Below, in pieces: positions 1 through 64,000 of a stretch of 64,000 bases of DNA. The notes below the pieces were generated by a model, which saw only the letters and a program-made list of their open reading frames with translations, ran no database searches and was not told where the DNA came from. Source of the DNA: Microvirga terrae (GTDB lineage: Bacteria > Pseudomonadota > Alphaproteobacteria > Rhizobiales > Beijerinckiaceae). The position numbers were made by a program, and so were the translations under genes. The stretch's first letter is position 1. Each line of letters begins with the position of its first letter. The stretch lies in contig NZ_CP102845.1 of NCBI RefSeq assembly GCF_013307435.2, forward strand, positions 1,054,001 to 1,118,000. The letters run 5' to 3'.

Positions 1-1
1 C

Positions 2-349
2 TTCGACGCCCTTCTGCTGCCAGGCGGCGTGATCAATCCCGACAGGCTGCGGATGGATGACAACGCGATCGCCTTCGTGCAGGCGTTTGTTGATGCCGGA
101 AAGCCGGTGGCCAGCATCTGCCATGGTCCCTGGACCCTGATCGAGACCGGCAAGATGCAGGGACGGCGCATGACCTCCTGGCCATCACTCCAAACCGATC
201 TGGAGAACGCTGGAGCCCACTGGGTCGACCAGGCGAGCGTCGTCGACGGCAATCTAATTACCAGCCGCATGCCCGATGACATCCCAGCCTTCAACCGCGA
301 CATGATTGGCCTGTTCAACCAGGCCCGCACACGACGGCCGGCGGCATGA
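2..349 (+). CDS. PfpI/DJ-1 family protein, 5' truncated by window edge
   Basis: The reading frame is already open at the first bases (FDALLLPGGV), so the true start lies outside the window. What remains is the C-terminal two thirds of a DJ-1/PfpI type I glutamine-amidotransferase fold. The nucleophile elbow is clear as SICHGPW, whose Cys is the conserved nucleophile of the family, and the upstream LLLPGG loop is also typical. Bacterial members are annotated as stress-related proteases, glyoxalase-like or deglycase enzymes; the sequence cannot choose between these. It ends in a basic tail (ARTRRPAA). It sits in a stress-gene neighbourhood upstream of a glycosyltransferase. Family assignment is firm, substrate unknown. 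Confidence 0.85.
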   Translation, partial: FDALLLPGGVINPDRLRMDDNAIAFVQAFVDAGKPVASICHGPWTLIETGKMQGRRMTSWPSLQTDLENAGAHWVDQASVVDGNLITSRMPDDIPAFNRDMIGLFNQARTRRPAA

Positions 350-569
350 GTGCCGTCCGACTGGAGCCGGGCAGGGTGGAACAGCGTCCCTTCGGTCCCA
401 CGCAGGGCGGTGATCGGTGAAGCCCACCGCGCCGCCGCAATCAGCAGCTTCCGCGGGGGCGATCTTGGCCAAGCCGATGCTGTGTGCCCGAGGTCATGAA
501 GCATCGCTGCTGGTGAGATCCCCGGCTCCTGAATAACCCAAACCACTTGATCGCAGAAAGAAGCACTCG
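350..569. other. Intergenic spacer without recognisable gene
   Basis: Between the PfpI-type gene and the glycosyltransferase no frame shows recognisable protein content. The purine run AGAAAGAAG just before the ATG at 570 is a weak ribosome binding site for the next gene. Confidence 0.4.
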
Positions 570-1679
570 ATGCGCATCGCACAGGTCGCCCCGCTGGCAG
601 AAGCCGTACCGCCCAAGCTCTACGGCGGCACCGAACGGGTTGTCTCCTGGCTCACAGAGGAGCTGGTGGCTCAGGGACACGAGGTGACACTCTTCGCGAG
701 CGGCGACTCCGTGACATCGGCTCATCTTGTCCCCTGTAACCCGTGCAGTCTGCGCCTGTCCGGCATTCGTGATCATACCGCGAGCCATCTGGTGATGCTG
801 GACAAGGTCCGGGCCCGCGCGGATGCCTTTGACGTGATCCACTTCCACGTCGACCTCCTCCAGCACGTGTTGTTCCGGGACATCGCTCACAAGTGCCTCA
901 CGACCTTGCATGGACGACTTGATTGGCCCGACTTCATGCCGGTGTTTCGAACCTTTCGCGAGATGCCGCTGGTGTCCATCTCCAACAGTCAGCGGCTCCC
1001 CATGCCGCCAGACGTGAGCTGGCTTGCGACTGTTCATCACGGCCTGCCTTCAACCGTTTGCCCGTTCGATGCGCGTGGTGGCGACTATCTGGCCTTCCTT
1101 GGTCGCATTTCGCCCGAAAAGCGGCCCGACCGGGCCATCGAGATTGCCAAACGCGCAGGTGTCCCGCTCAAGATCGCCGCCAAGGTCGACAAGGCGGACC
1201 AAGAGTATTTCGAGGTCATCCGCCCGCTGCTGGATCATCCGCTCGTCGAGTTCGTCGGGGAGATCGACGAGAGTGCAAAATGCGACTTCCTCGGGCATGC
1301 ACGCGCTCTTCTATTCCCGATCAACTGGCCCGAGCCGTTTGGCCTCGTGATGATCGAGGCCATGTCGGCTGGCACGCCTGTGATTGCCTGGCGCAACGGT
1401 TCGGTGCCTGAAGTCATTGCCGATGGCGTTTCAGGACGAGTAGTGGAATCTGTTGATGAGGCCGTCGCTGCGGTTGAGACCGTTGACGCTATCAACCGCT
1501 CCGCCGTTCGGGCTCACTTCGAGCAGCACTTCACCGTCTGCCGCATGGTGGCAGGCTATCTTGCCGCCTATAAGCTCTTGCTCAACCGAAGTGCCACCCC
1601 AAGTCCAGTCAAGCTAACGTCGCCGACATACCCTGCAAACGCCCTCAGCCGATCCGCCGAGTTGCGGGGCCGGCGATGA
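570..1679 (+). CDS. Glycosyltransferase family 4 protein
   Basis: A 369-residue GT-B fold glycosyltransferase. The N-terminal Rossmann half opens with MRIAQVAPLAEAVPPKLYGG, the acceptor-side start with the glycine loop usual in GT4. The C-terminal half contains GRISPEKRPDRAI and the donor-binding E-x7-E motif EPFGLVMIEAMSAGTPVIA. Such enzymes transfer a sugar from an activated nucleotide donor in the cytoplasm. The gene is followed by a glycogen-debranching-type enzyme, so a role in storage glucan or compatible-solute metabolism is a reasonable inference. The length is normal. The last 35 residues are low-complexity and basic, which may be a lineage-specific tail. The precise sugar and acceptor cannot be read from the sequence. 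Confidence 0.9.
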   Translation: MRIAQVAPLAEAVPPKLYGGTERVVSWLTEELVAQGHEVTLFASGDSVTSAHLVPCNPCSLRLSGIRDHTASHLVMLDKVRARADAFDVIHFHVDLLQHVLFRDIAHKCLTTLHGRLDWPDFMPVFRTFREMPLVSISNSQRLPMPPDVSWLATVHHGLPSTVCPFDARGGDYLAFLGRISPEKRPDRAIEIAKRAGVPLKIAAKVDKADQEYFEVIRPLLDHPLVEFVGEIDESAKCDFLGHARALLFPINWPEPFGLVMIEAMSAGTPVIAWRNGSVPEVIADGVSGRVVESVDEAVAAVETVDAINRSAVRAHFEQHFTVCRMVAGYLAAYKLLLNRSATPSPVKLTSPTYPANALSRSAELRGRR

Positions 1680-1906
1680 CATCTCGGAAGATCGCGAGCA
1701 GTGGCTCAGGTGTTCTTTCGAACGTTGTTCCCCAGCAACATGCATAGCGGAGAGTTATGTCACTATGGAACCTTTCCTACAGGACATGGCCATGATCAGA
1801 AGAGCCTAATTGACGTCACGTCAGCAGTCAGATTCAGTCAGTCAATGTCGAGCTGATGTTGGTCGAGACGAATGGTACCAGCGCGTCAACAGCAACGGGG
1901 GTCGGT

Positions 1907-4120
1907 ATGAACGATCGCGTCACCGGGCCGTCTTCGGACCACACAGAGCCTGTCTCGGAGCAACTTTCCGAAGGCTACATCGAGGCGCAGAACTCCTTAG
2001 TGGAGCGCACCTTGCGAACGCTGAAGACCGGCGACGCCTTCGCCGTGCTCGATAGCAATGGAGACTGTGGCATCATGCAGCCCAGTCCGGAAGGATTGTT
2101 CTTTCAGGATACGCGTTACCTGTCACGGTTCGTGTTGCGGTTTGACGGCAAGCGGCCGCTGCTGTTGGGCTCGGTCATTCAGGACGACAACGCGGCACTC
2201 ACTGTTGATCTGACGAACCCCGACATCCGGCCTGGAACGGAAACCGCGCTCCCGCGCGATATTGTCGCGCTCAGCCGGACCAAGTTCCTTTGGCAGGGGG
2301 TCCTCTTCGAGCGGATTGGCCTTCGCAACTACGACACTCGCCGGCGCGTCTTCCACCTCGAATGTCGTTTCGCCGCCGACTTTCGAGATCTGTTCGAGGT
2401 CCGGGGCATGCAGAGGGCGCGTCGCGGCCGCCATTCCGTCGAGACGCTGGCTCCCGATCGCGTCGTCTTCAGCTACGAGGGACTCGACGGGATCGTGCGG
2501 CAGACCGTGCTGCGCTTCGAGCCATGGCCGACGCAACTCGGGGCCGACCGGGTTGTCTACGAGATAGCCCTGGAGCCCGACGAGCGCCGTTCAGTCCTGA
2601 TCACGGTGGCCTGTGAGGAGCAGAAGTCTGGGGAGGCTATTAGCTCCAGGGCACCGAACTTCCTGAAAGCGTTGCGTGACAACCGCCGGGCCTTGCGAGC
2701 GGCGACACGACAGATCACTAAGGTGAAGACCTCGAATAGCCTGTTCAACGAGATCATCTCGCGATCATCATCAGACATGTACATGCTGGTCACACCGACC
2801 GAGCATGGGTTGTACCCGTATGCCGGTATACCCTGGTACAGCACAGTGTTCGGACGCGACGGGATTATCACAGCAATGATGCTCCTGTGGGCGGATCCAT
2901 CGATTGCCAAAGGGGTGCTGCGCTATTTGGCCGGGATGCAGGCCACCGAGGTCGATCCTGCCGCGGACGCTCAGCCCGGCAAGATCCTGCACGAGCGCCG
3001 CCTGGGCGAGATGGCCCAGCTCGGTGAGGTGCCGTTCCGGCGCTACTATGGCACTGTGGACGCCACCCCCCTTTTCGTCATGCTAGCCGGTCAGTACTAC
3101 GAGCGCACTGGTGATCGCGAAACTATCGAGGCGATCTGGCCCAATATCGAAGCGGCCCTGCGCTGGTGTGATGTGTACGGCGACCGCGATGGCGATGGCT
3201 TTGTCGAGTATCACCGGGAAACTGAAAAGGGGCTTGCCAACCAGGGCTGGAAGGACAGCCACGATTCCATCTTCCACGCCGATGGCTCGGGAGCCGAGGG
3301 CCCCATCGCCCTATGCGAGGTGCAGGCTTATGTCTTCGCGGCCAAACAGGCGGCGGCGCGACTTGCGCATGCACTCCATCGGCACGATCTCGGCGACAGA
3401 CTTGCCAGAAAAGCCGGCAACCTTCGGGAGAGGTTCGAGGCCGCGTTCTGGTGCGAGGAGATCGGCACCTACGCCTTGGCGCTTGATGGAGCCAAGCGGC
3501 CTTGTCGCGTACGGACGTCAAATGCCGGGCATGCCTTGTTTGCCGGGATTGCCGCTCCGGACCGCGCCCGCCGCGTTGCCACGACGCTGCTGAGCCCCGA
3601 TTTGTTCAGCGGCTGGGGCATTCGTACCCTGGCGCGAGGCGAAGCCCGCTACAATCCGATGTCGTATCACAACGGCTCGGTTTGGCCCCATGACAACGGG
3701 CTGATCGCCCTGGGGCTCGCACGGTATGGCTTGAAGGCTGACGCGGCGCAAGTCTTCAAGGCCATGTTCGAGGTGGCCACCTATCAGGAGTCCCGTCGTC
3801 TGCCCGAGCTGTTCTGCGGTTTCACGCGCCGGCGCCATCGTGGACCGACAGCGTATCCCGTGGCCTGCTCGCCGCAGGCTTGGGCTGCGGCAACGCCGTT
3901 TGCGCTCCTCCAGGCCACCTTGGGGCTGGAACTCGACTACCAAGGCAACACGGTCCACTTCAACGATCCGATTCTGCCGGATTTCCTAGGCGAGGTTTTG
4001 ATCCGAGGGCTGCACCTGAATGCATCAAGCTTTACCCTGAGTTTGCACCGGCACGAGCAGGATATGTCGCTCAATGTGCTGGAGCGTGGAGGCGATGCCC
4101 GTGTCATCCTCTTGAAATAA
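1907..4120 (+). CDS. Amylo-alpha-1,6-glucosidase-type glycogen debranching enzyme
   Basis: A protein of about 737 residues with an N-terminal GDE_N_bis-type beta domain (roughly residues 30-240) and a C-terminal (alpha/alpha)6 glycoside hydrolase domain. Hallmarks of the catalytic part are PWYSTVFGRDGIITAM, NQGWKDSHDS (acidic catalytic position) and YNPMSYHNGSVWPHDNG, with RLPELFCGF near the end. Enzymes of this family hydrolyse alpha-1,6 branches of glycogen or related glucans in the cytoplasm. The frame is open from an ATG at 1856, but the ATG at 1907 has a better purine-rich stretch upstream and removes a low-complexity leader, so it is preferred with modest certainty. Pairing with the GT4 gene suggests a small glucan-metabolism unit. 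Confidence 0.9.
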   Translation: MNDRVTGPSSDHTEPVSEQLSEGYIEAQNSLVERTLRTLKTGDAFAVLDSNGDCGIMQPSPEGLFFQDTRYLSRFVLRFDGKRPLLLGSVIQDDNAALTVDLTNPDIRPGTETALPRDIVALSRTKFLWQGVLFERIGLRNYDTRRRVFHLECRFAADFRDLFEVRGMQRARRGRHSVETLAPDRVVFSYEGLDGIVRQTVLRFEPWPTQLGADRVVYEIALEPDERRSVLITVACEEQKSGEAISSRAPNFLKALRDNRRALRAATRQITKVKTSNSLFNEIISRSSSDMYMLVTPTEHGLYPYAGIPWYSTVFGRDGIITAMMLLWADPSIAKGVLRYLAGMQATEVDPAADAQPGKILHERRLGEMAQLGEVPFRRYYGTVDATPLFVMLAGQYYERTGDRETIEAIWPNIEAALRWCDVYGDRDGDGFVEYHRETEKGLANQGWKDSHDSIFHADGSGAEGPIALCEVQAYVFAAKQAAARLAHALHRHDLGDRLARKAGNLRERFEAAFWCEEIGTYALALDGAKRPCRVRTSNAGHALFAGIAAPDRARRVATTLLSPDLFSGWGIRTLARGEARYNPMSYHNGSVWPHDNGLIALGLARYGLKADAAQVFKAMFEVATYQESRRLPELFCGFTRRRHRGPTAYPVACSPQAWAAATPFALLQATLGLELDYQGNTVHFNDPILPDFLGEVLIRGLHLNASSFTLSLHRHEQDMSLNVLERGGDARVILLK

Positions 4121-4203
4121 GAGAGCACAAGGAAATGTGGAGTAACAACGTTGCATGTAACTCTGGCTTTCGGAAGCCCTGCTGCGGTTGGGCCGGATCG
4201 CCG

Positions 4204-4251
4204 CCTTCCGGAGGGTCCCTCTCGCTGTCTGCACCACAGATCCTTATGCTT
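4204..4251. repeat. Dispersed 48-bp repeat, copy 1
   Basis: This stretch is about 85% identical to 9060-9107, sharing GAGGGTCCCTCTC and CCACAGATCC. Both copies lie next to transposase debris in non-coding DNA. The minus strand encodes the same short peptide pattern (ICGA.SERDP) in both, so they may be remnants of one mobile or repeated unit. Confidence 0.6.
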
Positions 4252-4294
4252 GTCATGTCCACCGCAGCAACAGGATCAGCATCGCATCTCAGAG

Positions 4295-4459
4295 GTGGAT
4301 CTGACGATTGGAACGTTGAAACGATGTCGTCGGATCTTACTTCTGAAGGCCTACGACAGTGTCGTTGAAACACGCGATTCGATCGGTCTGTATCTGACCT
4401 TTTGCAATACCCGGAGGCCTCATTGGAGCCTCGACCGGAGGACACCCGTTCAGGCTTAA
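4295..4459 (+). pseudogene. IS3-family transposase OrfB, C-terminal fragment
   Basis: Only the last 50 or so codons survive. The peptide LKAYDSVVETRDSIGLYLTF followed by CNTRRPHWSLDRRTP is the typical C-terminal end of IS3-family OrfB integrases (usual form AYDSVSEAR..IGRYL.FYN.RRPHSSLD..TP). The DDE catalytic core and OrfA are absent, so this is a dead remnant. It shows that the interval between the debranching enzyme and the flavin oxidoreductase was once occupied by an insertion sequence. Confidence 0.8.
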
Positions 4460-4629
4460 TCAAGCGGCTCCCGCAACGCGCGGCAGCGTACCCCCGGCAT
4501 ACGCTCCACTTAGCAAACCAAAACCGCTGTTCAAACAAACGGAGCCACCTAACAACCTCACGACAGAGGGCTTTAGGGTCATTGTGTTCCTTACGAAGAT
4601 ACGATCATCTGCAACCGAAGAGGCAGCTC

Positions 4630-5742
4630 ATGTCGCACGCAAAACTCTTCACCCCCTTCCGGATCGGAGATCTCGAACTCACTAACCGGATCGTCATAGC
4701 ACCCATGTGCCAGTACTCGGCTGAGAACGGCTGCATGACCGACTGGCACCTGATCCACTTGGGCCAGCTTGCACTGTCGGGCGCGGCGCTCCTGACCGTC
4801 GAGGCGACGGCAGTTCTGCCTGAAGGCAGGATCACCTATGGGGATGTGGGCCTCTATTCCGATGAATGCGAGGCTGCCATGCGACGCGTCCTGGACGGCA
4901 TCCGCCGCTGGTCCGACATGCCGATCGCGATCCAACTGGGCCATGCCGGGCGCAAGGCTTCCACGGAGGTGCCCTGGAAAGGCGGCAAACAAATCCCGCC
5001 CGACCATGCCAATGGTTGGCAGACAGAAGCGCCTTCGGCGATCCCTCACGACGTCGGCGAGGTTCCGCCGAAGGCCCTTGATGAGGACGGCCTCAAGCGG
5101 GTGAGAGATGCCTTTGCCGATGCGGCAACACGCGCAGCCCGGCTCGGCATCGACGCCGTTCAGATCTATGTGGCGCACGGCTATCTGCTCCACCAGTTTC
5201 TCTCACCCCTGTCGAACCAGCGGGATGACAGTTATGGCGGCTCCCTGGAGAACCGGATCCGCTTCCCGCTCGAAGTGTTCGACGCCGTTCGCGCCGCCTT
5301 TCCGGCAGAGCGCCCGGTGACGGTGCGCGTATCAGGCACGGATTGGGCCGAGGGTGGTTGGACAATCGAAGAGACGCTGGTTTTCGCCAAAGCGCTCAAA
5401 GCACACGGCGGCAGCGGAATCCACGTGTCGAGCGGTGGATTGACGCCGGCGCAGAAGATCCCGGTGGGGCCGAGCTACCAAGTACCGCTGGCCCGTTCCC
5501 TCAAATCGGTCGGAATGCCCGTCATCGCCGTAGGCCTCATCACCGACTATGTGCAGGCGGAATCCATTCTGGTCACGGGTGATGCGGATCTGATCGCCCT
5601 TGCCCGCGCGGTACTCTACGATCCCCGCTGGCCTTGGCACGCAGCCGCGTATTTCGGTGCCTCTGTCAAGGCACCGCCCCAGTATCTTCGTTCCCAGCCA
5701 CGGCCACACCCCAATCTCTTCACGGTGCGGGCGGACAACTGA
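4630..5742 (+). CDS. NADH:flavin oxidoreductase, Old Yellow Enzyme family (YqjM/XenA-like)
   Basis: A 370-residue TIM-barrel flavoenzyme beginning MSHAKLFTPFRIGDLELTNR. It has the YqjM-subclass Cys in APMCQYSAENG, the FMN/substrate His in QLGHAGRKAS, and the helix YVAHGYLLHQFLSPLSN. The barrel end contains the phosphate-binding region around PVIAVGLIT and ALARAVLYDPRWPW. The family reduces activated C=C bonds (enals, nitro compounds) with NAD(P)H and is often linked to oxidative or xenobiotic stress. The open frame extends to 4402, but that extension covers the IS3 remnant. The ATG at 4630 gives the family's usual length and follows a purine-rich AGAGGCAG. Confidence 0.92.
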   Translation: MSHAKLFTPFRIGDLELTNRIVIAPMCQYSAENGCMTDWHLIHLGQLALSGAALLTVEATAVLPEGRITYGDVGLYSDECEAAMRRVLDGIRRWSDMPIAIQLGHAGRKASTEVPWKGGKQIPPDHANGWQTEAPSAIPHDVGEVPPKALDEDGLKRVRDAFADAATRAARLGIDAVQIYVAHGYLLHQFLSPLSNQRDDSYGGSLENRIRFPLEVFDAVRAAFPAERPVTVRVSGTDWAEGGWTIEETLVFAKALKAHGGSGIHVSSGGLTPAQKIPVGPSYQVPLARSLKSVGMPVIAVGLITDYVQAESILVTGDADLIALARAVLYDPRWPWHAAAYFGASVKAPPQYLRSQPRPHPNLFTVRADN

Positions 5743-6062
5743 ACATCGGCGGGTCAATAGGATTCAAACGCTATCGCTGGCCGGCTTGACCGGGTCTGTG
5801 GCTCATCGGGACAGCACCTGGCATTGTCCCCACCTTCTTATCCTGATCAACCCACTGTGCACCGGGACTACTTTGACAGGGCGCGCGTCGCGCCGATAAG
5901 TCAGACAGTTCCGGAGCCAGGTGAGCGCGGCGACGGCACGACTGCATAACCCTATCGGGAAGTCAACCTACATAATTCTCCACAACCGCGAGCGATACTG
6001 ACCATGGTCTTGCTACGCTTCTGATACTGCTGGCGAATTCATCACGCTGGGGTTCGAGCCAT
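5743..6062. other. Non-coding stretch between OYE gene and IS debris
   Basis: No frame in these 320 bases gives a recognisable product, and no clear terminator hairpin or promoter could be picked out. Confidence 0.4.
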
Positions 6063-6205
6063 CATGAGCTTGACGATGCGGATTGACGCGTTCGTGCAAG
6101 TGGTGTGCTAGGGAACCAGGCGCCGAGCTGCACGAGGTTCATGGCGGCTGCCGTGAGCACGTGTTGTAGATGCGTCTTGGCCAACCCGATGTAGCGTGAG
6201 CGCCG
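6063..6205 (-). pseudogene. Transposase C-terminal fragment (IS1182/IS5-like)
   Basis: Read on the minus strand, the frame gives RYIGLAKTHLQHVLTAAAMN followed by LVQLGAWF and TPLARTRQSA. This is the typical last segment of DDE transposases of the IS1182-like group, in which a (R)Y.GL.K..LQ..LTAAA.NL.RL helix precedes a short Ala/Arg tail. Nothing upstream in the same frame continues the protein, so this is an orphan 3' end. Confidence 0.65.
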
Positions 6206-6307
6206 GAGGTGCAGGTTCGGTCACCTGCCGATATCGTTCCCTCAGTCCCGGCGCGCTGCTGATACTCTCGTGCGAAAGCGGGCTACGCCTCAAGCTCGCG
6301 AGCCGCT

Positions 6308-6451
6308 TCAAGGGTCTCTTGTTCCTCTTGTTATCTCGCCTTCGAGCATCTCCTGCATGACGGCGCGCACGATCTCGCGCAGGCTGTCCGGGTGGTGGTT
6401 CAGAAGGTCCTTGATGGCAGCGGTAGCAGGTTTATCCTTGGTGCTGGTCAT
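6308..6451 (-). pseudogene. IS256-family transposase, N-terminal fragment
   Basis: The start MTSTKDKPATAAIKDLLNHH is followed by a helix containing LREIVRAVMQEMLEGEIT, the usual N-terminal beginning of mutator-type (IS256) transposases (..LLR.V.Q.MLEAEM). The frame stops after about 47 residues, where the family normally continues for about 400. It lies head-to-tail with the IS1182-like remnant, indicating nested or successive insertion and decay. Confidence 0.7.
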
Positions 6452-6582
6452 GGTGGGGCTCCTCTCGGAGTGCGTTACGTCGAACATCACCATCCTGGCA
6501 CAACCGCCCCGCTCAGGCCATTTGCAGAACCTTCACCACACTACTGACAGCAGCGGTTGCCCGGTGCAGCAATCCCGCAGGG

Positions 6583-6805
6583 GATAGGGGCTACCGCATC
6601 GACTTCCGGGTAATCGGGATTGCGGATCGGGTCGAGCGCTCGGTCTCGACCCATGGCCGGCCTATGTTCGAGAACGGTCGGCCGTGGGTGGGATCCACCG
6701 GCCCTGCGTGAGGCCGAGGAGCGTTTACGGCAGTTCGCCAAGCACTCCAGCAACGTGCTGTGGATCCTCGATGCCGCGACAATGCGGCTCATCAGAGCCA
6801 ACTGA
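6583..6805 (+). pseudogene. PAS-domain sensor kinase remnant (frameshifted fragment)
   Basis: Two overlapping frames preserve pieces of a PAS/PAC sensor. One frame reads YRIDFRVIGIADRVERSVST and HGRPMFENGRP. The next frame reads LREAEERLRQFAKHSSNVLW then ILDAATMRLI, which matches the linker-plus-PAS start seen in multi-PAS histidine kinases of Methylobacterium-like bacteria. Both end in stop codons and no kinase core is present. Interpreted as a decayed internal fragment of a hybrid histidine kinase. Confidence 0.6.
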
Positions 6806-7022
6806 AGCGCCTAAAGTCAGCGAGGCGGGCCCAACGCTCCTTCTTCGTTCCCGATCAGGTTGCAAAGCTCGTCCACCATCCTGTCGGCACCAACCCTGCC
6901 GATCAACGCACGTCTCGAGCCGAGCCTTTGCGACTTGGGCAGACGTAATGCACCTGGTGGCTGTTTGCGGACCAGCCGCTCCAGTGAAGCTTTGCCGCCC
7001 CAAGTTCCTAACCGATGATGCC

Positions 7023-7190
7023 TCAGCGGTGACGCCCATGATCTCCCCGGTGAGGGTCCTTGCCCGCAGCTTGGCTACTGCCGCCGCCGCGTGGGCTCTT
7101 GGGTTGATCGTCGTCCTTGTTGTGGTGGCCACTGTAATTTCCACCGTGCTTACTCTTCTGCGATTCGTCTTTGCGCCCGAGTTTGGCCAT
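7023..7190 (-). CDS. Small basic hydrophilic protein (55 aa)
   Basis: A short frame begins at an ATG preceded by AAGGAGGGCTGCC, a near-perfect Shine-Dalgarno sequence at suitable spacing, which is why this start is favoured over the longer open frame reaching 7373. The product starts MAKLGRKDESQKSKHGG, is rich in Lys, His, Gly and Asp, ends in HRGDHGRHR, and has no hydrophobic core, so it is probably disordered. No domain is recognised. Such small charged proteins are common next to stress genes in this group, but no function can be assigned. Confidence 0.5.
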   Translation of the reverse strand: MAKLGRKDESQKSKHGGNYSGHHNKDDDQPKSPRGGGSSQAAGKDPHRGDHGRHR

Positions 7191-7447
7191 GGCAGCCCTC
7201 CTTCGGTTCTTGTCCTGTCTTGTCGGAAACGATGCTGAGATTGTGTGGTTCCGGGGAAGCATGCCCGCTTCGGAGAGAAATTGGTGCATCTCAGTGTCAT
7301 TGATGAAGAGCTTGCAACCTGACGCTGATCGCAACTTCAAGAGTGCGCTTCGCTCCCCGTGTCGGCATCCCATAAAGTGGCTGCATTTAGGTGTTTATAG
7401 AAATCGAACACCACTCGTCGGATGGCTCAGATTACGGGACCCGGAGA

Positions 7448-7705
7448 ATGCAGCTCAGCGAGACGGCCTGTGAGATTCTGGATCTTTTCCGCGAGACACA
7501 CCGCAAGCCCGGCGCGCGCATGATAATGGCAACGTTGGAGGCGCGCTTCGGTACGGATCCCGCTGTTGCAGTGTCTGTTTCCGAGTTGACCCACCTCGGT
7601 TACGTGACCGCGCCCGACGCCGGGACAATCGAACTGACGGCCCGCGGCTTCGACGCGGTACAAAGCGGCGATTATCGGGACAACCCAAATAATGGCAGGA
7701 CCTGA
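7448..7705 (+). CDS. Small predicted winged-helix-like protein, paralogue of 17181-17426
   Basis: The product of about 85 residues begins MQLSETACEILDLFRETHRK. It aligns almost without gaps to the 81-residue protein encoded at 17181-17426 on the other strand, sharing CEILDLFRETHR.PGAR, RFGTDPAVAV and the ending ELTA.GFDA. The pattern helix, helix, L..LGYVTAPDAGTIELTARG resembles a winged-helix fold with a beta wing, which is an inference. The frame opens at 7391, but the internal ATG at 7448 matches the start of the paralogue and has GGAG just upstream. Function unknown. Confidence 0.65.
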   Translation: MQLSETACEILDLFRETHRKPGARMIMATLEARFGTDPAVAVSVSELTHLGYVTAPDAGTIELTARGFDAVQSGDYRDNPNNGRT

Positions 7706-7736
7706 CAAGGATCGCTTCAAATGCCGCGTGCCTGAG

Positions 7737-8020
7737 TTAGCTTGCCTTGGCCTCATCTTCGAACTCGGGCTCATCCGTGTCGAAGAGGTCTGTGGCGTCG
7801 ACAAAGTAGGGTCCGACCTTTGGATCAACGCTTTCCAGCGCCTCGATCGTCTCAACCATGCCTTTCTCGATGGCCAGCATCGGCGCGGTGAAGCCCGGCC
7901 GGATGCGCTGGAACGATTGTCCCCAGCCGAGAGGACCGCAACACCAACCGGTGATGTGCGGCTTGTTGAGAGGGATGTACCAGGTTGGGCGGCCCCCATG
8001 AGGTGGTCTGGGATCAATGT
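7737..8020 (-). pseudogene. Unidentified coding remnant
   Basis: On the minus strand one frame reads GGRPTWYIPLNKPHITGWCC, GPLGWGQSFQRIRPGFTAPM and LAIEKGMVETIEALESVDPK, ending in a very acidic tail (DTDEPEFEDEAKAS) at a TAA at 7737-7739. Its amino-acid composition looks like real protein rather than a shadow, and it competes with a less convincing plus-strand frame. The frame runs upstream without a clear start into DNA that borders the IS3 relic. I do not recognise the family. It is either the 3' end of a disrupted gene or a short gene of about 47 residues starting at an internal Met. Confidence 0.35.
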
Positions 8021-8042
8021 TAGCGCATGATCGGACGTGGCG

Positions 8043-8356
8043 CTAAGGCCGGGGTGACCGGCGGAGCTGGTTCAGACTGCGCAGCCGGCCAGAGCACCGC
8101 CTCTGGGGCGGGCGCTTGTAGCCCAGCGATGAGTGTGTTCGGATGGTGTTGTAATGGCGCCTCCAGCTTTCGATCACGATCTGATCCTCCTTAAGCGTGT
8201 AGCAGATTTCGTCATTGAGCAGTTCGTCCCGCAGCTGACCTCCTTCACGCCGACCTGCCGGATCGCCTCGGTGACTGTCCGTCCCTGTGCCGTCAGAAAA
8301 TCCACCTGCCGGAGCCTCGCTACGATTTCCTCAGCCGCGTGTCTATTCTTGCTCAT
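8043..8356 (-). pseudogene. IS3-family element with large internal deletion
   Basis: The OrfA start MSKNRHAAEEIVARLRQVDF and following TAQGRTVTEAIRQVG are present from 8356, then break off. Directly downstream, in another frame, is the far C-terminus of OrfB: YTLKEDQIVIESWRRHYNTI, RTHSSLGYKRPPQ. About 1 kb that should lie between (the rest of OrfA and the whole DDE core) is missing, with the junction near 8225. This is an internally deleted, non-functional copy whose left boundary truncates the adenylate cyclase gene. Confidence 0.85.
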
Positions 8357-8939
8357 TCTCTTTCGTTCTCCACTCGGCTCGAAGGCCATACATCAGGGAG
8401 GACCACTTCTCAGGGGGCAGACCAAAGGCTCGGATTGCTTCCTCTATATTCTTGACGTTCTGCTCCGCGAGATCACTGAAGTTCAGCGGAACACTCATGC
8501 GCACGTACTCATAAGCAGCCTCTGAGAGACAGATGCCACCTGGATCTGCAAGGCTTTGCAGGCGAGCGGCGATATTTACGCCGTCTCCAAGCAGGTCGCC
8601 GTTCCGCACCATTACATCGCCGACGTGCACCCCGATCCGAAAACGCAGGGTATGTTCCTTGGGGAGATCTTGGTTCGCCTGAAAAAGTGCATGCTGCACG
8701 TCTATGGCACACTGAACGGCATCCACGGCACTGGGGAACTCGCCCAAAACACTTTCACCAGCGGCGTTCGCGATTCGTCCTCCGTGGTCTGCAATGAGAC
8801 GGTCCATGATCTGACGGTGGGCAGTCAGGGTACGGAGCGTTCCAACCTCATCCAGGCTCATAAGGCGCGAATAACCAGCCACGTCAGCGGCAAAAATCGC
8901 CACCAGCCGTCGCTCAATCTTATGCTCCTGCGGACCCAC
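8343..8939 (-). CDS. Class III adenylate/guanylate cyclase, truncated after the catalytic domain
   Basis: The 198-residue product is essentially one class III nucleotidyl cyclase domain. It starts with RRLVAIFAADVAGYSRLM (first metal-binding Asp) and includes GDLLGDGVNIAARLQSLADP, which contains the transition-state Asn and Arg. The second metal site, normally Asp in AGDS, reads AGES here, so an Asp-to-Glu change affects a catalytic ligand. Full-length relatives continue with a TPR-type sensor or regulatory region to about 550-600 residues. Here the frame runs out into the 5' end of the deleted IS3 element, which supplies the stop. It could be a minimal cyclase or an inactive remnant; disruption by the insertion is clear. 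Confidence 0.8.
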   Translation of the reverse strand: MGPQEHKIERRLVAIFAADVAGYSRLMSLDEVGTLRTLTAHRQIMDRLIADHGGRIANAAGESVLGEFPSAVDAVQCAIDVQHALFQANQDLPKEHTLRFRIGVHVGDVMVRNGDLLGDGVNIAARLQSLADPGGICLSEAAYEYVRMSVPLNFSDLAEQNVKNIEEAIRAFGLPPEKWSSLMYGLRAEWRTKENEQE

Positions 8940-9059
8940 TGGAACCCTCGGTGCAGTAGTTAGAGATCGGATTCTGCTCTGGGTTGGGTGTGGTGTCTAG
9001 CCGATGACCGATTAGATCTGAAAAGCCAAGCTTCGTCGGGAGCGTCGAGCAGCTTGCCG

Positions 9060-9107
9060 CATTCCAGAGGGTCCCTCTCACTGTTGGCCCCACAGATCCT
9101 CATGCTT
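9060..9107. repeat. Dispersed 48-bp repeat, copy 2
   Basis: Second copy of the repeat at 4204-4251, in the same orientation, located between the truncated cyclase and the DUF2267 gene. Confidence 0.6.
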
Positions 9108-9264
9108 CCCTCGATTGGCGACGACCTTCCGGGCAGACCGGGCTCTTCCTCAGGGACAGCCCGTAGGAACATCATCCCGGCCCTTGTCATTCAGTTCAAT
9201 GCCGTGGGCCTTCACAGATCAGTACGTTTTACTGCCCGCGATTATTTGAACAGGGGGGCTCATC

Positions 9265-9752
9265 ATGAGTGCGAACGGACTCGATGTCTTCGACAAGACC
9301 CTTCAGATCACCCATATCTGGCTCAACGAGATTACTGGGCTCGTGGGGCCCGACAAGCAGGTTGCCTGGCCGTGCTGGGCGGAGTGCTGCGAGCCGTGCG
9401 CGATCGTATTCCGCTGGAGCTCGCCGTCCATCTCGGAGCAGAACTGCCGATTTTAGTGCGCGGAATTTACTACGATCAATGGCAGCCCGAGGTGCAACCC
9501 GAGCGCTATCGCTCCGAAGACGAGTTCCTCACACGTGTTTCCGAGAACATCGGGCCCGTTCGGCCCGTCAATCCTCGTGATGCCGCACAAACCGTATTCA
9601 GTGTGCTGTCCTATCATGTTTCGGAAGGTCAGCTTGGAAAAGTGCGGGATGCCCTTCCCGAGGATGTCCGAGCGATTTGGATCCATGATCGCAGTTCGGG
9701 AGAACAGAATTACGATCCGACACTGCTACAGCCTGCCACGGCGCAGCCCTAG
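9265..9752 (+). pseudogene. DUF2267 family protein with a single-base frameshift
   Basis: The ATG at 9265 follows AGGGGGG and begins MSANGLDVFDKTLQITHIWL, then INEITGLVGPDKQVAW in outline. After the Trp codon at 9367-9369 the homology moves to the next frame: VLGGVLRAVRDRIPLELAVH, LGAELPILVRGIYYDQWQPE, and on to a stop at 9750-9752. Only two bases separate the halves where three are needed, so one base has been lost around 9370-9371. Together the halves make a DUF2267 protein of about 160 residues, a family found beside stress genes, without known biochemical function. Either a true pseudogene or an assembly error. Confidence 0.8.
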
Positions 9753-10118
9753 CAAGCCGCTAAGCTGCGGACATGACGGCTCAATACAGGAGTTCCTAAC
9801 AGGTATTCCCGTGAAAGCAGAGTGGCACAACCGAGACGCGGCGGATTACGACTTGGGTCCGAGCGGGCGAGATTGCGGGCCCTGAAGAGAACACCTGGTT
9901 GAAGAGGAAACTCTCAATTATTCGGCTGAGCGACACTACGGTCAGGGTTCTGCAGGCCTGGAGCCGTTGCAGAGTGATCGCTAGGCCTCTGCGATTGGTC
10001 GGGAGACACGGAGGGAGACTCGCCCAACAAGACGCTCGTCGTGGCGTAAAGGGGCGTCGAAGCGGCATCGTCTCATGACCTTGCATCCTGCGCGCCGCCG
10101 GCTTGCCGCCGTCACTCC
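9753..10118. other. Non-coding stretch
   Basis: Open frames here are short, mutually overlapping and carry no recognisable motif. I see no RNA gene and no transposase remnant that I can defend. Confidence 0.35.
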
Positions 10119-10775
10119 ATGGGCGGCAGGACCGGAGCGGAAGAGGGTAGCAAAGGGGTAAACGAGTCTGGGTTTGAAGCTGTGTTCACACGTGTGGAGA
10201 CTAAGTTGGAATTCCGCGTCCACTATCTCCTGCCGAAGAACTGCGGCATGTCATCGGTAGTCGTCGAGGCCGGCACGCGCGAGGAGGCCGAATTCGTCGC
10301 TGCTGTCCAGTATGATTTCCCGTCAGGCACCAGGGTTCTTGACGCTAATCCGTACAACATCTTTGGGCTCGCCCCAACTGAGCCAAGGTTTGGTCTCTAT
10401 TGGGAGGTTCGGAGACGGATCGAGCAGGGCTATTACGACGAGTGGCCCTTGGCGCCTGAGGAGCGCTCTCGTCGCAGGCGTCAGTTCTTCAAGGAAGTCG
10501 CCGCGATTTTCGGAACCAGGAAAGGGCACGAGCACCTGTTCGACACGGCGGAGCGGCTGGCGCGCCAGTTCCGGCTCGCCGGCAAGACAACCATTTCCTG
10601 CAACATCACCGCGATCGTGGACCAGCATCCTTTGATCAACCTGTTAGACTGGTATCAGCAGCTAAAGCTTGTTGCCGACAACGTGGCGAAAGCGCCGACC
10701 CGCAGGAATCCGAGGGAGGTGGTGACGCCGGTGGACAACCGCGTCGGCTCCCGCGTTCTCAGGGAAAACAGATAG
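10119..10775 (+). CDS. Hypothetical protein, 218 aa
   Basis: The composition (acidic and aromatic residues spread evenly, no stop-rich shadows) supports real coding. The protein includes RVHYLLPKNCGMSSVVVEAG, RFGLYWEVRRRIEQGYYDEW and CNITAIVDQHPLINLLDWYQ. No signal peptide or membrane segment is visible, so it is probably cytoplasmic. No family is recognised. The annotated ATG has no good ribosome binding site, and the first 20 residues look unlike the rest, so the true start may be further inside. It is isolated: no operon partner within 190 bases. Confidence 0.55.
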   Translation: MGGRTGAEEGSKGVNESGFEAVFTRVETKLEFRVHYLLPKNCGMSSVVVEAGTREEAEFVAAVQYDFPSGTRVLDANPYNIFGLAPTEPRFGLYWEVRRRIEQGYYDEWPLAPEERSRRRRQFFKEVAAIFGTRKGHEHLFDTAERLARQFRLAGKTTISCNITAIVDQHPLINLLDWYQQLKLVADNVAKAPTRRNPREVVTPVDNRVGSRVLRENR

Positions 10776-10848
10776 CATTCTGGGGCGAAAACCAGAGGGG
10801 GTTGTCGGCCGAAGCGTCCCGGTGCTCATGAAAGGCGTTCAAGATCAC

Positions 10849-10912
10849 CTGAAACTCTGCTCACGCTGGCGCGAAATCGCTGCTTACCATCCTCTGAAAT
10901 CTGTGCTCACGA
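10849..10912. repeat. Three imperfect 18-bp direct repeats, possible IS21-type end
   Basis: The motifs CTGAAACTCTGCTCACG, CGAAATCGCTGCTTACC and CTGAAATCTGTGCTCACG occur in the same orientation with starts about 22 bases apart. Multiple terminal repeats of this kind and wording resemble the transposase-binding ends of IS21-family elements, but no istA or istB gene follows. Called as a probable solo end. Confidence 0.4.
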
Positions 10913-10965
10913 TATGGTGGAATTAGTGATCAGAAGGATCGAGGATCGCACCCACGGAGGCGATC

Positions 10966-11595
10966 TTGTCGCCTGAATGGATCTCGGCGCTGGCCAACCT
11001 CATGACAGGCCTGGCGGCCGTCGTCGCCGGCTGGGCCGGGGTCCGCGGGCTCAATGCCTGGCGGACCGAGATGGTCGGCCGGCGCAAGACTGAGCTCGCC
11101 GAGGAGGTGCTAGCGGGGTTCTACCGGGCCAGGGACATCCTAACATGGGCGCGCTTTCCCGCCCCAGATGACAACGACGGTGGGGAGGATGATCGCCCTA
11201 GAACGGGACCGAAGGACGAGGAGCTTGAACGAGGCGAAATATTCACGCCCGTTGACCGCCTGACCAAGGAGAGCCAAGTGTTTTCCGAGCTCCAAGCGAG
11301 TCGGTACCGCTTCATGGCCTATTTTGGGGAGGAAGCCGCCCGGCCCTTCGAGGAGATTCGGGCCATTCACAGCGAGGTCATCGACTCGGCCCACAACCTG
11401 ATCCGCACCTACGGCCAGGAGCCAACGGGCTCGGAGGAAGCGAGGCGCAACCAATGGGAAGCGGCGATTGGCTGGGGCGAAGGGGACAGTGACACTCTCA
11501 GGAGGCGGCTTGATCTGGCGGTGAAGGCCATTGAGCAGACTTGCCGACCCCTGATCGAGGAGCGCCATAGCACGCGCCGCAATGGTCCCGTTTGA
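10966..11595 (+). CDS. Hypothetical membrane-anchored protein, 209 aa
   Basis: Translation is taken from a TTG because it follows GGAGG at good spacing and there is no competing ATG before the hydrophobic N-terminus. Residues 5-26 (ISALANLMTGLAAVVAGWAG) form a single membrane helix, followed by an amphipathic, charged cytoplasmic region of about 180 residues with predicted helices (RRKTELAEEVLAGFYRARDI; RFMAYFGEEAARPFEEIRAI). This layout (short N-terminal anchor, long helical tail) is known from several uncharacterised bacterial families. No catalytic motif is seen. It is followed 70 bases later by a converging gene. Confidence 0.7.
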   Translation: MSPEWISALANLMTGLAAVVAGWAGVRGLNAWRTEMVGRRKTELAEEVLAGFYRARDILTWARFPAPDDNDGGEDDRPRTGPKDEELERGEIFTPVDRLTKESQVFSELQASRYRFMAYFGEEAARPFEEIRAIHSEVIDSAHNLIRTYGQEPTGSEEARRNQWEAAIGWGEGDSDTLRRRLDLAVKAIEQTCRPLIEERHSTRRNGPV

Positions 11596-11665
11596 GGCCT
11601 TTGGACATTTTCATAAGGGCCTGGCAATTGTGCCTGTGTGATTAGCTGGGGCAAGCTGGCGTTCA

Positions 11666-13372
11666 TCAGCCTCGCGCTCTCTGCTCCCTTGTCGTGGGCG
11701 GCGGTACAGGTGCATTTGAGAGAACGATGTGGATCTGAGCTACCGCCGCCGCGCCTTCACCAATTGCCGCGCCGACGCGCTTAACTGACCCCGCCCGAAC
11801 ATCACCGACCGCGAACACATTGGCGACTTCCGCTTCCAGCGCAAAGCGGCGTCTTGGGCCGCATTCTTCCATCATGCCGGTGGCCGGTAGAGCCGCACCT
11901 GTGCGAACAAAGCCGTTGGCGTCCAGGCCCACGCCGCAGCCCTTGAGCCAGCCCGTTGCGGGATCCGCGCCGATGAAGATGAAAACGTTGCGGATCGGCT
12001 TCTCCGTCTCCGCGCCGCTAACGCGGTTGCGCCACCAGACGTGCTCAAGCTGCCCCTCCGGCGAACCCGAGAGGGCGGTGATCTCGGTTTCGGTCAGCAC
12101 TTCGATGTTGTCCGCAGCCGCAATCCTGTCGATCAGATATTGCGACATGCTCTCGGCCAGACTGGGCCCACGGACCAATATCCACACCTTCGCGGCAAAG
12201 TCCCTCAGAAACACCGCCGCTTGCCCGGCAGAGTTGCCGCCGCCCACAAGGGCAACCTCCTCGTTCCGGCACAGGCGCGCTTCAATGGGTGAGGCCCAGT
12301 ACCACACGCCGCGCCCCTCGAACTCCTCCAGGCGAGGAATATCCGGCCGCCGATAACGGGCGCCCGAGGCTACAACCACCGTGGAGCCTTTGACTCGCCG
12401 GCCGTCAGCGAGTTGTATCCCATACGGCATTTGCGAGCAATCGAGGCCGACGGCTTCGGCCGGGATCACCATCTGGGCGCCAAATTTCTGCGCCTGGACG
12501 AAAGCCCGCGCCGTAAGCTCCCGGCCGGGGATGCCGGTGGGAAAGCCAAGATAGTTCTCGATCCGGGCGCTCTCGCCTGCTTGGCCGCCAAAAGCAACGG
12601 CATCCAGGACGATGACCGACAACCCCTCCGACGCGGCGTAAACTGCCGTCGAGAGACCAGCAGGCCCCGCTCCGATGATGGCAACGTCATAGGCTCGATC
12701 CGGCCCATCGACGGGCACCATGCCGAGCGCCTGCGCCAGAGCGCGCTCGGTCGGGTTCTTGAGAATTGTCCCCTTGGGACACACGGCGAGGGGTAGATCC
12801 TTCGTGTCCGGCGCATAGCTCTCGATGAGCGTCGCCGCGTCACGGTCGCGGGCGGGATCGAGCACCTGGCATGGATAGCCATTGCGGGCCATGAAGCCTT
12901 GCAGACGGACCACGTCGGGATGGGTTTCATGACCGATCAGGACCGGGCCGCCTGCACCCGTCTCAATCAGCACGACGCGCCTGAGAATGAGCGCCCGCAT
13001 GATCCTGTCGCCCAGTGCGGGTTCGGCGATCATCAAGGCCCGTAGGTTTTCGGGCGGAATGAGCTGCGCCTCCACATCGTCAATGGCATGGACATCGACC
13101 AGCGCTGGCTGGCCTGACAACTGCCCCACCTCGGCGACGAAGTCGCCGGGTCCCAGCTCGACAATCGGGGACAGACGCCCCCAAGGGTCCCATTGGGCGA
13201 CCCTGACCGAGCCGGTGATGAGGACGAACATGCCCGGAGCAACATCGCCGGTGACAAAGAGCGGCTCACCTGCCGCATGGCGTCGGATCTCGCCGAAGCG
13301 ACGCAGGCGGCCGATGTCCGTAGTCCCAAATTTCGGAAACATCTGCTCGTTGCGGGGATCAATGGCTGCCAT
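11666..13372 (-). CDS. Cyclic-nucleotide-binding domain fused to thioredoxin-reductase-like flavoprotein (no CxxC)
   Basis: A protein of about 568 residues in three parts. Residues about 10-130 form a cNMP-binding beta roll (LFVTGDVAPGMFVLITGSVR; PGDFVAEVGQLSGQPALVDV). A thioredoxin/glutaredoxin-like linker follows (VLIGHETHPDVVRLQGFMAR). The C-terminal half is a TrxR-type flavoprotein with AIIGAGPAGLSTAVYAASEG for FAD, VALVGGGNSAGQAAVFLRDF for NAD(P)H, and the FAD-closing VFAVGDVRAGSVKRVGAAIG. Where TrxR has its redox CxxC (CATCDG) this protein reads ASPIEARLC, so disulfide reductase activity is unlikely. Start at 13372 is preferred; the open frame extends to 13423 with a non-typical leader. 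It may link a cyclic nucleotide to redox chemistry. Confidence 0.85.
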   Translation of the reverse strand: MAAIDPRNEQMFPKFGTTDIGRLRRFGEIRRHAAGEPLFVTGDVAPGMFVLITGSVRVAQWDPWGRLSPIVELGPGDFVAEVGQLSGQPALVDVHAIDDVEAQLIPPENLRALMIAEPALGDRIMRALILRRVVLIETGAGGPVLIGHETHPDVVRLQGFMARNGYPCQVLDPARDRDAATLIESYAPDTKDLPLAVCPKGTILKNPTERALAQALGMVPVDGPDRAYDVAIIGAGPAGLSTAVYAASEGLSVIVLDAVAFGGQAGESARIENYLGFPTGIPGRELTARAFVQAQKFGAQMVIPAEAVGLDCSQMPYGIQLADGRRVKGSTVVVASGARYRRPDIPRLEEFEGRGVWYWASPIEARLCRNEEVALVGGGNSAGQAAVFLRDFAAKVWILVRGPSLAESMSQYLIDRIAAADNIEVLTETEITALSGSPEGQLEHVWWRNRVSGAETEKPIRNVFIFIGADPATGWLKGCGVGLDANGFVRTGAALPATGMMEECGPRRRFALEAEVANVFAVGDVRAGSVKRVGAAIGEGAAAVAQIHIVLSNAPVPPPTTREQRARG

Positions 13373-13446
13373 GGGAAACCTTGCTTTTTCACAGTACGAG
13401 ATGATCGGGCCGGGTGGCCGCACTGAAATTCAGGAGCTGCTCCGGC

Positions 13447-14025
13447 CTAGTCGGCAATCCCTCGGGCCTGATCCTGCTCGGTGGCATCCTTCCTGTCCTG
13501 GTCGCGCACGAGCCAATGGACCGAGCCGAGTGCCAGGATAGCCGCGGCCAGCCCGACGATGGTGAGCGGGTCGGTCTTGCTCGCATCCAGGATGATGAAT
13601 TTACGCACCAGCGCCAGCAGGGCAATCAGCACCACTGTGCGCACCTGCACGATGCTTTCCTTGCGGTGAAGGATGCTGATGATCGAATGGTTGAACTCCA
13701 GGGCAATCAGCACCGTGAAGATCATGCCAAAGACCCCCTGGAACACGCCCGTCTCCGCCGGGTCGAGAAGCCCAGATAGCAGCAGCATGAGGATGCGGAA
13801 GCCCAGGTGGATCATTGCGGCCGCGATCACCAGCCCGATAAGGCTGGTTAGCACCAGCGAGACGACCTGCTCGAAACGCTCGTAGGTGCTCAGGATGGGC
13901 CAAGCCTCACGGGTCTCGCGAAGGGCGCGGTCCATGGCCCTCGCGGGCCGGCCGGTTCCCATCGTGGAGCGGGGATCGTCTCGCTCCGTCCGGGGGTGGT
14001 CTCCCTCGTCCGATAGTTGCCTCAT
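13447..14025 (-). CDS. PsiE-type membrane protein (phosphate-starvation-inducible family)
   Basis: The protein has a charged N-terminus (MRQLSDEGDHPRTERDD), then about four membrane segments: VVSLVLTSLIGLVIAAAMIH, LMLLLSGLLDP.., VFGMIFTVLIALEFNHSI, VRTVVLIALLALVRKFIIL and a last one near VGLAAAILALGSVHWLV. The motif FTVLIALEFNHSI..IL.....I.VRTVVLIALLA.VRKFIILD is the signature of the PsiE family. The function is unknown, but psiE is a regular member of heat-resistance islands. The open frame extends to 14193 inside the clp gene; 14025 is chosen because the extra residues are a shadow. It lies just downstream of the Clp gene in the same direction. Confidence 0.85.
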   Translation of the reverse strand: MRQLSDEGDHPRTERDDPRSTMGTGRPARAMDRALRETREAWPILSTYERFEQVVSLVLTSLIGLVIAAAMIHLGFRILMLLLSGLLDPAETGVFQGVFGMIFTVLIALEFNHSIISILHRKESIVQVRTVVLIALLALVRKFIILDASKTDPLTIVGLAAAILALGSVHWLVRDQDRKDATEQDQARGIAD

Positions 14026-14089
14026 GTGTGATCTGCCGGACTTAGGTGCTTGCGCCGCCGCGCGTGCTGCCTGGTGCGCCTCCTTGTCC

Positions 14090-16954
14090 TCACTCGGCGG
14101 CCGTCCTGCTGTCGCCGGCTCCGCGCTGGGCGTCCCGGTCCAGCTCGACCGCATCACGGTGGTCATCGGTCGCGCCCGCGGCCTTTGTCGCACCCTCTGC
14201 CTTGGGCTGCGGCTCCAGCACTACCCTCTGCTGGTCTCCGTCCCAACGTGCGCTCACCCGGTCACCTTCCTGAACCTCGTTTGCCAGCATTGCGCGGGCA
14301 AGCTGGGTCTCCAGCTCGGAGCGAATGAGGCGCCGCAGCTCGCGGGCTCCGAACTCCGGCCGGAAGCCGGCGGCCGCCAAGTGGTCGACAAGGCTGCCGT
14401 CGATATCAAGCTCGACGCCTTGGCCATGGGCGGTCCGCCTGACGCGCTCCAGCTGAAGCTCGACGATGGAGCGGATCTCGCTCCGCGCCAGGGCATGGAA
14501 GACGATGATCTCGTCGATGCGGTTGATGAACTCCGGCCGGAAGTGGCCGCGCAGCACGTCCATCAGCTCGCGCTTCAGACGGGCCTGATCGTCCTCGGCC
14601 GTGCCGCGCAGGTTGAGGTGGCGCTGGATGATGTCGGAGCCCAGGTTCGACGTGGCGATCAGGATCGTGTTGGTGAAGTCGACGACCCGTCCCTTGCCGT
14701 CGGTCAACCGCCCATCGTCGAACACCTGCAGCAGCACGTTGTAGACATCCGGATGGGCCTTCTCAATCTCGTCGAGAAGCACGACGGAATAGGGCCGCCG
14801 CCGCACGCGCTCGGTCAGCTGTCCGCCTTCCTCGTAGCCGACATACCCAGGAGGCGCACCGATGAGGCGGGCGACCGCGTGGCGTTCCATGTACTCCGAC
14901 ATGTCGAGGCGGATCATCGCGTCCTCCTCGCCGAAGACGGTTTCGGCAAGAGCCTTGGCGAGTTCCGTCTTGCCGACGCCGGTGGGGCCGAGGAACAGGA
15001 AGGTCGCGATGGGACGGCGCCCCTCCCGCAGGCCAGCGCGCGCCAGGCGCACGGCGTCGCTGACCGCCCTGACTGCCTCCTCCTGACCGATCACGCGCTG
15101 GTGCAGGCGCTCTTCCATCTTCACGAGGCGCTGGCGCTCCTCGGTTGTGAGTTCGTTGACCGGCACGCCGGTGAGCTTGGACACCACCTGTGCGATATGC
15201 TCTGTGCGCACCTCGGTCGAGGCCGAGCCGCGTTCACGCCGCCACCGTTCGTTTGCGCCCTGCAGATCCTTGTTGCGGGCATCGTGCCGGGCCTGGATTT
15301 CGGAGGCGCGGTCGAATTGCTTGCGGGAGGAGGCGTAGTCCTGCTCGCGCTTGAGCTGGCGCACCTCGGCCTCCATTTCCTGGACGTCCACAGGCCGGGC
15401 GGTTGCCGAGATCTTTACGCGCGCAGCGGCTTGGTCGATCAGGTCGATGGCCTTGTCAGGCAGGAAGCGCCCGGTGATGTAGCGGTCGGACAGTTCCGCC
15501 GCCGCGATGATGGCCTCGTCCGTGATCGTTACCTTGTGGTGTGCCTCCAGGGTATCCCGTAGACCGCGCAGGATCATGATGGTCTGGGCAACGGTCGGCT
15601 CGGGCACGAAGACCGGCTGGAAGCGGCGCTCCAGGGCGGCATCCTTTTCGATGTACTTCTGATACTCGTTGAGCGTCGTTGCGCCGATCAGGTTGAGCTC
15701 GCCGCGGGCAAGCGCCGGCTTGAACACGTTGGCGATGTCGAGCCCGCCTTCGCCGCCGCCCTGGCCGGCCCCCACGATGGTGTGGATCTCGTCGATGAAC
15801 AGGACCAGCTCGTCCTCGCGCTCGGTGACCTCCTTGAGGATCTGCTGAACGCGTTCCTCAAACTCGCCCCGATACTTGGAGCCGGCCACCATGGAGTTGA
15901 TGGACAGCTCCACGAGGCGCTTGTCGCGCAGGCTCTCCGGCACTTCGCCGCCAACGATGCGCTGGGCAAGACCCTCGACGATGGCTGTCTTGCCGACACC
16001 CGGCTCGCCGATGAGGACCGGGTTGTTCTTCTTGCGCCGGGCCAGCACCTCGATGGCGGTCTCGATCTCCTTGGCGCGGCCGATCACCGGATCGAGCTTG
16101 CCCTCGCGGGCGAGCTTAGTGAGATCGCGCGAGTATTTGTCGAGATTGGGCGTGTTGGTGGGCGTATCGACCCGTCCTTCCTCGGCGCCGCGGCCGACGA
16201 CCTTGACGACCTGCTGGCGGATGGCCTGAGGGGTGAGGCCATAGCGGTTAAGGACATCGGGTCCGATGCCTTCCCCCTCCTCGGCCAAGCCGATGAGCAG
16301 GTGCTCGGGTCCGACATAGGAGTGGCCGAACTCGCCGGAGACGGAGAAGGCCCGGGAGAGAGCGCTCTTCACCCGGGGCGAGACGCCGATCTCGCCGCCT
16401 TCCTCTGGGTTGAAGTCGCCCCGGGGGCTTTCCTGGACGATCTGGTTGCGCAGGTCATCGAGCGAGACCTTGAACTGGTCGAGGATGGTGCGGACGACGT
16501 CACTTTCGGTCAGAGCGAGCAGGAGATGTTCGGTGTCGACCTCGCGGCGGCCGAAGTCGCCAGCCCGTCGTGCGGCTGATTGGAGGATCTCCTCAGCATG
16601 CTCGCTCAGACGGTCCGCCATGCCTGCTGCCGCGCCGCGGCCGCGGGTGCGTCCACGCCCGGACCGGACCGGAATGGGCGTGCCGCCATCCCCGGTGTCG
16701 GAAGGCTCATCGGCCAGTCTCCCCACGCTGCCGCGCGGGCTCTCGCCGACGACGTCGCCACCGAAGAAGTCGTCGAACAGGCTGCCGCGCCCGCCGAAGA
16801 GGGACTCCAGCGGCGAACTCGGCCGCTGCTGCCGCGCCAAACGCCGGTAATCGACGTCACAGAGCTCCATGGTCTCGCGCTGGCCGTTGCTGATCACCTG
16901 CGCTCGAACGGTCGCAGGCCGGACACCACAGATGTCACACAATCCGTCTGCCAT
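14090..16954 (-). CDS. ClpG/ClpK-like AAA+ disaggregase with N-terminal zinc-finger
   Basis: A 954-residue double-AAA+ Hsp100. Residues 1-45 carry C6, C9 and C32 ([21 protein letters not shown]), a McsA/ClpE-like metal-binding start also found in ClpG/ClpK. A Gly/Arg linker leads to the Clp-N double repeat (about 112-255). AAA1 has GEPGVGKT at 316-323 and [13 protein letters not shown]; a short middle domain follows ([15 protein letters not shown]). AAA2 has [16 protein letters not shown] and [15 protein letters not shown]. Between SNLGSDIIQ and [10 protein letters not shown] there is no IGF/VGF loop needed for ClpP docking, so it probably works as a stand-alone disaggregase. A well-placed GGAGG precedes the ATG. 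It is probably co-transcribed with the PsiE-type gene. Confidence 0.92.
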
Positions 16955-17180
16955 GGCATGCCTCCATGCTGGCTATCCCACGTCGCGGACGGGCGTTCTG
17001 TCATTTCAGCAGACGCTCGCCGCGGCACACCGCTTCGGCGCGATTTGTGGAGGGTAACAGTTGCGAGGGCCTGTAAGCATACCGGTCGATCCCTGAGGGA
17101 AGGTACGTGGCTGGAACCAAACAGCGTGGGCCGACCTCGATCAGCCCACCCTTACATAACAGAGCAGCCGATGCAGGTGG

Positions 17181-17426
17181 TCAGTCGTCTTCCAGGTGGT
17201 AACTACGGCCCTGGATCGCATCAAAGCCCTTGGCGGTCAGTTCGACCGTCTCGGCGTCAGGGGTTATGAGAAAGCCTGCGTCCCTCAGCTCCGCGATGGC
17301 CACCGCGACCGCGGGGTCCGTGCCGAAGCGGTAATCGAGCGTGGTAATCATGATCCGGGCACCGGGCCGCCGGTGGGTCTCGCGAAACAGGTCCAGGATC
17401 TCGCAGGCGATCTCGCTGAGGTGCAT
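17181..17426 (-). CDS. Small predicted winged-helix-like protein, paralogue of 7448-7705
   Basis: The 81-residue product starts MHLSEIACEILDLFRETHRR and continues GARIMITTLDYRFGTDPAVA, then LRDAGFLITPDAETVELTAK. It is the sister of the protein at 7448-7705 (well over half of residues identical by eye). The spacing of helices followed by a possible wing suggests nucleic-acid binding, an inference. It lies immediately upstream of the clp gene on the same strand, with about 225 bases between, and could belong to that transcription unit. No family name known to me. Confidence 0.65.
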   Translation of the reverse strand: MHLSEIACEILDLFRETHRRPGARIMITTLDYRFGTDPAVAVAIAELRDAGFLITPDAETVELTAKGFDAIQGRSYHLEDD

Positions 17427-17464
17427 TCGTCCGAATCCTTCTGGCTATGGTCACGGACAACGTG

Positions 17465-17737
17465 TCAGCCATTATCTGGCTCCGCTTGGTTCAGGGACCG
17501 TATCCGCGAGGAAAGGCCCAAGTCTGTCCCGTCCGCGAGTTGGGCCGCCTCCTCAAGGGCATGGTTCCAGACCGCCCGTGCCTCCCTCGTGCGGCGAAGA
17601 AGGGCTGAGACGTCGACAGGGCCGGGATGCGTCCCGGTCCATGCTGGCGGATCGATGGCGGGGAACGACTCCAGGCTGGCTTCGTCCGCCGGGTCGCTGT
17701 CATCGGGTTTCGGTTCGTTGGTTTGCATGGTGCTCAC
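17465..17737 (-). CDS. Small acidic protein with SFPAIDPPAWT motif (90 aa)
   Basis: The N-terminal half is an acidic stretch (NEPKPDDSDPADEASLESFP) leading into SFPAIDPPAWTGTHPGP, a motif recurring in many short hypothetical proteins of proteobacteria (usually SFPASDPPAWT). The C-terminal half is helical (LLRRTREARAVWNHALEEAA). No enzyme signature; probably cytoplasmic. It lies between the paralogue above and the divergent Hsp20 gene. A Met at residue 4 is an alternative start. Confidence 0.65.
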   Translation of the reverse strand: MSTMQTNEPKPDDSDPADEASLESFPAIDPPAWTGTHPGPVDVSALLRRTREARAVWNHALEEAAQLADGTDLGLSSRIRSLNQAEPDNG

Positions 17738-18025
17738 CTTTCAATCCGCTGTCAGCTCTGCCGGGACAGAACCGACACCATCTCTCATCGACCGGTCCAG
17801 CCGTGTTGAGCCCTGATGCTGCACCGGTTGACCTTCAGGGCGAACGCCTCCATCGGAAGCGTGCCCGTGGTATCGATTTGGATTGATGCGTTTCGCAATC
17901 AAGAACCAAATGGGCTGCCGATGCATTGACGAAGCTGCATGCTCCAATCGGTCTTGTCCCCGGAGCGTCCGCGACCCTGACGCGGATGAACAGACCCCGG
18001 GTCCGGACCACAAGCTAAGGTATGC

Positions 18026-18430
18026 GTGGCCATGCGAGATCCGGCAGACTGGATGCTCTCGGAAGCAATTGAGGCGCTTGCCCGTGCCGAGCGCCTGCAC
18101 CGACAGATGTTCCAACCGCCTTCGGCGATGCGCCGCGCAGCTTGGGAGCCCCCCATTGATGTGCTTGAGACCGAGCAGGAAGTTCTCATCCTCATTGCTC
18201 TGCCCGGCGTGGCGCCGGACCAGGTCGAGACGGTGATCGAGGACGGAACCCTCGTGGTCGCCGGCCGCCGCGTTCTGCCGCCGCAACTGCGCACCGCCGT
18301 GATCCACCGGCTGGAGCTGCCGCAGGGCCGGTTCGAGCGGCGCATCCCGCTGCCGCCAGGTCGGTATGACGCCGTCCGGCGTGCCGCCGGAGACGGATGT
18401 CTGGTTATCAGCCTCCGCAAAGCGCTTTGA
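18026..18430 (+). CDS. Small heat shock protein, Hsp20/alpha-crystallin family
   Basis: A 134-residue chaperone with an N-terminal amphipathic arm (DWMLSEAIEALARAERLHRQ) and an alpha-crystallin domain from about residue 40. The domain shows PPIDVLETEQEVLILIALPG, TLVVAGRR and LPQGRFERRIPLPPGRYDA, the usual Hsp20 beta strands. The canonical A-x-x-x-n-G-v-L reads ....GDGCLVISL. sHsps bind unfolding proteins without ATP and hand them to disaggregases. Only 12 bases separate it from lon, so the two are an operon, which fits a stress-induced quality-control unit. Start is GTG at 18026 (AAGG upstream) or ATG two codons later. Confidence 0.9.
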   Translation: MAMRDPADWMLSEAIEALARAERLHRQMFQPPSAMRRAAWEPPIDVLETEQEVLILIALPGVAPDQVETVIEDGTLVVAGRRVLPPQLRTAVIHRLELPQGRFERRIPLPPGRYDAVRRAAGDGCLVISLRKAL

Positions 18431-18442
18431 GGAGCATCCGTC

Positions 18443-20854
18443 ATGATCGTCTCACATGATATTCCGCGCGCGGCCGAGGACGGCACAAGCCCTGGTTCGG
18501 ACAACTCCGCGAAGGCTCTTCCGCCGGATGGCCTTCTCATCGTACCCGTGCGCAACACGGTCCTGTTCCCAGGAACAGTGTTCCCCATTGCGCTCGGCCG
18601 TGAGCGCTCCATCGCCGCGGCCCAGCAGGCGGTGAGGGAGGAGCGTCAGATCGGCCTCCTGATGCAGCGGGACGCGGAGCAGGCCGACCCGGCCGCGGTT
18701 GATTTGCACAGAACCGGCACCGTCGCCAACATCCTGCGCTATGTGAATGCGCCTGACGGCACGCACCATGTCGTCCTCCAGGGCGAGCAGCGCTTCCGGG
18801 TCACCGAGTTCGTGAAGGAGCGGCCGTTCATCGTGGCGCGGGTTCTGCCGATTGAGGAGCCGGGAATCCTAACACCGGACATTGAGGCCCGCTTTCTTCA
18901 CCTCCGGCAGCAGGCACTTGAGGCGCTGCAGCTCCTACCGCAGGTGCCACAGGAGCTTGTTGGAACTGTGCAGGCCGCCGCGACGCCTGGGACTTTGGCA
19001 GACCTCGTTGCGGCTTATCTCGATGTCGGTGCTGACCAGAAGCAGGAGCTTCTGGAAACCATTGATCTCACCGCGCGGCTCGATAAGGTCTCCCGCCTGC
19101 TGGCCGAACGGATCGAGGTCCTGCGCCTGACGCAGGAGATCGGCCGTCAGACCCGGGCCACCTTGGACGAACGCCAGCGCGAGGTAATCCTGCGCGAGCA
19201 GATGGCGGCGATTCAGCGCCAGCTGGGCGAAGGCGACGGGCGCGCCCAGGAGGTTCAGGAACTCACCGAGAAGATTGCGAAAGCCGCCATGCCGCCGGAG
19301 GTTGAGGAGCAGGCCCGCCGCGAGCTGCACCGCTATGAGCGCATGCCGGAGGGCGCCATGGAGGCCGGGATGATCCGGACCTACCTCGATTGGCTCGTCG
19401 AACTGCCTTGGGCCCTGCCCGAGGAGAAACCCATCGATATCGTGGAGGCGCGCCGCATTCTCGACGAGGACCATTTCGGGCTTGAGAAGATCAAGCAGCG
19501 CATCATCGAATATCTCGCCGTGCGCAAGCTCGCCCCGAACGGCAAGGCGCCGATCCTGTGCTTTGCTGGCCCGCCCGGCGTCGGCAAGACGTCCCTTGGG
19601 CAGTCGATTGCCCGCGCCATGGGGCGGCCCTTCATGCGGGTTAGCCTCGGCGGCGTCCACGACGAGGCGGAGATCCGCGGCCACAGGCGCACCTATGTGG
19701 GCGCTTTGCCGGGCAACATCATCCAGGCGATCAGGAAGGCTGGCGCACGCGATTGCGTGATGATGCTGGACGAAATCGACAAGATGGGACGCGGCGTCCA
19801 GGGGGATCCCTCCGCGGCCATGCTGGAGGTGCTCGATCCTGAGCAGAACGCCACCTTCCGCGACAACTATCTGGGCGTTCCGTTCGACCTCTCGCGCGTG
19901 GTGTTCATCGCCACCGCCAACATGCTCGACACCATTCCGGGTCCCCTGCGCGACCGCATGGAGATCATCACCCTGGCTGGCTACACTGAGGACGAGAAGC
20001 TTCAGATTGCCCGGCGCTACTTGGTTCGGCGGCAGCTGGAGGCGAACGGACTTAAGGCCGAGCAGGCCGAGACCAGCGACGAGGCCTTGCGCCGGATCAT
20101 CCGGGATTACACCCGCGAGGCCGGCGTCCGGAACCTGGAGCGCGAGATCGGCCGGGCCCTGCGCCACGCTGCCGTGCGGATCGCCGAGGGCAGCGCCGAG
20201 CACGTGCGCATCGACGCCGGGGATCTCGCCGCAATCCTCGGTCCGGTCCGCTTTGAGGACGAGGTGGCGATGCGTACCAGCGTGCCAGGGGTCGCCACAG
20301 GATTGGCGTGGACTCCGGTGGGCGGCGACATCCTGTTTATTGAGGCCAGCCGTGCTCCAGGCAAGGGCGGCCTTATTCTCACGGGGCAGCTCGGCGATGT
20401 CATGCGTGAGAGCGCACAGGCGGCGATGACCCTGGTGAAGAGCCGCGCCGCTTCATTCGGCATCGATCCCGCCCTGTTCGGGAAGAGCGACGTCCACATC
20501 CACGTTCCCGCGGGAGCCACTCCGAAGGATGGCCCAAGTGCGGGCGTGGCCATGTTCACGGCGCTGGTCTCGCTTCTGACGGGCCGAACGGTGCGCAGCG
20601 ACACGGCCATGACGGGGGAGATCAGCCTGCGCGGGCTTGTCCTGCCGGTGGGCGGGATCAAGGAAAAGGTCACGGCGGCCGCGCGGGCGGGGCTCACCCG
20701 GGTGATGCTGCCGTCCCGCAATCGGCGCGACTTCGAGGACATCCCCGAGGATACGCGGGCCCGGCTTGAATTCATTTGGCTGGAGCGGGTCGACGAAGCC
20801 ATCGCGTCTGCCCTGGAGGACAAGCCGACGAATGTGCCGGATGCTGCCGAGTAG
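18443..20854 (+). CDS. lon: ATP-dependent protease Lon
   Basis: An 803-residue LonA protease. The LonN substrate-recognition domain (LLIVPVRNTVLFPGTVFPIA) spans about 25-215. A coiled region follows, then the AAA+ module with GPPGVGKTSLGQSIARAMGR and VMMLDEIDKMGRG. The C-terminal protease domain contains the catalytic Ser in KDGPSAGVAMFTAL and the catalytic Lys in GGIKEKVTAAARAG. It degrades damaged and regulatory proteins. The length and all catalytic residues are normal. Its place directly behind an Hsp20 gene in an island suggests it is an accessory, stress-linked copy; alphaproteobacteria normally carry another lon next to clpX, outside this window. Confidence 0.95.
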   Translation: MIVSHDIPRAAEDGTSPGSDNSAKALPPDGLLIVPVRNTVLFPGTVFPIALGRERSIAAAQQAVREERQIGLLMQRDAEQADPAAVDLHRTGTVANILRYVNAPDGTHHVVLQGEQRFRVTEFVKERPFIVARVLPIEEPGILTPDIEARFLHLRQQALEALQLLPQVPQELVGTVQAAATPGTLADLVAAYLDVGADQKQELLETIDLTARLDKVSRLLAERIEVLRLTQEIGRQTRATLDERQREVILREQMAAIQRQLGEGDGRAQEVQELTEKIAKAAMPPEVEEQARRELHRYERMPEGAMEAGMIRTYLDWLVELPWALPEEKPIDIVEARRILDEDHFGLEKIKQRIIEYLAVRKLAPNGKAPILCFAGPPGVGKTSLGQSIARAMGRPFMRVSLGGVHDEAEIRGHRRTYVGALPGNIIQAIRKAGARDCVMMLDEIDKMGRGVQGDPSAAMLEVLDPEQNATFRDNYLGVPFDLSRVVFIATANMLDTIPGPLRDRMEIITLAGYTEDEKLQIARRYLVRRQLEANGLKAEQAETSDEALRRIIRDYTREAGVRNLEREIGRALRHAAVRIAEGSAEHVRIDAGDLAAILGPVRFEDEVAMRTSVPGVATGLAWTPVGGDILFIEASRAPGKGGLILTGQLGDVMRESAQAAMTLVKSRAASFGIDPALFGKSDVHIHVPAGATPKDGPSAGVAMFTALVSLLTGRTVRSDTAMTGEISLRGLVLPVGGIKEKVTAAARAGLTRVMLPSRNRRDFEDIPEDTRARLEFIWLERVDEAIASALEDKPTNVPDAAE

Positions 20855-20878
20855 CCGTGTCATGCCGGACATCAAGCC

Positions 20879-20907
20879 CCCTCCTGTGTTGACGCGCTTC
20901 AGGAGGG
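20879..20907 (+). terminator. Hairpin downstream of lon, possible terminator
   Basis: CCCTCCTG and CAGGAGGG form a perfect 8-bp stem around a 13-base loop, 25 bases after the lon stop codon. There is no T-run, so it is either a non-canonical terminator or an mRNA 3' stabiliser. Confidence 0.4.
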
Positions 20908-21398
20908 AGGCCACGCATGGCGAAAGCACGAAAGTTTTATTGTAGCCTGCTCCGATGATCGTTGCCTCAACGGGCGTGCCGACATCGACACCGTGATCCT
21001 GATCATGCGCCCGGGCCGGAAGGCTCAGGCCGTGAAGATCGCCGGGCCGTTGGCGTAGGTCAGCAATGCGGACCTCGTGCAAGCCGCAGCCCATTGGTCA
21101 TCACTTTCCGACGCAGGAGCAAAATAGCGGGACCTCAGGAAGTTTCGTAAGGTCTGGAACTGGCACACAGCGGACGAAGAGCAAATGTCTGAACGTGCGC
21201 GGGGAGCGGACCTTTATACCGCGGTCCTTTACGGCTGCCTTTGGGTCACACGCACACAATGGGACAACGGATCGGTTTCGAAATGAAGAGCACTGACGTT
21301 CATTCAAACCTTCAGTGGGAATGATCAGTTTTCAAAACTGCTAGCTGGCCTCGTGTATGTGTTCTGTGTTCTCAAGAGAAAACCGAATCAAGAGGTAG
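20908..21398. other. Non-coding stretch after lon
   Basis: Short open frames only. A 34-codon piece around 20958-21057 looks like a gene fragment but is not recognisable. Base composition becomes visibly richer in A+T toward 21390, where AAGAGGTAG provides the ribosome binding site of the next gene. Confidence 0.35.
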
Positions 21399-22013
21399 AT
21401 GGAGCGAGTGGCTATGGACGATGAGGATGAGATAGCCAAAGAGCTTCGGACCTACGTTGATCAACTTCGTCCATTCCAGGGCGCTCGATCAACCAAGAGG
21501 ATCCATCGGGATCGTGATGAACTTGATGATGTGGAACGAACGCTGACCGCTGCTGGGATCCAGTTCATTGACCTACGGCACAGAGGCAACCAGGACCCGC
21601 CCGATTGCGAGGCCATTATCCGAGGAGTCCGCTGCGGCATTGAGGTGACCGAATTAGTTCACGAACGGGCGTTGAGGGCTTCGATTAAGTCGATCAAGAC
21701 CAAGAAAGGTTTTATGCACCACCACGAGTGGACCCGTGAGGAGTTTCTAACTGAGCTTCGCGGGAGGATCGAAGAGAAGGACAATCCAACAGACCTCAAG
21801 GATGGTCCTTACAAGCGTTATTTCCTCGTGATCTGGACGGGCGAAATGCACCTCACCAAAGAAGCGATTCGGGATTTTCTAGAAGGGGTGAGCTTCGCAT
21901 GTTCTCTTATTACAGATGCTTTCATTGCACTTGATTACCACCCCGGTTCAGCGGACCGATATCCGGCCATACCTATCAGCATCGTGAAAAGAGCGGCCAA
22001 ACCTGAGCAGTAG
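21399..22013 (+). CDS. Hypothetical protein with possible PD-(D/E)xK nuclease-like core
   Basis: A 204-residue cytoplasmic protein in AT-richer DNA. The central segment FIDLRHRGNQDPPDCEAIIR followed by GVRCGIEVTELV has the spacing of a PD-(D/E)xK fold: a PD-like Asp on one strand and (D/E)-x-T/K on the next (IEVTE). Similar PD...GIEVTEL patterns occur in small defence- or mobile-element-linked proteins. The Lys is replaced by Thr, as in some divergent members, so activity cannot be assumed. C-terminal half: RYFLVIWTGEMHLTKEAIRD. No partner gene adjoins it. Start ATG follows AGAGGT. Assignment to the nuclease fold is tentative. Confidence 0.6.
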   Translation: MERVAMDDEDEIAKELRTYVDQLRPFQGARSTKRIHRDRDELDDVERTLTAAGIQFIDLRHRGNQDPPDCEAIIRGVRCGIEVTELVHERALRASIKSIKTKKGFMHHHEWTREEFLTELRGRIEEKDNPTDLKDGPYKRYFLVIWTGEMHLTKEAIRDFLEGVSFACSLITDAFIALDYHPGSADRYPAIPISIVKRAAKPEQ

Positions 22014-22607
22014 GTATTCAGTTCGCCTGTGACTGCTCTGGCGTCGATCGTCGAAGCACCCGCCTCCGAAACGTCGAGAACGCCAACTGGCAACCACAAC
22101 GACATCGTAAGTATCAAAACGAGCGGATCCAACGCCAAGCTTTAACTGGAAACCAGAGCTACGCTTCGCTGTTGGGGCCGCCTCGCGATGCATGCTGAGT
22201 TTCCTAGCTATTTCAGCGATTTGTGGGGGAGTTGTGGCGGAGAGGGGAGGTCCGAACTCCGACACAGTTGTCCGCAATTCGGACAGGATACGAGATTCAG
22301 AGATTCTGTCGCCAGTGAGGCGATCTCTAAGAACTAATCATTCTCGGAACTACTAAGAGCGGATGTCACATAATTTCACAGCGGCCAAGTAGAGGTTGCT
22401 TAGCATCAACTCTCTTGTTTGATCGCCATCGACAATGCAGACCCTCCTCCAGCAGCATGAGGTGCATTCCCGCCTATGGTTAACAAACCGAATGCAACTG
22501 AGGGTAGCTTATAATCGCCAGTCCGGTACAAATGTGGGCTGGATTGAGGGCTATTAATTTATAAAAGGGCTGAATTCTCAGATTTTCAGTTACTTACTCT
22601 GATAAAA
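22014..22607. other. AT-rich non-coding strip at the 3' side of tRNA-Ser
   Basis: About 590 bases with no credible gene, and clearly richer in A+T than the flanks, especially 22310-22607. It directly adjoins the 3' end of the tRNA-Ser gene, the usual side for integration of mobile elements. No integrase gene or second copy of the tRNA end was found in the window. Confidence 0.5.
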
Positions 22608-22697
22608 TGGCGGAGGGAGCGGGATTCGAACCCGCGATACGGTTTCCCGTATACACACTTTCCAGGCGTGCGCCTTCAACCACTCGGCCACCCCTCC
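22608..22697 (-). tRNA. tRNA-Ser (anticodon GGA)
   Basis: Read on the minus strand, the gene starts GGAGGGGTGGCCGAGTGG and ends with TCCCTCC, discriminator G and encoded CCA. The acceptor stem GGAGGGG/TCCCTCC pairs, the T arm GGGTTCGAATCCC is canonical, and the long variable arm (TACGGGAAACCGTA) is that of a class II tRNA. The anticodon loop reads CCTGGAAAG, giving GGA, which decodes UCC and UCU. It marks the border between the IS-rich left half and the core-genome right half of the window. Confidence 0.97.
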
Positions 22698-22907
22698 AGC
22701 ATGAGCCTCTTGAGGCTCCATGAACCGTCGAACTGCCCGCGTGCTGCGGGCCGGCCGGTTCTCCGCTTCTGTCTGCGGAGCGCCCGTGTATCGCCAAATC
22801 ATGGCAAAAGGCAAGTCCGAACTTGTCACAAATCAGCCGGAATCGCCTTTGCCATTGCGACAAAACGCTCTAGATAATTCCCTCTCTGTTCATAGAGGTA
22901 TCTTCCC

Positions 22908-23228
22908 TTGAAGTTCCTAGCGCGTAGCCTTGGCCTCCTGCTGATCGCAGCGGGATTTATCGGATTGGTGATCGATGGAACGCGATCGATCGTCAACAAT
23001 GCTGTATCGTTCGCTTCGATCGGAAAGGTCGGCGGCACTCTTTTCCCGAGCGGGATGGCCTCGCTCGAGGGTAGCATCGCCCAGCGTGGTTACCCCTGGC
23101 TGTGGGATCCGATCGCCACCTACGTCCTGCAGATGCCGGCCTCAGTGACGGGCTTCCTGGTCGGTGCGCTGCTGATGTGGCTCGGGCAGAAGCCCCTGGA
23201 GCCGATCGGCTACCTCGCAGGCCGCTAG
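22908..23228 (+). CDS. Small inner-membrane protein, unknown function (106 aa)
   Basis: A TTG start follows AGAGG and leads directly into MKFLARSLGLLLIAAGFIGL, a membrane helix or signal anchor. A second hydrophobic segment (PASVTGFLVGALLMWLGQKP) lies near the C-terminus, giving a two-helix protein with a loop of about 60 residues between. The loop carries a Trp-rich patch (GYPWLWDPIATYVL). No characterised family is recognised with confidence, although similar short two-helix proteins are conserved in Hyphomicrobiales. It is the first gene on the core side of the tRNA. Confidence 0.7.
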   Translation: MKFLARSLGLLLIAAGFIGLVIDGTRSIVNNAVSFASIGKVGGTLFPSGMASLEGSIAQRGYPWLWDPIATYVLQMPASVTGFLVGALLMWLGQKPLEPIGYLAGR

Positions 23229-23330
23229 AGCACCGGACCCAAGCGTCGATCCCACATGTGGGATCGACCCCGATGTCCCTTGTTTGATGAGCCCATCGCT
23301 CGGCGCGATAAAAGGGCTCACTTTTCACGG
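23229..23330. repeat. Intergenic palindromic element, family B (degenerate)
   Basis: Starts GAGCACCGGACCC like the other B copies but has diverged arms: CGATCCCACATGTGGGATCG forms a perfect inner palindrome. The second half (CGGCGCGATAAAAGG) is shortened. Compare 26490-26598, 46949-47079 and 63272-63380. Confidence 0.45.
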
Positions 23331-23404
23331 GAAGGTGACGGAACCGCCCCCTCCCGCGGGCACCCGGCAGTGATTACATAAGCGAGGTCACGCGAGGACC
23401 TCTC

Positions 23405-24064
23405 ATGTTCAGCTTCCGCAAACGACTCGACCTGCCGAACGCCGCCGAGGCTCTGCCCGGCCGGACCAGCCCGATTCCGACGGCTGAGCGGCACTTCATC
23501 AACGACCGCCCCCTTCAGCCGCCCTATCCCGACGGGATGGAGAAGGCCGTGTTCGGCCTCGGCTGCTTCTGGGGCGCGGAGCGCAAGTTCTGGCAGCTGG
23601 GTGACGGCGTCTGGATCACCGCTGCGGGCTACGCGGCCGGCACCACGCCGAACCCGACCTACGAGGAAGTGTGCTCGGGCCTCACCGGGCACAACGAGGT
23701 CGTCCTGGTGGTCTACGATCCGAAGGTGACCTCCTATGAGGCCCTGCTGAAGACCTTCTGGGAAAATCACGACCCGACTCAGGGCATGCGCCAGGGCAAC
23801 GACGTGGGTACCCAGTACCGCTCCGGGATCTATGTGTTCGACGAGGATCAGAAGAAGGCCGCAGAGGCGTCCAAGGCCGCTTACGGCGAGGCGCTCGCGG
23901 CCAAGGGCTACGGGCCGGTCACGACCGAGATTCTCGACGCGGGACCGTTCTACTTCGCCGAGGATTATCACCAGCAATACCTGGCCAAGAACCCGAACGG
24001 CTATTGCGGCCTGGGCGGCACCGGCGTCTCCTGCCAGATCGGCGTCGGCGTAGCGGCGGAATAG
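23405..24064 (+). CDS. msrA: Peptide methionine sulfoxide reductase A
   Basis: A 219-residue MsrA. The nucleophilic Cys is at about residue 54 in [10 protein letters not shown], within the conserved GCFWG signature. Family blocks [20 protein letters not shown] and [12 protein letters not shown] follow, and the C-terminus carries additional Cys residues ([11 protein letters not shown]) that can act as resolving cysteines. The enzyme reduces methionine-S-sulfoxide in proteins using thioredoxin. It has an N-terminal extension of about 45 residues common in alphaproteobacterial MsrA, with no signal peptide. It is followed by a strong hairpin terminator, so it is probably a single-gene transcription unit. 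Confidence 0.96.
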
Positions 24065-24096
24065 ACCCGGTCGTCCCGTTCTTAAGAAATGGCTGT

Positions 24097-24130
24097 GAAA
24101 GGCTCGCATCGCGAAAGGTGCGAGCCTTTC
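24097..24130. terminator. Bidirectional terminator between msrA and mepA
   Basis: GAAAGGCTCGCA and TGCGAGCCTTTC form a perfect 12-bp stem with a 10-base loop. Runs of T or A flank the stem ends on both strands, so it can serve both convergent genes. Confidence 0.85.
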
Positions 24131-24145
24131 TGCTTCAGGGCCGTC

Positions 24146-25057
24146 TCAGGGCGCGTCAAGAACGGTACGGCACTCGTTCGGCAGTTGCGCCATGGTGAGC
24201 GGCGGCCGGGGCTTGCCGGGTTTGGGACGCAGCATCTGGGGCGTGAACCAGGCGGCGAGCTCCGCCCCGCAGCCCTCTCCGCCAGGAGGCGGATCCTGAT
24301 CGGAGCAGCCCGCTTCGCCGGCCGGGCAGGCGAGGCGGATGTGGAAATGGTAGTTGTGGCCCCAGATCGGCCGCACCTTGGTCAGCCAGGCGCGGTCCGC
24401 TCCCGCGTCCCGGCAGAGCGCCTTCTTGATGGCCGGATTCACGAAGACCCGGGCGACGCTTCTCTCCTGAGCGGCGGCACGGATCAGGGCCATGTGCTGC
24501 GGCGTCCATCGGGCCGGATCGACGTCGAGCAAGTCGTCGCGCACCACGTTGGTTGCGGACATCTCCTCCCGCTCCGCCCGCGAGAGGCGGCGGTTGGGCA
24601 TGGGCGTGAGCCAGATATCGGCATCGAGGCCGATCTGGTGCGAGGCATGGCCCGTGATCATCGGGCCGCCGCGCGGCTGCGAGATGTCTCCGACGAGAAG
24701 GCCCGGCCATCCGTTCACGCTTGGAAGCCGGGTGGCGAAGCGCTGCAGGAAGCCGATCATCTGCGGATGGCCCCAGTTGCGGTTTCGGGACAGGCGCATG
24801 ACCTGCCAATTGTCGCCGTCGACCGGGATCGCCGCCGCACCGGCCACGCACCCTCGCGCATAGCTGCCGATCGATCGCGAGCGAAGATCGGCCGGCGTGG
24901 CGCGTCGCCCGAAGAGTTCCTTTGCGGCGAGCTTGGGATCGCCGGGATCGGCGAGCGGCGGCAGCGGCTTCGGGTCGAGGGTGCCCTTGTCCTGCGCGGC
25001 GGCGGAGCCGCCGACCAGAAGGGCGAGCGCGATGGCGAGGGAGCGAATCGGAATCAT
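24146..25057 (-). CDS. mepA: Penicillin-insensitive murein endopeptidase
   Basis: A 303-residue periplasmic LAS-family metallopeptidase. A signal peptide (MIPIRSLAIALALLVGGSAA, cleavage after AAAQ) precedes the mature enzyme. Zinc ligands are visible in GHASHQIGLDADIW and in WGHNYHFHIRL. Additional conserved features are GSYARGC early on, and Cys residues in the C-terminal part (LACPAGEAGCSD) that can form disulfides in the periplasm. MepA cleaves the D-alanyl-meso-diaminopimelyl cross-links of peptidoglycan and supports cell-wall turnover. Length is typical. It converges on msrA across a shared terminator. Confidence 0.95.
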   Translation of the reverse strand: MIPIRSLAIALALLVGGSAAAQDKGTLDPKPLPPLADPGDPKLAAKELFGRRATPADLRSRSIGSYARGCVAGAAAIPVDGDNWQVMRLSRNRNWGHPQMIGFLQRFATRLPSVNGWPGLLVGDISQPRGGPMITGHASHQIGLDADIWLTPMPNRRLSRAEREEMSATNVVRDDLLDVDPARWTPQHMALIRAAAQERSVARVFVNPAIKKALCRDAGADRAWLTKVRPIWGHNYHFHIRLACPAGEAGCSDQDPPPGGEGCGAELAAWFTPQMLRPKPGKPRPPLTMAQLPNECRTVLDAP

Positions 25058-25163
25058 GGAGCAAGGCTAGCCTGCAACCATTCCGTTCGGAACGTGCGGG
25101 AAGCGGCCATGTTGTCGCTCTCGGCAGAAAGGGCCGGATCGGGGATCCGGCCCTCACGCATCA

Positions 25164-26324
25164 TCAGTGCCGCGGCTGCGGGCGGCCCTCATAAGGCCCG
25201 CGCTGGGTCATGTGCCCCGGTCCGTAGGTGTGCTTGTCGTGACCGTTGCCGGTGCGGCGCATGGCCGGCTGATAACGTGGCGTCGGCCGCTTGGCGCGCT
25301 TCGGACTCCGGCTCGCCGCCAGGGACGGCAGGAACAGGGCCGCGATGCCGGCCGCGACCCCGGCCAGCACGGCCGCCGTTACGAACGGGTGGATCTGCGC
25401 TTCCAGGAGCAGGCTCGTCTTGCGCGGCTCGCCGGGGAGCGACGAGTACATGTCGCCGTCCTCGCGGGCCTGATAGAGGTTGTCGCGCATGGCCGGCCTT
25501 TCGGGATGGTCGGTCGTCTGCGACCCATAGCCCGTCCATTCCATCGCCTTGTCGACGAGGTGAGGCGCGACCTTGCCCATGGCGCCGATGATCCACCCGC
25601 CGAACCCGATGGTGATCTCGCGGCGGTGGTGCTCGGCCGCATACACGATCGCCTTGGCGACGAGATGCGGATCGTAGGCCGGCGGCGGGACGGCGTTGTC
25701 CCGATCGAGATAGTTGCGCGCATGTTCCACATAGGGCGTATCGATCGAGGAGGGCTTGATCAGGGTGACCGCGACCGGCGCGCCCTGGTTCGCCAATTCC
25801 ATTCGCAGCCCGTCCGTGAAACCCTTCACCGCATGCTTGGAGGCCGAGTACTGGGTCTGGAGGATCATGGCCCGCTCGGACAGGACGCTACCCACGTTGA
25901 CGATGGTGCCGCCCTGATGGCGCAGGTGGTCCGCGGCGATCATCGAGCCGTTGACGACGCCCCAGTAATTCACGTCGAAGAGCTGGCGCTGGTCTTCCAT
26001 GGGAATGTCGGTGACGTTGCCGTACAGGGCCACGGCCGCATCGTTCACCCAGGTGTCAAACCCGCCGAAGGTCTCGACGGCGGTGCGCGCCACCCGGTCT
26101 AAATCCTCGCGCTTGCTGACGTCCGCCGCCACGGCAACAGCCCGCGTCGGCCCATGGCTGAGCTCATCGGCGATCTTGCGCAGCGCGTCTTCGTTGCGGG
26201 CGACCAGGACGAGGCCCTTCGCGCCGCGCTCGGCGAACAGATGGGCCGTCGCTAGTCCGATGCCGCTCGATGCGCCGGTGATGACAACGACCTGGTCCCC
26301 GACCGGCTTCTGGCGAACCGCCAT
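25164..26324 (-). CDS. SDR family oxidoreductase with C-terminal membrane helix
   Basis: An NAD(P)-dependent short-chain dehydrogenase. The cofactor loop is TGASSGIGLATAHLFAERGA, the active site is QTQYSASKHAVKGF (Tyr-x3-Lys) with Ser in NVGSVLSERA. The Rossmann domain ends near residue 250. It is followed by an extension with one hydrophobic helix (PFVTAAVLAGVAAGIAALFL) and a basic tail rich in Pro, Arg and Gly. This architecture is recurrent in Rhizobiales SDRs of unknown substrate. The start at 26324 is chosen over 26354 because AAGGAG sits at ideal spacing before it. Probably membrane-attached by the C-terminus. Confidence 0.9.
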   Translation of the reverse strand: MAVRQKPVGDQVVVITGASSGIGLATAHLFAERGAKGLVLVARNEDALRKIADELSHGPTRAVAVAADVSKREDLDRVARTAVETFGGFDTWVNDAAVALYGNVTDIPMEDQRQLFDVNYWGVVNGSMIAADHLRHQGGTIVNVGSVLSERAMILQTQYSASKHAVKGFTDGLRMELANQGAPVAVTLIKPSSIDTPYVEHARNYLDRDNAVPPPAYDPHLVAKAIVYAAEHHRREITIGFGGWIIGAMGKVAPHLVDKAMEWTGYGSQTTDHPERPAMRDNLYQAREDGDMYSSLPGEPRKTSLLLEAQIHPFVTAAVLAGVAAGIAALFLPSLAASRSPKRAKRPTPRYQPAMRRTGNGHDKHTYGPGHMTQRGPYEGRPQPRH

Positions 26325-26489
26325 GGCACTCTCCTTCATATCCTCAAGTTTCATAAACGTGGGTCAACGTGAGGTCGGGAAGCGGGTTCCTACGGCAGCG
26401 CTTGGCGCGAGGAACGTTCAAACGCCTTGAAATCCTTGACGGTCCGGGCCCGAACCGGAACCGGCATTTCAACCCGAGCGTTGCCCTAG

Positions 26490-26598
26490 CGCATCGTGCG
26501 GAAAAGTGGCCCCGGTTATCCGCGCCCAGCGATGCGCCCGTTTAAAGATGAAGCATCGGACGGATCCCAAAAGCGGGTCCACTTTTGGGTCCGATGCC
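26490..26598. repeat. Intergenic palindromic element, family B
   Basis: Two linked hairpin units. The first begins GCATCGTGCGGAAAAGTGG. The second is AGCATCGGACGGATCC and its arm GGTCCACTTTTGGGTCCGA. Orientation is opposite to the copy at 46949. The element sits between the SDR and PRC-barrel genes and would be wrongly included in the longest open frame of the latter. Confidence 0.75.
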
Positions 26599-26625
26599 TT
26601 GGATCTCACACATGAAGGGAGCGCA

Positions 26626-27039
26626 ATGATGCAGACGACGGCACAAAGCAGCGACGTTCGGGAAACCCACAGCCTGATTGCCAGCGACAAGGTCGAAGGA
26701 ACGCCGGTGCGCCGCTCGGACGGCGAGAAGATCGGAACGATCGAGCGCGTGATGATCGAGAAGCGATCCGGCAAGGTCGCCTATGCGGTGATGAGCTTCG
26801 GCGGCTTCATGGGGCTCGGTGAGGAGTACTACACCCTTCCCTGGAGCGTCCTGAAGTACAACACCGAACTCGATGCCTATGAGCTGAACCTCTCCGAGGA
26901 CCAGCTCCGCGGCGCGCCCCGGCGCAGCGCGGAAGGTCATGACGCCTCCTACGACCGGGAATGGGAAGAGCACGTCCACCGCTACTACAACGCCACGCCC
27001 TATTGGGGCGCCAGCGATCCGATGAGCACCGGCCGATAA
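26626..27039 (+). CDS. PRC-barrel domain protein
   Basis: A 137-residue protein starting MMQTTAQSSDVRETHSLIAS. The PRC-barrel runs from about residue 20: VEGTPVRRSDGEKIGTIERV, YAVMSFGGFMGLGEEYYTLP, WSVLKYNTELDAYELNLSED. This beta-barrel is shared with the photosynthetic reaction-centre H subunit and RimM. In rhizobia, stand-alone forms are abundant soluble proteins linked to stress or envelope processes, without defined chemistry. An upstream frame reaches 26506 but covers a family-B repeat; the ATG at 26626 follows AGGGAG. The gene ends in a strong terminator. Confidence 0.9.
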   Translation: MMQTTAQSSDVRETHSLIASDKVEGTPVRRSDGEKIGTIERVMIEKRSGKVAYAVMSFGGFMGLGEEYYTLPWSVLKYNTELDAYELNLSEDQLRGAPRRSAEGHDASYDREWEEHVHRYYNATPYWGASDPMSTGR

Positions 27040-27062
27040 GCAGCCGGTCATTCTCCCAAAGC

Positions 27063-27092
27063 AAAATCGCCCGGCTTTCGCCGGGCGATTTT
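27063..27092. terminator. Terminator after the PRC-barrel gene
   Basis: AAAATCGCCCGGC, loop TTTC, then GCCGGGCGATTTT: a perfect 13-bp stem with T-rich and A-rich ends. It can act on both strands and therefore also for the convergent histone-like gene. Confidence 0.92.
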
Positions 27093-27152
27093 CTATGCGC
27101 AGGAGCCGGGCGACAGGGATGAACCTGTCCCGGCGCCTGCCGCATGGAGGTC

Positions 27153-27815
27153 TTAGCGCTTCCGCGACTTCGAGGGGCTCTTGCGAGCGCTCGAGGAGCG
27201 GGAGCCCGAGGACCGCTTGGCAACCGTGCCGGACTTCTTCGTGGCAGAGGTCCGGCTCGAAGCGGCGGCTGCACGCTTCGGGGTCGACTTGGACGCGCTG
27301 CGCGCCTTCGAAGCCGACTTCACTGCGCTGCGGCTGGAGCTGCGCGAGGCGGACTTGCGGGCCGTCGTCGAACGGGCCGAGGACGAGCGCGAAACGGACT
27401 TCTTGGCGGCCGACTTGGCCGGAGTCTTCTTCGCAGTCGACTTCTTGGCGGTGGTCTTCTTGGCAGCGGTCTTCTTGGCAGTGGTCTTCTTAGCAGCGCT
27501 CTTGGCGGTCGTCTTCTTCGCTGCCGACTTTGCCGATGAACGGGCCGAGGTCTTCGTGGCAGAGGACTTCGCCGTGCTCTTCTTGGCCGTGGTCTTCTTC
27601 GCGCCGGACTTGGCCGACGATTTCGCTGCCGACCGGGAGGTCGACTTCGCGGCCGACTTTTTGGCAGCGGTTTTCTTCGTTCCAGCCTTCTTGGCGGTGC
27701 TGGTCGAGCTGCGGCGTGCGCTGCTGCTCTTCTTCGCGGTCTTCTTGGTGCTGGTCGCACCGGTGTCTCCCGTGAACAGCATCGTCAGCGGGTTTGACTT
27801 AGTGTCTGTCGGCAT
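27153..27815 (-). CDS. Histone-H1-like Lys/Ala-rich repeat protein
   Basis: A 220-residue protein built almost entirely of Lys, Ala, Ser, Thr and Arg. After a short non-repetitive start (MPTDTKSNPLTMLFTGDTGA) it contains many tandem five- to six-residue units of the type KKTTAKKSTAKK, AAKKTTAK, with a central run of them, and a Ser/Arg-rich C-terminal third (SRSSSARSTTARKSASRSSS). It resembles bacterial histone H1-like proteins and AlgP, which bind DNA non-specifically through a disordered basic tail. It probably binds nucleic acid, which is inferred from composition. The start at 27815 follows a purine stretch (GGAGGCGGCT); the open frame to 27962 has an unrelated leader. Confidence 0.8.
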   Translation of the reverse strand: MPTDTKSNPLTMLFTGDTGATSTKKTAKKSSSARRSSTSTAKKAGTKKTAAKKSAAKSTSRSAAKSSAKSGAKKTTAKKSTAKSSATKTSARSSAKSAAKKTTAKSAAKKTTAKKTAAKKTTAKKSTAKKTPAKSAAKKSVSRSSSARSTTARKSASRSSSRSAVKSASKARSASKSTPKRAAAASSRTSATKKSGTVAKRSSGSRSSSARKSPSKSRKR

Positions 27816-28437
27816 AGCCGCCTCCTTCAAGGGCCTTCGCGTGCAACCGTCACGCTTGCAAGGCAACGTCGTTATACCAAGCGGGTTCCGATTATCGAAA
27901 AGTGTTGACAGTAGAACGTGCACTTTTTCTGTGGATATTTTGCGAGGCACGCCTCTCTGCACTTGCAGATCTAAGACTCAATATCGGGTTCAAGATGAGA
28001 CAGTTAGAGATGCTTCCTTAGGCCCCCCGACACATTTCGGAACGCAAGCACGCAATATCGCGCATACATAATTTGCGTTTATATTCAAAGGCTTATTCGA
28101 ATTACAAAGATGATGATTTCGCCATTCAGAGTATTCGGACGTGTTAACGGATGTTAAACATCACGTCACGAATCCTATCCACTTGGAGAGGGTCGAAAGC
28201 GCCTTTTCCGTAGCCTCGAGTCCCCTTCCCGCGTGGCGTAAAAATTTCCGCACGAGCGGCACCAAAAGCGGCAGGAGAGTCGTCAGCCCTGTCGAGAATC
28301 ACACATCGGGATCCTCCGCAGGATCGTCGCTGCGACGGTCCACCGTGGTCTGCTTCAGCCCCGGCCTCATGCGCGTGTTCGTCGCTCGCTCGAATTCCCA
28401 TGGAGGCTTCACGCGGTCGCGGAGGCAGGCTAAGCGA
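27816..28437. other. Long regulatory/intergenic region, partly AT-rich
   Basis: About 620 bases between divergent transcription units. The part 27880-28140 is markedly AT-rich compared with the surroundings and includes a candidate promoter area for the histone-like gene. A 37-codon frame on the minus strand near 28300-28415 (GTG start, KPPWEFERATNTRM) is suggestive of a small protein but lacks a ribosome binding site and was not called. Confidence 0.4.
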
Positions 28438-29331
28438 GTGGATCCTCACATCGGTTGGACCGCCGTGCCCCATCGCAGCATCCTCGCCGTCATTCTCTGG
28501 ATGAGCGGCGCACTCCTCTCCTTCTCCGCAACGGCCATCGCCGTGCGTGCGCTCGCACCCGCGTTCTCGATCTTTGAGATGCTCGCCGTGCGCAACGCCG
28601 CGGGAGTCCTCATCCTGCTCCTGCTCGCATTGCTCCGGCCGGACCTGCGGCCCGGGTTGAAGCCGCGCCGATTTCCGCTGCACCTGGCTCGCAACGTCCT
28701 GCATTTCCTCGGCACCGACGGATGGGCGTTCGGCCTCACGCTCCTGCCGCTCGCGACCGTCTTCGCCCTCGAGTTCACGACGCCCGCCTGGGTCGCCTTG
28801 CTGGCGATCCCGCTGCTCAAGGAGAAGATGACAGGCGGTCGTCTCGTCGCCATCGTGCTCGGTTTCATCGGCATTCTCGTGATCCTCCGTCCCGGGCTGG
28901 AAACCTTGCAGCCGGCCAGTTTCCTCATGCTCGGCGTCGCGTTCAGCTTCGCCCTGGTGGCGATCATGACCAAGCGGCTGACCATGACGGAAAGCACCTT
29001 CTCGATCCTGTTCTTCATGAACCTGCTGCAGCTTCCGATGAACCTCGCGGGCGTGCGCCGGGCCTTCTGGCTTCAGGTCCAGCCCTCGCACGCGCTGGCC
29101 CTCGTGGGCATCTGCGTCGGCGGCCTCCTGGCGCATTACTGCCTGACCAACGCCTACCGGCGGGGCGATGCCACCATGGTGGTCCCGCTGGACTTCATGC
29201 GCATCCCGCTGATCGCCTTCGTCGGCTGGCAGTTCTATGGCGAGCCGCTCGATCCATACGTCTTCCTCGGGAGCGGAATCATCATCCTCGGTCTTCTCTA
29301 TTCCCTACATCGCGAGGCGAAATCCGCATGA
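28438..29331 (+). CDS. DMT/EamA-family transporter
   Basis: A protein of about 297 residues with ten hydrophobic segments, beginning near SILAVILWMSGALLSFSATA and ending YVFLGSGIIILGLLYSLHRE. The two EamA repeats are visible (for example GGRLVAIVLGFIGILVILRP near the end of the first). Members export metabolites or take up small solutes through the inner membrane; the substrate is unknown. The frame is open from 28141, but the first 100 residues lack the character of the family. The GTG at 28438 gives the usual length, with moderate certainty. The stop overlaps the start of the helicase gene (ATGA), so the two are translationally coupled. Confidence 0.85.
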   Translation: MDPHIGWTAVPHRSILAVILWMSGALLSFSATAIAVRALAPAFSIFEMLAVRNAAGVLILLLLALLRPDLRPGLKPRRFPLHLARNVLHFLGTDGWAFGLTLLPLATVFALEFTTPAWVALLAIPLLKEKMTGGRLVAIVLGFIGILVILRPGLETLQPASFLMLGVAFSFALVAIMTKRLTMTESTFSILFFMNLLQLPMNLAGVRRAFWLQVQPSHALALVGICVGGLLAHYCLTNAYRRGDATMVVPLDFMRIPLIAFVGWQFYGEPLDPYVFLGSGIIILGLLYSLHREAKSA

Positions 29332-30419
29332 CCTGGTCGCCGCAACAGGATGCCGCTCTGAAAGCCGTCGCCGACTGGCTGCGCCGCGGCGACCGTCCGG
29401 TGTTCCGTCTCTTCGGCTATGCCGGCACGGGCAAGACGACGCTCGCCAAGCACATCGCCGAGAACGTGGACGGCGAGGTAGCCTTCGGCGCCTATACGGG
29501 CAAGGCGGCTCTGGTGCTGCGCACCAAGGGCTGCACCGACGCCTCGACGATCCATTCGATGATCTACCGCTCGCGGGAGTCGGACGAGAACGGTCCGCAA
29601 TTCGTGCTCAACCGTCAGAGCCCGGCCTCCAAGGCCGACCTCATCATCATCGACGAATGCTCCATGGTCGACGAGGAACTCGGGCGCGATCTCCTGTCGT
29701 TCGGGCAGCCCGTACTCGTCCTGGGCGATCCGGCGCAGTTGCCGCCGGTGAAGGGCGGGGGCTTCTTCACGGACGGCGAGCCCGACGTGATGCTCACGGA
29801 GGTGCACCGGCAGGCCAAGGACAATCCCATCATCCATCTGTCGATGACGGTTCGGGAGGGCGGGCGTCTGGGGCCCGGGACCTACGGCGAAAGCCGCATC
29901 ATCCGCCGCCGCGAGATCGACGCCGCCGCCGTCATGGCGGCCGATCAGGTTCTCGTCGGCCTCAACAAGACCCGGCGCCTGTACAACACGCGCCTGCGCG
30001 AACTGAACGGCTACCGCGATCCCATGCCGGCGGCGGGCGAGAAGCTCGTGTGCCTGCGCAACGACAAGACCAAGGGGCTGCTCAACGGCGGCACCTGGAC
30101 CATCCAGGCTCTGCGCGGCATCCGCAACGACTTCATCCGCATGGACGTGCTGCCCGACGACGACGCCCGTCGCCGATCCGTGGATGTCGCGGTGCACAAG
30201 GCCTTCTTCGAGGGAACCGAAGAAGAGGTGCCGTTCGTCCTGCGCAAGGAATCCGACGAGTTCACCTACGGCTACGCGCTGACCGTGCACAAGGCGCAGG
30301 GCTCGCAATGGGACGACCTCGTTCTCTTCGACGAGTCCTACGCATTTCGCGAGCATCGCAGCCGATGGCTCTACACGGCCCTGACCCGCGCGGCCGAGAA
30401 GGTCACCGTCGTGATCTGA
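29328..30419 (+). CDS. RecD-like ATP-dependent DNA helicase (SF1B type)
   Basis: A 363-residue helicase. Motif I is [20 protein letters not shown], motif [16 protein letters not shown], motif [16 protein letters not shown], and motif IV starts [12 protein letters not shown]. The C-terminal UvrD-like part has [20 protein letters not shown] and [15 protein letters not shown] (motifs V and VI). This is the compact RecD/Pif1-like form without RecBC partners and without the long N-terminal region of RecD2, found in many alphaproteobacteria. It is probably a 5'-3' helicase in DNA repair or recombination. It overlaps the upstream transporter by four bases. Confidence 0.92.
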
Positions 30420-30495
30420 GCCCTGGCAACCGGAACCGGATCAAGCTTGGGCGCTTAATCCCTGTAGCTCGGCCATAAGCGACAAGGATACGCAC

Positions 30496-30669
30496 ATGCT
30501 GAAATGGGCTCTGATCTTTCTGGTAGTTTCCCTTGTGGCGGGCGCCCTGGGGTTCACCGGCGTCGCCTCCGGGGCCAAGACGATCGCCAAGGTCCTGTTC
30601 GGCCTGTTTCTCCTCGCGTTCATCCTCCTGATCCTCCTCGCCTGGGGCGCAGGCGAGCTGATCTTCTGA
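30496..30669 (+). CDS. DUF1328 family small membrane protein (YtjA-like, 57 aa)
   Basis: A short gene of 57 residues: [20 protein letters not shown], then [20 protein letters not shown] and a final hydrophobic segment. The two membrane helices joined by [21 protein letters not shown] loop are the signature of DUF1328. The ATG follows AAGGATA. Such proteins are widespread in proteobacteria and often stress-induced; mechanism unknown. It stands alone, 76 bases after the helicase gene. Confidence 0.9.
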
Positions 30670-30893
30670 CGGTCCTTTTCCGCGACGCCGGACGGTTTGG
30701 TGCAGCTGGCCGCGAGCTTCGTCTCCGGGCCAGCTCACGCATGCGCTGGATGCATGAAGTCCCTGCTTCGAACCCTCTCCCATCTTCCGCCCGGCTCGCT
30801 ATAGGGGCGTCTCAACTATTCGTTTGAGTGCGTCGCGTTGAAACTTTCGGTCTCATGTGCGCCTTGAAGCGGAAACGAATGAAAGGGACGCCC

Positions 30894-31982
30894 ATGAAAC
30901 GTCGTGCATTCCTCCAGGCTGCCACCCTCGGCACCGCCGCAGGAGCCGTTGCCAAGCCGGCCATCGCCCAATCGAACCCGGAGGTTCGCTGGCGCCTGAC
31001 CTCGGCCTTCCCGAAATCCCTCGATACGCTGTATGGTGGCGGCGAGACCTTCGCTAAGCTCGTCGCGGAAGCGACCGACGGCAAGTTCCAGATTCAGACC
31101 TTCGCACCCGGCGAGATCGTCGGCGCGCCTCAGGCGCTCGACGCCATCGGCGGTGGAACGGTCGAGATGGGCCATACCTGCTCGTACTATTACGTGGGCA
31201 AGGACCCGACCTTCGCCATCGGCACCTCGCTGCCCTTCGGCCTCAACTCCCGCCAGATGAACGCCTGGCTCTATCAGGGCAACGGCAATACCCTGCTCAA
31301 CGAGTTCTATGCCAAGCACAACGTCTACGCTCTGCCCGGGGGCAATACCGGCGTGCAGATGGGCGGCTGGTTCCGCAAGGAGATCAAGACCGTCCAGGAT
31401 CTCCAGGGTCTCAAGATGCGCATCGCCGGCTTGGCCGGCCAGATCATGGGCAAGCTCGGCGTGGTGCCCCAGCAGATCGCCGGCGGCGATCTCTATCCGT
31501 CGCTGGAGCGCGGCACCATCGATGCCGCCGAATGGGTGGCGCCCTACGACGACGAGAAGCTCGGTCTCAACAAGGTCGCGCCGTACTACTACTATCCGGG
31601 CTTCTGGGAAGGCGGCCCTGCCATCCACTTCTACGTCAATTTGCAGAAGTGGAACGAGCTGCCCAAGTCCTACCAGGCGGCCGTCCAGGCCGCCGCAGGC
31701 TACGTGAACGTCGACACGCAAGCCAAGTACGACGCCCGCAACCCGGCCGCCCTGCGCAGCCTGGTCGGCAACGGCGCACAGCTGCGCCCGTTCTCGCAGG
31801 AGATCATGGACGCGGCCTACAAGGCGGCCAACGAGGTCTATGACGAGATCTCGGCCAAGAATGCCGACTTCAAGAAGATCTACGACAGCTACAAGGCGTT
31901 CCGCGGCGAAGAATATCTCTGGTTCCAGGTGGCGGAATACGCCTACGACACCTTCATGATCCGCGCCCGCGCCCGCGGCTGA
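30894..31982 (+). CDS. TRAP transporter substrate-binding protein, DctP family (orphan)
   Basis: A 362-residue periplasmic binding protein. The N-terminus MKRRAFLQAATLGTAAGAVA with a twin Arg and AxA cleavage (KPAIAQ) is a Tat signal, typical for TakP-like members. Ligand-site elements include the Arg in GLKMRIAGLAGQIMGKLGVV (carboxylate binding) and APYDDEKLGLNKVAPYYYYP. Relatives bind 2-oxoacids or other monocarboxylates for DctQM permeases. No dctQ or dctM gene is within the window, so the permease must be encoded elsewhere. The frame reaches 30828, but the ATG at 30894 with AAGGGA upstream begins the signal peptide. Confidence 0.93.
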   Translation: MKRRAFLQAATLGTAAGAVAKPAIAQSNPEVRWRLTSAFPKSLDTLYGGGETFAKLVAEATDGKFQIQTFAPGEIVGAPQALDAIGGGTVEMGHTCSYYYVGKDPTFAIGTSLPFGLNSRQMNAWLYQGNGNTLLNEFYAKHNVYALPGGNTGVQMGGWFRKEIKTVQDLQGLKMRIAGLAGQIMGKLGVVPQQIAGGDLYPSLERGTIDAAEWVAPYDDEKLGLNKVAPYYYYPGFWEGGPAIHFYVNLQKWNELPKSYQAAVQAAAGYVNVDTQAKYDARNPAALRSLVGNGAQLRPFSQEIMDAAYKAANEVYDEISAKNADFKKIYDSYKAFRGEEYLWFQVAEYAYDTFMIRARARG

Positions 31983-31994
31983 TCACGGACGAGG

Positions 31995-32023
31995 AGGGCG
32001 GGCCCTGAGCCCGCCTTTCTCTT
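31995..32023 (+). terminator. Rho-independent terminator after the DctP-type gene
   Basis: GGCGGGC, loop CCTGA, GCCCGCC followed by TTTCTCTT. The stem starts 15 bases after the stop codon. Confidence 0.88.
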
Positions 32024-32180
32024 GAATCCGCTGCCAGCACGCCGTCTCCTCCGAGGTCTGCCGGCCCGGACCGGGAAGAGATCCGCCCGGTATCCCGCGC
32101 GGAAGCGTCGCTGTGGACAGGCAACCGTTGCGCTTCGGATGCGTTGCTATGGTTGTGAGGGTCCGCTACGGCTGGAGGCC

Positions 32181-32804
32181 ATGGTGCGCAGCGTAGACGA
32201 TTGGAGAGCATGGGCCCGCGGGGCTGTCATTCTGGCAGGATGGGCCATGGCTTCCGTGGCCCAGGCCGCCAATGATCCGCTCGATCCGGCCCCCATGAGC
32301 GAACCCGTCCAGGTGCGGTTCGATCCGGCTGCTCGCCAGACGACGGTCTCCGGCCGGGCAGCGTCGGATCTCTGCTTCTTCCTCTCTCTGCCGGATGAAT
32401 GGCGCAGGACCGAAACCGTGATTAAGGCTGTGTCCTCCGACGAGGAGCTTTCCGTGGGACTTCGGTCCGCCCAAGACCTGCGCGACATGCCGCAGCCCGA
32501 TCTTGCCAGTCGCGATGCCGCCGCCCTGCAGCAGGATTATGAGGAGCTTCTCGGACGCCCGGCGCAGTCGGTTTCGTTGTCATCCGATGCCGGCGCGACG
32601 CGGTGGTCCGCCACCTGGATCGATCCGAATCTGCCGACCGCCTCCCATGCCCTGACGGTCGAGACCCTGATCGTTCCGCTGGCGGGCAAGTGGGTGCTCG
32701 AGCTCTCCCTGTCGGGCATCGAGACCCGCTCGGCCTACAATGCACTCGCACAGCATCTGCTGGCGCGGTTGAAGGTGCAGAGCGGACCCGCATGTCAGGG
32801 CTGA
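32181..32804 (+). CDS. Secreted hypothetical protein, 207 aa
   Basis: The N-terminus (MVRSVDDWRAWARGAVILAG then WAMASVAQAAND) is a signal peptide with cleavage near AQA. The mature protein of about 180 residues has a beta-rich pattern (VQVRFDPAARQTTVSGRAAS; WSATWIDPNLPTASHALTVE) and two Cys residues (LCFF near residue 70 and the last residues ACQG). No domain recognised. The open frame begins at 32022, but the start at 32181 (or GTG at 32184) follows GGAGG and gives the signal peptide. It is a monocistronic gene placed between two terminators or spacers. Confidence 0.75.
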   Translation: MVRSVDDWRAWARGAVILAGWAMASVAQAANDPLDPAPMSEPVQVRFDPAARQTTVSGRAASDLCFFLSLPDEWRRTETVIKAVSSDEELSVGLRSAQDLRDMPQPDLASRDAAALQQDYEELLGRPAQSVSLSSDAGATRWSATWIDPNLPTASHALTVETLIVPLAGKWVLELSLSGIETRSAYNALAQHLLARLKVQSGPACQG

Positions 32805-32888
32805 TCTGACGCGCCAGGGATGCGCCATCCTCCAGCCTTGAGACAGAATGGCCTGCGCAAGCCCCGCCCTCCATCGTCAGGAAACGTC

Positions 32889-33314
32889 ATGGACGTGATC
32901 ATCTACCACAATCCCCAATGCGGGACCTCCCGCAACACCCTGGGGCTGATCCGAAACGCCGGGATCGAGCCGCACATCGTCGAGTATGTGAAGACGCCCC
33001 CGACGCGTCTGCTCCTTCGTCAGCTGATCGAGCGCATGGGTGTGAGCGTCCGCGACGTGATCCGCCGGAAGGGCACGCCCTACGAGGAGCTCGGCCTCGG
33101 AGATCCTTCTCTGAGCGACGATGATCTGCTCGACGCCATGATGGCGCATCCGATCCTGATCGAACGCCCGATCGTCGTCACGCCCATGGGGGTGAGGCTC
33201 TGCCGCCCGTCCGAGACGGTGCTCGACATCCTGCCGCCACCGCAGGGCGAATTCGTCAAGGAAGACGGCGAGCCGGTGGTCGATGCCTCCGGGCGCCGCG
33301 TCGGCCTGGCGTAG
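32889..33314 (+). CDS. arsC: Arsenate reductase, glutaredoxin type
   Basis: A 141-residue ArsC/Spx-fold protein. The catalytic Cys is residue 11 in YHNPQCGTSRNTLGLIRNAG, and the Arg cluster of the active site appears in HPILIERPIVVTPMGVRLCR. It reduces arsenate to arsenite with glutathione and glutaredoxin. No arsR, arsB or acr3 gene is near, so it is an isolated copy and may act in general thiol metabolism. The C-terminal extension (DILPPPQGEFVKEDGEPVVD) is typical for the alphaproteobacterial form. The ATG at 32889 fits the family start better than 32820. Confidence 0.93.
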   Translation: MDVIIYHNPQCGTSRNTLGLIRNAGIEPHIVEYVKTPPTRLLLRQLIERMGVSVRDVIRRKGTPYEELGLGDPSLSDDDLLDAMMAHPILIERPIVVTPMGVRLCRPSETVLDILPPPQGEFVKEDGEPVVDASGRRVGLA

Positions 33315-33380
33315 GCGGAGGGAACAAGGCGCCGCTTCCTCCGGTTCAGGGACAGGTCCGCTTAGAGGAAAGGCAGTATC

Positions 33381-34160
33381 ATGGAGCTTCAAGGCAAGGT
33401 CGCGCTCGTGACGGGCGCAGGATCCGGCATCGGCAAGGCGGCCGCCCTGCGCTTCGCGCGCGAGGGCGCTATGATCGGCGTGCTGAGCCACACCGACGAC
33501 GAAATCCGCAAGGTCGCCGAGGAGATCGAGCAGGCCGGCGGCAGAGCCGTCGCGCTGGTGGCCGACGTCGCGGATGACGGTCAGATGCGCAAGGCCCTGG
33601 CCGATCTGCTCCAGGCCTTCGGCCGCCTCGATATCGTGTTCGCGAATGCGGGCATCAATGGCGTCTGGGCTCCCATCGACGAGCTGCAGCCCGAGGAATG
33701 GGACCGCACGATCAATACCAATCTGCGCGGCACCTATCTCACGCTCCATCATGCGGTCCCGCATTTGAAGAAGGGCGGGGGCGCCATCGTCATCACGGCG
33801 TCGATCAACGGATCGCGGACCTTCACCAGCGCGGGCGCGACCGCTTATTCGGCCAGCAAGGCGGCCCAGGTGGCGATGGCGCAGATGCTAGCCGTCGAAC
33901 TCGCCAAGCACAGGATCCGCGTGAATGTGGTCTGTCCTGGCAAGATCGACACGGAGATCTCAGACAACACTACGAAGCGGCATACGGAAGAGGCCGAGGT
34001 TCCTGCCGAATATCCGGCCGGCTCTATCCCGCTGACCGGCCAGGATCCGGGCACGAGCGACGAGGTGGCCGACCTCGTGCTCTTCCTCGCCTCCGACCGT
34101 GCACGGCACATCACCGGCACGCCGGTCTGGATCGACGGCGGTCAATCGCTGCTGGTATAG
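33381..34160 (+). CDS. SDR family oxidoreductase
   Basis: A classical 259-residue short-chain dehydrogenase. It has the NAD(P) loop TGAGSGIGKAAALRFAREGA, NAGI in FANAGINGVW, catalytic Ser in TASINGSR, and YSASKAAQVAMAQM for Tyr and Lys. The C-terminus DRARHITGTPVWIDGGQSLL is standard. The Ala/Gly pattern after the first strand does not clearly favour NADP over NAD. Probable substrates are alcohols, ketones or sugars; not determinable. It converges with the MFS transporter gene with 21 bases between stops. Confidence 0.93.
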   Translation: MELQGKVALVTGAGSGIGKAAALRFAREGAMIGVLSHTDDEIRKVAEEIEQAGGRAVALVADVADDGQMRKALADLLQAFGRLDIVFANAGINGVWAPIDELQPEEWDRTINTNLRGTYLTLHHAVPHLKKGGGAIVITASINGSRTFTSAGATAYSASKAAQVAMAQMLAVELAKHRIRVNVVCPGKIDTEISDNTTKRHTEEAEVPAEYPAGSIPLTGQDPGTSDEVADLVLFLASDRARHITGTPVWIDGGQSLLV

Positions 34161-34181
34161 CGCCCGACCGGCTGGAGGCGT

Positions 34182-35417
34182 TCAGGAGGCTTCCAGCTGC
34201 GTGCCGACCGGGATGGAGGGTTCGGGAACGAAGGTCTCCTTTTTCTCCGATGGAGGCGCGGCGCGCTGCAGGCTGCGATAGGCGCCCCAGATCGCCATGA
34301 GCGCCTGGGCGATGATCACGACGTAGAGAAGGCCCAACCGTCCGAACTCCGTCATCGCCATGCCGGCGATGATCGGGCCGACCGTGGCACCCACGCCCTG
34401 CAGGATCAGAAGCCCGCCCGCCGCCGCGACGAACTCGCCGGGCTTCACCATGTCGTTCACGTGGGCGGTGACGATGCTGTAGGTCGGGATCACGCTGCCG
34501 CCGAAGACGGCCACATAGAGGAAGATCAGCCACACCGGCACCGTGAGCGGCACGAAATGAATGAGCGCGAGCAGGATCGCGGCCGCCATCGCTGAGGCCC
34601 CGATGATCACGTGGCGCCGGTCCATGCGGTCCGAAAGCCAGCCCAGCGGATAGGTGGTGGCGAACCCGCCGAGCGTGCCGCAGGCCATGAAGATCGCGAT
34701 TTCTGTGGTGTCCAGTCCGCGCTCCTGCGCCCAGATGGGTCCGAGCGCGAAGAACGAGCTCGTGGTGACGCCACAGAGAACGGCCGCCACCACGCCGAAG
34801 GGTGATTGGCGGTAGAGCTGCATCAGGTTGATCTTCGTGTCGCTGACCGCATGAGCGGGCGCGGTGGCGCGCGACAGGGCGGTCGGGACCAGAGCGAGGC
34901 AGATGAGAATGGCGACGAAGCAGAACAGGCGGTAGCCGTATGGATCGCCCGCCGGCAGAAGCATCTGCCCACCAATGCCAGCGATCAGTCCGGTCATGCC
35001 GTAGACGCTGAGAACCTGTCCACGGGTTTGGGCGGTCACGGAAGCGTTGAGCCAGCTTTCGACCACGATGAAGAGGCCGGCGAAGCAGAAGCCGGTCAGA
35101 GCCCGCGCGGCGATCCAGACGGCCGGGCTGATCACCAGGAGGTGGAACAGCGCGGTCGACGCGGCAACCGCCGCCAGCGCCGCGAAGGTGCGGGTATGGC
35201 CCACCTGCTGGATCACGCGCCCGGCGTAAAGCGAGCCTATCACGATCCCGCCCCAGAAGGCGGCGCCCACGGCGCCGATCTCCGTCGGCGTGAACTGCTC
35301 GATACTCCCACGCACGCTGAGCAGCGTGCCCTGGAGGGTATTGCCGACCTGCATGAGAGCGTAGCCGAGAAGAAGGGCGAAAAGCGTCGGCAGCGTGGCC
35401 CGCAGGGACGAAGACAT
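34182..35417 (-). CDS. MFS transporter
   Basis: A 411-residue major facilitator permease with twelve hydrophobic segments. It begins LRATLPTLFALLLGYALMQV; the loop 2-3 has the shape GSLYAGRVIQQVGHTRTFAA, a version of the MFS G-x-x-x-D/R-x-x-G-R motif, repeated in the second half as PLGWLSDRMDRRHVIIGASA. The central loop is short and the C-terminus carries a charged cytoplasmic tail (PPSEKKETFVPEPSIPV). It resembles YcaD-like permeases in layout. The substrate is unknown; there is no adjacent regulator. Confidence 0.92.
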   Translation of the reverse strand: MSSSLRATLPTLFALLLGYALMQVGNTLQGTLLSVRGSIEQFTPTEIGAVGAAFWGGIVIGSLYAGRVIQQVGHTRTFAALAAVAASTALFHLLVISPAVWIAARALTGFCFAGLFIVVESWLNASVTAQTRGQVLSVYGMTGLIAGIGGQMLLPAGDPYGYRLFCFVAILICLALVPTALSRATAPAHAVSDTKINLMQLYRQSPFGVVAAVLCGVTTSSFFALGPIWAQERGLDTTEIAIFMACGTLGGFATTYPLGWLSDRMDRRHVIIGASAMAAAILLALIHFVPLTVPVWLIFLYVAVFGGSVIPTYSIVTAHVNDMVKPGEFVAAAGGLLILQGVGATVGPIIAGMAMTEFGRLGLLYVVIIAQALMAIWGAYRSLQRAAPPSEKKETFVPEPSIPVGTQLEAS

Positions 35418-35624
35418 GGGTTCTCCTTTGAACGAGATCCTGTGGCTCGGATGTGCGGCATGCGGAACGATTCGGCCCTGTGCCCCTATGGACGTGCCGA
35501 AGCCCGGCGTCGGAAGACCCCGTTCTTCAGCCAGCGATCATATTGGAGAGACCAAAGCCCCGCGCTGAGTTGAACTCTGAGGCGGGGGGCAGGTTCCAGC
35601 CTTTGCTGCTGCAGTGCAGCAACA

Positions 35625-35660
35625 AAATGAAAGGCCCGGCCTGGGTAAAAGCCGGGCCTT
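35625..35660 (-). terminator. Terminator of lepA
   Basis: On the minus strand AAGGCCCGGC, a 10-base loop, GCCGGGCCTT and then TCATTTTG. A perfect 10-bp stem beginning 34 bases after the lepA stop. Confidence 0.9.
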
Positions 35661-35693
35661 GATGTGAGCGGAAGACGCTTCGAGGTTTCTCGA

Positions 35694-37499
<1,806 letters not shown>

Positions 37500-37781
37500 A
37501 ATTCTGCTGATATAAGAATGTTCAGGCCGCAATAGCAGGGTGGCCCCCCAAAGCCAAGGGAGACCGGTGTCGCGCGCCTCGAACCGAAGGCCGAGGCATC
37601 GGGGCGACCGGAAGGGGCTCTACGGGCTCGGCAGGAGACTCAGGTCGGGTCTTTTCGGATGGATCGGGCGAGCGGCGGAGCGCAATGGAGCCGTTGTGCC
37701 CTGTCCGGATCGCGCTTCGCTTTCAGCATGGAAGGGGGAGGCGCGGAACAAGGCGTCCGCGCCTGTCGACGGGTGGGACGG

Positions 37782-38189
37782 TTACCGGGCGCACTCGACG
37801 GGAACGCGCTGGTCGGTGCCCTGGACCAGGACGGTCCGGCACGGCACGCCGTTGATAACCCGGATCTCGTGGGGGGCGGCCGTCGGGAAGGCAGAGGCCG
37901 GCGTGCCGGAGACCGGGGCCCCGGCGGCCCGCGGGGCGACGAGAACGCTGCCCGTGGTCGTCGGATCCATTCCGATCATGCCGGCCTGGCTGGCGCACTG
38001 GACCGGGACGCGCGTGTTGCTCTCGCGGTCGAGAATGGTCCGGCAGGGTACGCCGTTGATCATCTGGACTTCGTGCGGAGCGGCGTTCGGGAAGGGCGAG
38101 CCGGGGGTGCCGCTGGTCTGGGCCTGGGCGAGGCCGAGGGTGCCGAGGGCCATGAGGCCGGCGCTGGCGATGATCGCTGCTGTCTTCAA
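37782..38189 (-). CDS. Secreted protein with an internal duplication
   Basis: The mature protein is two imperfect copies of one unit: APHEVQMINGVPCRTILDRE with NTRVPVQCA, and APHEIRVINGVPCRTVLVQG with DQRVPVECA, joined by a Pro/Ala-rich linker. Each unit has two Cys residues, suggesting a disulfide in the periplasm. A signal peptide (MKTAAIIASAGLMALGTLGL) is cut near AQA. A TTG start at 38189 is favoured since GGAGGAGG lies at ideal spacing before it; an ATG five codons upstream (38204) overlaps that Shine-Dalgarno sequence. Function unknown. Confidence 0.75.
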   Translation of the reverse strand: MKTAAIIASAGLMALGTLGLAQAQTSGTPGSPFPNAAPHEVQMINGVPCRTILDRESNTRVPVQCASQAGMIGMDPTTTGSVLVAPRAAGAPVSGTPASAFPTAAPHEIRVINGVPCRTVLVQGTDQRVPVECAR

Positions 38190-38299
38190 GGAAACCTCCT
38201 CCATGGGTAGGAACATTGGCCGCATGTGCGGACAGGAGGGTTAACGCGTCAGACGGGGATGGTTCCCTTGCGGGGGCAGGGGCGGAGCGGCACTCGCGC

Positions 38300-39391
38300 T
38301 TATCGGCCCTGTTCCAGGATGCGGGATATCACCTTGGCGGTGTAATCGACCATCGGGACGATGCGGGCGTAGTTGAGACGGGTGGGGCCGATGACGCCCA
38401 GAACCCCGACGATCTTCTGGCCGCCGTCCCGGAAGGGGGCGGCGATCATCGACGAGCCGGAGAGCGAGAAGAGCTTGTTCTCCGAGCCGATGAAGATGCG
38501 CACACCCTCGCCGCCTTCGGCCCGGCTCAGGAGGTCGATCACGTCGGTCTGGGTTTCGAGGTCGGAGAAGAGCAGGCGGATGCGCTCCAGATCCTCGGCG
38601 GCCTTCAGGTCGTCGAGGAGGTTGGCTTGGCCGCGCACGATCAGCTGGCGGGAATCCGCCGGCCCCGCCGTGGTGGCAAGCCCCGCCTCCACGAGCCTTG
38701 CGGTCAGAGCGTCGAGCTCGCGCTCCATCTCCTCGCGGCGGGTCTGGATCTCGCGCTTCACGTCGCCGAGCGTCTTGCCCTGGATGCGGGCATTGAGAAA
38801 GTTTCCGGCCTCGACCAGGGCGCCTGCGGGCAGCCCGGCCGGCAGGTCGAGGAGGCGGTTTTCCACCGAGCCGTCCTCGGAGACGAGCACCACCAGGGCG
38901 CGGGTCGGGTCGAGCCGTACGAATTCGATGTGCTTGAGGCGTGCGTTGGACTTGGACGTCACCACGACCCCGGCGCCACGCGAGACGCCGGACAGGAGCG
39001 CGGAAGCCTCGGCCAGGGCCGTTTCCAGGGTATGGCCCGAGGCGGCCGCCCGCATCTGGGCCTCGATCCGCGAGCGCTCCTCGGAGGTGACGTCGCCGAT
39101 TTCCATCATGGCGTCGACGAAGAAGCGCAGCCCCGTCTCGGTCGGCAGCCGTCCGGCGCTGGTGTGGGGTGCGAAGATCAGGCCCGCCGACTCCAGATCC
39201 GCCATCACGTTGCGGATCGACGCGGGCGACAGCGTCATCGGCAGAATGCGGGAGAGATGGCGCGAGCCCACGGGCTCGCCGGTCACGAGGTAGCTCTCGA
39301 CGATCTGGCGGAAGATTTCGCGGGAACGGTCGTTCAGCTCCGCGATGGCGCGGGTTTCCGACAGATGGGAAAATGGACCGGTAGGATGCAT
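38300..39391 (-). CDS. hrcA: Heat-inducible transcription repressor HrcA
   Basis: A 363-residue HrcA with N-terminal winged helix ([40 protein letters not shown]), a GAF-like middle and the C-terminal inserted dimerisation part. The block [20 protein letters not shown] is highly conserved in HrcA. It represses groESL through CIRCE operators when GroEL is free. It is divergent from rph; no CIRCE sequence (TTAGCACTC and its partner) was seen in this window. Gene order hrcA, rph, rdgB, hemW is a known alphaproteobacterial arrangement. Confidence 0.96.
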
Positions 39392-39540
39392 CCGAAGGGT
39401 TCTACGCTCTCACAATTCCACCCAGCAAGTCAGTATTATGTGCGGATCGGACGTCCTTTAAGCAACCCTTGCGCTTGCCTAAACCGTCCTGCGGCTCCAA
39501 ACAGGCGGGGAATCGCAAGAGCTTTCAGGAGAAACCCGCC

Positions 39541-40254
39541 ATGCGTCCTTCCAAACGCGCCCCCGACGAACTGCGTCCCGTCACCCTGGAGCGGGGCGTG
39601 GCGCGCTATGCGGAAGGCTCCTGCCTGGTCTCCTTCGGCAATACCAGGGTGATCTGCACGGCCTCTCTCGAGGAGAAGGGGCCGCCGTGGCTGCGCGGCA
39701 CCGGCCGGGGCTGGGTGACGGCGGAATATTCCATGCTGCCCCGCGCCACCCACGAGCGCACCCGCCGGGAGGTCAATTCCGGCAAGCCTTCCGGGCGCAC
39801 CCAGGAGATCCAGCGCCTGATCGGCCGTAGCCTGCGCGCCGTGGTCAACCTGCCGGCCATCGGCGAGAAGCAGATCGTGGTCGATTGCGACGTGATCCAG
39901 GCCGACGGCGGCACCCGCACCGCGTCCATCACCGGCGCCTGGGTGGCGCTGCACGAATGCTTCACCTGGATGCAGAACCGCTCGATCATCTCGATCAACC
40001 CCCTGCGCGAGCCCGTCGCGGCGATCTCCTGCGGGATCTATCAGGGCCAGCCCGTGCTCGACCTCGACTACGCGGAGGACTCGGCCGCCGAGACCGACGC
40101 GAATTTCGTGATCACGGGTTCGGGCGGCATCGTCGAGGTTCAGGGCACCGCCGAGGGCAAGCCCTTCTCGGAGGAGGAGTTCCTGAGCCTCCTGCGGCTT
40201 GCCAAGGCCGGCGTGGCGCAGCTGGTCGATCTGCAGAAGAAGACCGTGGCATGA
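39541..40254 (+). CDS. rph: Ribonuclease PH
   Basis: A 237-residue phosphorolytic 3'-5' exoribonuclease that trims tRNA precursors. Family blocks are [60 protein letters not shown] and [20 protein letters not shown]. The phosphate-site Arg residues (in [11 protein letters not shown] and GGTRTAS) are intact. The ATG at 39541 follows CAGGAG; the frame extends upstream to 39469 without family similarity. Its stop overlaps the start of rdgB (ATGA), implying coupling. Confidence 0.97.
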
Positions 40255-40892
40255 GCATCCATCGTTCCCTGACCGGCAAGGTCGTTATCGCCACCCATAA
40301 TGCGGGCAAGCTCAGGGAGATGCGGGAGCTGCTCGCTCCCTTCGGCGTCGAGGCCGTGTCGGCCGGCGAACTCGGACTGCCGGTCCCGGACGAAACCGGC
40401 CACATGTTCGCCGAGAACGCCGCCATCAAGGCCCATGCGGCGGCGATCGCCACGGGCCTGCCGGCGCTCTCTGACGATTCGGGCCTGTGCGTTCATGCGC
40501 TCGACGGCGCGCCTGGCCTGTTCACGGCCGACTGGGCCGGGCCGAAGAAGGACTTCGATGCCGCCATGGAGCGGGTGGAGCGCGAGCTGCTGAAGCGCGA
40601 GGCGACGGACCGGAAGGCCCATTTCGTCTCTGCCCTCGTCATCGCTTGGCCGGACGGGCACGAGGAGCTGTTCGAGGGGCGGGTCTTCGGCCAAGTGGTC
40701 TGGCCGCCGCGCGGCGACAAGGGTTTCGGCTACGATCCCATGTTCCAGCCGGACGGGTTCACTGAGACATTCGGGGAGATCTCCTCGGAGGAGAAGCACG
40801 GCATCGACTGGTCGAAGCCGGAACCGGAGGGCCTGTCCCACCGCGCCCGCGCCTTCGTGAAGCTCGCGGCCGGTTGCCTGCACCGGGTGTGA
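40251..40892 (+). CDS. rdgB: dITP/XTP pyrophosphatase (RdgB/HAM1)
   Basis: A 213-residue nucleotide-sanitising enzyme removing non-canonical purine triphosphates. Typical sites are [20 protein letters not shown] (the T-HN-GK motif), [40 protein letters not shown] and [15 protein letters not shown]. The catalytic Asp and Glu are preserved. It overlaps rph by four bases and shares its promoter. Followed by a family-A palindromic element. Confidence 0.97.
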
Positions 40893-40902
40893 CGCTCTCG
40901 AT

Positions 40903-40991
40903 GTCATCACCGAGCTTGTGCCGGTGATCCCGATCCTTTGAAGCGCAGCCTTCTTCCAATCGGGATGGCCGGGACAAGCCCGGCCATGACG
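40903..40991. repeat. Intergenic palindromic element, family A
   Basis: Two hairpins joined by an inner dyad. The first is TCATCACCGAGCTTGTGCCG with GTGATCCCGAT; after a GAAGCGCAGCC spacer, ATCGGGATGGCCGGGACAAG continues to CCCGGCCATGACG. Same architecture as the copies at 49857, 56986, 59399 and 61109. Confidence 0.85.
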
Positions 40992-41002
40992 TAAACGGTG
41001 TT

Positions 41003-41033
41003 CGAAAAGAAGGAGCGCCCCGAAGGGCGCTCC
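41003..41033 (-). terminator. Terminator of the DUF2852 gene
   Basis: On the minus strand GGAGCGCCC, loop TTCG, GGGCGCTCC followed by TTCTTTTC: a 9-bp GC-rich stem with T-rich tail, 20 bases after the stop. Confidence 0.9.
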
Positions 41034-41052
41034 GCAGACTTGGATCGTCGGG

Positions 41053-41529
41053 TTAGACGTTCGTGGTGCCGTTGCCCCGGCGCTTGGCCATGTAGGCATC
41101 GAACTCCTCGCGGTCCTTGGCCCGCTTCAGCTCCTCGACGAAGTTCCTGAACTCGCGGGCCTCCTCGTCGAGCTTGCGGCGCTCCTGCTCGAGGCGCTCG
41201 AGCTCGCTGCGGCGATAATCGTCGAAGGCCGCATTGCCCGTGCTGGCGAAGCCGCCGAAGCCGGCAGGACCGCGTGAGGCGAAGAAGTCATCCTTGGCTC
41301 GGCCGAAGGAGTCGCGGAAGAAGGCTCGCGCCTCGTCGTATTTCGGATATCCACACATTTTCCACACCAGATAGGCCAGCGCGAGCGGCCAGACGAAGAT
41401 GAAGCCCAGAATGATGCCGACGATCTCCAGACCGCGTCCGGGCTTGCGCCCGCAGCGGCGGTGAGCGCCGTTGTTCCAGGGGCCCGCATGCGGGCCCGCG
41501 TTCCAGGCGGCGGAGGCAGAGTCAGACAT
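41053..41529 (-). CDS. DUF2852 family membrane protein
   Basis: A 158-residue protein. A His/Gly/Trp-rich cytoplasmic start (AGPHAGPWNNGAHRRCGRKP) precedes one membrane helix (EIVGIILGFIFVWPLALAYL). A long charged coiled-coil follows (LERLEQERRKLDEEAREFRN; FVEELKRAKDREEFDAYM). DUF2852 is restricted to alphaproteobacteria and has no defined role. The gene has GGAGG 5 bases before the ATG; an unusual perfect inverted repeat at 41541-41565 covers its promoter region, pointing to regulation, perhaps by the TetR-type protein encoded just upstream. Confidence 0.92.
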   Translation of the reverse strand: MSDSASAAWNAGPHAGPWNNGAHRRCGRKPGRGLEIVGIILGFIFVWPLALAYLVWKMCGYPKYDEARAFFRDSFGRAKDDFFASRGPAGFGGFASTGNAAFDDYRRSELERLEQERRKLDEEAREFRNFVEELKRAKDREEFDAYMAKRRGNGTTNV

Positions 41530-41540
41530 TGGAGGTCCCT

Positions 41541-41565
41541 ATGTTAATGCTAACAACATTAACAT
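41541..41565. promoter_or_regulatory. Perfect 9-bp inverted repeat, candidate operator
   Basis: ATGTTAATG, 7 bases, CATTAACAT. It lies 12 bases before the DUF2852 start codon and 40 bases after the stop codon of the TetR-type gene. Size and symmetry fit a TetR-family operator; the AT-rich arms stand out from the GC-rich context. Confidence 0.6.
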
Positions 41566-41604
41566 GCGGATCGATCTTGGCGCTTTCAAGGGAGGGTGTT
41601 CCGA

Positions 41605-42276
41605 TTATTTCGCGGACGCGTCCGACCGGCCCTTTAGGGCGCCATGAACGAGCGCGAGCACGCCGGCCCGCAGCAGCTCGTATTTGTCGGGCAGGCCGGG
41701 GCCCTTCGGCAGCTGGCCTGCGGCGTCGAGGGTCGCGATGCCGTGGGACAGAGCCCAGACCTCGATGGCGATGAACCGGACATCGACGCTCTGGAAGCCC
41801 TCCGGGAAGGTCTGGGACAGGGCCTGGACCAGGAAATCGAAGGCGTTGCCGACCGGCTTGCCGCCGCTCTGGATGCTTTTGGCCCAGAACGGCCCGCAGG
41901 ACGCCTCGCCCTCGGCCGGCTTGGCGGAGAACATGGCGGTGTAGAAGCCCGGCTCCTGCTCGGCGAAGGCCAGATAGGCCTCGCCCATGCGGGTGAAGCG
42001 CTCCAGGGCCGTGCCCTCGCTCTGCAAGGCCCGCCCGAGGCGCTTCGCCAGCTCGTCGTAGCCGCGGAAGGCGACCTCGGCCACGAGTGCGTCCCGGCCG
42101 CGGAAATGACGGTAGAGCGCCGCCGGCGTGACCCCGACCAGCTTGGCCGCGTCCGCCAGGGTGAAGCCTCCGATGCCCCGCTCGGCAATGAAGCGCTGCG
42201 CTGCCTCGATCAGCGCCTCCTTCAGGTTGCCGTGATGGTAGCCCTGTCGGTCGAACGGGCCGCGCCAATGCCGCAT
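41605..42276 (-). CDS. TetR/AcrR family transcriptional regulator
   Basis: A 223-residue regulator with an N-terminal helix-turn-helix (ALIEAAQRFIAERGIGGFTL; AKLVGVTPAALYRHFRGRDA), followed by an all-helical ligand and dimer domain of the WHG type (EQEPGFYTAMFSA.., FIAIEVWALSHGIATLDAAG). It begins MRHWRGPFDRQGYHHGNLKE, as in rhizobial members. Downstream on the same strand is DUF2852, with the palindrome between. It probably controls itself or DUF2852; the ligand is unknown. Confidence 0.92.
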   Translation of the reverse strand: MRHWRGPFDRQGYHHGNLKEALIEAAQRFIAERGIGGFTLADAAKLVGVTPAALYRHFRGRDALVAEVAFRGYDELAKRLGRALQSEGTALERFTRMGEAYLAFAEQEPGFYTAMFSAKPAEGEASCGPFWAKSIQSGGKPVGNAFDFLVQALSQTFPEGFQSVDVRFIAIEVWALSHGIATLDAAGQLPKGPGLPDKYELLRAGVLALVHGALKGRSDASAK

Positions 42277-42515
42277 GCTGGGTTCCTAACTCTCTGCCGT
42301 CCGATCTTAGGGCTCCGCGCCAGCGGAGGCCAGAACGGAAGACGATCTGGGAGTGAACAACCTTGTGAGTGGTCGGGTTCAGAAGAGTTTGAGGGAACGG
42401 GCTTTCGGTGCGGCAGGGCCGATCCCGGATCCCGGTTGCCCGCCCGGGATGACGACGTCCGAATCGCGACAACGCCACCCGTGACGTCGGGCGGGAGACC
42501 TGCCATATACGGCCC

Positions 42516-43676
42516 ATGATCGATCATCCGACGCGCGATGTGGGCTTTGGCGTCTATGTCCATTGGCCCTTCTGCGCCTCCAAGTGCCCCTATTGCGACT
42601 TCAACAGCCACGTCCGCCACCAGCCGGTGGACCAGGAGCGGTTTCTGGCCGCCTTCCGGCGCGAGATCGCCCATATGGCCGCGCGGATCCCAGGGCGTAC
42701 GGTCACGAGCATCTTCTTCGGCGGCGGCACGCCCTCGCTCATGCGTCCTCAGACCGTGGGGGCGATCCTCGACGCCATCGGCGGCGCCTGGGGGATCGAC
42801 CCGAAGGCCGAGGTGACGCTCGAGGCCAATCCCACCAGCGTCGAGGCGGAGCGGTTCCGCGGCTACCGGACAGCCGGCATCAACCGGGTCTCGCTCGGCG
42901 TCCAGGCCCTCAACGACCCCGACCTGAAGCGCCTCGGGCGCATGCATTCGGTCGAGGAGGCCCTCGGCGCGGTCAAGATCGCGGCTTCCATCTTCGAGCG
43001 CTATTCCTTCGACCTGATCTACGCCCGTCCGGGCCAGACGCCTCACGAATGGGGTGAGGAACTGGAGCAGGCGATCTCGCATGCGGTCGAGCACCTGTCG
43101 CTCTATCAGCTCACCATCGAGCCCGGTACCTGGTTCCAGCGCCTCTACGATGCGGGCAAGATCACGGTGCCGGACGAGGAGACGGGCCGCGCCCTCTACG
43201 ACATCACGCAGGAAACCTGTGCGAAGCATGGCCTGCCGGCTTACGAGATCTCGAACCATGCCAGGCCCGGGGCGGAATCACGGCACAACCTGCTCTACTG
43301 GCGCTACGGCGAATATGCGGGCATCGGCCCGGGCGCCCATGGGCGTCTCGTGACGGGGAACGCGCGGCTCGCCACCGCGACCGAGAAGCATCCCGAGACC
43401 TGGCTGGAACTGGTGGAGCGCGAGGGCCACGGCGTCGTCGACGAGGAGGTGCTAACCTCCGAGGCCGAAGGCGACGAGTTCCTGCTCATGGGGTTGCGCC
43501 TGAAGGAGGGCGTGGATCCGCGCCGCTTCGAGGCCTTCACGGGCAGGACGATCAACCAGAGGCGTCTGCGGATCCTCGAAGAGGAGGGGCTTGTCCGCCA
43601 TGACGGCTCGCGCCTCGCCGTGACCCCGAAGGGCTTCCCGGTGCTCAATGCGGTGATCGCGGAACTGGCCGCGTAA
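42516..43676 (+). CDS. hemW: Radical SAM heme chaperone HemW
   Basis: A 386-residue radical SAM protein with C20, C24 and C27 (WPFCASKCPYCDFNSH) binding the 4Fe-4S cluster, followed by FFGGGTPSLMRP and EANPTSVEAERFRGYRTAGI. The HemW-type C-terminal domain has ARPGAESRHNLLYWRYGEYA and IGPGAHGRL. It lacks the extra Cys of coproporphyrinogen dehydrogenase HemN and matches the heme-trafficking family previously called HemN-like. Position after rph-rdgB is conserved in Hyphomicrobiales. Confidence 0.95.
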   Translation: MIDHPTRDVGFGVYVHWPFCASKCPYCDFNSHVRHQPVDQERFLAAFRREIAHMAARIPGRTVTSIFFGGGTPSLMRPQTVGAILDAIGGAWGIDPKAEVTLEANPTSVEAERFRGYRTAGINRVSLGVQALNDPDLKRLGRMHSVEEALGAVKIAASIFERYSFDLIYARPGQTPHEWGEELEQAISHAVEHLSLYQLTIEPGTWFQRLYDAGKITVPDEETGRALYDITQETCAKHGLPAYEISNHARPGAESRHNLLYWRYGEYAGIGPGAHGRLVTGNARLATATEKHPETWLELVEREGHGVVDEEVLTSEAEGDEFLLMGLRLKEGVDPRRFEAFTGRTINQRRLRILEEEGLVRHDGSRLAVTPKGFPVLNAVIAELAA

Positions 43677-43683
43677 GGCAATC

Positions 43684-43725
43684 CCCGATGTCGACACGGG
43701 CTTTGTGCCGGTGACCCCGATTGTT
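43684..43725. repeat. Partial family-A palindromic element
   Basis: Only the first hairpin is kept, in diverged form (GTGCCGGTGACCCCGATTG). The second hairpin is lost. Confidence 0.5.
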
Positions 43726-43778
43726 TGCTCGCGGCGCTTCACCGGGCCGGCCTCAGCCAAGGCGGGTGAGCGTGGAGC

Positions 43779-44723
43779 CTAGCGCCCCAGCTTGCTCTCG
43801 ATCACGTCCCACACCTTGACCGCGAGATCCGGCCCGCCGAGGCGCTTGATGGCCCGGATGCCCGTGGGGGCCGTCACGTTGATCTCGGTGAGGTTGCCGT
43901 CGATCACGTCGATGCCCACAAGGATCAGGCCCATTCGCTTGAGATCGGGCCCGATGGTCTCGCAGATCTCGCGCTCGCGCGGCGTCAGGTCCGTGGGCTT
44001 CGCCGCGCCGCCGCGCACCATGTTCGAGCGGATGTCGTTGGCGGCCGGCACCCGGTTGATCGCGCCCGCCGCCTCGCCGTCGATAAGGATGATGCGCTTG
44101 TCGCCCTCGGTGATCTTCGGCAGGAAGCGCTGGATCACCCAGGGCTCGCGGAACAGGTTGGCGAACAGGTCGTAGAGCGAGCCGAAATTCGGGTCCTCGC
44201 GGCCGACCTTGAACACGCTCGCGCCGCCGTGGCCGTAGAGCGGCTTCATCACCACGTCGCCGTGCTCGCGCCGGAACTCGTCGATCTCCTGCCTGTCGCG
44301 GGAGATCAGGGTCGGGGGCATCAGGTGGGGGAAATGCGTGACGAAGATCTTTTCCGGCGCGTTGCGCACATGGGTCGGATCGTTGACCACCAGGGTCTTG
44401 GGATGGATGCGCTCGAGAAAATGCGTAGCCGTGATATAGGCCAGGTCGAAGGGCGGATCCTGGCGCATGAGTACCGCGTCGACACCCGACAGATCGATCC
44501 GCTCGGGCGTCCCGAGGCTGAAATGGTCGCCTTCGACGTCGCGCGCCTCGATGCTCTCCGCCATGGCGATGACCTTGCCGTCGCGAAGGGACAAGCGGTC
44601 GGGAGTGTAGTGCAGGACCCGATGTCCGCGCCGCTGGGCTTCGAGCAGCAGCGCGAAGCCCGTATCGCCCGCGATTTTGATGCTGCGGATGTGATCCATC
44701 TGGAACGCAACGGTGAGGGTCAT
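43779..44723 (-). CDS. gshB: Glutathione synthetase
   Basis: A 314-residue ATP-grasp ligase adding glycine to gamma-glutamylcysteine. N-terminal block: [20 protein letters not shown]. Substrate region: [23 protein letters not shown]-grasp: [20 protein letters not shown] and [20 protein letters not shown]. Near the end is the Mg-binding stretch [20 protein letters not shown]. All catalytic motifs are present and the length is that of E. coli GshB. It is transcribed away from the lipid-kinase-like gene. Confidence 0.97.
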
Positions 44724-44886
44724 GCGTCAGGTCTCCTTGGGAAGCAGGGTTATTGGCCCTAAAGTTCAGGATGGCAACTCTTCATCGCCGGCGGCGTGAA
44801 CGAAAAGCCCGGAGGCGGGTTATTCAACGGCCCCGCTTCGAAGGCGCCCCTTGCGGATCCCCTCAAGCTTTTCCATGTAGTCGAGC

Positions 44887-45768
44887 ATGCCACGCCGCGC
44901 CCTTCTGATCGTCAATGCCAAGAGCCGCAGCGGCGCCGCCCAGTGCGAGGTCGCCATCGAGCGCCTGAAGGATCATGGCATCGAGCCCGTCCATCTGGAA
45001 TGCAGCCGCCGGGAAGACCTGTCACCGCTCATCGTCAAATATGCGAAAGACGTGGACTGCGCCGTCGTCGGCGGCGGGGACGGCACCTTGAACGCAGCCG
45101 CCTTCGGTGTGATCGAGGCACGGTTGCCGCTGGGAATTCTTCCCCTGGGCACCGCCAACGATCTCGCCCGCACATTGGGCATTCCCTTCGATCTCGACGG
45201 GGCCGCCCAGGTCATTGCGGACGGCCTGACGCGCAAGATCGATCTCGGCATCGTCAACGGCGAGCCCTTCTTCAACGTGGCGAGCCTCGGTTTGTCGGCG
45301 GAACTGGCGCAGAAGCTGACGCGGGACATCAAGCGCCGCTGGGGCCGCCTCGGCTATGCGCTGGTGGCCCTGAAGGTTCTGGCCCAGGCGAAGCCCTTCC
45401 GGGCCACCATCACCAGCGAGAACGAATCCGTTCGCGTGCGAACGCTGCAGATCGCGGTCGGCAACGGGCGCTTCTACGGGGGCGGGAACGCGGTGGAAAA
45501 GGATGCCGCCATCGACGACCAGCATCTCGACCTCTACAGCCTCGAACTGGAGCGCGCCTGGAAGCTCGCCCTCATGGCGCGGTCATTCCGCTACGGGCAG
45601 CACGGCGCCTGGAACGAGGTTCGGGCGGTCCGGGCTCAGGAGTTCGACATCCGCACGCGCAAGCCGAGGCCGATCAATGCGGATGGCGAGATCGTGACCC
45701 GGACGCCCGCCCATTTTTCGATCCGGCCGGCGGCCGTGACCGTGTTCGCTCCGAAATCCGGAGATTAA
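44887..45768 (+). CDS. Diacylglycerol kinase family lipid kinase (YegS/BmrU-like)
   Basis: A 293-residue lipid kinase. The N-terminal catalytic domain shows RALLIVNAKSRSGAA and the signature VVGGGDGTLNAAAFG. Next comes LGILPLGTANDLARTLGIP, typical of the DAGK_cat superfamily. The C-terminal beta-sandwich carries GNGRFYGGGNAVEKDAAIDD. Members phosphorylate diacylglycerol, phosphatidylglycerol or sphingoid bases; which applies is not visible. The 3' end overlaps the convergent DUF1127 gene by four bases. Confidence 0.93.
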   Translation: MPRRALLIVNAKSRSGAAQCEVAIERLKDHGIEPVHLECSRREDLSPLIVKYAKDVDCAVVGGGDGTLNAAAFGVIEARLPLGILPLGTANDLARTLGIPFDLDGAAQVIADGLTRKIDLGIVNGEPFFNVASLGLSAELAQKLTRDIKRRWGRLGYALVALKVLAQAKPFRATITSENESVRVRTLQIAVGNGRFYGGGNAVEKDAAIDDQHLDLYSLELERAWKLALMARSFRYGQHGAWNEVRAVRAQEFDIRTRKPRPINADGEIVTRTPAHFSIRPAAVTVFAPKSGD

Positions 45769-45971
45769 TGCCGGCCGCACCGGACGACATCCTCGATGTT
45801 GCCGGGGGTGAGGCCGATATCGTGCATCGCGGCGTCGTCGAGGGCGCTGACCTCGCGCAGGGCGCGCCGGATTTCGATTTCGTGCATCAGGGAAACGAAG
45901 AGGCTGCGGATGCGCGACGGCTTGGCGGACGACGGCTGGGAGGTCCGGAAGGTGACCGGGTGGGCTGTCAT
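45765..45971 (-). CDS. DUF1127 family small protein
   Basis: A 68-residue protein with the C-terminal DUF1127 block: EIEIRRALREVSALDDAAMH then DIGLTPGNIEDVVRCGRH. This Arg-rich domain occurs in small proteins that bind RNA or affect phosphate and nitrogen physiology in Agrobacterium and Rhodobacter. It is divergent from a LysR-type gene across a 104-base spacer with a palindrome, an arrangement common in rhizobia, so control by that LysR is likely. Confidence 0.92.
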   Translation of the reverse strand: MTAHPVTFRTSQPSSAKPSRIRSLFVSLMHEIEIRRALREVSALDDAAMHDIGLTPGNIEDVVRCGRH

Positions 45972-46017
45972 GGCTGTCTCCTCAAGTTCGATGCGACCAG
46001 AATGCGCCCAGCCCTTG

Positions 46018-46043
46018 CATAATGGAAACGAATGTTCATTATG
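46018..46043. promoter_or_regulatory. Inverted repeat between DUF1127 and lysR genes
   Basis: CATAATG, 12 bases, CATTATG. It lies 33 bases before the lysR ATG and 47 bases before the DUF1127 start, a normal place for a shared LysR-type binding site. Confidence 0.5.
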
Positions 46044-46075
46044 TTGACGATAACGATCCGTTATTGAGGCCGAGC

Positions 46076-46948
46076 ATGGCGCATAATCTCGACGTCAGCC
46101 TTTTGAGGGCCTTCGTGGCCGTGGTGGATGCCGGCGGCATGACGGCCGCCACAGGGGTTCTCAACCTCACCCAGGCTGCCGTGAGCCAGCAGATCAAGCG
46201 GCTGGAAGAGACGCTGGGCGAGGACCTCATCGTCCGCGACCGGCGCGGCATCACCCTGACCACAGCCGGCGAACGGCTGTTCGGGCGGGCCAAGCGGATG
46301 CTCGCCTTGAACGATGAGATCTGGACCGAGATGACGACGCCGGAATTCGAGGGCGAGGTGCGGCTCGGCATCCCGAGCGACATCATCACCACCTACCTGC
46401 CGACCTTCCTGAAGGATTTCGCGCGCCGCTATCCGCGCGTGCAGATCTCGCTCAACAGCGGCTCCAGCGCGTCGCTCCGTGCGAAGCTCTACGACGGCAA
46501 GGTCGACGTGGTGCTGGCCACCGAGATGGCCTGCGATCCCGACGGCGAGAATCTCGTCATGGACCGGCTCGTATGGGTCGGAGCCCGGGGCGGCGATGCG
46601 GCGCGCCAGCGTCCGCTGCCCGTCTCCATCGGCTGTTCCGACTGCGCGTTCCGTGCCCCGATCCGCGAGGCGCTGCAGAAGGCTGGCATCGAATGGCGCT
46701 CGGTCTCCGAGGTGACGAACACCTCGGCCCAGGTGGCGACGGTGGCGGCGGACATCGCCGTGATGGCCTGGATGGCCTCGACCGTGCCGAGCGGCTTCGA
46801 CGTGCTGGGAGCGGATTCGGGCCTGCCGGCCCTGCCGCCCTTCATGGTCAATCTCTACCTGCCGCGCGACGGCGGCAACCATGTGGTGCAGGAACTGGCG
46901 CGGCATATCCGCGAGGCCGTCGAGGACCGGCACCGGATGGCCGCCTAG
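46076..46948 (+). CDS. LysR family transcriptional regulator
   Basis: A 290-residue LysR-type regulator. The winged helix-turn-helix is LRAFVAVVDAGGMTAATGVL then TQAAVSQQIKRLEETLGEDL. The co-inducer domain starts at EGEVRLGIPSDIITTYLPTF. It begins with MAHNLDVSLLRAFVAVVDAG, so the ATG at 46076 (GAGGCCGAGC upstream) is preferred to 46022, which lies within the palindrome. Probably controls the divergent DUF1127 gene and itself. Confidence 0.93.
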   Translation: MAHNLDVSLLRAFVAVVDAGGMTAATGVLNLTQAAVSQQIKRLEETLGEDLIVRDRRGITLTTAGERLFGRAKRMLALNDEIWTEMTTPEFEGEVRLGIPSDIITTYLPTFLKDFARRYPRVQISLNSGSSASLRAKLYDGKVDVVLATEMACDPDGENLVMDRLVWVGARGGDAARQRPLPVSIGCSDCAFRAPIREALQKAGIEWRSVSEVTNTSAQVATVAADIAVMAWMASTVPSGFDVLGADSGLPALPPFMVNLYLPRDGGNHVVQELARHIREAVEDRHRMAA

Positions 46949-47079
46949 AGCATCGGACCCAAAAGTGGGTCCACTTTTGGGGTCGGATCCGATGCTCCCT
47001 CGCTTGGCCGGCGCATCGTTCATCGTGGACCCGAAGGGCCGCGTCAGCGAAAACCGGATCCACTCGTCAACACGATGCG
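46949..47079. repeat. Intergenic palindromic element, family B
   Basis: Hairpin one: GAGCATCGGACCCAAAAGTG with its arm CCACTTTTGGGGTCGGATCC and GATGCTC. Then a spacer and the second unit with GAAAACCGGATCC, ending ACACGATGCG. It fills the space between two gene ends and its tail touches the yraN stop codon. Confidence 0.8.
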
Positions 47080-47457
47080 CTAGCGCATCTCCAGGTCGAA
47101 CGCCGACACGATGTGCCGCGGCCATCTCCTGGGCGCAAGGAACACCGCATCGGCGCGCCAGGTCTTGCCGGCGGCCCACGCATTGCGGGAGAGCCACGCG
47201 CGCACCGCCCGCGAGAAGCGCTGGCGCTTCCTGGCCGTGATGGCCGAGAGCGCATCGTCCATCAGACCGCGCGCCTTCACCTCGACGAACGCGATGGTGT
47301 CGCCGCGCATTACGATCAGGTCGATCTCGCCGCTCGCGGCCGCGTAGCGGCGGGCAAGCGGGCGATAGCCCTTTGCCACCAGGACCAGCAGGGCGATCCA
47401 TTCGGCGCGGTGGCCGCGCAGAAAAGTCGCCTGTCGATGCTCCAGGGCGCTCTTCAT
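47080..47457 (-). CDS. YraN/UPF0102 family nuclease-like protein
   Basis: A 125-residue protein of the UPF0102 family with a PD-(D/E)xK fold: [20 protein letters not shown], then [20 protein letters not shown] and VKARG. The E..D...EVK residues (Glu in SGEIDL, Asp, FVEVKAR) are intact. YraN proteins are linked to recombination or repair in some species, but the function is unsettled. The ATG overlaps the rsmI stop (ATGA), so the two are coupled, as in most proteobacteria. Confidence 0.92.
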
Positions 47458-48392
47458 GCGTCCTTCTTCGCAAGCGCCAGCGCGCGGGCATAGACCTCGC
47501 GCTTGGGCAGCTCGAGGTCCGCCGCGACGAGCGCCGCGGCATCCTTGATCGAATGATTCTTCAATGCCGCTTCGAGCCGGCCGTCGAGCGCCGCATCGGC
47601 CTCGGCTGCGTGCATCTCTTTCGTCGCCTCGCCGATCAGCACCACGATCTCGCCCTTGGGCGGACCTTCCTGAGCGAATTGCTCGGCGAGTTCGGGCAGC
47701 GTGCCGCGCCGGATCGTCTCGAACATCTTGGTGAGTTCGCGCGCCACGACGGCTTGGCGCTCGCCCAGAACCTCCGCGGCATCGGCGAGCATTTCCGGCA
47801 GCCGGTGCGGGCCCTCGAAGAGCATGAGCGTCCCGGGGATCGCACCGATCTCGGAAAGTCTCGTGCGGCGCGCCCCGCTCTTCGAGGGCAGGAAACCTTC
47901 GAAGAAGAAGCGGTCCGTCGGCAGGCCCGAGGCGACGAGCGCGGTCAGCACCGCGGAGGGGCCGGGAATCGGCGTGACCGGCAGTCCTTCCTCGATGGCG
48001 GCCTGCACGAGCTTGTAGCCCGGATCCGACACCAGCGGCGTGCCGGCGTCCGACACGAGGGCCAGCGCCTGGCCTTCGCGGATCCGGTGGACCATGCGCT
48101 CGCGCACGGCATCGTTGGAATGCTCGTGATAGGACACGAGCGGGGTGGTGATGCCGTAATGGGCGAGGAGGGTCTTCGTCACCCGCGTATCCTCGGCCAG
48201 GACCGCGTCCGCGGCGGCGAGCACGTTCAGCGCCCGGAAGGACACGTCCTGCAGGTTGCCGATGGGGGTCGCGACCACGTAGAGGCCCGGGGTGAGGGGC
48301 TTTGCCTCGGCGGCGAGCCCGAAGGCCGTGAAGGTGGCGATCCGGTCGCTCGGCTCGCGCCGCTTGGTTCGATTGTCGATTCTCTGGCTCAT
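47454..48392 (-). CDS. rsmI: 16S rRNA (cytidine(1402)-2'-O)-methyltransferase
   Basis: A 312-residue SAM-dependent methyltransferase of the tetrapyrrole-methylase fold. Its N-terminal block is [20 protein letters not shown]; others are [40 protein letters not shown] and [20 protein letters not shown]. The C-terminal helical extension is typical. It methylates the ribose of C1402 in the decoding centre. The first two motifs contain the cofactor site. Divergent from the LpoA-like gene. Confidence 0.97.
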
Positions 48393-48528
48393 CGTCGGTC
48401 ACTGTCGCATGAGGGGCGTCGGTGCGGAAGCTGGGTCGGAGAGACCCCGGTCCTGCATTGGAAACAATGTTTACCTTTTGCTGTCACGCTTCTTTCCATC
48501 GCTAGGGCTGTTTCCAAAGGGGGTGGAG

Positions 48529-49812
48529 ATGGCGCGCTTCATCGTTCGACCAGACGGTGGTTCCGGCCGCGCGGTCTGGATTGCCATTGTATCCGCGGCG
48601 CTCGTCCTGTCCGGATGCGTCAGCTCGGGCAGCCGCGCTCCGGCCCGAAAGCCGAGCCGGCCCGCCGCGACCGCGCCGTCCGAGCCGCTCTATGCGGCCG
48701 ATACCCCGTCGCCCGATGGGCATATGCCGGGTGCTCCGCCCGTCCGGGCGATCCCGGGCACCACCATCGGCAGCGGCCCCGTCAAGGTCGCGTTGATCCT
48801 GCCCATGTCCGGGGCCGGGCAGGGCGCCGTGGCGGCGCAGAGCCTGCGCAACGCAGCCGAACTGGCCCTGAGCGAATTCCAGGGATCGGACCTCACCCTC
48901 CTGGTGAAGGACGACAGCGGCACGCCCGAGGGTGCGCAGGCGGCCGCCCAGCAGGCTTTGGCCGAGGGTGCCGAGCTCATCGTCGGGCCGCTCTTCGCCG
49001 GCTCCGTCCAGGCCGTCGGGCAGGTGGCGCGCCCCCGCGGCAAGCCGGTCATCGGCTTCTCGACGGATGCGAGCGTCGCCACTCAGGGCGTCTATCTCCT
49101 GAGCTTCCTCGTGCAGGAGGAGGTGGACCGTATCGTGTCCTTCGCGGTCAGCCAGGGGCGTCGCTCCATCGCGGCCCTGGTCCCCGAGAACCAATACGGC
49201 CGGGTGGCCGGAGCGCGGCTGCAGCAGGCGGCGGCCCGGCAGGGGATCCGCATCGCGGCGCTCGAATTCTACCCGTCGGGCCAGCCTCAAGAAGCCGTGC
49301 GACGCCTGGCCGGCGTGATTGGCGGCCCCGCTCCGCAGGCCGATGCCCTGTTCATTCCGGACAACGGCGACGGGCTGCCCGCAATCGCCCAGGCGCTGCA
49401 GATGGCAGGCTTCAACCCGCTGCGCGTGAAGCCGCTCGGGACCGGCCTGTGGGACGAGCCGCGCGTGACGGCTCTGCCCGTTCTGCAGGGTGGGTGGTTC
49501 GCCGCCCCCGACAAGCGCGGCTTCACGGCCTTCGCCGAGCGCTACCGCGCGCGCTTCAACGTCGATCCGATCCGGCTGGCGACCCTGTCCTACGATGCCG
49601 TGACCCTGGCGGCGGCGCTCGCCCGGATGCAGGGCGCGCAGGCCTTCACCGACGGGATGCTCACGAACCCGGCAGGCTTCGCCGGGGCCGACGGCGTATT
49701 CCGCTTCAATCCCGACGGCACCAACGAGCGCGGCCTGACCGTGCAGGAGATCCGCGGCGGCACCGCCGTGGCGATCAGCGGCGCGCCAAGAACGCTGGTG
49801 GCTGGGAACTAA
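48529..49812 (+). CDS. Penicillin-binding protein activator, LpoA-like lipoprotein
   Basis: A 427-residue lipoprotein. A signal peptide with lipobox LVLSGC puts the lipidated Cys at residue 30. After a Pro-rich linker comes a periplasmic-binding-protein-like type I fold: VKVALILPMSGAGQGAVAAQ, GAELIVGPLFAGSVQAVGQV, ALVPENQYGRVAGARLQQAA. This corresponds to the C-terminal domain of LpoA, the outer-membrane activator of PBP1A; the TPR-rich N-terminal domain of E. coli LpoA is absent, as usual in alphaproteobacteria. The frame from 48292 is open, but the ATG at 48529 starts the signal peptide. Divergence from rsmI, as in many proteobacteria, supports the call. Confidence 0.92.
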   Translation: MARFIVRPDGGSGRAVWIAIVSAALVLSGCVSSGSRAPARKPSRPAATAPSEPLYAADTPSPDGHMPGAPPVRAIPGTTIGSGPVKVALILPMSGAGQGAVAAQSLRNAAELALSEFQGSDLTLLVKDDSGTPEGAQAAAQQALAEGAELIVGPLFAGSVQAVGQVARPRGKPVIGFSTDASVATQGVYLLSFLVQEEVDRIVSFAVSQGRRSIAALVPENQYGRVAGARLQQAAARQGIRIAALEFYPSGQPQEAVRRLAGVIGGPAPQADALFIPDNGDGLPAIAQALQMAGFNPLRVKPLGTGLWDEPRVTALPVLQGGWFAAPDKRGFTAFAERYRARFNVDPIRLATLSYDAVTLAAALARMQGAQAFTDGMLTNPAGFAGADGVFRFNPDGTNERGLTVQEIRGGTAVAISGAPRTLVAGN

Positions 49813-49856
49813 AAGCATTGAAGCCTTCTCACCCACGGTCCGCGGATCTCCGGCGC

Positions 49857-49941
49857 CATCACCGGCCCAGTGCCGGTGATCCCGATGCGAGAAGCGCGGC
49901 GCTCTTCCAATCGAGAGGGCCGGGACAAGCCCGGCCATGAC
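49857..49941. repeat. Intergenic palindromic element, family A
   Basis: CATCACCGGCCCAGTGCCGG then TGATCCCGAT, spacer GAAGCGCGGCGC, ATCGAGAGGGCCGGGACAAG and CCCGGCCATGAC. Compare 40903-40991. Confidence 0.85.
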
Positions 49942-49981
49942 ATGAAGATGTCGAACCGGTCGAGCGAACCAGCAGAGAGCC

Positions 49982-50491
49982 CTACTTGCGGGTCAGCGTG
50001 GCGCTCAGCTCGGGCTTGTTGTTGAGGGTCTGGAAGACCACGCAGTAGCGCTCGGTGAGCTTGAGCAGCTGGTCGATCTTCTCCTGCGGGGCATCCGTGT
50101 CGACCTCGAAGGACAGGCGGATGTTCCGGAAGCCGACGGGCGCAGTCTTGTCGACCCCGAGAGTGCCGCGGAAATCGAGGTCGCCCTCAGCCTTCACGGC
50201 GCCGTGGCGCAGGTCGATCTCGAGGGCGGTCGCGACAGCCTTGAGCGTCACGCCCGCGCAGGCGACGAGCGCCTCGAGCAGCATGTCGCCCGAGCACAGC
50301 TCCGCGCCGGAGCCGCCGGTGGCCGGATGGAGGCCCGCGACGGCGAGCGCACGGCCGGTCTCGACCTTGCAGGCGATGTGCTGGTCGTCGAGCGTGCCCT
50401 GAGCCTTCAGGGTGATCACGGCGGAGTTCGGGTCGCCGCGGTATTGATCCTTCAGCGGTGCCTGGAGGGCGCGAAGCGCAGTCGCATCCAT
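49982..50491 (-). CDS. OsmC/Ohr family protein
   Basis: A 169-residue OsmC-fold protein. The two conserved Cys are in the segments LEALVACAGVTLKAVATALE and LTERYCVVFQTL, the peroxidatic and resolving positions of the family. The N-terminal beta half reads AVITLKAQGTLDDQHIACKV. Such proteins reduce organic hydroperoxides using lipoyl partners. It is not of the Ohr subtype by eye; classification inside the family is open. It lies 19 bases upstream... downstream order shows the Ssu-like operon ending just after its start, on the same strand. Confidence 0.92.
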   Translation of the reverse strand: MDATALRALQAPLKDQYRGDPNSAVITLKAQGTLDDQHIACKVETGRALAVAGLHPATGGSGAELCSGDMLLEALVACAGVTLKAVATALEIDLRHGAVKAEGDLDFRGTLGVDKTAPVGFRNIRLSFEVDTDAPQEKIDQLLKLTERYCVVFQTLNNKPELSATLTRK

Positions 50492-50510
50492 GATGATGTC
50501 CTTGAGATTG

Positions 50511-51299
50511 TTACCACCACAACGCGGCGGCCTGGCGGTCGCGCTCGCGTTGAGGCTGCTGCTGGGGAGCTTTGAGGGAATGGTCCAGGGCCGTCAAGAC
50601 GCGGCGCACGGAGGTCTCGAAGGGGAGGCCCGTCCTGTCGCGCGGGCGCGACAGCGTCAGCGGCAGTTCGTCGAAGATGCGGCCTGGCTTCGGCTGCATG
50701 ACGACGGCCCGGTCGGCCAGCGTCACCGCCTCCTGCACGTCGTGGGTGACGAGCACGACGGTGGGGCGCGTCTCCTCCCACAGGCCGAGCAGATGCTCGT
50801 GCAGGCTCGCGCGCGTGAAGGCGTCGAGGGCCGAGAACGGCTCGTCGAGAAGCAGCACCTTCGGGTTGGTCACGAAGGCGCGCGCGATGGAGACGCGCTG
50901 CTGCTGGCCGCCCGACAGGTCGCGGGGCCAGCGGTTCGCGTGCTCCGACAGGCCGATCTTGTCGAGCGCATGGGCGACGCGCGCCTTCTTCTCGGCGGCC
51001 CCGATGCCGTCGAGGCCGAAGGCGATGTTGTCGGACACCGACAGCCAGGGCAGCAGGCGCGGCTCCTGGAACACGATGCCGACGGACGGGTGAGGGCCCG
51101 AGAGCACCTCGTCGTCGAGGCGGATCCGGCCCGCGCTCGCCCGGTCGAGGCCGGCGATGAGGCGCAGCAAGGTGGTCTTGCCGCAGCCCGAGCCGCCGAT
51201 CAGCGAGACGATCTCGCCTTCCTGCACGGTTAGATTGACGTCGGAAAGCGCGCGTGTGCCGTCGGCATAGGTTTTCGAGAGGTGCTCGAGGTTCAGCAT
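50511..51299 (-). CDS. ABC transporter ATP-binding protein, SsuB/TauB-like
   Basis: A 262-residue ATPase. Walker A is SLIGGSGCGKTTLLRLIAGL, the Q loop is GIVFQEPRLLPWLSV, the signature LSGGQQQRVSIARAFVTNPK, and Walker B VLLLDEPFSALDAFTR with H-loop LVTHDVQEAVTLADRAVVM. The Q-loop wording and length match the nitrate/sulfonate/taurine class. The start at 51299 overlaps the permease stop (TGATG). It completes a three-gene operon with the permease and the binding protein. Confidence 0.95.
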   Translation of the reverse strand: MLNLEHLSKTYADGTRALSDVNLTVQEGEIVSLIGGSGCGKTTLLRLIAGLDRASAGRIRLDDEVLSGPHPSVGIVFQEPRLLPWLSVSDNIAFGLDGIGAAEKKARVAHALDKIGLSEHANRWPRDLSGGQQQRVSIARAFVTNPKVLLLDEPFSALDAFTRASLHEHLLGLWEETRPTVVLVTHDVQEAVTLADRAVVMQPKPGRIFDELPLTLSRPRDRTGLPFETSVRRVLTALDHSLKAPQQQPQRERDRQAAALWW

Positions 51300-52177
51300 C
51301 ACAAGCGCTCCCGCACGGTGTCCTGCCAGCGCACGAGCGGCTTGGTGCCCGCGACGAGGAGGCTGTCGGCGAGCTTGCCCAGCAGCGCGAAAGCGATGAT
51401 CGCCGCGAGGATCTGATCGGGCTTGCCCATCTGCTGCCCGTCCACGAGCAGATAGCCGAGGCCCTCCGAGGCGCCCATGAACTCGGCCGCCACGACGAAC
51501 ATGAAGCCGAGGCCGAGGCCCGAGCGCAAGGCGATCACGGCCTCGGGCAGAACCGCCGGCAGCAGGATGCGGCGCGCGAGCTGAACGCGCGAGAGGCGGA
51601 ACACGTGGCCCACTTCCACGAGCTTGCGGTCGACCGACAGGATCGCGCCGGCGATCCCAAGATAGACCGGGAAGAACACGCCGACGGCGATCAGCGCCAC
51701 CTTCGAGGCCTCGAAGATGCCGAGCCACAGGATGAACAGCGGCACCCAGGCGATCGAGGGAATCGCCCGCAGGGCCTGGAGGGTCGGGTCGAGGAGTTGC
51801 CGGATGGTCTTGCTGGAGCCGGACAGCGCGCCCAGCACGATCCCGGCAACGGCCCCGATCACGAAGCCGACGAGGACGCGCCAGAGCGTCATCCAGGTAT
51901 GGGTCCACAGCTCGCCGGTCTGCGCCAGTCCCCAGAGCGTCGCGATGATGCGGCTCGGCGGCGGAACGAGGCGGCCCTGCGCGAGGCCGAGACGAACGGC
52001 GGCTTCCCAGAGAAGCGCAACCGCAACGGGCAATAAAAAGCCGAGAAGGAGGCGCCAGTCGAAGGCGCGTCGCTTCTCGGTCGAGGCGGGGGCCGCGAGA
52101 GCGGCGGCACCCTCATGGGAGGACCAGGCGTTGCTTGTAGCTTGGCCTGTCACGGCGCTCTCCCGTGATGAAGTCAT
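51299..52177 (-). CDS. ABC transporter permease, SsuC/TauC-like
   Basis: A 292-residue inner-membrane permease with a cytoplasmic leader of 40 residues and six hydrophobic segments (LLLGFLLPVAVALLWEAAVR to FALLGKLADSLLVAG). The EAA-type contact loop is GHVFRLSRVQLARRILLPAV and LPEAVIALRSGLGLGF. It belongs to the BPD_transp_1 class of sulfonate, nitrate and taurine systems. Start and stop codons overlap those of its operon neighbours by one base. Confidence 0.95.
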   Translation of the reverse strand: MTSSRESAVTGQATSNAWSSHEGAAALAAPASTEKRRAFDWRLLLGFLLPVAVALLWEAAVRLGLAQGRLVPPPSRIIATLWGLAQTGELWTHTWMTLWRVLVGFVIGAVAGIVLGALSGSSKTIRQLLDPTLQALRAIPSIAWVPLFILWLGIFEASKVALIAVGVFFPVYLGIAGAILSVDRKLVEVGHVFRLSRVQLARRILLPAVLPEAVIALRSGLGLGFMFVVAAEFMGASEGLGYLLVDGQQMGKPDQILAAIIAFALLGKLADSLLVAGTKPLVRWQDTVRERL

Positions 52178-53145
52178 CAGCGCGATGCGGTCGCGAACCG
52201 GCGGTCGATGAGGGAATCGACGGCGGTGCGCACATTGGCGTCAGGGGCGATGACGCCCGCCTGCTGCAGGGCGAGCCCCGCCGCGAGGATCGTGTCGACC
52301 TGGGGCTGGCCGATATTGGAATGGGTCAGCTCCGTACGCTCGAGCTGGCGCTCGATCACGGTGTCGGACAACTTGGTATAGGCAACCAGGGTCTTCTTCA
52401 GCTCGTCCTTGTTGGCCAGCGCATACTTGCGGGCTTCCTCATAGGCCTTGAGCACGCGCTGCACGAGGGCGGGATTGTCCTTGGCGAAGGATTCCGAGAC
52501 GTTGAGGACGCCCCAGGTGTTGGCTCCCGCATTGCGGTAGAAGAGCTGGGCGCCGCTTTCCACCTCGGCGGCAGCCATCAGCGGGTCGAGGCCGGCCCAG
52601 GCATCCACGTCGCCGCGCTCGAGCGCGGTGCGGCCGTCCGGGTGCTGGAGGAGAACGAGCTTCACGTCCTTCTCGGTGAGCTTGGCTTCCTGCAGGGCAC
52701 GCACCAGGAAAATGTGCGGATCGGTGCCGCGGGTCACGGCGACCCGCTTGCCCTTCAGGTCCTCGACCTTCGTGATGTTCGTGTCCTTGCGGGTGACCAG
52801 CGCGGTCCATTCGGGGCGGGAATAGACGTAGATCGACTTGATCGGGTTGCCGTTGATCTTGCCGATCAGGGCGGCTGCGCCGGCCGTGGAGCCGAAGTCG
52901 ATCGAGCCGGCATTGAGAAATTCGAGCGCCTTGTTGGAGCCCAGCGACTGCACCCAGCGCACGCTGATGCCGTCCTTCTCCAGCTCCTTCTCGAGGAAGC
53001 CCTTGTCCTTGAGGACGAGGCTGACCGGGTTGTAGGTGGCATAGTCGATGCGGATCTCCTTCACCTGCGCGGCGGCGGTGGTCGCCAGGGAGGCGAGGCC
53101 CGTGGCCAGGGAGGCGGCGATCAGGAGGCGGCGGGTCAGGCTCAT
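52177..53145 (-). CDS. ABC transporter substrate-binding protein, SsuA-like (aliphatic sulfonates)
   Basis: A 322-residue periplasmic binding protein with signal peptide MSLTRRLLIAASLATGLASL ending TAAAQ. Typical SsuA/TauA blocks are IDYATYNPVSLVLKDKGFLE, LNAGSIDFGSTAGAAALIGK and VAVTRGTDPHIFLVRALQEA. First gene of the operon and the likely determinant of specificity; sulfonates are the best guess. No ssuD monooxygenase is nearby, so the actual ligand may differ. The start at 53145 is preferred to 53250 because the signal peptide begins there. Confidence 0.93.
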   Translation of the reverse strand: MSLTRRLLIAASLATGLASLATTAAAQVKEIRIDYATYNPVSLVLKDKGFLEKELEKDGISVRWVQSLGSNKALEFLNAGSIDFGSTAGAAALIGKINGNPIKSIYVYSRPEWTALVTRKDTNITKVEDLKGKRVAVTRGTDPHIFLVRALQEAKLTEKDVKLVLLQHPDGRTALERGDVDAWAGLDPLMAAAEVESGAQLFYRNAGANTWGVLNVSESFAKDNPALVQRVLKAYEEARKYALANKDELKKTLVAYTKLSDTVIERQLERTELTHSNIGQPQVDTILAAGLALQQAGVIAPDANVRTAVDSLIDRRFATASR

Positions 53146-53409
53146 CGTGTTCGATCCCATGTTCCGCGCATGGGACGCCGACCCTTCAGGGTCATCACGC
53201 ACCCGGCGCTTTAGCTGCACTTGTTTCGCGCCCGCAATCTGCATGCTCAAATCGGCGCGTGTCCGGTTTATAGAACTCGGTGTTTTTTATGTCAAACACT
53301 ATCTCTTATAAAGAACAGGCTGACCGTTCAGACGGTGCCCGTCACTCCGCCCTTGGGCGGAGCCCCCATCCGGTGGTAAGTCAAACGGTTCCTCGTGCGC
53401 GGTTGTTCC

Positions 53410-56160
53410 ATGACCCTTCCTAGTCCCAAGAACGTCCTCAAGAGCCTCGGCAACCAGCCGATCAGCGATGCGGCGGAACTGCGCGCGAGACTTGTCCCGG
53501 AACTGAAGACGCTGCTCGACGCGGGCCACCAGGAGGCTCAGGGCAGGCTTATGGAGCACCAGAACGGGCTGGCCTGCGCCCGCTATCTCTGCGACCGCAT
53601 GGACGACTTGGTGCGCATCGTCCACGACGCCGTGGTCCAGCACCTCTATCCGGCGGCCAATCCCTCGGCTGGCGAGCGGCTCGCGGTGGCGGCGACCGGC
53701 GGCTACGGGCGCGGGACCCTGGCGCCGGGCTCCGACGTCGATCTCCTGTTCCTGCTGCCCTACAAGCAGACCGCCTGGAGCGAGAGTGTCGTCGAGGCGA
53801 TGCTCTACGTGCTGTGGGACCTCAAGCTCAAGGTCGGGCACGCGACCCGCTCGGTGGAGGATTGCCTGCGCGAGGCCCATGCGGACATGACGATCCGCAC
53901 GTCGTTGCTCGAGGCCCGTTTCCTCTTCGGCGACCGGGAGCTCTTCGACAATCTGGAGAAGCGCTTCGACCAGGAGATCGTCGCCACCACGGCGGCCGCC
54001 TTCGTGGACGCCAAGCTGAAGGAGCGCGACGCCCGCGTCGCCAAGGCGGGCGCGTCGCGCTATCTCGTCGAGCCGAACGTCAAGGACGGCAAGGGCGGCC
54101 TGCGCGATCTCAACACGCTGTTCTGGATCGCCAAATACGTCTATCGGGTCAAGGAGCCCAAGGAACTGGTGAAGGCCGGGCTCTTCACGCAAGGAGAGTT
54201 CAATCTGTTCTCGCGCTGCGAGGAGTTCCTGTGGCGCGTGCGCTGCCACATGCACTTCGCCACCGGCCGCGCCGAGGAGCGCCTGACCTTCGACCTGCAG
54301 CGCACCATCGCCGAGCGCATCGGCTTCGCGCCGCGCGGCGGCCTGTCGGCGGTCGAACGCTTCATGAAGGCCTATTTCCTCATCGCCAAGGATGTCGGCG
54401 ACCTCACGGCGATCGTGTGCGCCGAGCTCGAGGCCCGGCAGACCAAGCGGCGCCCCATGCTCGACCGGATGTTCGGCCGCTTCCGCCGCCGCAGCGGCGG
54501 CGCGCAGGTGAGCGAGGGCTTCATCATCGACAACAACCGGCTCAACGTGGAGAACGAGGAGACCTTCGTGCGCGATCCGGTCAACCTGATCCGCCTGTTC
54601 TGGCTCGCCGACCGCCGCAACCTCGCCATCCATCCCGATGCGACGCGCCTGGCGACGCGTTCGCTCCGGCTGATCGGCCATACCCTGCGCAACGATCCGG
54701 AGGCGAACAAGCTGTTCCTGGAGATCATCACGTCCAAAAACGCCCCGGAGGTGGTGCTGCGGCGCATGAACGAGACCGGGGTGCTCGGCCGCCTCGTGCC
54801 GGATTTCGGGCGCATCGTCGCGATGATGCAGTTCAACATGTACCACCACTACACGGTGGACGAGCATCTGATCCGCGCGGTGGGCGTGCTGACCGAGATC
54901 GAGGCCGGGCAGCTTGGCAGCGAGCATCCGCTGGCCAACCAGATCTTCCCCACCATCCGCAACCGCCGGGCGCTCTACGTGGCGGTGTTCCTGCACGACA
55001 TCGCCAAGGGACGGCCCGAGGACCATTCGGAGGCCGGCGCGGCCATCGCCCGCAAGCTCGGGCCGCGCTTCGGCCTGACCGACGCGGAGACCGAGACGGT
55101 GGCGTGGCTCGTCGAGCATCACCTCCTCATGTCGAACACGGCCCAGAGCCGCGATCTGTCCGATCCGGCCACCATCAAGAGCTTCGCCGAGGTGGTGCAG
55201 ACCATGGAGCGCCTGAAGCTCCTGCTCGTGCTCACCATCGCGGACATCAAGGCGGTCGGGCCCGGCACATGGACCGGCTGGAAGGGCCAGCTCCTGCGCA
55301 ACCTTTACCAGGAGACGGAGGTGATCCTCGGCGGCGGCGCGGTGGATCTCGCCCGCTCCGAGCGGGTGCGTCTGGCCCAGGAACGGCTGCGCCTGGAGCT
55401 GCACGACTGGTCCGATGCGGAGTTCGAGGCCTTCGCGTCGCGCCATACGCCGGGCTACTGGCTGAAGACCGACGAGACCCGGCGGGCCAAGCAGGCCGGG
55501 CTCCTGCGGGAGGCCGAGAAGGGCGGGCGCACGGTCACCACCACCTACGAGACGGACCAGTTCCGCGGCGTGACCGAGCTCACCATCCTGTCGCCCGACC
55601 ATCCGCGGCTTCTCGCCATCGTGACCGGCGCCTGCGCGGCCGCGGGCGGCAACATCGTCGACGCGCAGATCTTCACCACGACGGACGGCATGGCGCTGGA
55701 CACCATCGTGCTCTCCCGCGCCTTTGACCGGGACGAGGACGAGCTGCGCCGGGCCGAACGGGTCGCCAGGGCCATCGAGCGGGCCTTGAAAGGGGAGGTG
55801 AGGATCGCCGATCTCGTGGACGGCAAGCGCCCGGCCAAGGAGCGCTCCAAGGCCTTCCATGTGCCCCCGGAGGTGAACATCGACAATTCCCTGTCGAACC
55901 GCCAGACCGTGATCGAGATCTCGGGCCTCGACCGGCCCGGCCTGCTCTACGACCTCACCACGGCCCTGGGGAAGCTCAACCTCAACATCGCCTCGGCCCA
56001 TATCGTGACCTTCGGCGAAAAGGCCGTGGACGTGTTCTACGTGACCGACCTGACGGGCACGAAGATTACCCATGCGGGCCGCCAGGCCACCATCACCCGC
56101 ACCCTGCTGGAGGTGTTCAAAGCCGAGGAAACCGAGCCGCTCCAGCGGCGAAGCGCTTGA
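53410..56160 (+). CDS. glnD: [Protein-PII] uridylyltransferase / uridylyl-removing enzyme
   Basis: A 916-residue GlnD. The nucleotidyltransferase domain has GGYGRGTLAPGSDVDLLFLL (G-S-x-x-D-x-D). The linker helical domain follows. The HD phosphohydrolase domain holds FLHDIAKGRPEDHSEAGAAI. Two ACT domains are at the C-terminus (ELTILSPDHPRLLAIVTGAC and VIEISGLDRPGLLYDLTTAL) and bind glutamine. It uridylylates PII (GlnB, GlnK) when glutamine is low and removes UMP when it is high. Upstream codons to 53395 are possible; the ATG at 53410 gives the usual MTLPSPKNVLKSL start. grpE follows 65 bases later. Confidence 0.97.
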   Translation: MTLPSPKNVLKSLGNQPISDAAELRARLVPELKTLLDAGHQEAQGRLMEHQNGLACARYLCDRMDDLVRIVHDAVVQHLYPAANPSAGERLAVAATGGYGRGTLAPGSDVDLLFLLPYKQTAWSESVVEAMLYVLWDLKLKVGHATRSVEDCLREAHADMTIRTSLLEARFLFGDRELFDNLEKRFDQEIVATTAAAFVDAKLKERDARVAKAGASRYLVEPNVKDGKGGLRDLNTLFWIAKYVYRVKEPKELVKAGLFTQGEFNLFSRCEEFLWRVRCHMHFATGRAEERLTFDLQRTIAERIGFAPRGGLSAVERFMKAYFLIAKDVGDLTAIVCAELEARQTKRRPMLDRMFGRFRRRSGGAQVSEGFIIDNNRLNVENEETFVRDPVNLIRLFWLADRRNLAIHPDATRLATRSLRLIGHTLRNDPEANKLFLEIITSKNAPEVVLRRMNETGVLGRLVPDFGRIVAMMQFNMYHHYTVDEHLIRAVGVLTEIEAGQLGSEHPLANQIFPTIRNRRALYVAVFLHDIAKGRPEDHSEAGAAIARKLGPRFGLTDAETETVAWLVEHHLLMSNTAQSRDLSDPATIKSFAEVVQTMERLKLLLVLTIADIKAVGPGTWTGWKGQLLRNLYQETEVILGGGAVDLARSERVRLAQERLRLELHDWSDAEFEAFASRHTPGYWLKTDETRRAKQAGLLREAEKGGRTVTTTYETDQFRGVTELTILSPDHPRLLAIVTGACAAAGGNIVDAQIFTTTDGMALDTIVLSRAFDRDEDELRRAERVARAIERALKGEVRIADLVDGKRPAKERSKAFHVPPEVNIDNSLSNRQTVIEISGLDRPGLLYDLTTALGKLNLNIASAHIVTFGEKAVDVFYVTDLTGTKITHAGRQATITRTLLEVFKAEETEPLQRRSA

Positions 56161-56225
56161 TTTGTGAAGCGAGGGACCTGATATGTGCCCCGAACCTTTC
56201 GTTTCCCACCTTTAGTTGATCGACC

Positions 56226-56843
56226 ATGAATCCGAACGACACGGAAAACCAGAACGCGGCCCCGCAGGCCGAACCCGCCAACGACGTGGCCCCCGAGGCT
56301 GCCTCCGCGGCCGATCCGATTGCCGTTCTCGAGGCCGAGAAGGCGGACCTGAAGGACAAGCTCCTGCGCCTGATGGCCGACATGGAGAACCTGCGCCGCC
56401 GCACCGAGCGCGAGATCGCGGATGCCCGCACCTATGCGGTGGCGAACTTCGCCCGCGACATGCTGAACGTCGCCGACAACGTGCGCCGCGCCATCGAGAG
56501 CGTGCCGGACGAGGCCCGCAGCACCGCCGAGGGCGCCTTCAAGGGCCTGATCGAGGGCATCGACCTCACCGAGCGCGATCTGCTCAAGACCCTCGAGCGC
56601 CACGGGGTGAAGAGGCTCGACCCGCAGGGGCAGAAATTCGACCCGAACGTGCATCAGGCCATGTTCGAGATCCCCAACGCGGACGTGCCGAACGGCACCG
56701 TCCTGCAGGTGGTCCAGTCCGGCTACGTCATCGGCGAGCGCGTCCTGCGCCCGGCCCTGGTGGGCGTCTCCAAGGGCGGCCCGAAGGCGGCCGCCAACGG
56801 CAACGGCTCGGAGGCCGCCGACAACTCCTCGACCGCTTCCTGA
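56226..56843 (+). CDS. grpE: Nucleotide exchange factor GrpE
   Basis: A 205-residue co-chaperone releasing ADP from DnaK. The acidic, disordered start ([20 protein letters not shown]) is followed by the long dimer helix ([40 protein letters not shown]) and the beta-wing with [20 protein letters not shown] then [19 protein letters not shown]. All signatures are standard. Located after glnD rather than next to hrcA; hrcA lies 17 kb away. The dnaJ gene is at the window's right end. Confidence 0.97.
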
Positions 56844-56985
56844 AAAAGGCCCCGGCGGAACGCGCTTTCCCGCGAATCGCCTTGCCCGGACATGACGGAG
56901 GCGAACACCCTGTGAGCCCTCAGCCCGAGCGTCTCGCCGGGACAGGAATTGAGAGCTCGGACTCCGTTTTGAACGAACTTTGGGC

Positions 56986-57075
56986 GTCATGGCCGGGCCC
57001 GTCCCGGCCATTCCGATGCGGTGAGGCTCAGCGCCTGTCATGATCGGGATCACCGGTACAGGGCCGGTGATGACG
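56986..57075. repeat. Intergenic palindromic element, family A (inverted orientation)
   Basis: GTCATGGCCGGGCCCGTCCC with GGCCAT first, then GATCGGGATCACCGGTACAG and GGCCGGTGATGAC. Order reversed relative to 40903-40991. Confidence 0.85.
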
Positions 57076-57128
57076 GCCGGGGTGAATCTCAAGCCGGCCT
57101 CTCAGGAGCGAGGCTGGTGTGACGGCAG

Positions 57129-57773
57129 GTGTTCCCGGTGCAGGTCCTCCAAAGCATTCCCTTCGAAACCATCGGCGTCGCCGTCTTCGCGCTCTCGGGC
57201 GCCCTGATGGCGGCCCACAAGGGCATGGACCCGTTCGGCTTCGCCCTGCTCGCCACGCTCACGGGGGTCGGGGGCGGGACCCTTCGTGACCTGCTCATCG
57301 GGATCAGACCCGTGTTCTGGGTCGGCGATCCGACCGACGTGCTCGCGTGCCTGATCGTGGCGGAGCTCGTCTTCGTCCTCGGCCCCCGGCGGGTGGCCAT
57401 GATGGAGGGCGGCCGGCGGGGCCGGCTCCTTCTCTGGGCGGACGCCCTAGGCTTGGCCCTTTTCGCCGTCACGGGCACCGGCAAGGCGCTCGCCGCGGGC
57501 GTGCCCGCCCTCTCGGCCGTGGCGCTCGGCACCACCACGGCTACCTTCGGGGGCATCATCCGCGACATCTTCGCCGGAACCACCCCCCTGGTGCTGCGCC
57601 AGGAGATTTACGTCACGGCGGCGGCGCTCGGCGCTTCCGTCATGGTCGCCCTGCAGGCGGCGGGCGTCGAGCCGTTCCTGAGCGGCGCCGCGGGCTTTGC
57701 CGCGGCCTTCACCCTGCGGGCCCTCGCCCTGCTGCGGGGCTGGTCCCTGCCAGCCTTCCCGCGGCGCGATTAG
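57129..57773 (+). CDS. Trimeric intracellular cation channel (TRIC/UPF0126) family protein
   Basis: A 214-residue membrane protein with seven hydrophobic segments in two similar halves. The signatures are GVAVFALSGALMAAHKGMDP, TGVGGGTLRDLLIG and, in the second half, TATFGGIIRDIFAGTTPLVL. The GGGTxRD and GGxxRD pairs are the hallmark of bacterial TRIC potassium channels. Start is GTG at 57129 (or GTG at 57138). The last codons overlap the 3' end of the convergent gene by four bases. Confidence 0.92.
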   Translation: MFPVQVLQSIPFETIGVAVFALSGALMAAHKGMDPFGFALLATLTGVGGGTLRDLLIGIRPVFWVGDPTDVLACLIVAELVFVLGPRRVAMMEGGRRGRLLLWADALGLALFAVTGTGKALAAGVPALSAVALGTTTATFGGIIRDIFAGTTPLVLRQEIYVTAAALGASVMVALQAAGVEPFLSGAAGFAAAFTLRALALLRGWSLPAFPRRD

Positions 57774-58708
57774 GGATTCATGTCAATTCCGTCGACCATC
57801 GTGCGGAAGCGGGGCAGGTTCTGGTCGCGCTGCTCGACCCGCGTGAGGCCGACCATGCGCACATAGCGGTCGGGGTCGAAGCGGATGGTCTGCATCACGA
57901 TGACCGGCTGGCCCGATTCCACCTCCACGGCCTTGGCGACGATCTCGTGCCAGTCCTGTCCCCTGAAGCGGAAGGACTCGGAGCGTTCGACCTTGACGTC
58001 CTTCAGGATCTGGTTCGAGTTCAGGGCCGCATGGGCGAACTGGCTGCGCCGCTCGGCGGGCGGAACGGGAACGTTGAGGGTGGCGGCCAGGATGACCATC
58101 GGCTGCTCCACTGCCTTGATCGCGTCCTGAGGCCCGTCGGTCAACAGGACCGAATTGCCCGACATCACCCGCACCGGACGGAAGCCGGCTTTGTCGCCGA
58201 GCCGGAACGGCAGAGCGGAGACCTGCTCCTCGATGGACACGGGCCCGCGCAGGGCGATGCTCTTCAGGGCGTTCTGCATCTGCACGTCGCTGTAGCCATC
58301 CTGGCCGCCGCGCACCTGCGCGATCACGAGGGCGGTGAGGTCCTCGTCCTTGACCGCCATCACCCATTTGCGGCCCTGGACGGCCCCGCCCATGGTGCCG
58401 CCGACCAGCACGCCCGTCCTGGACCCGAGCTTCAGGGTCTCGCGCGACGTCTCGCTCATGCCCTGGCGCTTCAGGGAGTCCTTGGTGAGGCCGCCGACCA
58501 GCTGCGTGTAGGCCCCGGCGGGCATTTCCACGAAGGTGATGGCCGCGGCCTTCTCCTCGCTCTCGAACCCGCTGAATCGCTTCGAGACGATCATGTCCTC
58601 CGGCGGGACGATGCCGATGCGGGACGCTGGCGGAAACACCGGTTCGGCCGCGAAGGCGGCCTGAATCGACAGGAGGATGCCGAGAGCGGCGGCTGCGAAG
58701 GCTTTCAT
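57770..58708 (-). CDS. Secreted hypothetical protein, 312 aa
   Basis: The N-terminus MKAFAAAALGILLSIQAAFA is a clean signal peptide (cleavage after AFA). The mature protein has alternating beta strands and helices (GIVPPEDMIVSKRFSGFESE; WVMAVKDEDLTALVIAQVRG; PVRVMSGNSVLLTDGPQDAI) and no Cys. No recognised enzymatic motif; similar proteins are common in Bradyrhizobium- and Methylobacterium-like genomes as exported proteins of unknown function. GGAGGGGCATCC precedes the ATG. Confidence 0.85.
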   Translation of the reverse strand: MKAFAAAALGILLSIQAAFAAEPVFPPASRIGIVPPEDMIVSKRFSGFESEEKAAAITFVEMPAGAYTQLVGGLTKDSLKRQGMSETSRETLKLGSRTGVLVGGTMGGAVQGRKWVMAVKDEDLTALVIAQVRGGQDGYSDVQMQNALKSIALRGPVSIEEQVSALPFRLGDKAGFRPVRVMSGNSVLLTDGPQDAIKAVEQPMVILAATLNVPVPPAERRSQFAHAALNSNQILKDVKVERSESFRFRGQDWHEIVAKAVEVESGQPVIVMQTIRFDPDRYVRMVGLTRVEQRDQNLPRFRTMVDGIDMNP

Positions 58709-58750
58709 GGATGCCCCTCCAGGAAAAGTGCAGAGTTCGGATACAGAAGG

Positions 58751-59371
58751 CTAGAGCGGCTTCCCGACCTTGCGCAAGGTGAGATTGAGACGGCCGCCCT
58801 GCGGCAGCAGGTCCGAGCTTCCCGGCACCAGCCGGTCGATGCCATGATAGATCAGCCGCGCGGGACCGCCGAACACGATCGCGTCACCGGAGCGGAGCCT
58901 GACCGACCGCGTCGGGTCCCTGCGCTCCAGGCCGCCGTAGCGGAACACGGCCGTGTCCCCGAGGGATAGGGACACGACGGGAGCGTCGAACTCCTCCTCG
59001 TCCCGGTCCTGGTGCATGCCCATGCGGGCGGCCGGCTCGTAGAAATTGATCAGGCAGGCGTCGGGCGGGTGCGGATAATCGCTCAAGGCCTCCCAGGCGC
59101 GCAGCACCTGCTCGGGCATGGCCGGCCAGGGGCGGCCGGTCTCGGGATGGGTCGGCTGGTAGCGGTAGCCGTTCACGTCCGAGACCCATCCGAGCCGGCC
59201 GCCATTGGTCATGCGCACGGAGAAGGGTTGTCCCGTCCGCGGCATGCACGGTGTGAAGAGCGGCGCCTGGCGGGTGATCTCGCGCAGGGCCGCCAGTAGC
59301 CGCTCTTGCGCCGGACGGTCGAGATAGTCGGGGTAATAGGTCAGGCCAGGCGCGAGGGGGAGGGAGGGCAT
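58751..59371 (-). CDS. alkB: DNA oxidative demethylase AlkB
   Basis: A 206-residue Fe(II)/2-oxoglutarate dioxygenase repairing alkylated bases. The iron ligands HxD are in MGMHQDRDEEEFDAPVVSLS and the second His is in RLIYHGIDRL; the 2-oxoglutarate Arg is in GGRLNLTLRKV. Substrate-lid residues NGGRLGWVSDVNGYRYQPTH are like those of E. coli AlkB. The start at 59371 has AGGAG at ideal spacing; the frame to 59449 crosses part of a family-A repeat. No ada gene nearby. Confidence 0.95.
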   Translation of the reverse strand: MPSLPLAPGLTYYPDYLDRPAQERLLAALREITRQAPLFTPCMPRTGQPFSVRMTNGGRLGWVSDVNGYRYQPTHPETGRPWPAMPEQVLRAWEALSDYPHPPDACLINFYEPAARMGMHQDRDEEEFDAPVVSLSLGDTAVFRYGGLERRDPTRSVRLRSGDAIVFGGPARLIYHGIDRLVPGSSDLLPQGGRLNLTLRKVGKPL

Positions 59372-59398
59372 CTGTTCTCCTGACACATGCCATCTGTC

Positions 59399-59488
59399 GT
59401 CATCACCGGCCGTGTGCCGGTAATCTCGATTCGAAAAAGCGCGGCGCACTGCAGGATCGGAATGGCCGGGACAGGCCCGGCCATGACG
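59399..59488. repeat. Intergenic palindromic element, family A
   Basis: GTCATCACCGGCCGTGTGCC and GGTAATCTCGAT, spacer with AAGCGCGGCGC, ATCGGAATGGCCGGGACAGG and CCCGGCCATGACG. Confidence 0.88.
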
Positions 59489-59516
59489 TGGAAGAGCGTG
59501 ATCGGGCCGAGGGAGG

Positions 59517-60137
59517 TTACCCCTCCAGCACCTGCTTGCTGGCGACGGTGGTGTCCTCGTTGAGGCCGTAGACCAGCGGGATGCCCGTCGCGAGCTCGAG
59601 GCTCGGGATCGTTTCCGAGGTCAGGCCGTCGAGCACCATCACGAGGGCGCGCAGCGAATTGCCGTGGGCGGCGACCAGGACGCGCTCCCCGCGCATGACC
59701 CGGGGCAGGATCTCGCGGATGTAGTAGGGCAGCACGCGGGCGACCGTGTCCTTCAGGCTCTCGCCGCCGGGAGGCGGCACGTCGTAGGAGCGGCGCCAGA
59801 CATGGACCTGCTCCTCACCCCAGCGGGCGCGGGCGTCGTCCTTGTTGAGGCCCGAGAGGTCGCCATAATCGCGCTCGTTCAGGGCCTGGTTCGCGATCGT
59901 TTTCAGATCAGGCTGGCCGATCTCCTCGAGGATCAGCTTGCAGGTGGCCTGAGCGCGGGAGAGATCGGACGTGAAGGCGACGTCGAACTGGACGCCCATT
60001 TCCTTGAGCCGGCGGCCGGCATTGCGCGCCTCCTCGATGCCCAGGGCAGTGAGCCCGGGATCCTTCCAGCCGGTGAACAGGTTCTTGAGGTTCCATTCGC
60101 TCTGGCCGTGGCGTGCAAGGACGAGAAGGCGGTTCAT
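59517..60137 (-). CDS. gpmA: 2,3-bisphosphoglycerate-dependent phosphoglycerate mutase
   Basis: A 206-residue histidine phosphatase superfamily enzyme. The catalytic His is in [20 protein letters not shown] and the second His in [20 protein letters not shown]. Also typical are [20 protein letters not shown] and [20 protein letters not shown]. It is the shorter alphaproteobacterial form (E. coli has about 250 residues). It interconverts 2- and 3-phosphoglycerate in glycolysis. Downstream of dapB on the same strand with 39 bases between, a conserved pair in this order. Confidence 0.96.
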
Positions 60138-60176
60138 GGGGTGGCGTCTCCGATGAAGAGGGAAGAGAGGCGTGAT

Positions 60177-60992
60177 CTAGAGCCGATCGAGGCCGAGAAC
60201 ATTGGCCATGGTGTAGTAGCCGGGCTTCTTGTCGAAGCCCCAGAGGGCGGCCCTCACGGCCCCGCGGGCGAAGATGCTGCGGTCTTCGGCCCGGTGCGCC
60301 AGCTCCAGGCGCTCGCCCTGGCCGGCGAAGATCACCGAATGCTCGCCGACCACCGAGCCGCCGCGAAGGGTCGCAAAGCCGATATCGCCGGGATTGCGCG
60401 CGCCGGTATGACCGTCGCGGCTGCGCACGGAGCGCTCCTTCAGGGAAATCTGTCGCCCCTCGGCGGCCGCCTCGCCCAGGAGCAGCGCGGTGCCGGACGG
60501 CGCATCCACCTTCATGCGGTGGTGCATTTCCAGAATCTCGACGTCGAAATCCTCGCCGAGCGTCGCCGCGACCTTGCGCACGAGGCCCGCAAGCAGGTTC
60601 ACGCCGAGCGACATGTTGCCGGACTGGATGATGCGCGCGTGGCGCGCGGCCGCCTCCAGCTTGGCGAAGTCGGCCTCCTGCAGGCCGGTGGTTCCGATCA
60701 CGTGGACGATGCGGGCCTGGGCGGCGAGCGCGGCAAAGGCCGTGGTGGCGACGGGCGCCGTGAAATCGAGGACGCCGTCGGCCTGGGCGAAGACGGCGAG
60801 CGGATCGTCGGTCACGTCCACGTCGAGCAGCCCGATGCCGGCGAGCAGACCGGCATCGTGCCCGAGGGCCGGGGAGCCCTCCCGCTCGATGGCGCCCACG
60901 AGGGTGCAGCCCTCGGTCTCGGCCACGGTCTTGATGAGCATGCGCCCCATGCGTCCGGCCGCGCCCACCACGACGAGTCGCATCTCGTTCAT
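60177..60992 (-). CDS. dapB: 4-hydroxy-tetrahydrodipicolinate reductase
   Basis: A 271-residue DapB of the diaminopimelate/lysine pathway. The NAD(P) loop is [20 protein letters not shown], the active-site His pair appears in [20 protein letters not shown], and [20 protein letters not shown] [20 protein letters not shown] near the C-terminal half. It supplies lysine and the peptidoglycan cross-linking residue that the MepA enzyme encoded in this window acts upon. Precedes gpmA in a probable two-gene operon. Confidence 0.97.
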
Positions 60993-61108
60993 GCCGCTCT
61001 CCTGCTGTTACGGGCTCCGGGTATAGCCGCTTCGGGTGAGGCTGAGAAGCGCGGAAGCCGCGCCTCTCCAGTGCGGTCGCCGGCAAGTCCAAGAATGATG
61101 CCCTCTCA

Positions 61109-61197
61109 CGTCATCACCGGCCTTGTGCCGGTGATCTCGATCAGGAAGGGCGCCGCGCTCTTCTCATCGGGATGGCCGGGACAGGCCCGGCCATGAC
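61109..61197. repeat. Intergenic palindromic element, family A
   Basis: CGTCATCACCGGCCTTGTGC and CGGTGATCTCGAT, spacer GGGCGCCGCGCTC, ATCGGGATGGCCGGGACAGG, CCCGGCCATGAC. Confidence 0.9.
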
Positions 61198-61209
61198 ATT
61201 GGAGAAAAT

Positions 61210-61512
61210 TCAACCCGGCTGCGGACCCTCATAGGCCTCGATGATGATGATGTCGGCCACCGCGTGACCGTCGCGCTCGGCCTTCGCCGCCTGGTACTCG
61301 GGCGAATCCCAGCATTCCAGAGCCGCCTCGTAGGTCGGGAACTCGATCACCACGTTGCGGGCGCGGGCCTCACCCTCGGCGACCCGATAGGCGCCGCCGC
61401 GCACCAGGAAGCGGGCGCCGTACTTGGCGAACGGGACCGCGTTGGCCTTCACGTAGTTCTGGTAGGCGTCGGGGTTCGAGACGTCGACGCGGCCGATCCA
61501 ATAGCCCTTCAT
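61210..61512 (-). CDS. DUF1330 family protein (second of a tandem pair)
   Basis: A 100-residue ferredoxin-like alpha/beta protein: GYWIGRVDVSNPDAYQNYVK, FLVRGGAYRVAEGEARARNV and VIEFPTYEAALECWDSPEYQ. It is close to the next gene upstream (61517-61804), sharing the RGGAY...EGEARARNVVIEF block. DUF1330 proteins adopt a dimeric alpha-beta barrel; function unknown. Four bases separate the pair, so they form an operon created by local duplication. Confidence 0.92.
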   Translation of the reverse strand: MKGYWIGRVDVSNPDAYQNYVKANAVPFAKYGARFLVRGGAYRVAEGEARARNVVIEFPTYEAALECWDSPEYQAAKAERDGHAVADIIIIEAYEGPQPG

Positions 61513-61516
61513 CGCT

Positions 61517-61804
61517 TCAGGCTCCTTCCACGAGAACGAATTCGGCCACGCAGGCGCCCTCGCGCTTGGCCTTGGCCGCCTGGTACTCCGGAGAGTGATA
61601 ATAGGTCCGGGCCTGCTCCACCGACTCGAACTCGATCACCACGTTGCGGGCGCGCGCCTCGCCCTCGAGCGCCTCGTAGGCGCCGCCGCGCACCAGCGGC
61701 CGACCGCCATACTGGCGAATCGCCTCGGTGGCGCCCTTGGCGTATTCCGCATAGGCTTCAGGATTCGTGACGGTCACGCGGGCAATGACATAGCCTTTGG
61801 GCAT
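61517..61804 (-). CDS. DUF1330 family protein (first of a tandem pair)
   Basis: A 95-residue protein: GYVIARVTVTNPEAYAEYAK, PLVRGGAYEALEGEARARNV and VIEFESVEQARTYYHSPEYQ. Together with the gene at 61210-61512 it forms a tandem paralogous pair; the copies differ mainly in the central helix and ends, so the duplication is not recent. The ATG follows AGGAG. No catalytic residue is established for the family. Confidence 0.92.
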   Translation of the reverse strand: MPKGYVIARVTVTNPEAYAEYAKGATEAIRQYGGRPLVRGGAYEALEGEARARNVVIEFESVEQARTYYHSPEYQAAKAKREGACVAEFVLVEGA

Positions 61805-61858
61805 GGGCGCTCCTCTTGATGGACAGGACGCGCAGCGAACGCCAGAGGCGTCCTACCG

Positions 61859-62599
61859 TCAAGCCTCAATGCCGGAGATTTCCCGGACAATCGCCTCCAC
61901 GGCAGCGCGCGGGTCGGCGGCCTTCACGATCGGACGGGCCACCACCAGGTGGTCGGCACCGAGCCGGATTCCCTCGGCGGGCGTCACGACCCGCTTCTGA
62001 TCGCCCGCGTCCGCGCCGGAAGGCCGAATGCCCGGCGTGACGATGAGCCGGTCGGACCCGACGACGGCGCGTACGCGCTCGGCTTCCGTCGCCGCGCAGA
62101 CGATGCCGTCGATGCCGAGATCGCGCGCCTGTCCGGCCCGGCGCGCGACGAGGTCGGCGGCCGGCACGGGGGCATAGCCCGCCTCGACGAGGTCGTTGTC
62201 GTCGTAGGACGTGAGCACGGTCACGGCCAGGATCTTCAGGGACGACCCGGCCTTTCCGACGACCGCGGCCCGCATGGTCTGCGGATAGGCGTGGACGGTC
62301 AGGAACGTGGCGCCGAGGCGCGCCACGGAACGGACGCCTTCCTCCACGGTGTTGCCGATGTCGTGGAGCTTGAGATCGAGGAAGACCTTCTTGCCCTGGC
62401 CGATCAGCTCCTGGGCGAACGCGAATCCGCCCGCATAGGCGAGCTGGTAGCCGATCTTGTAGAAGGTGCCGGCCTCGCCGATGCGGTCGACGACGGCCCG
62501 GGCCTCCTCCACGGACGGGAGGTCGAGGCCGATGATGAGCTTGTCGCGAATGTCTCCTGCGGGACCGGGATTCGTCGGAAGAGACATCGCGGCGCTCAT
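61859..62599 (-). CDS. pyrF: Orotidine 5'-phosphate decarboxylase
   Basis: A 246-residue TIM-barrel enzyme of pyrimidine synthesis, converting OMP to UMP. The catalytic D-x-K-x-x-D motif is in [20 protein letters not shown]; the phosphate-binding end is [20 protein letters not shown] and [20 protein letters not shown]. The start overlaps the pmtA-type stop codon (ATGA), so translation is coupled. A Met five codons in (MSLPTNPG) is an alternative. Family type I (short) as in most alphaproteobacteria. Confidence 0.97.
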
Positions 62600-63219
62600 G
62601 GATGGTTGACCTTGTTGTAGACCCAGACCCGAGCCGGGGGCAGGTTGCGCCAGATCCGGTTGGAGGCCCTGGACCGGTAATGCTGGGAGCGCGCCGGGAT
62701 CGGCGGCACCACCGCGTAGGTGAACTGGATGAAGGGCGCGTTGGGATGCATCAGGCCCTGGGCGGTTTCCAGAAGCTCGAGGCGCTGGTCCATGGGCTTG
62801 GTGAAGAGCGGCAGGCTCGACACGGTGGCGGCCGCCGGCTCCTTCAGGATGTCGCCCAGGGTTTCCTTGAGATCGTAGGCATCGCCCTGAATGATCGTCG
62901 CCTTCGGGAAGCGGCGCTTCAGGAGCTGGCAGAACTCGGGATTGTACTCGATGAGGACGAGCCGCTCCTGGGCCACCCCGCGCCGGATCAGGGCGTCGGT
63001 CACGGGACCCGTGCCGGGGCCGAGCTCGATGACGGGGCCGGGGATGCGCGGATCGACGAAGGACGCCATGGTCCGCGCCAGGATCTTGCCGGAGGGCGTG
63101 ACCGCTCCCACGACGAGCGGCCTCTCGAGCCAGGACCTCAGGAAGCGGGCTTCGTCGGCGAAGCGATCCTTCTTGAGGGGAATTTTCCGGGCGGTGGGCC
63201 GTTGGAACGACTGGTGCAC
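62596..63219 (-). CDS. pmtA: Phospholipid N-methyltransferase, PmtA (Rhodobacter/Sinorhizobium type)
   Basis: A 207-residue SAM-dependent methyltransferase. The start is basic and amphipathic ([20 protein letters not shown]), as expected for membrane association. Then come [20 protein letters not shown] and the SAM motif [20 protein letters not shown]. The block [16 protein letters not shown] matches motif IV of the PmtA family, related to KsgA-like enzymes. It methylates phosphatidylethanolamine toward phosphatidylcholine in the inner membrane. The start codon is GTG. Assignment to PmtA is by family resemblance; other KsgA-like methyltransferases are possible. Confidence 0.85.
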
Positions 63220-63271
63220 TGAGAAGACCCCTTGCGCGGCGCATCACGCTGGCTGTTGAGAACCCCGAAGC

Positions 63272-63380
63272 CTCGGACCCGGAAGTGGAGGCCACTTTTT
63301 GGGATTCGTCCGATGCTTCTCATTTAACGTGCGCATCGTCTAGAGCGGAAAAACCGGATCGCCCTCTTCCGCACGATGCG
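63272..63380. repeat. Intergenic palindromic element, family B
   Basis: CTCGGACCCGGAAGTGGAGG and CCACTTTTTGGGATTCG with TCCGATGCTTC form the first hairpin; GCATCGTCTAGAGCGGAAAA and TTCCGCACGATGCG form the second. Confidence 0.75.
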
Positions 63381-63401
63381 TTGAGGAAAACGACCGTCCA
63401 G

Positions 63402-64000
63402 TTAAGTTGATCCGCCCAAGCCATCGATAAACTCCCGGAAGCGCGAGAAAAATCCCGAACTCTCAGGATGATTTTCCTTGGAGCATTCCTGATCGAACTC
63501 CATCAGGAGCTCGCGCTGGCGCTTGGTGAGTTTCTGCGGGGTTTCCACAACAACCTGGATGTAGAGGTCGCCCACGTCCCGCGAGCGCAGCACCGGCATG
63601 CCTTTGCCCTTCAGGCGGAACTGCTTGCCGGTCTGGGTGCCCTCGGGCACCTTCACGAGCGCGTCGGCTCCGCTCAGCGTCGGCACGCTGAACTCGCCGC
63701 CCAGGGCCGCCGTCACCATGGAGATCGGCACCCGGCAGAACAGGTCCGCCCCGTCGCGCTGGTAGAACGGATGGGGCTTCAGGGACAGGAAGATGTAGAG
63801 GTCGCCCGCAGGCCCGCCGCGCAGGCCGGCCTCGCCTTCGCCCGCGAGCCGGATGCGCGTGCCGTCCTCGACGCCCGCCGGGATGTTGACCGAGAGCGTG
63901 CGCTCCCGGGTCACGCGGCCCGCGCCGCCGCACTGGGCGCAGGGATCGTCGATGACCTCGCCGCGCCCATGGCAGTTGGGGCAGGTGCGCTCGATGGAGA
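63402..64000 (-). CDS. dnaJ: Chaperone DnaJ, C-terminal part (5' end outside the window)
   Basis: The open frame continues to the window's right edge. Visible are the last zinc-finger repeats ([20 protein letters not shown], two CxxCxGxG units) and then both substrate-binding beta domains: [80 protein letters not shown]. The C-terminal dimer tail ends [14 protein letters not shown]. The J domain and the Gly/Phe region lie beyond the window. It acts with DnaK and GrpE. Confidence 0.96.

Follow-up and report, generated by a model that had tools for sequence, protein, structure and literature searches.

The window analysed here, a 64,000-nucleotide stretch of the Microvirga terrae genome, carries a group of protein quality-control genes that includes an Hsp100 gene (Table 1). 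All the genes named in the original prediction (those for the Hsp100, PsiE, Hsp20, Lon, a flavoprotein and two small proteins) are intact, and their content and positions are confirmed by open reading frames and Pfam. The flavoprotein probably starts near 13372, its homologs in the genus being 567-569 aa long. The start of PsiE is perhaps near 14025, which would make the protein 192 aa long and leave no overlap with clpG; PsiE homologs in the genus loci are called at 164-235 aa.

Table 1. Genes and border of the block and its immediate surroundings
Feature	Position	Strand	Evidence
218-aa protein, no assigned function, outer block member	10119-10775	+	no Pfam match up to E 1
209-aa protein, no assigned function, convergent with trxR	10966-11595	+	chance-level Pfam match only, E 0.057
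TrxR-like flavoprotein	11666-13423	-	Pfam cNMP_binding + Pyr_redox_2
PsiE-family membrane protein	13447-14193, start uncertain	-	Pfam PsiE, E 5.5e-29
ClpG/ClpK-type Hsp100	14090-16954	-	Pfam Clp_N + AAA + AAA_2 + ClpB_D2-small
81-aa protein, probably a winged-helix regulator, gene directly before clpG	17181-17426	-	no Pfam match
90-aa protein, no assigned function	17465-17737	-	no Pfam match
Hsp20	18026-18430	+	Pfam HSP20, E 2.4e-7
Second Lon protease, full-length	18443-20854	+	Pfam Lon domains
tRNA-Ser(GGA), right border of inserted zone	22608-22697	-	ARAGORN

The right border of the inserted zone coincides with a tRNA-Ser gene. DNA similarity to eight relatives ends on this side at 22606-22608 in seven and at 22580 in the eighth, and in one relative (locus L291) the block is adjoined by the same tRNA-Ser. 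The end of the tRNA-Ser was found again neither in the window nor in the approximately 40 kb upstream. Among plasmid records, none reaches 80% coverage of the block and none matches the interval 20860-22605. The surroundings had been described as rich in insertion sequences; one IS3-family fragment (near 7982-8424) bears this out, but the description is overstated, as none of ten flanking or neighbouring open reading frames reaches the Pfam cutoff (the best match, to HTH_21 at 7391-7705, is weak, E 0.0059). A short cyclase gene (8343-8939) was rejected as a partner for the cNMP-binding domain: it has similar genes at many places on Microvirga plasmids and only weak matches (28-35% identity) near ClpG/Hsp100 loci (L010, L206, L294). 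A wider stress island taking in an OYE gene (4402-5742) and a partial DJ-1 gene (29-349) was abandoned because relatives of the former near other Hsp100 loci are only 27-36% identical. The sole PADLOC matches, to the Hsp100 and Lon, are taken as generic AAA/Lon-domain matches.

The Hsp100 had been described as a zinc-finger protein devoid of a ClpP-docking loop, and both traits are found. The N-terminal CxxC...C finger is present in all 55 ClpG rows of the alignment, the window's included; its fourth position is His in 34 of them and Asp in 21, among these the window protein. The loop insertion of ClpC-like rows, which we take to be the ClpP-docking (IGF) loop, is missing. Searches with NCBIfam models gave a full-length match to ClpK (1551.5 bits, residues 1-946), followed by ClpG (1357.7 bits), against 742.5 bits for ClpA. 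Both leading scores fall below the cutoff of 1900; the two models are narrow "exception" models, so that a sub-cutoff score bars the names in the NCBIfam sense and not membership of the wider family. The protein is 71.5% identical to ClpK from an Escherichia coli plasmid and, in a tree built by a quick method, lies in a 38-row ClpG clade (SH-aLRT 100) and, within a 30-row group (support 98), together with E. coli ClpK. It stands apart from ClpC-like and ClpB-like rows; ClpA has in this tree no more than one possible representative, a long-branch row of uncertain identity. Of two further rows, L003 sits with the ClpB-like proteins, and L005, on a very long branch, represents a different Clp. 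One could envision instead an ordinary ClpC/ClpA-type unfoldase of the chromosome whose neighbours have nothing to do with it, inasmuch as the closest PDB sequences are ClpC chains (834 bits), with no ClpG chain among the best 60 matches. The tree position, the finger domain, the absent insertion and the full-length ClpK match all contradict this reading, as does the rarity of the gene, seen in just 12 of 397 genomes from the order, that of the window among them, and we regard it as extremely improbable. The Hsp100 is, judging from these features, of the ClpG/ClpK type and a predicted disaggregase.

The flavoprotein was originally thought to replace thioredoxin as a cNMP-binding, thioredoxin reductase-like fusion. 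The two domains are there, but the replacement is unsupported. At the position of the thioredoxin reductase CxxC motif the protein reads W-A-S-P; none of 40 aligned rows has a redox CxxC (37 read W-A/T-S-P), nor does any of the 120 database homologs listed, whereas the genome's own core reductases do have it. These data rule out thioredoxin reduction by the standard mechanism, and the protein is therefore no thioredoxin substitute by known chemistry. Its predicted structure model has a mean pLDDT of 65.7. Copies of the island type (86-100% identity) adjoin psiE and lie approximately 3 kb or less from clpG in seven of seven cases, and in the six that come from other genomes (L291, L292, L293, L295, L296 and L302) trxR is also adjoined by the gene for the 209-aa protein. 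More distant copies (51-56%) are all, in 15 of 15 cases, on contigs or in genomes lacking a clpG match. PsiE itself is 50% identical to its counterpart in an Agrobacterium island and 44.5% to that of the E. coli tLST.

Both members of the predicted Hsp20-Lon pair were recovered. The genes are separated by 12 bp and are probably co-transcribed; hsp20 lies 1.1 kb from clpG and diverges from it. Lon exceeds the TIGR00763 cutoff (911.6 bits against 608.05), has the full set of Lon domains and is 46% identical to the genome's core Lon (at C1:3074555). Hsp20 has an alpha-crystallin domain followed by a C-terminal tail of two residues. A C-terminal I-x-I/V tail is a feature of oligomer-forming small heat shock proteins; the motif occurs within the last 30 residues of all eight tLST-type controls and is absent from the block protein and from 26 of 26 Lon-linked Hsp20 rows, which all end one to six residues past the last strand. 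The two genes constitute a separate module: they are adjacent in all 20 Lon loci fetched from the order, none of which contains a ClpG-level match (one, L206, has a ClpB-like one). Lon genes of the island type (93-100% identity) form one clade (support 100/100), and all six are in clpG loci. It is tempting to speculate, though we hold this rather unlikely, that the tail-less Hsp20 is a dedicated substrate-delivery partner of the second Lon, and that in Microvirga this degradation arm was combined with ClpG. A single mobile block would then both refold and destroy aggregated proteins, and a flavoprotein that senses cyclic nucleotides would set the balance between the two.

How the block might be controlled is suggested by the 81-aa protein encoded just before clpG. 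Its model (pLDDT 81) has the element order of a winged helix, and one relative is named as a MarR family member; as Foldseek gave no match at E ≤ 0.001 (best, E 0.013), the designation leans on element order and many weak fold matches, and the protein is a probable winged-helix regulator. It adjoins clpG in seven of 17 genus loci (L291, L292, L297, L298, L299, L303, L304), is absent there from the other ten, and also occurs beside clpG in one locus outside the genus (L105). A search for RNA families around clpG and hsp20 returned one chance match and no recognisable RNA thermometer, and an RpoH-type pattern upstream of hsp20, that is, a heat-shock promoter, was recognised neither in the window nor in five genus loci. 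The same pattern was matched in six of 20 outside loci, which we do not count as evidence.

ClpG is encoded in 16 of 48 Microvirga genomes searched, and 17 ClpG loci from other genomes, with 18-20 kb fetched around each, were compared with the window. The set trxR-psiE-clpG-hsp20-lon is found together in four of these, trxR-psiE-clpG in two more and hsp20-lon-clpG in one, all recurrences in related genomes and not independent events. The 90-aa protein (L291, L292, L298) and the 218-aa protein (L291, L295, L296) each appear in three of the 17. Thus, the expected recurrence of the gene set in other alphaproteobacteria is borne out across Microvirga genomes, but the full set was found in this genus only. 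Since the Hsp100 groups with ClpG/ClpK and its neighbours recur together in the genus, the original prediction stands on the two points on which it could have failed. In ten of the 17 loci neither the island trxR-psiE nor lon lies within the fetched DNA, indicating that clpG does not need them; the contig of one locus (L293) continues for approximately 9 kb beyond clpG without lon. Two others (L292 and L298) have the set joined with genes of the canonical island, for FtsH and KefB-type proteins in one and for rhomboid and ClpP-type proteins in the other. Block composition does not track the ClpG tree, the pattern that transfer and loss would be expected to leave. It is worth considering that independently mobile modules (clpG with its small regulator, hsp20-lon, trxR-psiE) simply collected at insertion sites by chance, with no joint working. 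Such an origin would agree with the many clpG loci devoid of partners, the hsp20-lon pairs found away from ClpG, the mismatch between module presence and the tree, the worn look of the zone beside the tRNA-Ser, and the TrxR fusions that occur away from clpG (only one of 20 fetched loci, L221, is near an Hsp100, and that one is ClpB-like). However, the same allele classes stay linked, all seven island-type trxR and all six island-type lon copies being in clpG loci, and they do so in differing surroundings and gene orders. Chance assembly strikes us as rather unlikely.

We favor, as the probable reading, a stress-tolerance block that is centred on ClpG and moves horizontally, the Microvirga form of an island of the tLST/LHR kind. 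Possible signs of mobility are the tRNA-Ser border, the differing surroundings in relatives and the allele patterns; neither an integrase nor a second att copy was found for the block. ClpG would use its N-terminal finger domain to bind aggregates that heat or oxidants produce, and would thread the aggregated proteins out for refolding without DnaK, while disposal of the share beyond refolding would fall to the second Lon and its tail-less Hsp20. PsiE and the flavoprotein, a putative sensor of cyclic nucleotides, may act on the membrane and redox side, and the 81-aa protein may control expression of the block, which as a whole would be expected to confer heat tolerance. The Hsp20-Lon pair is a clean one for asking whether a small heat shock protein hands substrates directly to a protease.

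An Hsp20 gene adjoining a Lon gene is also reported in acidophiles (PMC10490939), there without the ClpG that accompanies the pair in Microvirga. The tLST/LHR/TLPQC islands (E. coli plasmid NZ_CP061755.1) share with the Microvirga block a central ClpG (71.5%) clustered with a small heat shock protein, PsiE, an ATP-dependent protease and, more generally, second copies of core quality-control functions. The block differs from them in having Lon, an Hsp20 not of the tLST kind, the cNMP/TrxR-like flavoprotein and a reversed gene order; the core order dna-hsp20-clpG, given in PMC8290217, does not occur here, hsp20 being paired with lon. None of FtsH, cardiolipin synthase, YfdX, HdeD, thioredoxin, KefB, HtpX and DegP was detected beside the window ClpG (tblastn of the E. 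coli genes against L011). The claim of an alphaproteobacterial counterpart of LHR/TLQC thus holds for a ClpG-centred quality-control block with a small heat shock protein, an ATP-dependent protease and PsiE, but the closest counterpart is another island, ftsH-clpG-sigma70, present in 15 of 35 ClpG loci compared from outside the genus, which may include close kin of one another; lon is in none of the 35. This island shares ClpG (about 73-75%), PsiE (50%) and small heat shock proteins with the block, and both have a small gene of winged-helix-turn-helix type near clpG, MarR there and the 81-aa protein here. It further carries FtsH, a sigma70-type protein, HdeD, rhomboid, a ClpP-type protein, thioredoxin, KefB and three tailed small heat shock proteins and, unlike the block, has neither lon nor a cNMP/TrxR-like gene in any of the 15 loci. 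Carriers of this more canonical alphaproteobacterial island include Agrobacterium (CP129669.1), Paracoccus yeei and Roseomonas gilardii. Three ClpG loci of Burkholderiaceae (L020, L022, L023) share ClpG (60-61%), TrxR-like, HdeD-like and small heat shock protein genes, the first two also PsiE, and differ from the block in having no lon. Their TrxR-like protein is 41-42% identical over 68% of the query; it is 419 aa long in L020 and 413 aa in L022, both without the cNMP domain, and a 488-aa open reading frame in L023. No account of the gene set in Microvirga was found among titles and abstract openings of the open-licence literature. While ClpG as a heat-survival machine and islands of the tLST/LHR kind are known, the Microvirga combination differs from published ClpG islands. 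Rather than one cassette, such islands may thus be a family of assemblies whose protease, small heat shock protein and redox partners are interchangeable, in bacteria from soil as well as those from food and hospitals.

The genes at issue (table) form a ClpG-centred block that recurs within Microvirga. Every gene named in the original prediction proved intact, rightly placed and in possession of the domains ascribed to it. The reading of the set as an LHR/TLQC-like island fails in its details and holds in kind: an alphaproteobacterium does carry a ClpG stress block that recurs. The window corresponds to G000:C1:1054001-1118000, and the host genome comprises 6.13 Mb in four contigs.

Features of the block and its surroundings (window positions)
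Feature	Position	Strand	Description
cyclase gene	8343-8939		short, class III
209-aa gene	10966-11595		near trxR
trxR	11666-13423	-	cNMP-binding TrxR-like fusion
psiE	13447-14193	-	
clpG	14090-16954	-	Hsp100
81-aa protein	17181-17426	-	
90-aa protein	17465-17737	-	
hsp20	18026-18430	+	
lon	18443-20854	+	
tRNA-Ser(GGA)	22608-22697		

The Hsp100 belongs with ClpG/ClpK. The NCBIfam ClpK model matches residues 1-946 at 1551.5 bits and the ClpG model scores 1357.7, both under the 1900-bit cutoffs of these narrow models and well over ClpB (992.3) and ClpA (742.5). In a search against plasmids, E. coli ClpK was 71.5% identical over 96%. A 50-row tree made by a quick method places the protein within a 38-row ClpG clade (SH-aLRT 100), where it shares a group of 30 rows with E. 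coli ClpK (98). It carries an N-terminal CxxC...C finger, two Walker A motifs and pore-loop tyrosines, and is missing the loop insertion of ClpC-like rows. Three finger cysteines are kept in 55/55 ClpG rows, the fourth position being His in 34 and Asp, as in the window, in 21. The Asp rows are those of 16 of the 17 genus loci from other genomes, the genome's own two copies, Chthonobacter, Limimaricola and Deinococcus. A second intact clpG (L009, G000:C2:200151-202949, 94%) lies on a 556-kb contig of the same genome and a third, fragmentary copy (L010, G000:C1:5011657-5012642) on the main contig; the 20 kb around each held no further block gene.

Under strict searches (E <= 1e-300), which would miss diverged or broken copies, ClpG turned up in 12 of the order's 397 genomes and in 3 of the 385 from the class, the window's own included in both. 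Within the genus (E <= 1e-250) it occurs in 16 of 48 genomes, namely our own and 15 others with 17 loci, all fetched at 18-20 kb each. Four of these (L291, L292, L295, L296) unite trxR, psiE, clpG, hsp20 and lon; two (L293, L302) have trxR, psiE and clpG without lon, and L298 has hsp20-lon with clpG. The other ten show neither pair over the 18-20 kb fetched, one of them (L306) carrying a 40% TrxR-like gene. Recurrence of the set, suggested as a check in other alphaproteobacteria, is shown only within Microvirga. The 209-aa gene lies near trxR in all six island copies of other genomes. Similarity to L291 is unbroken from window position 9126 to 21166 (92%); for L292, L295 and L296 it goes no further than 20942-20947, and in L292 and L295 other genes separate clpG from psiE. 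The ClpG block of L298 (G803:C3) also contains a second sHsp and, judged by eye from ORF starts, apparent GroES/GroEL-like genes.

The partner genes fall into allele classes, whose counts are not independent events because the genomes are kin. The TrxR fusion is present in 22 copies in 16 of the 48 genus genomes: seven, at 86-100% identity, all adjoin psiE within about 3 kb of clpG, and 15, at 51-56%, all come from contigs or genomes that show no clpG match. Lon like that of the block (E <= 1e-245) has 15 copies in 14 of 48 genomes; the six at 93-100% are all in clpG loci and form a single clade (100/100), and two (G820, G796) of the nine at 80-84% lie some 23-24 kb from clpG. The ClpG tree, several of whose inner branches are weak, is not tracked by the gene content of the loci. 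The window's nine-row set mixes full-set loci, clpG-only copies (the genome's own C2 copy, G785) and a long-branched Chthonobacter copy, and excludes G777 (trxR-psiE-clpG) and G803 (hsp20-lon-clpG). This mismatch points to transfer, loss or re-assembly of block genes.

DNA similarity to eight relatives reaches the tRNA-Ser; in seven of them it ends at 22606-22608 and in the eighth at 22580, the contig of one relative (L285) running out some 430 bases later. The block of L291 sits at the same tRNA. Past this gene the relatives differ from the window, which makes it a possible insertion hotspot in Microvirga. A search of the window and of about 40 kb upstream gave no further copy of the tRNA end, and the scanned ORFs included no integrase. 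Surroundings first described as IS-rich are rather a worn insertion zone, with an IS3-type fragment and the short cyclase gene on the left flank. The cyclase gene is 2.7 kb from the cNMP-binding flavoprotein, and members of its family occupy many sites on Microvirga plasmids.

The closest solved relatives of this flavoprotein by sequence are thioredoxin reductases. The proposal that it replaces thioredoxin was not upheld: the redox CxxC is absent and W-A-S-P stands there. Among 40 aligned rows CxxC occurs in none and W-A/T-S-P in 37, and of 7,999 database relatives that were scored, the 120 listed all have the W-x-S-P form; the genome's own core reductases (L126, L127) read CATC. The cNMP-to-reductase stretch aligns with the N-terminal part of two Burkholderiaceae proteins (L020, L022) and lacks a conserved pair of cysteines. 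It may have a glutaredoxin-like fold; the predicted model is of poor quality. Among the order's matches, the closest fusion outside the genus (L221, G167:C22; 65%) neighbours ClpB-like Hsp100, psiE, hdeD-like and sHsp genes; of the 20 TrxR loci fetched, no other lies near an Hsp100.

Lon like that of the block is present in 39 of the order's 397 genomes, our own included. The 20 Lon loci fetched, for the most part the best-scoring, all have hsp20 immediately upstream of lon and in the same orientation. The C-terminal tail of sHsps drives assembly of large oligomers. The Hsp20 rows linked to Lon, 26 in number (20 outside the genus, six within, the window's among them), all stop 1-6 residues past the last strand and share an ELPQG[R/H]FxR segment; 8/8 tLST-type sHsps have an I-x-I/V motif within their last 30 residues. 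The tail-less Hsp20 may be a partner of Lon. We found no published account of this lack of a tail; hsp20 adjoining lon is described for acidophiles in PMC10490939.

The 81-aa protein adjoins clpG in seven of the 17 genus loci (L291, L292, L297, L298, L299, L303, L304) and in L105, and is absent beside clpG in the other ten, including the full-set L295 and L296. In its predicted model (pLDDT 81) the elements follow one another as in a winged helix. Matches to known folds are weak (best E 0.013); a MarR-family name is attached to one database relative. Neither a pattern scan upstream of hsp20 nor an RNA-family search around clpG and hsp20 recognised a heat-shock promoter or an RNA thermometer, respectively. 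By analogy with ClpG in other species (PMC8129007, in part), the block would act in heat tolerance. The paper describing the genome of a thermotolerant Microvirga mentions Hsp20 genes, and a search of its available text for Clp returned nothing (PMC7022394).

The block, proposed as an alphaproteobacterial counterpart of LHR/TLQC, is not the main one: ftsH-clpG-sigma70 stand in a row in 15 of 35 ClpG loci outside the genus, 14 also with marR (in L109 the contig stops at ftsH). Most of these 15 add psiE, three sHsps, rhomboid, clpP, trx and kefB-type genes, the queries having come partly from L137, itself one of them. L137 (10001-19483) and the 14 like it, on plasmids and chromosomes, follow the pattern marR-ftsH-clpG-sigma70-hdeD-...-rhomboid-clpP-trx-kefB, with psiE and three sHsps; such islands have sigma70-type and ClpP-type genes of their own beside ClpG. 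Lon is found in none of the 35, and a TrxR-like gene (41-42% over 68%) in three, from Burkholderiaceae. Plasmid records all fall short of covering 80% of the block; among the near matches listed, only the clpG part is matched. Two loci of the genus have additional genes: FtsH (65%) and a KefB-type gene (41%) in L292, rhomboid (53%) and a ClpP-type gene (65%) in L298. Six of the outside loci (L112, L014, L015, L016, L017, L021) are similar to the E. coli island. With these extra genes and the outside islands in view, the window's block looks to be a branch of the mix-and-match ClpG islands. PMC8290217 has already reported partial tLST clusters from alphaproteobacteria.
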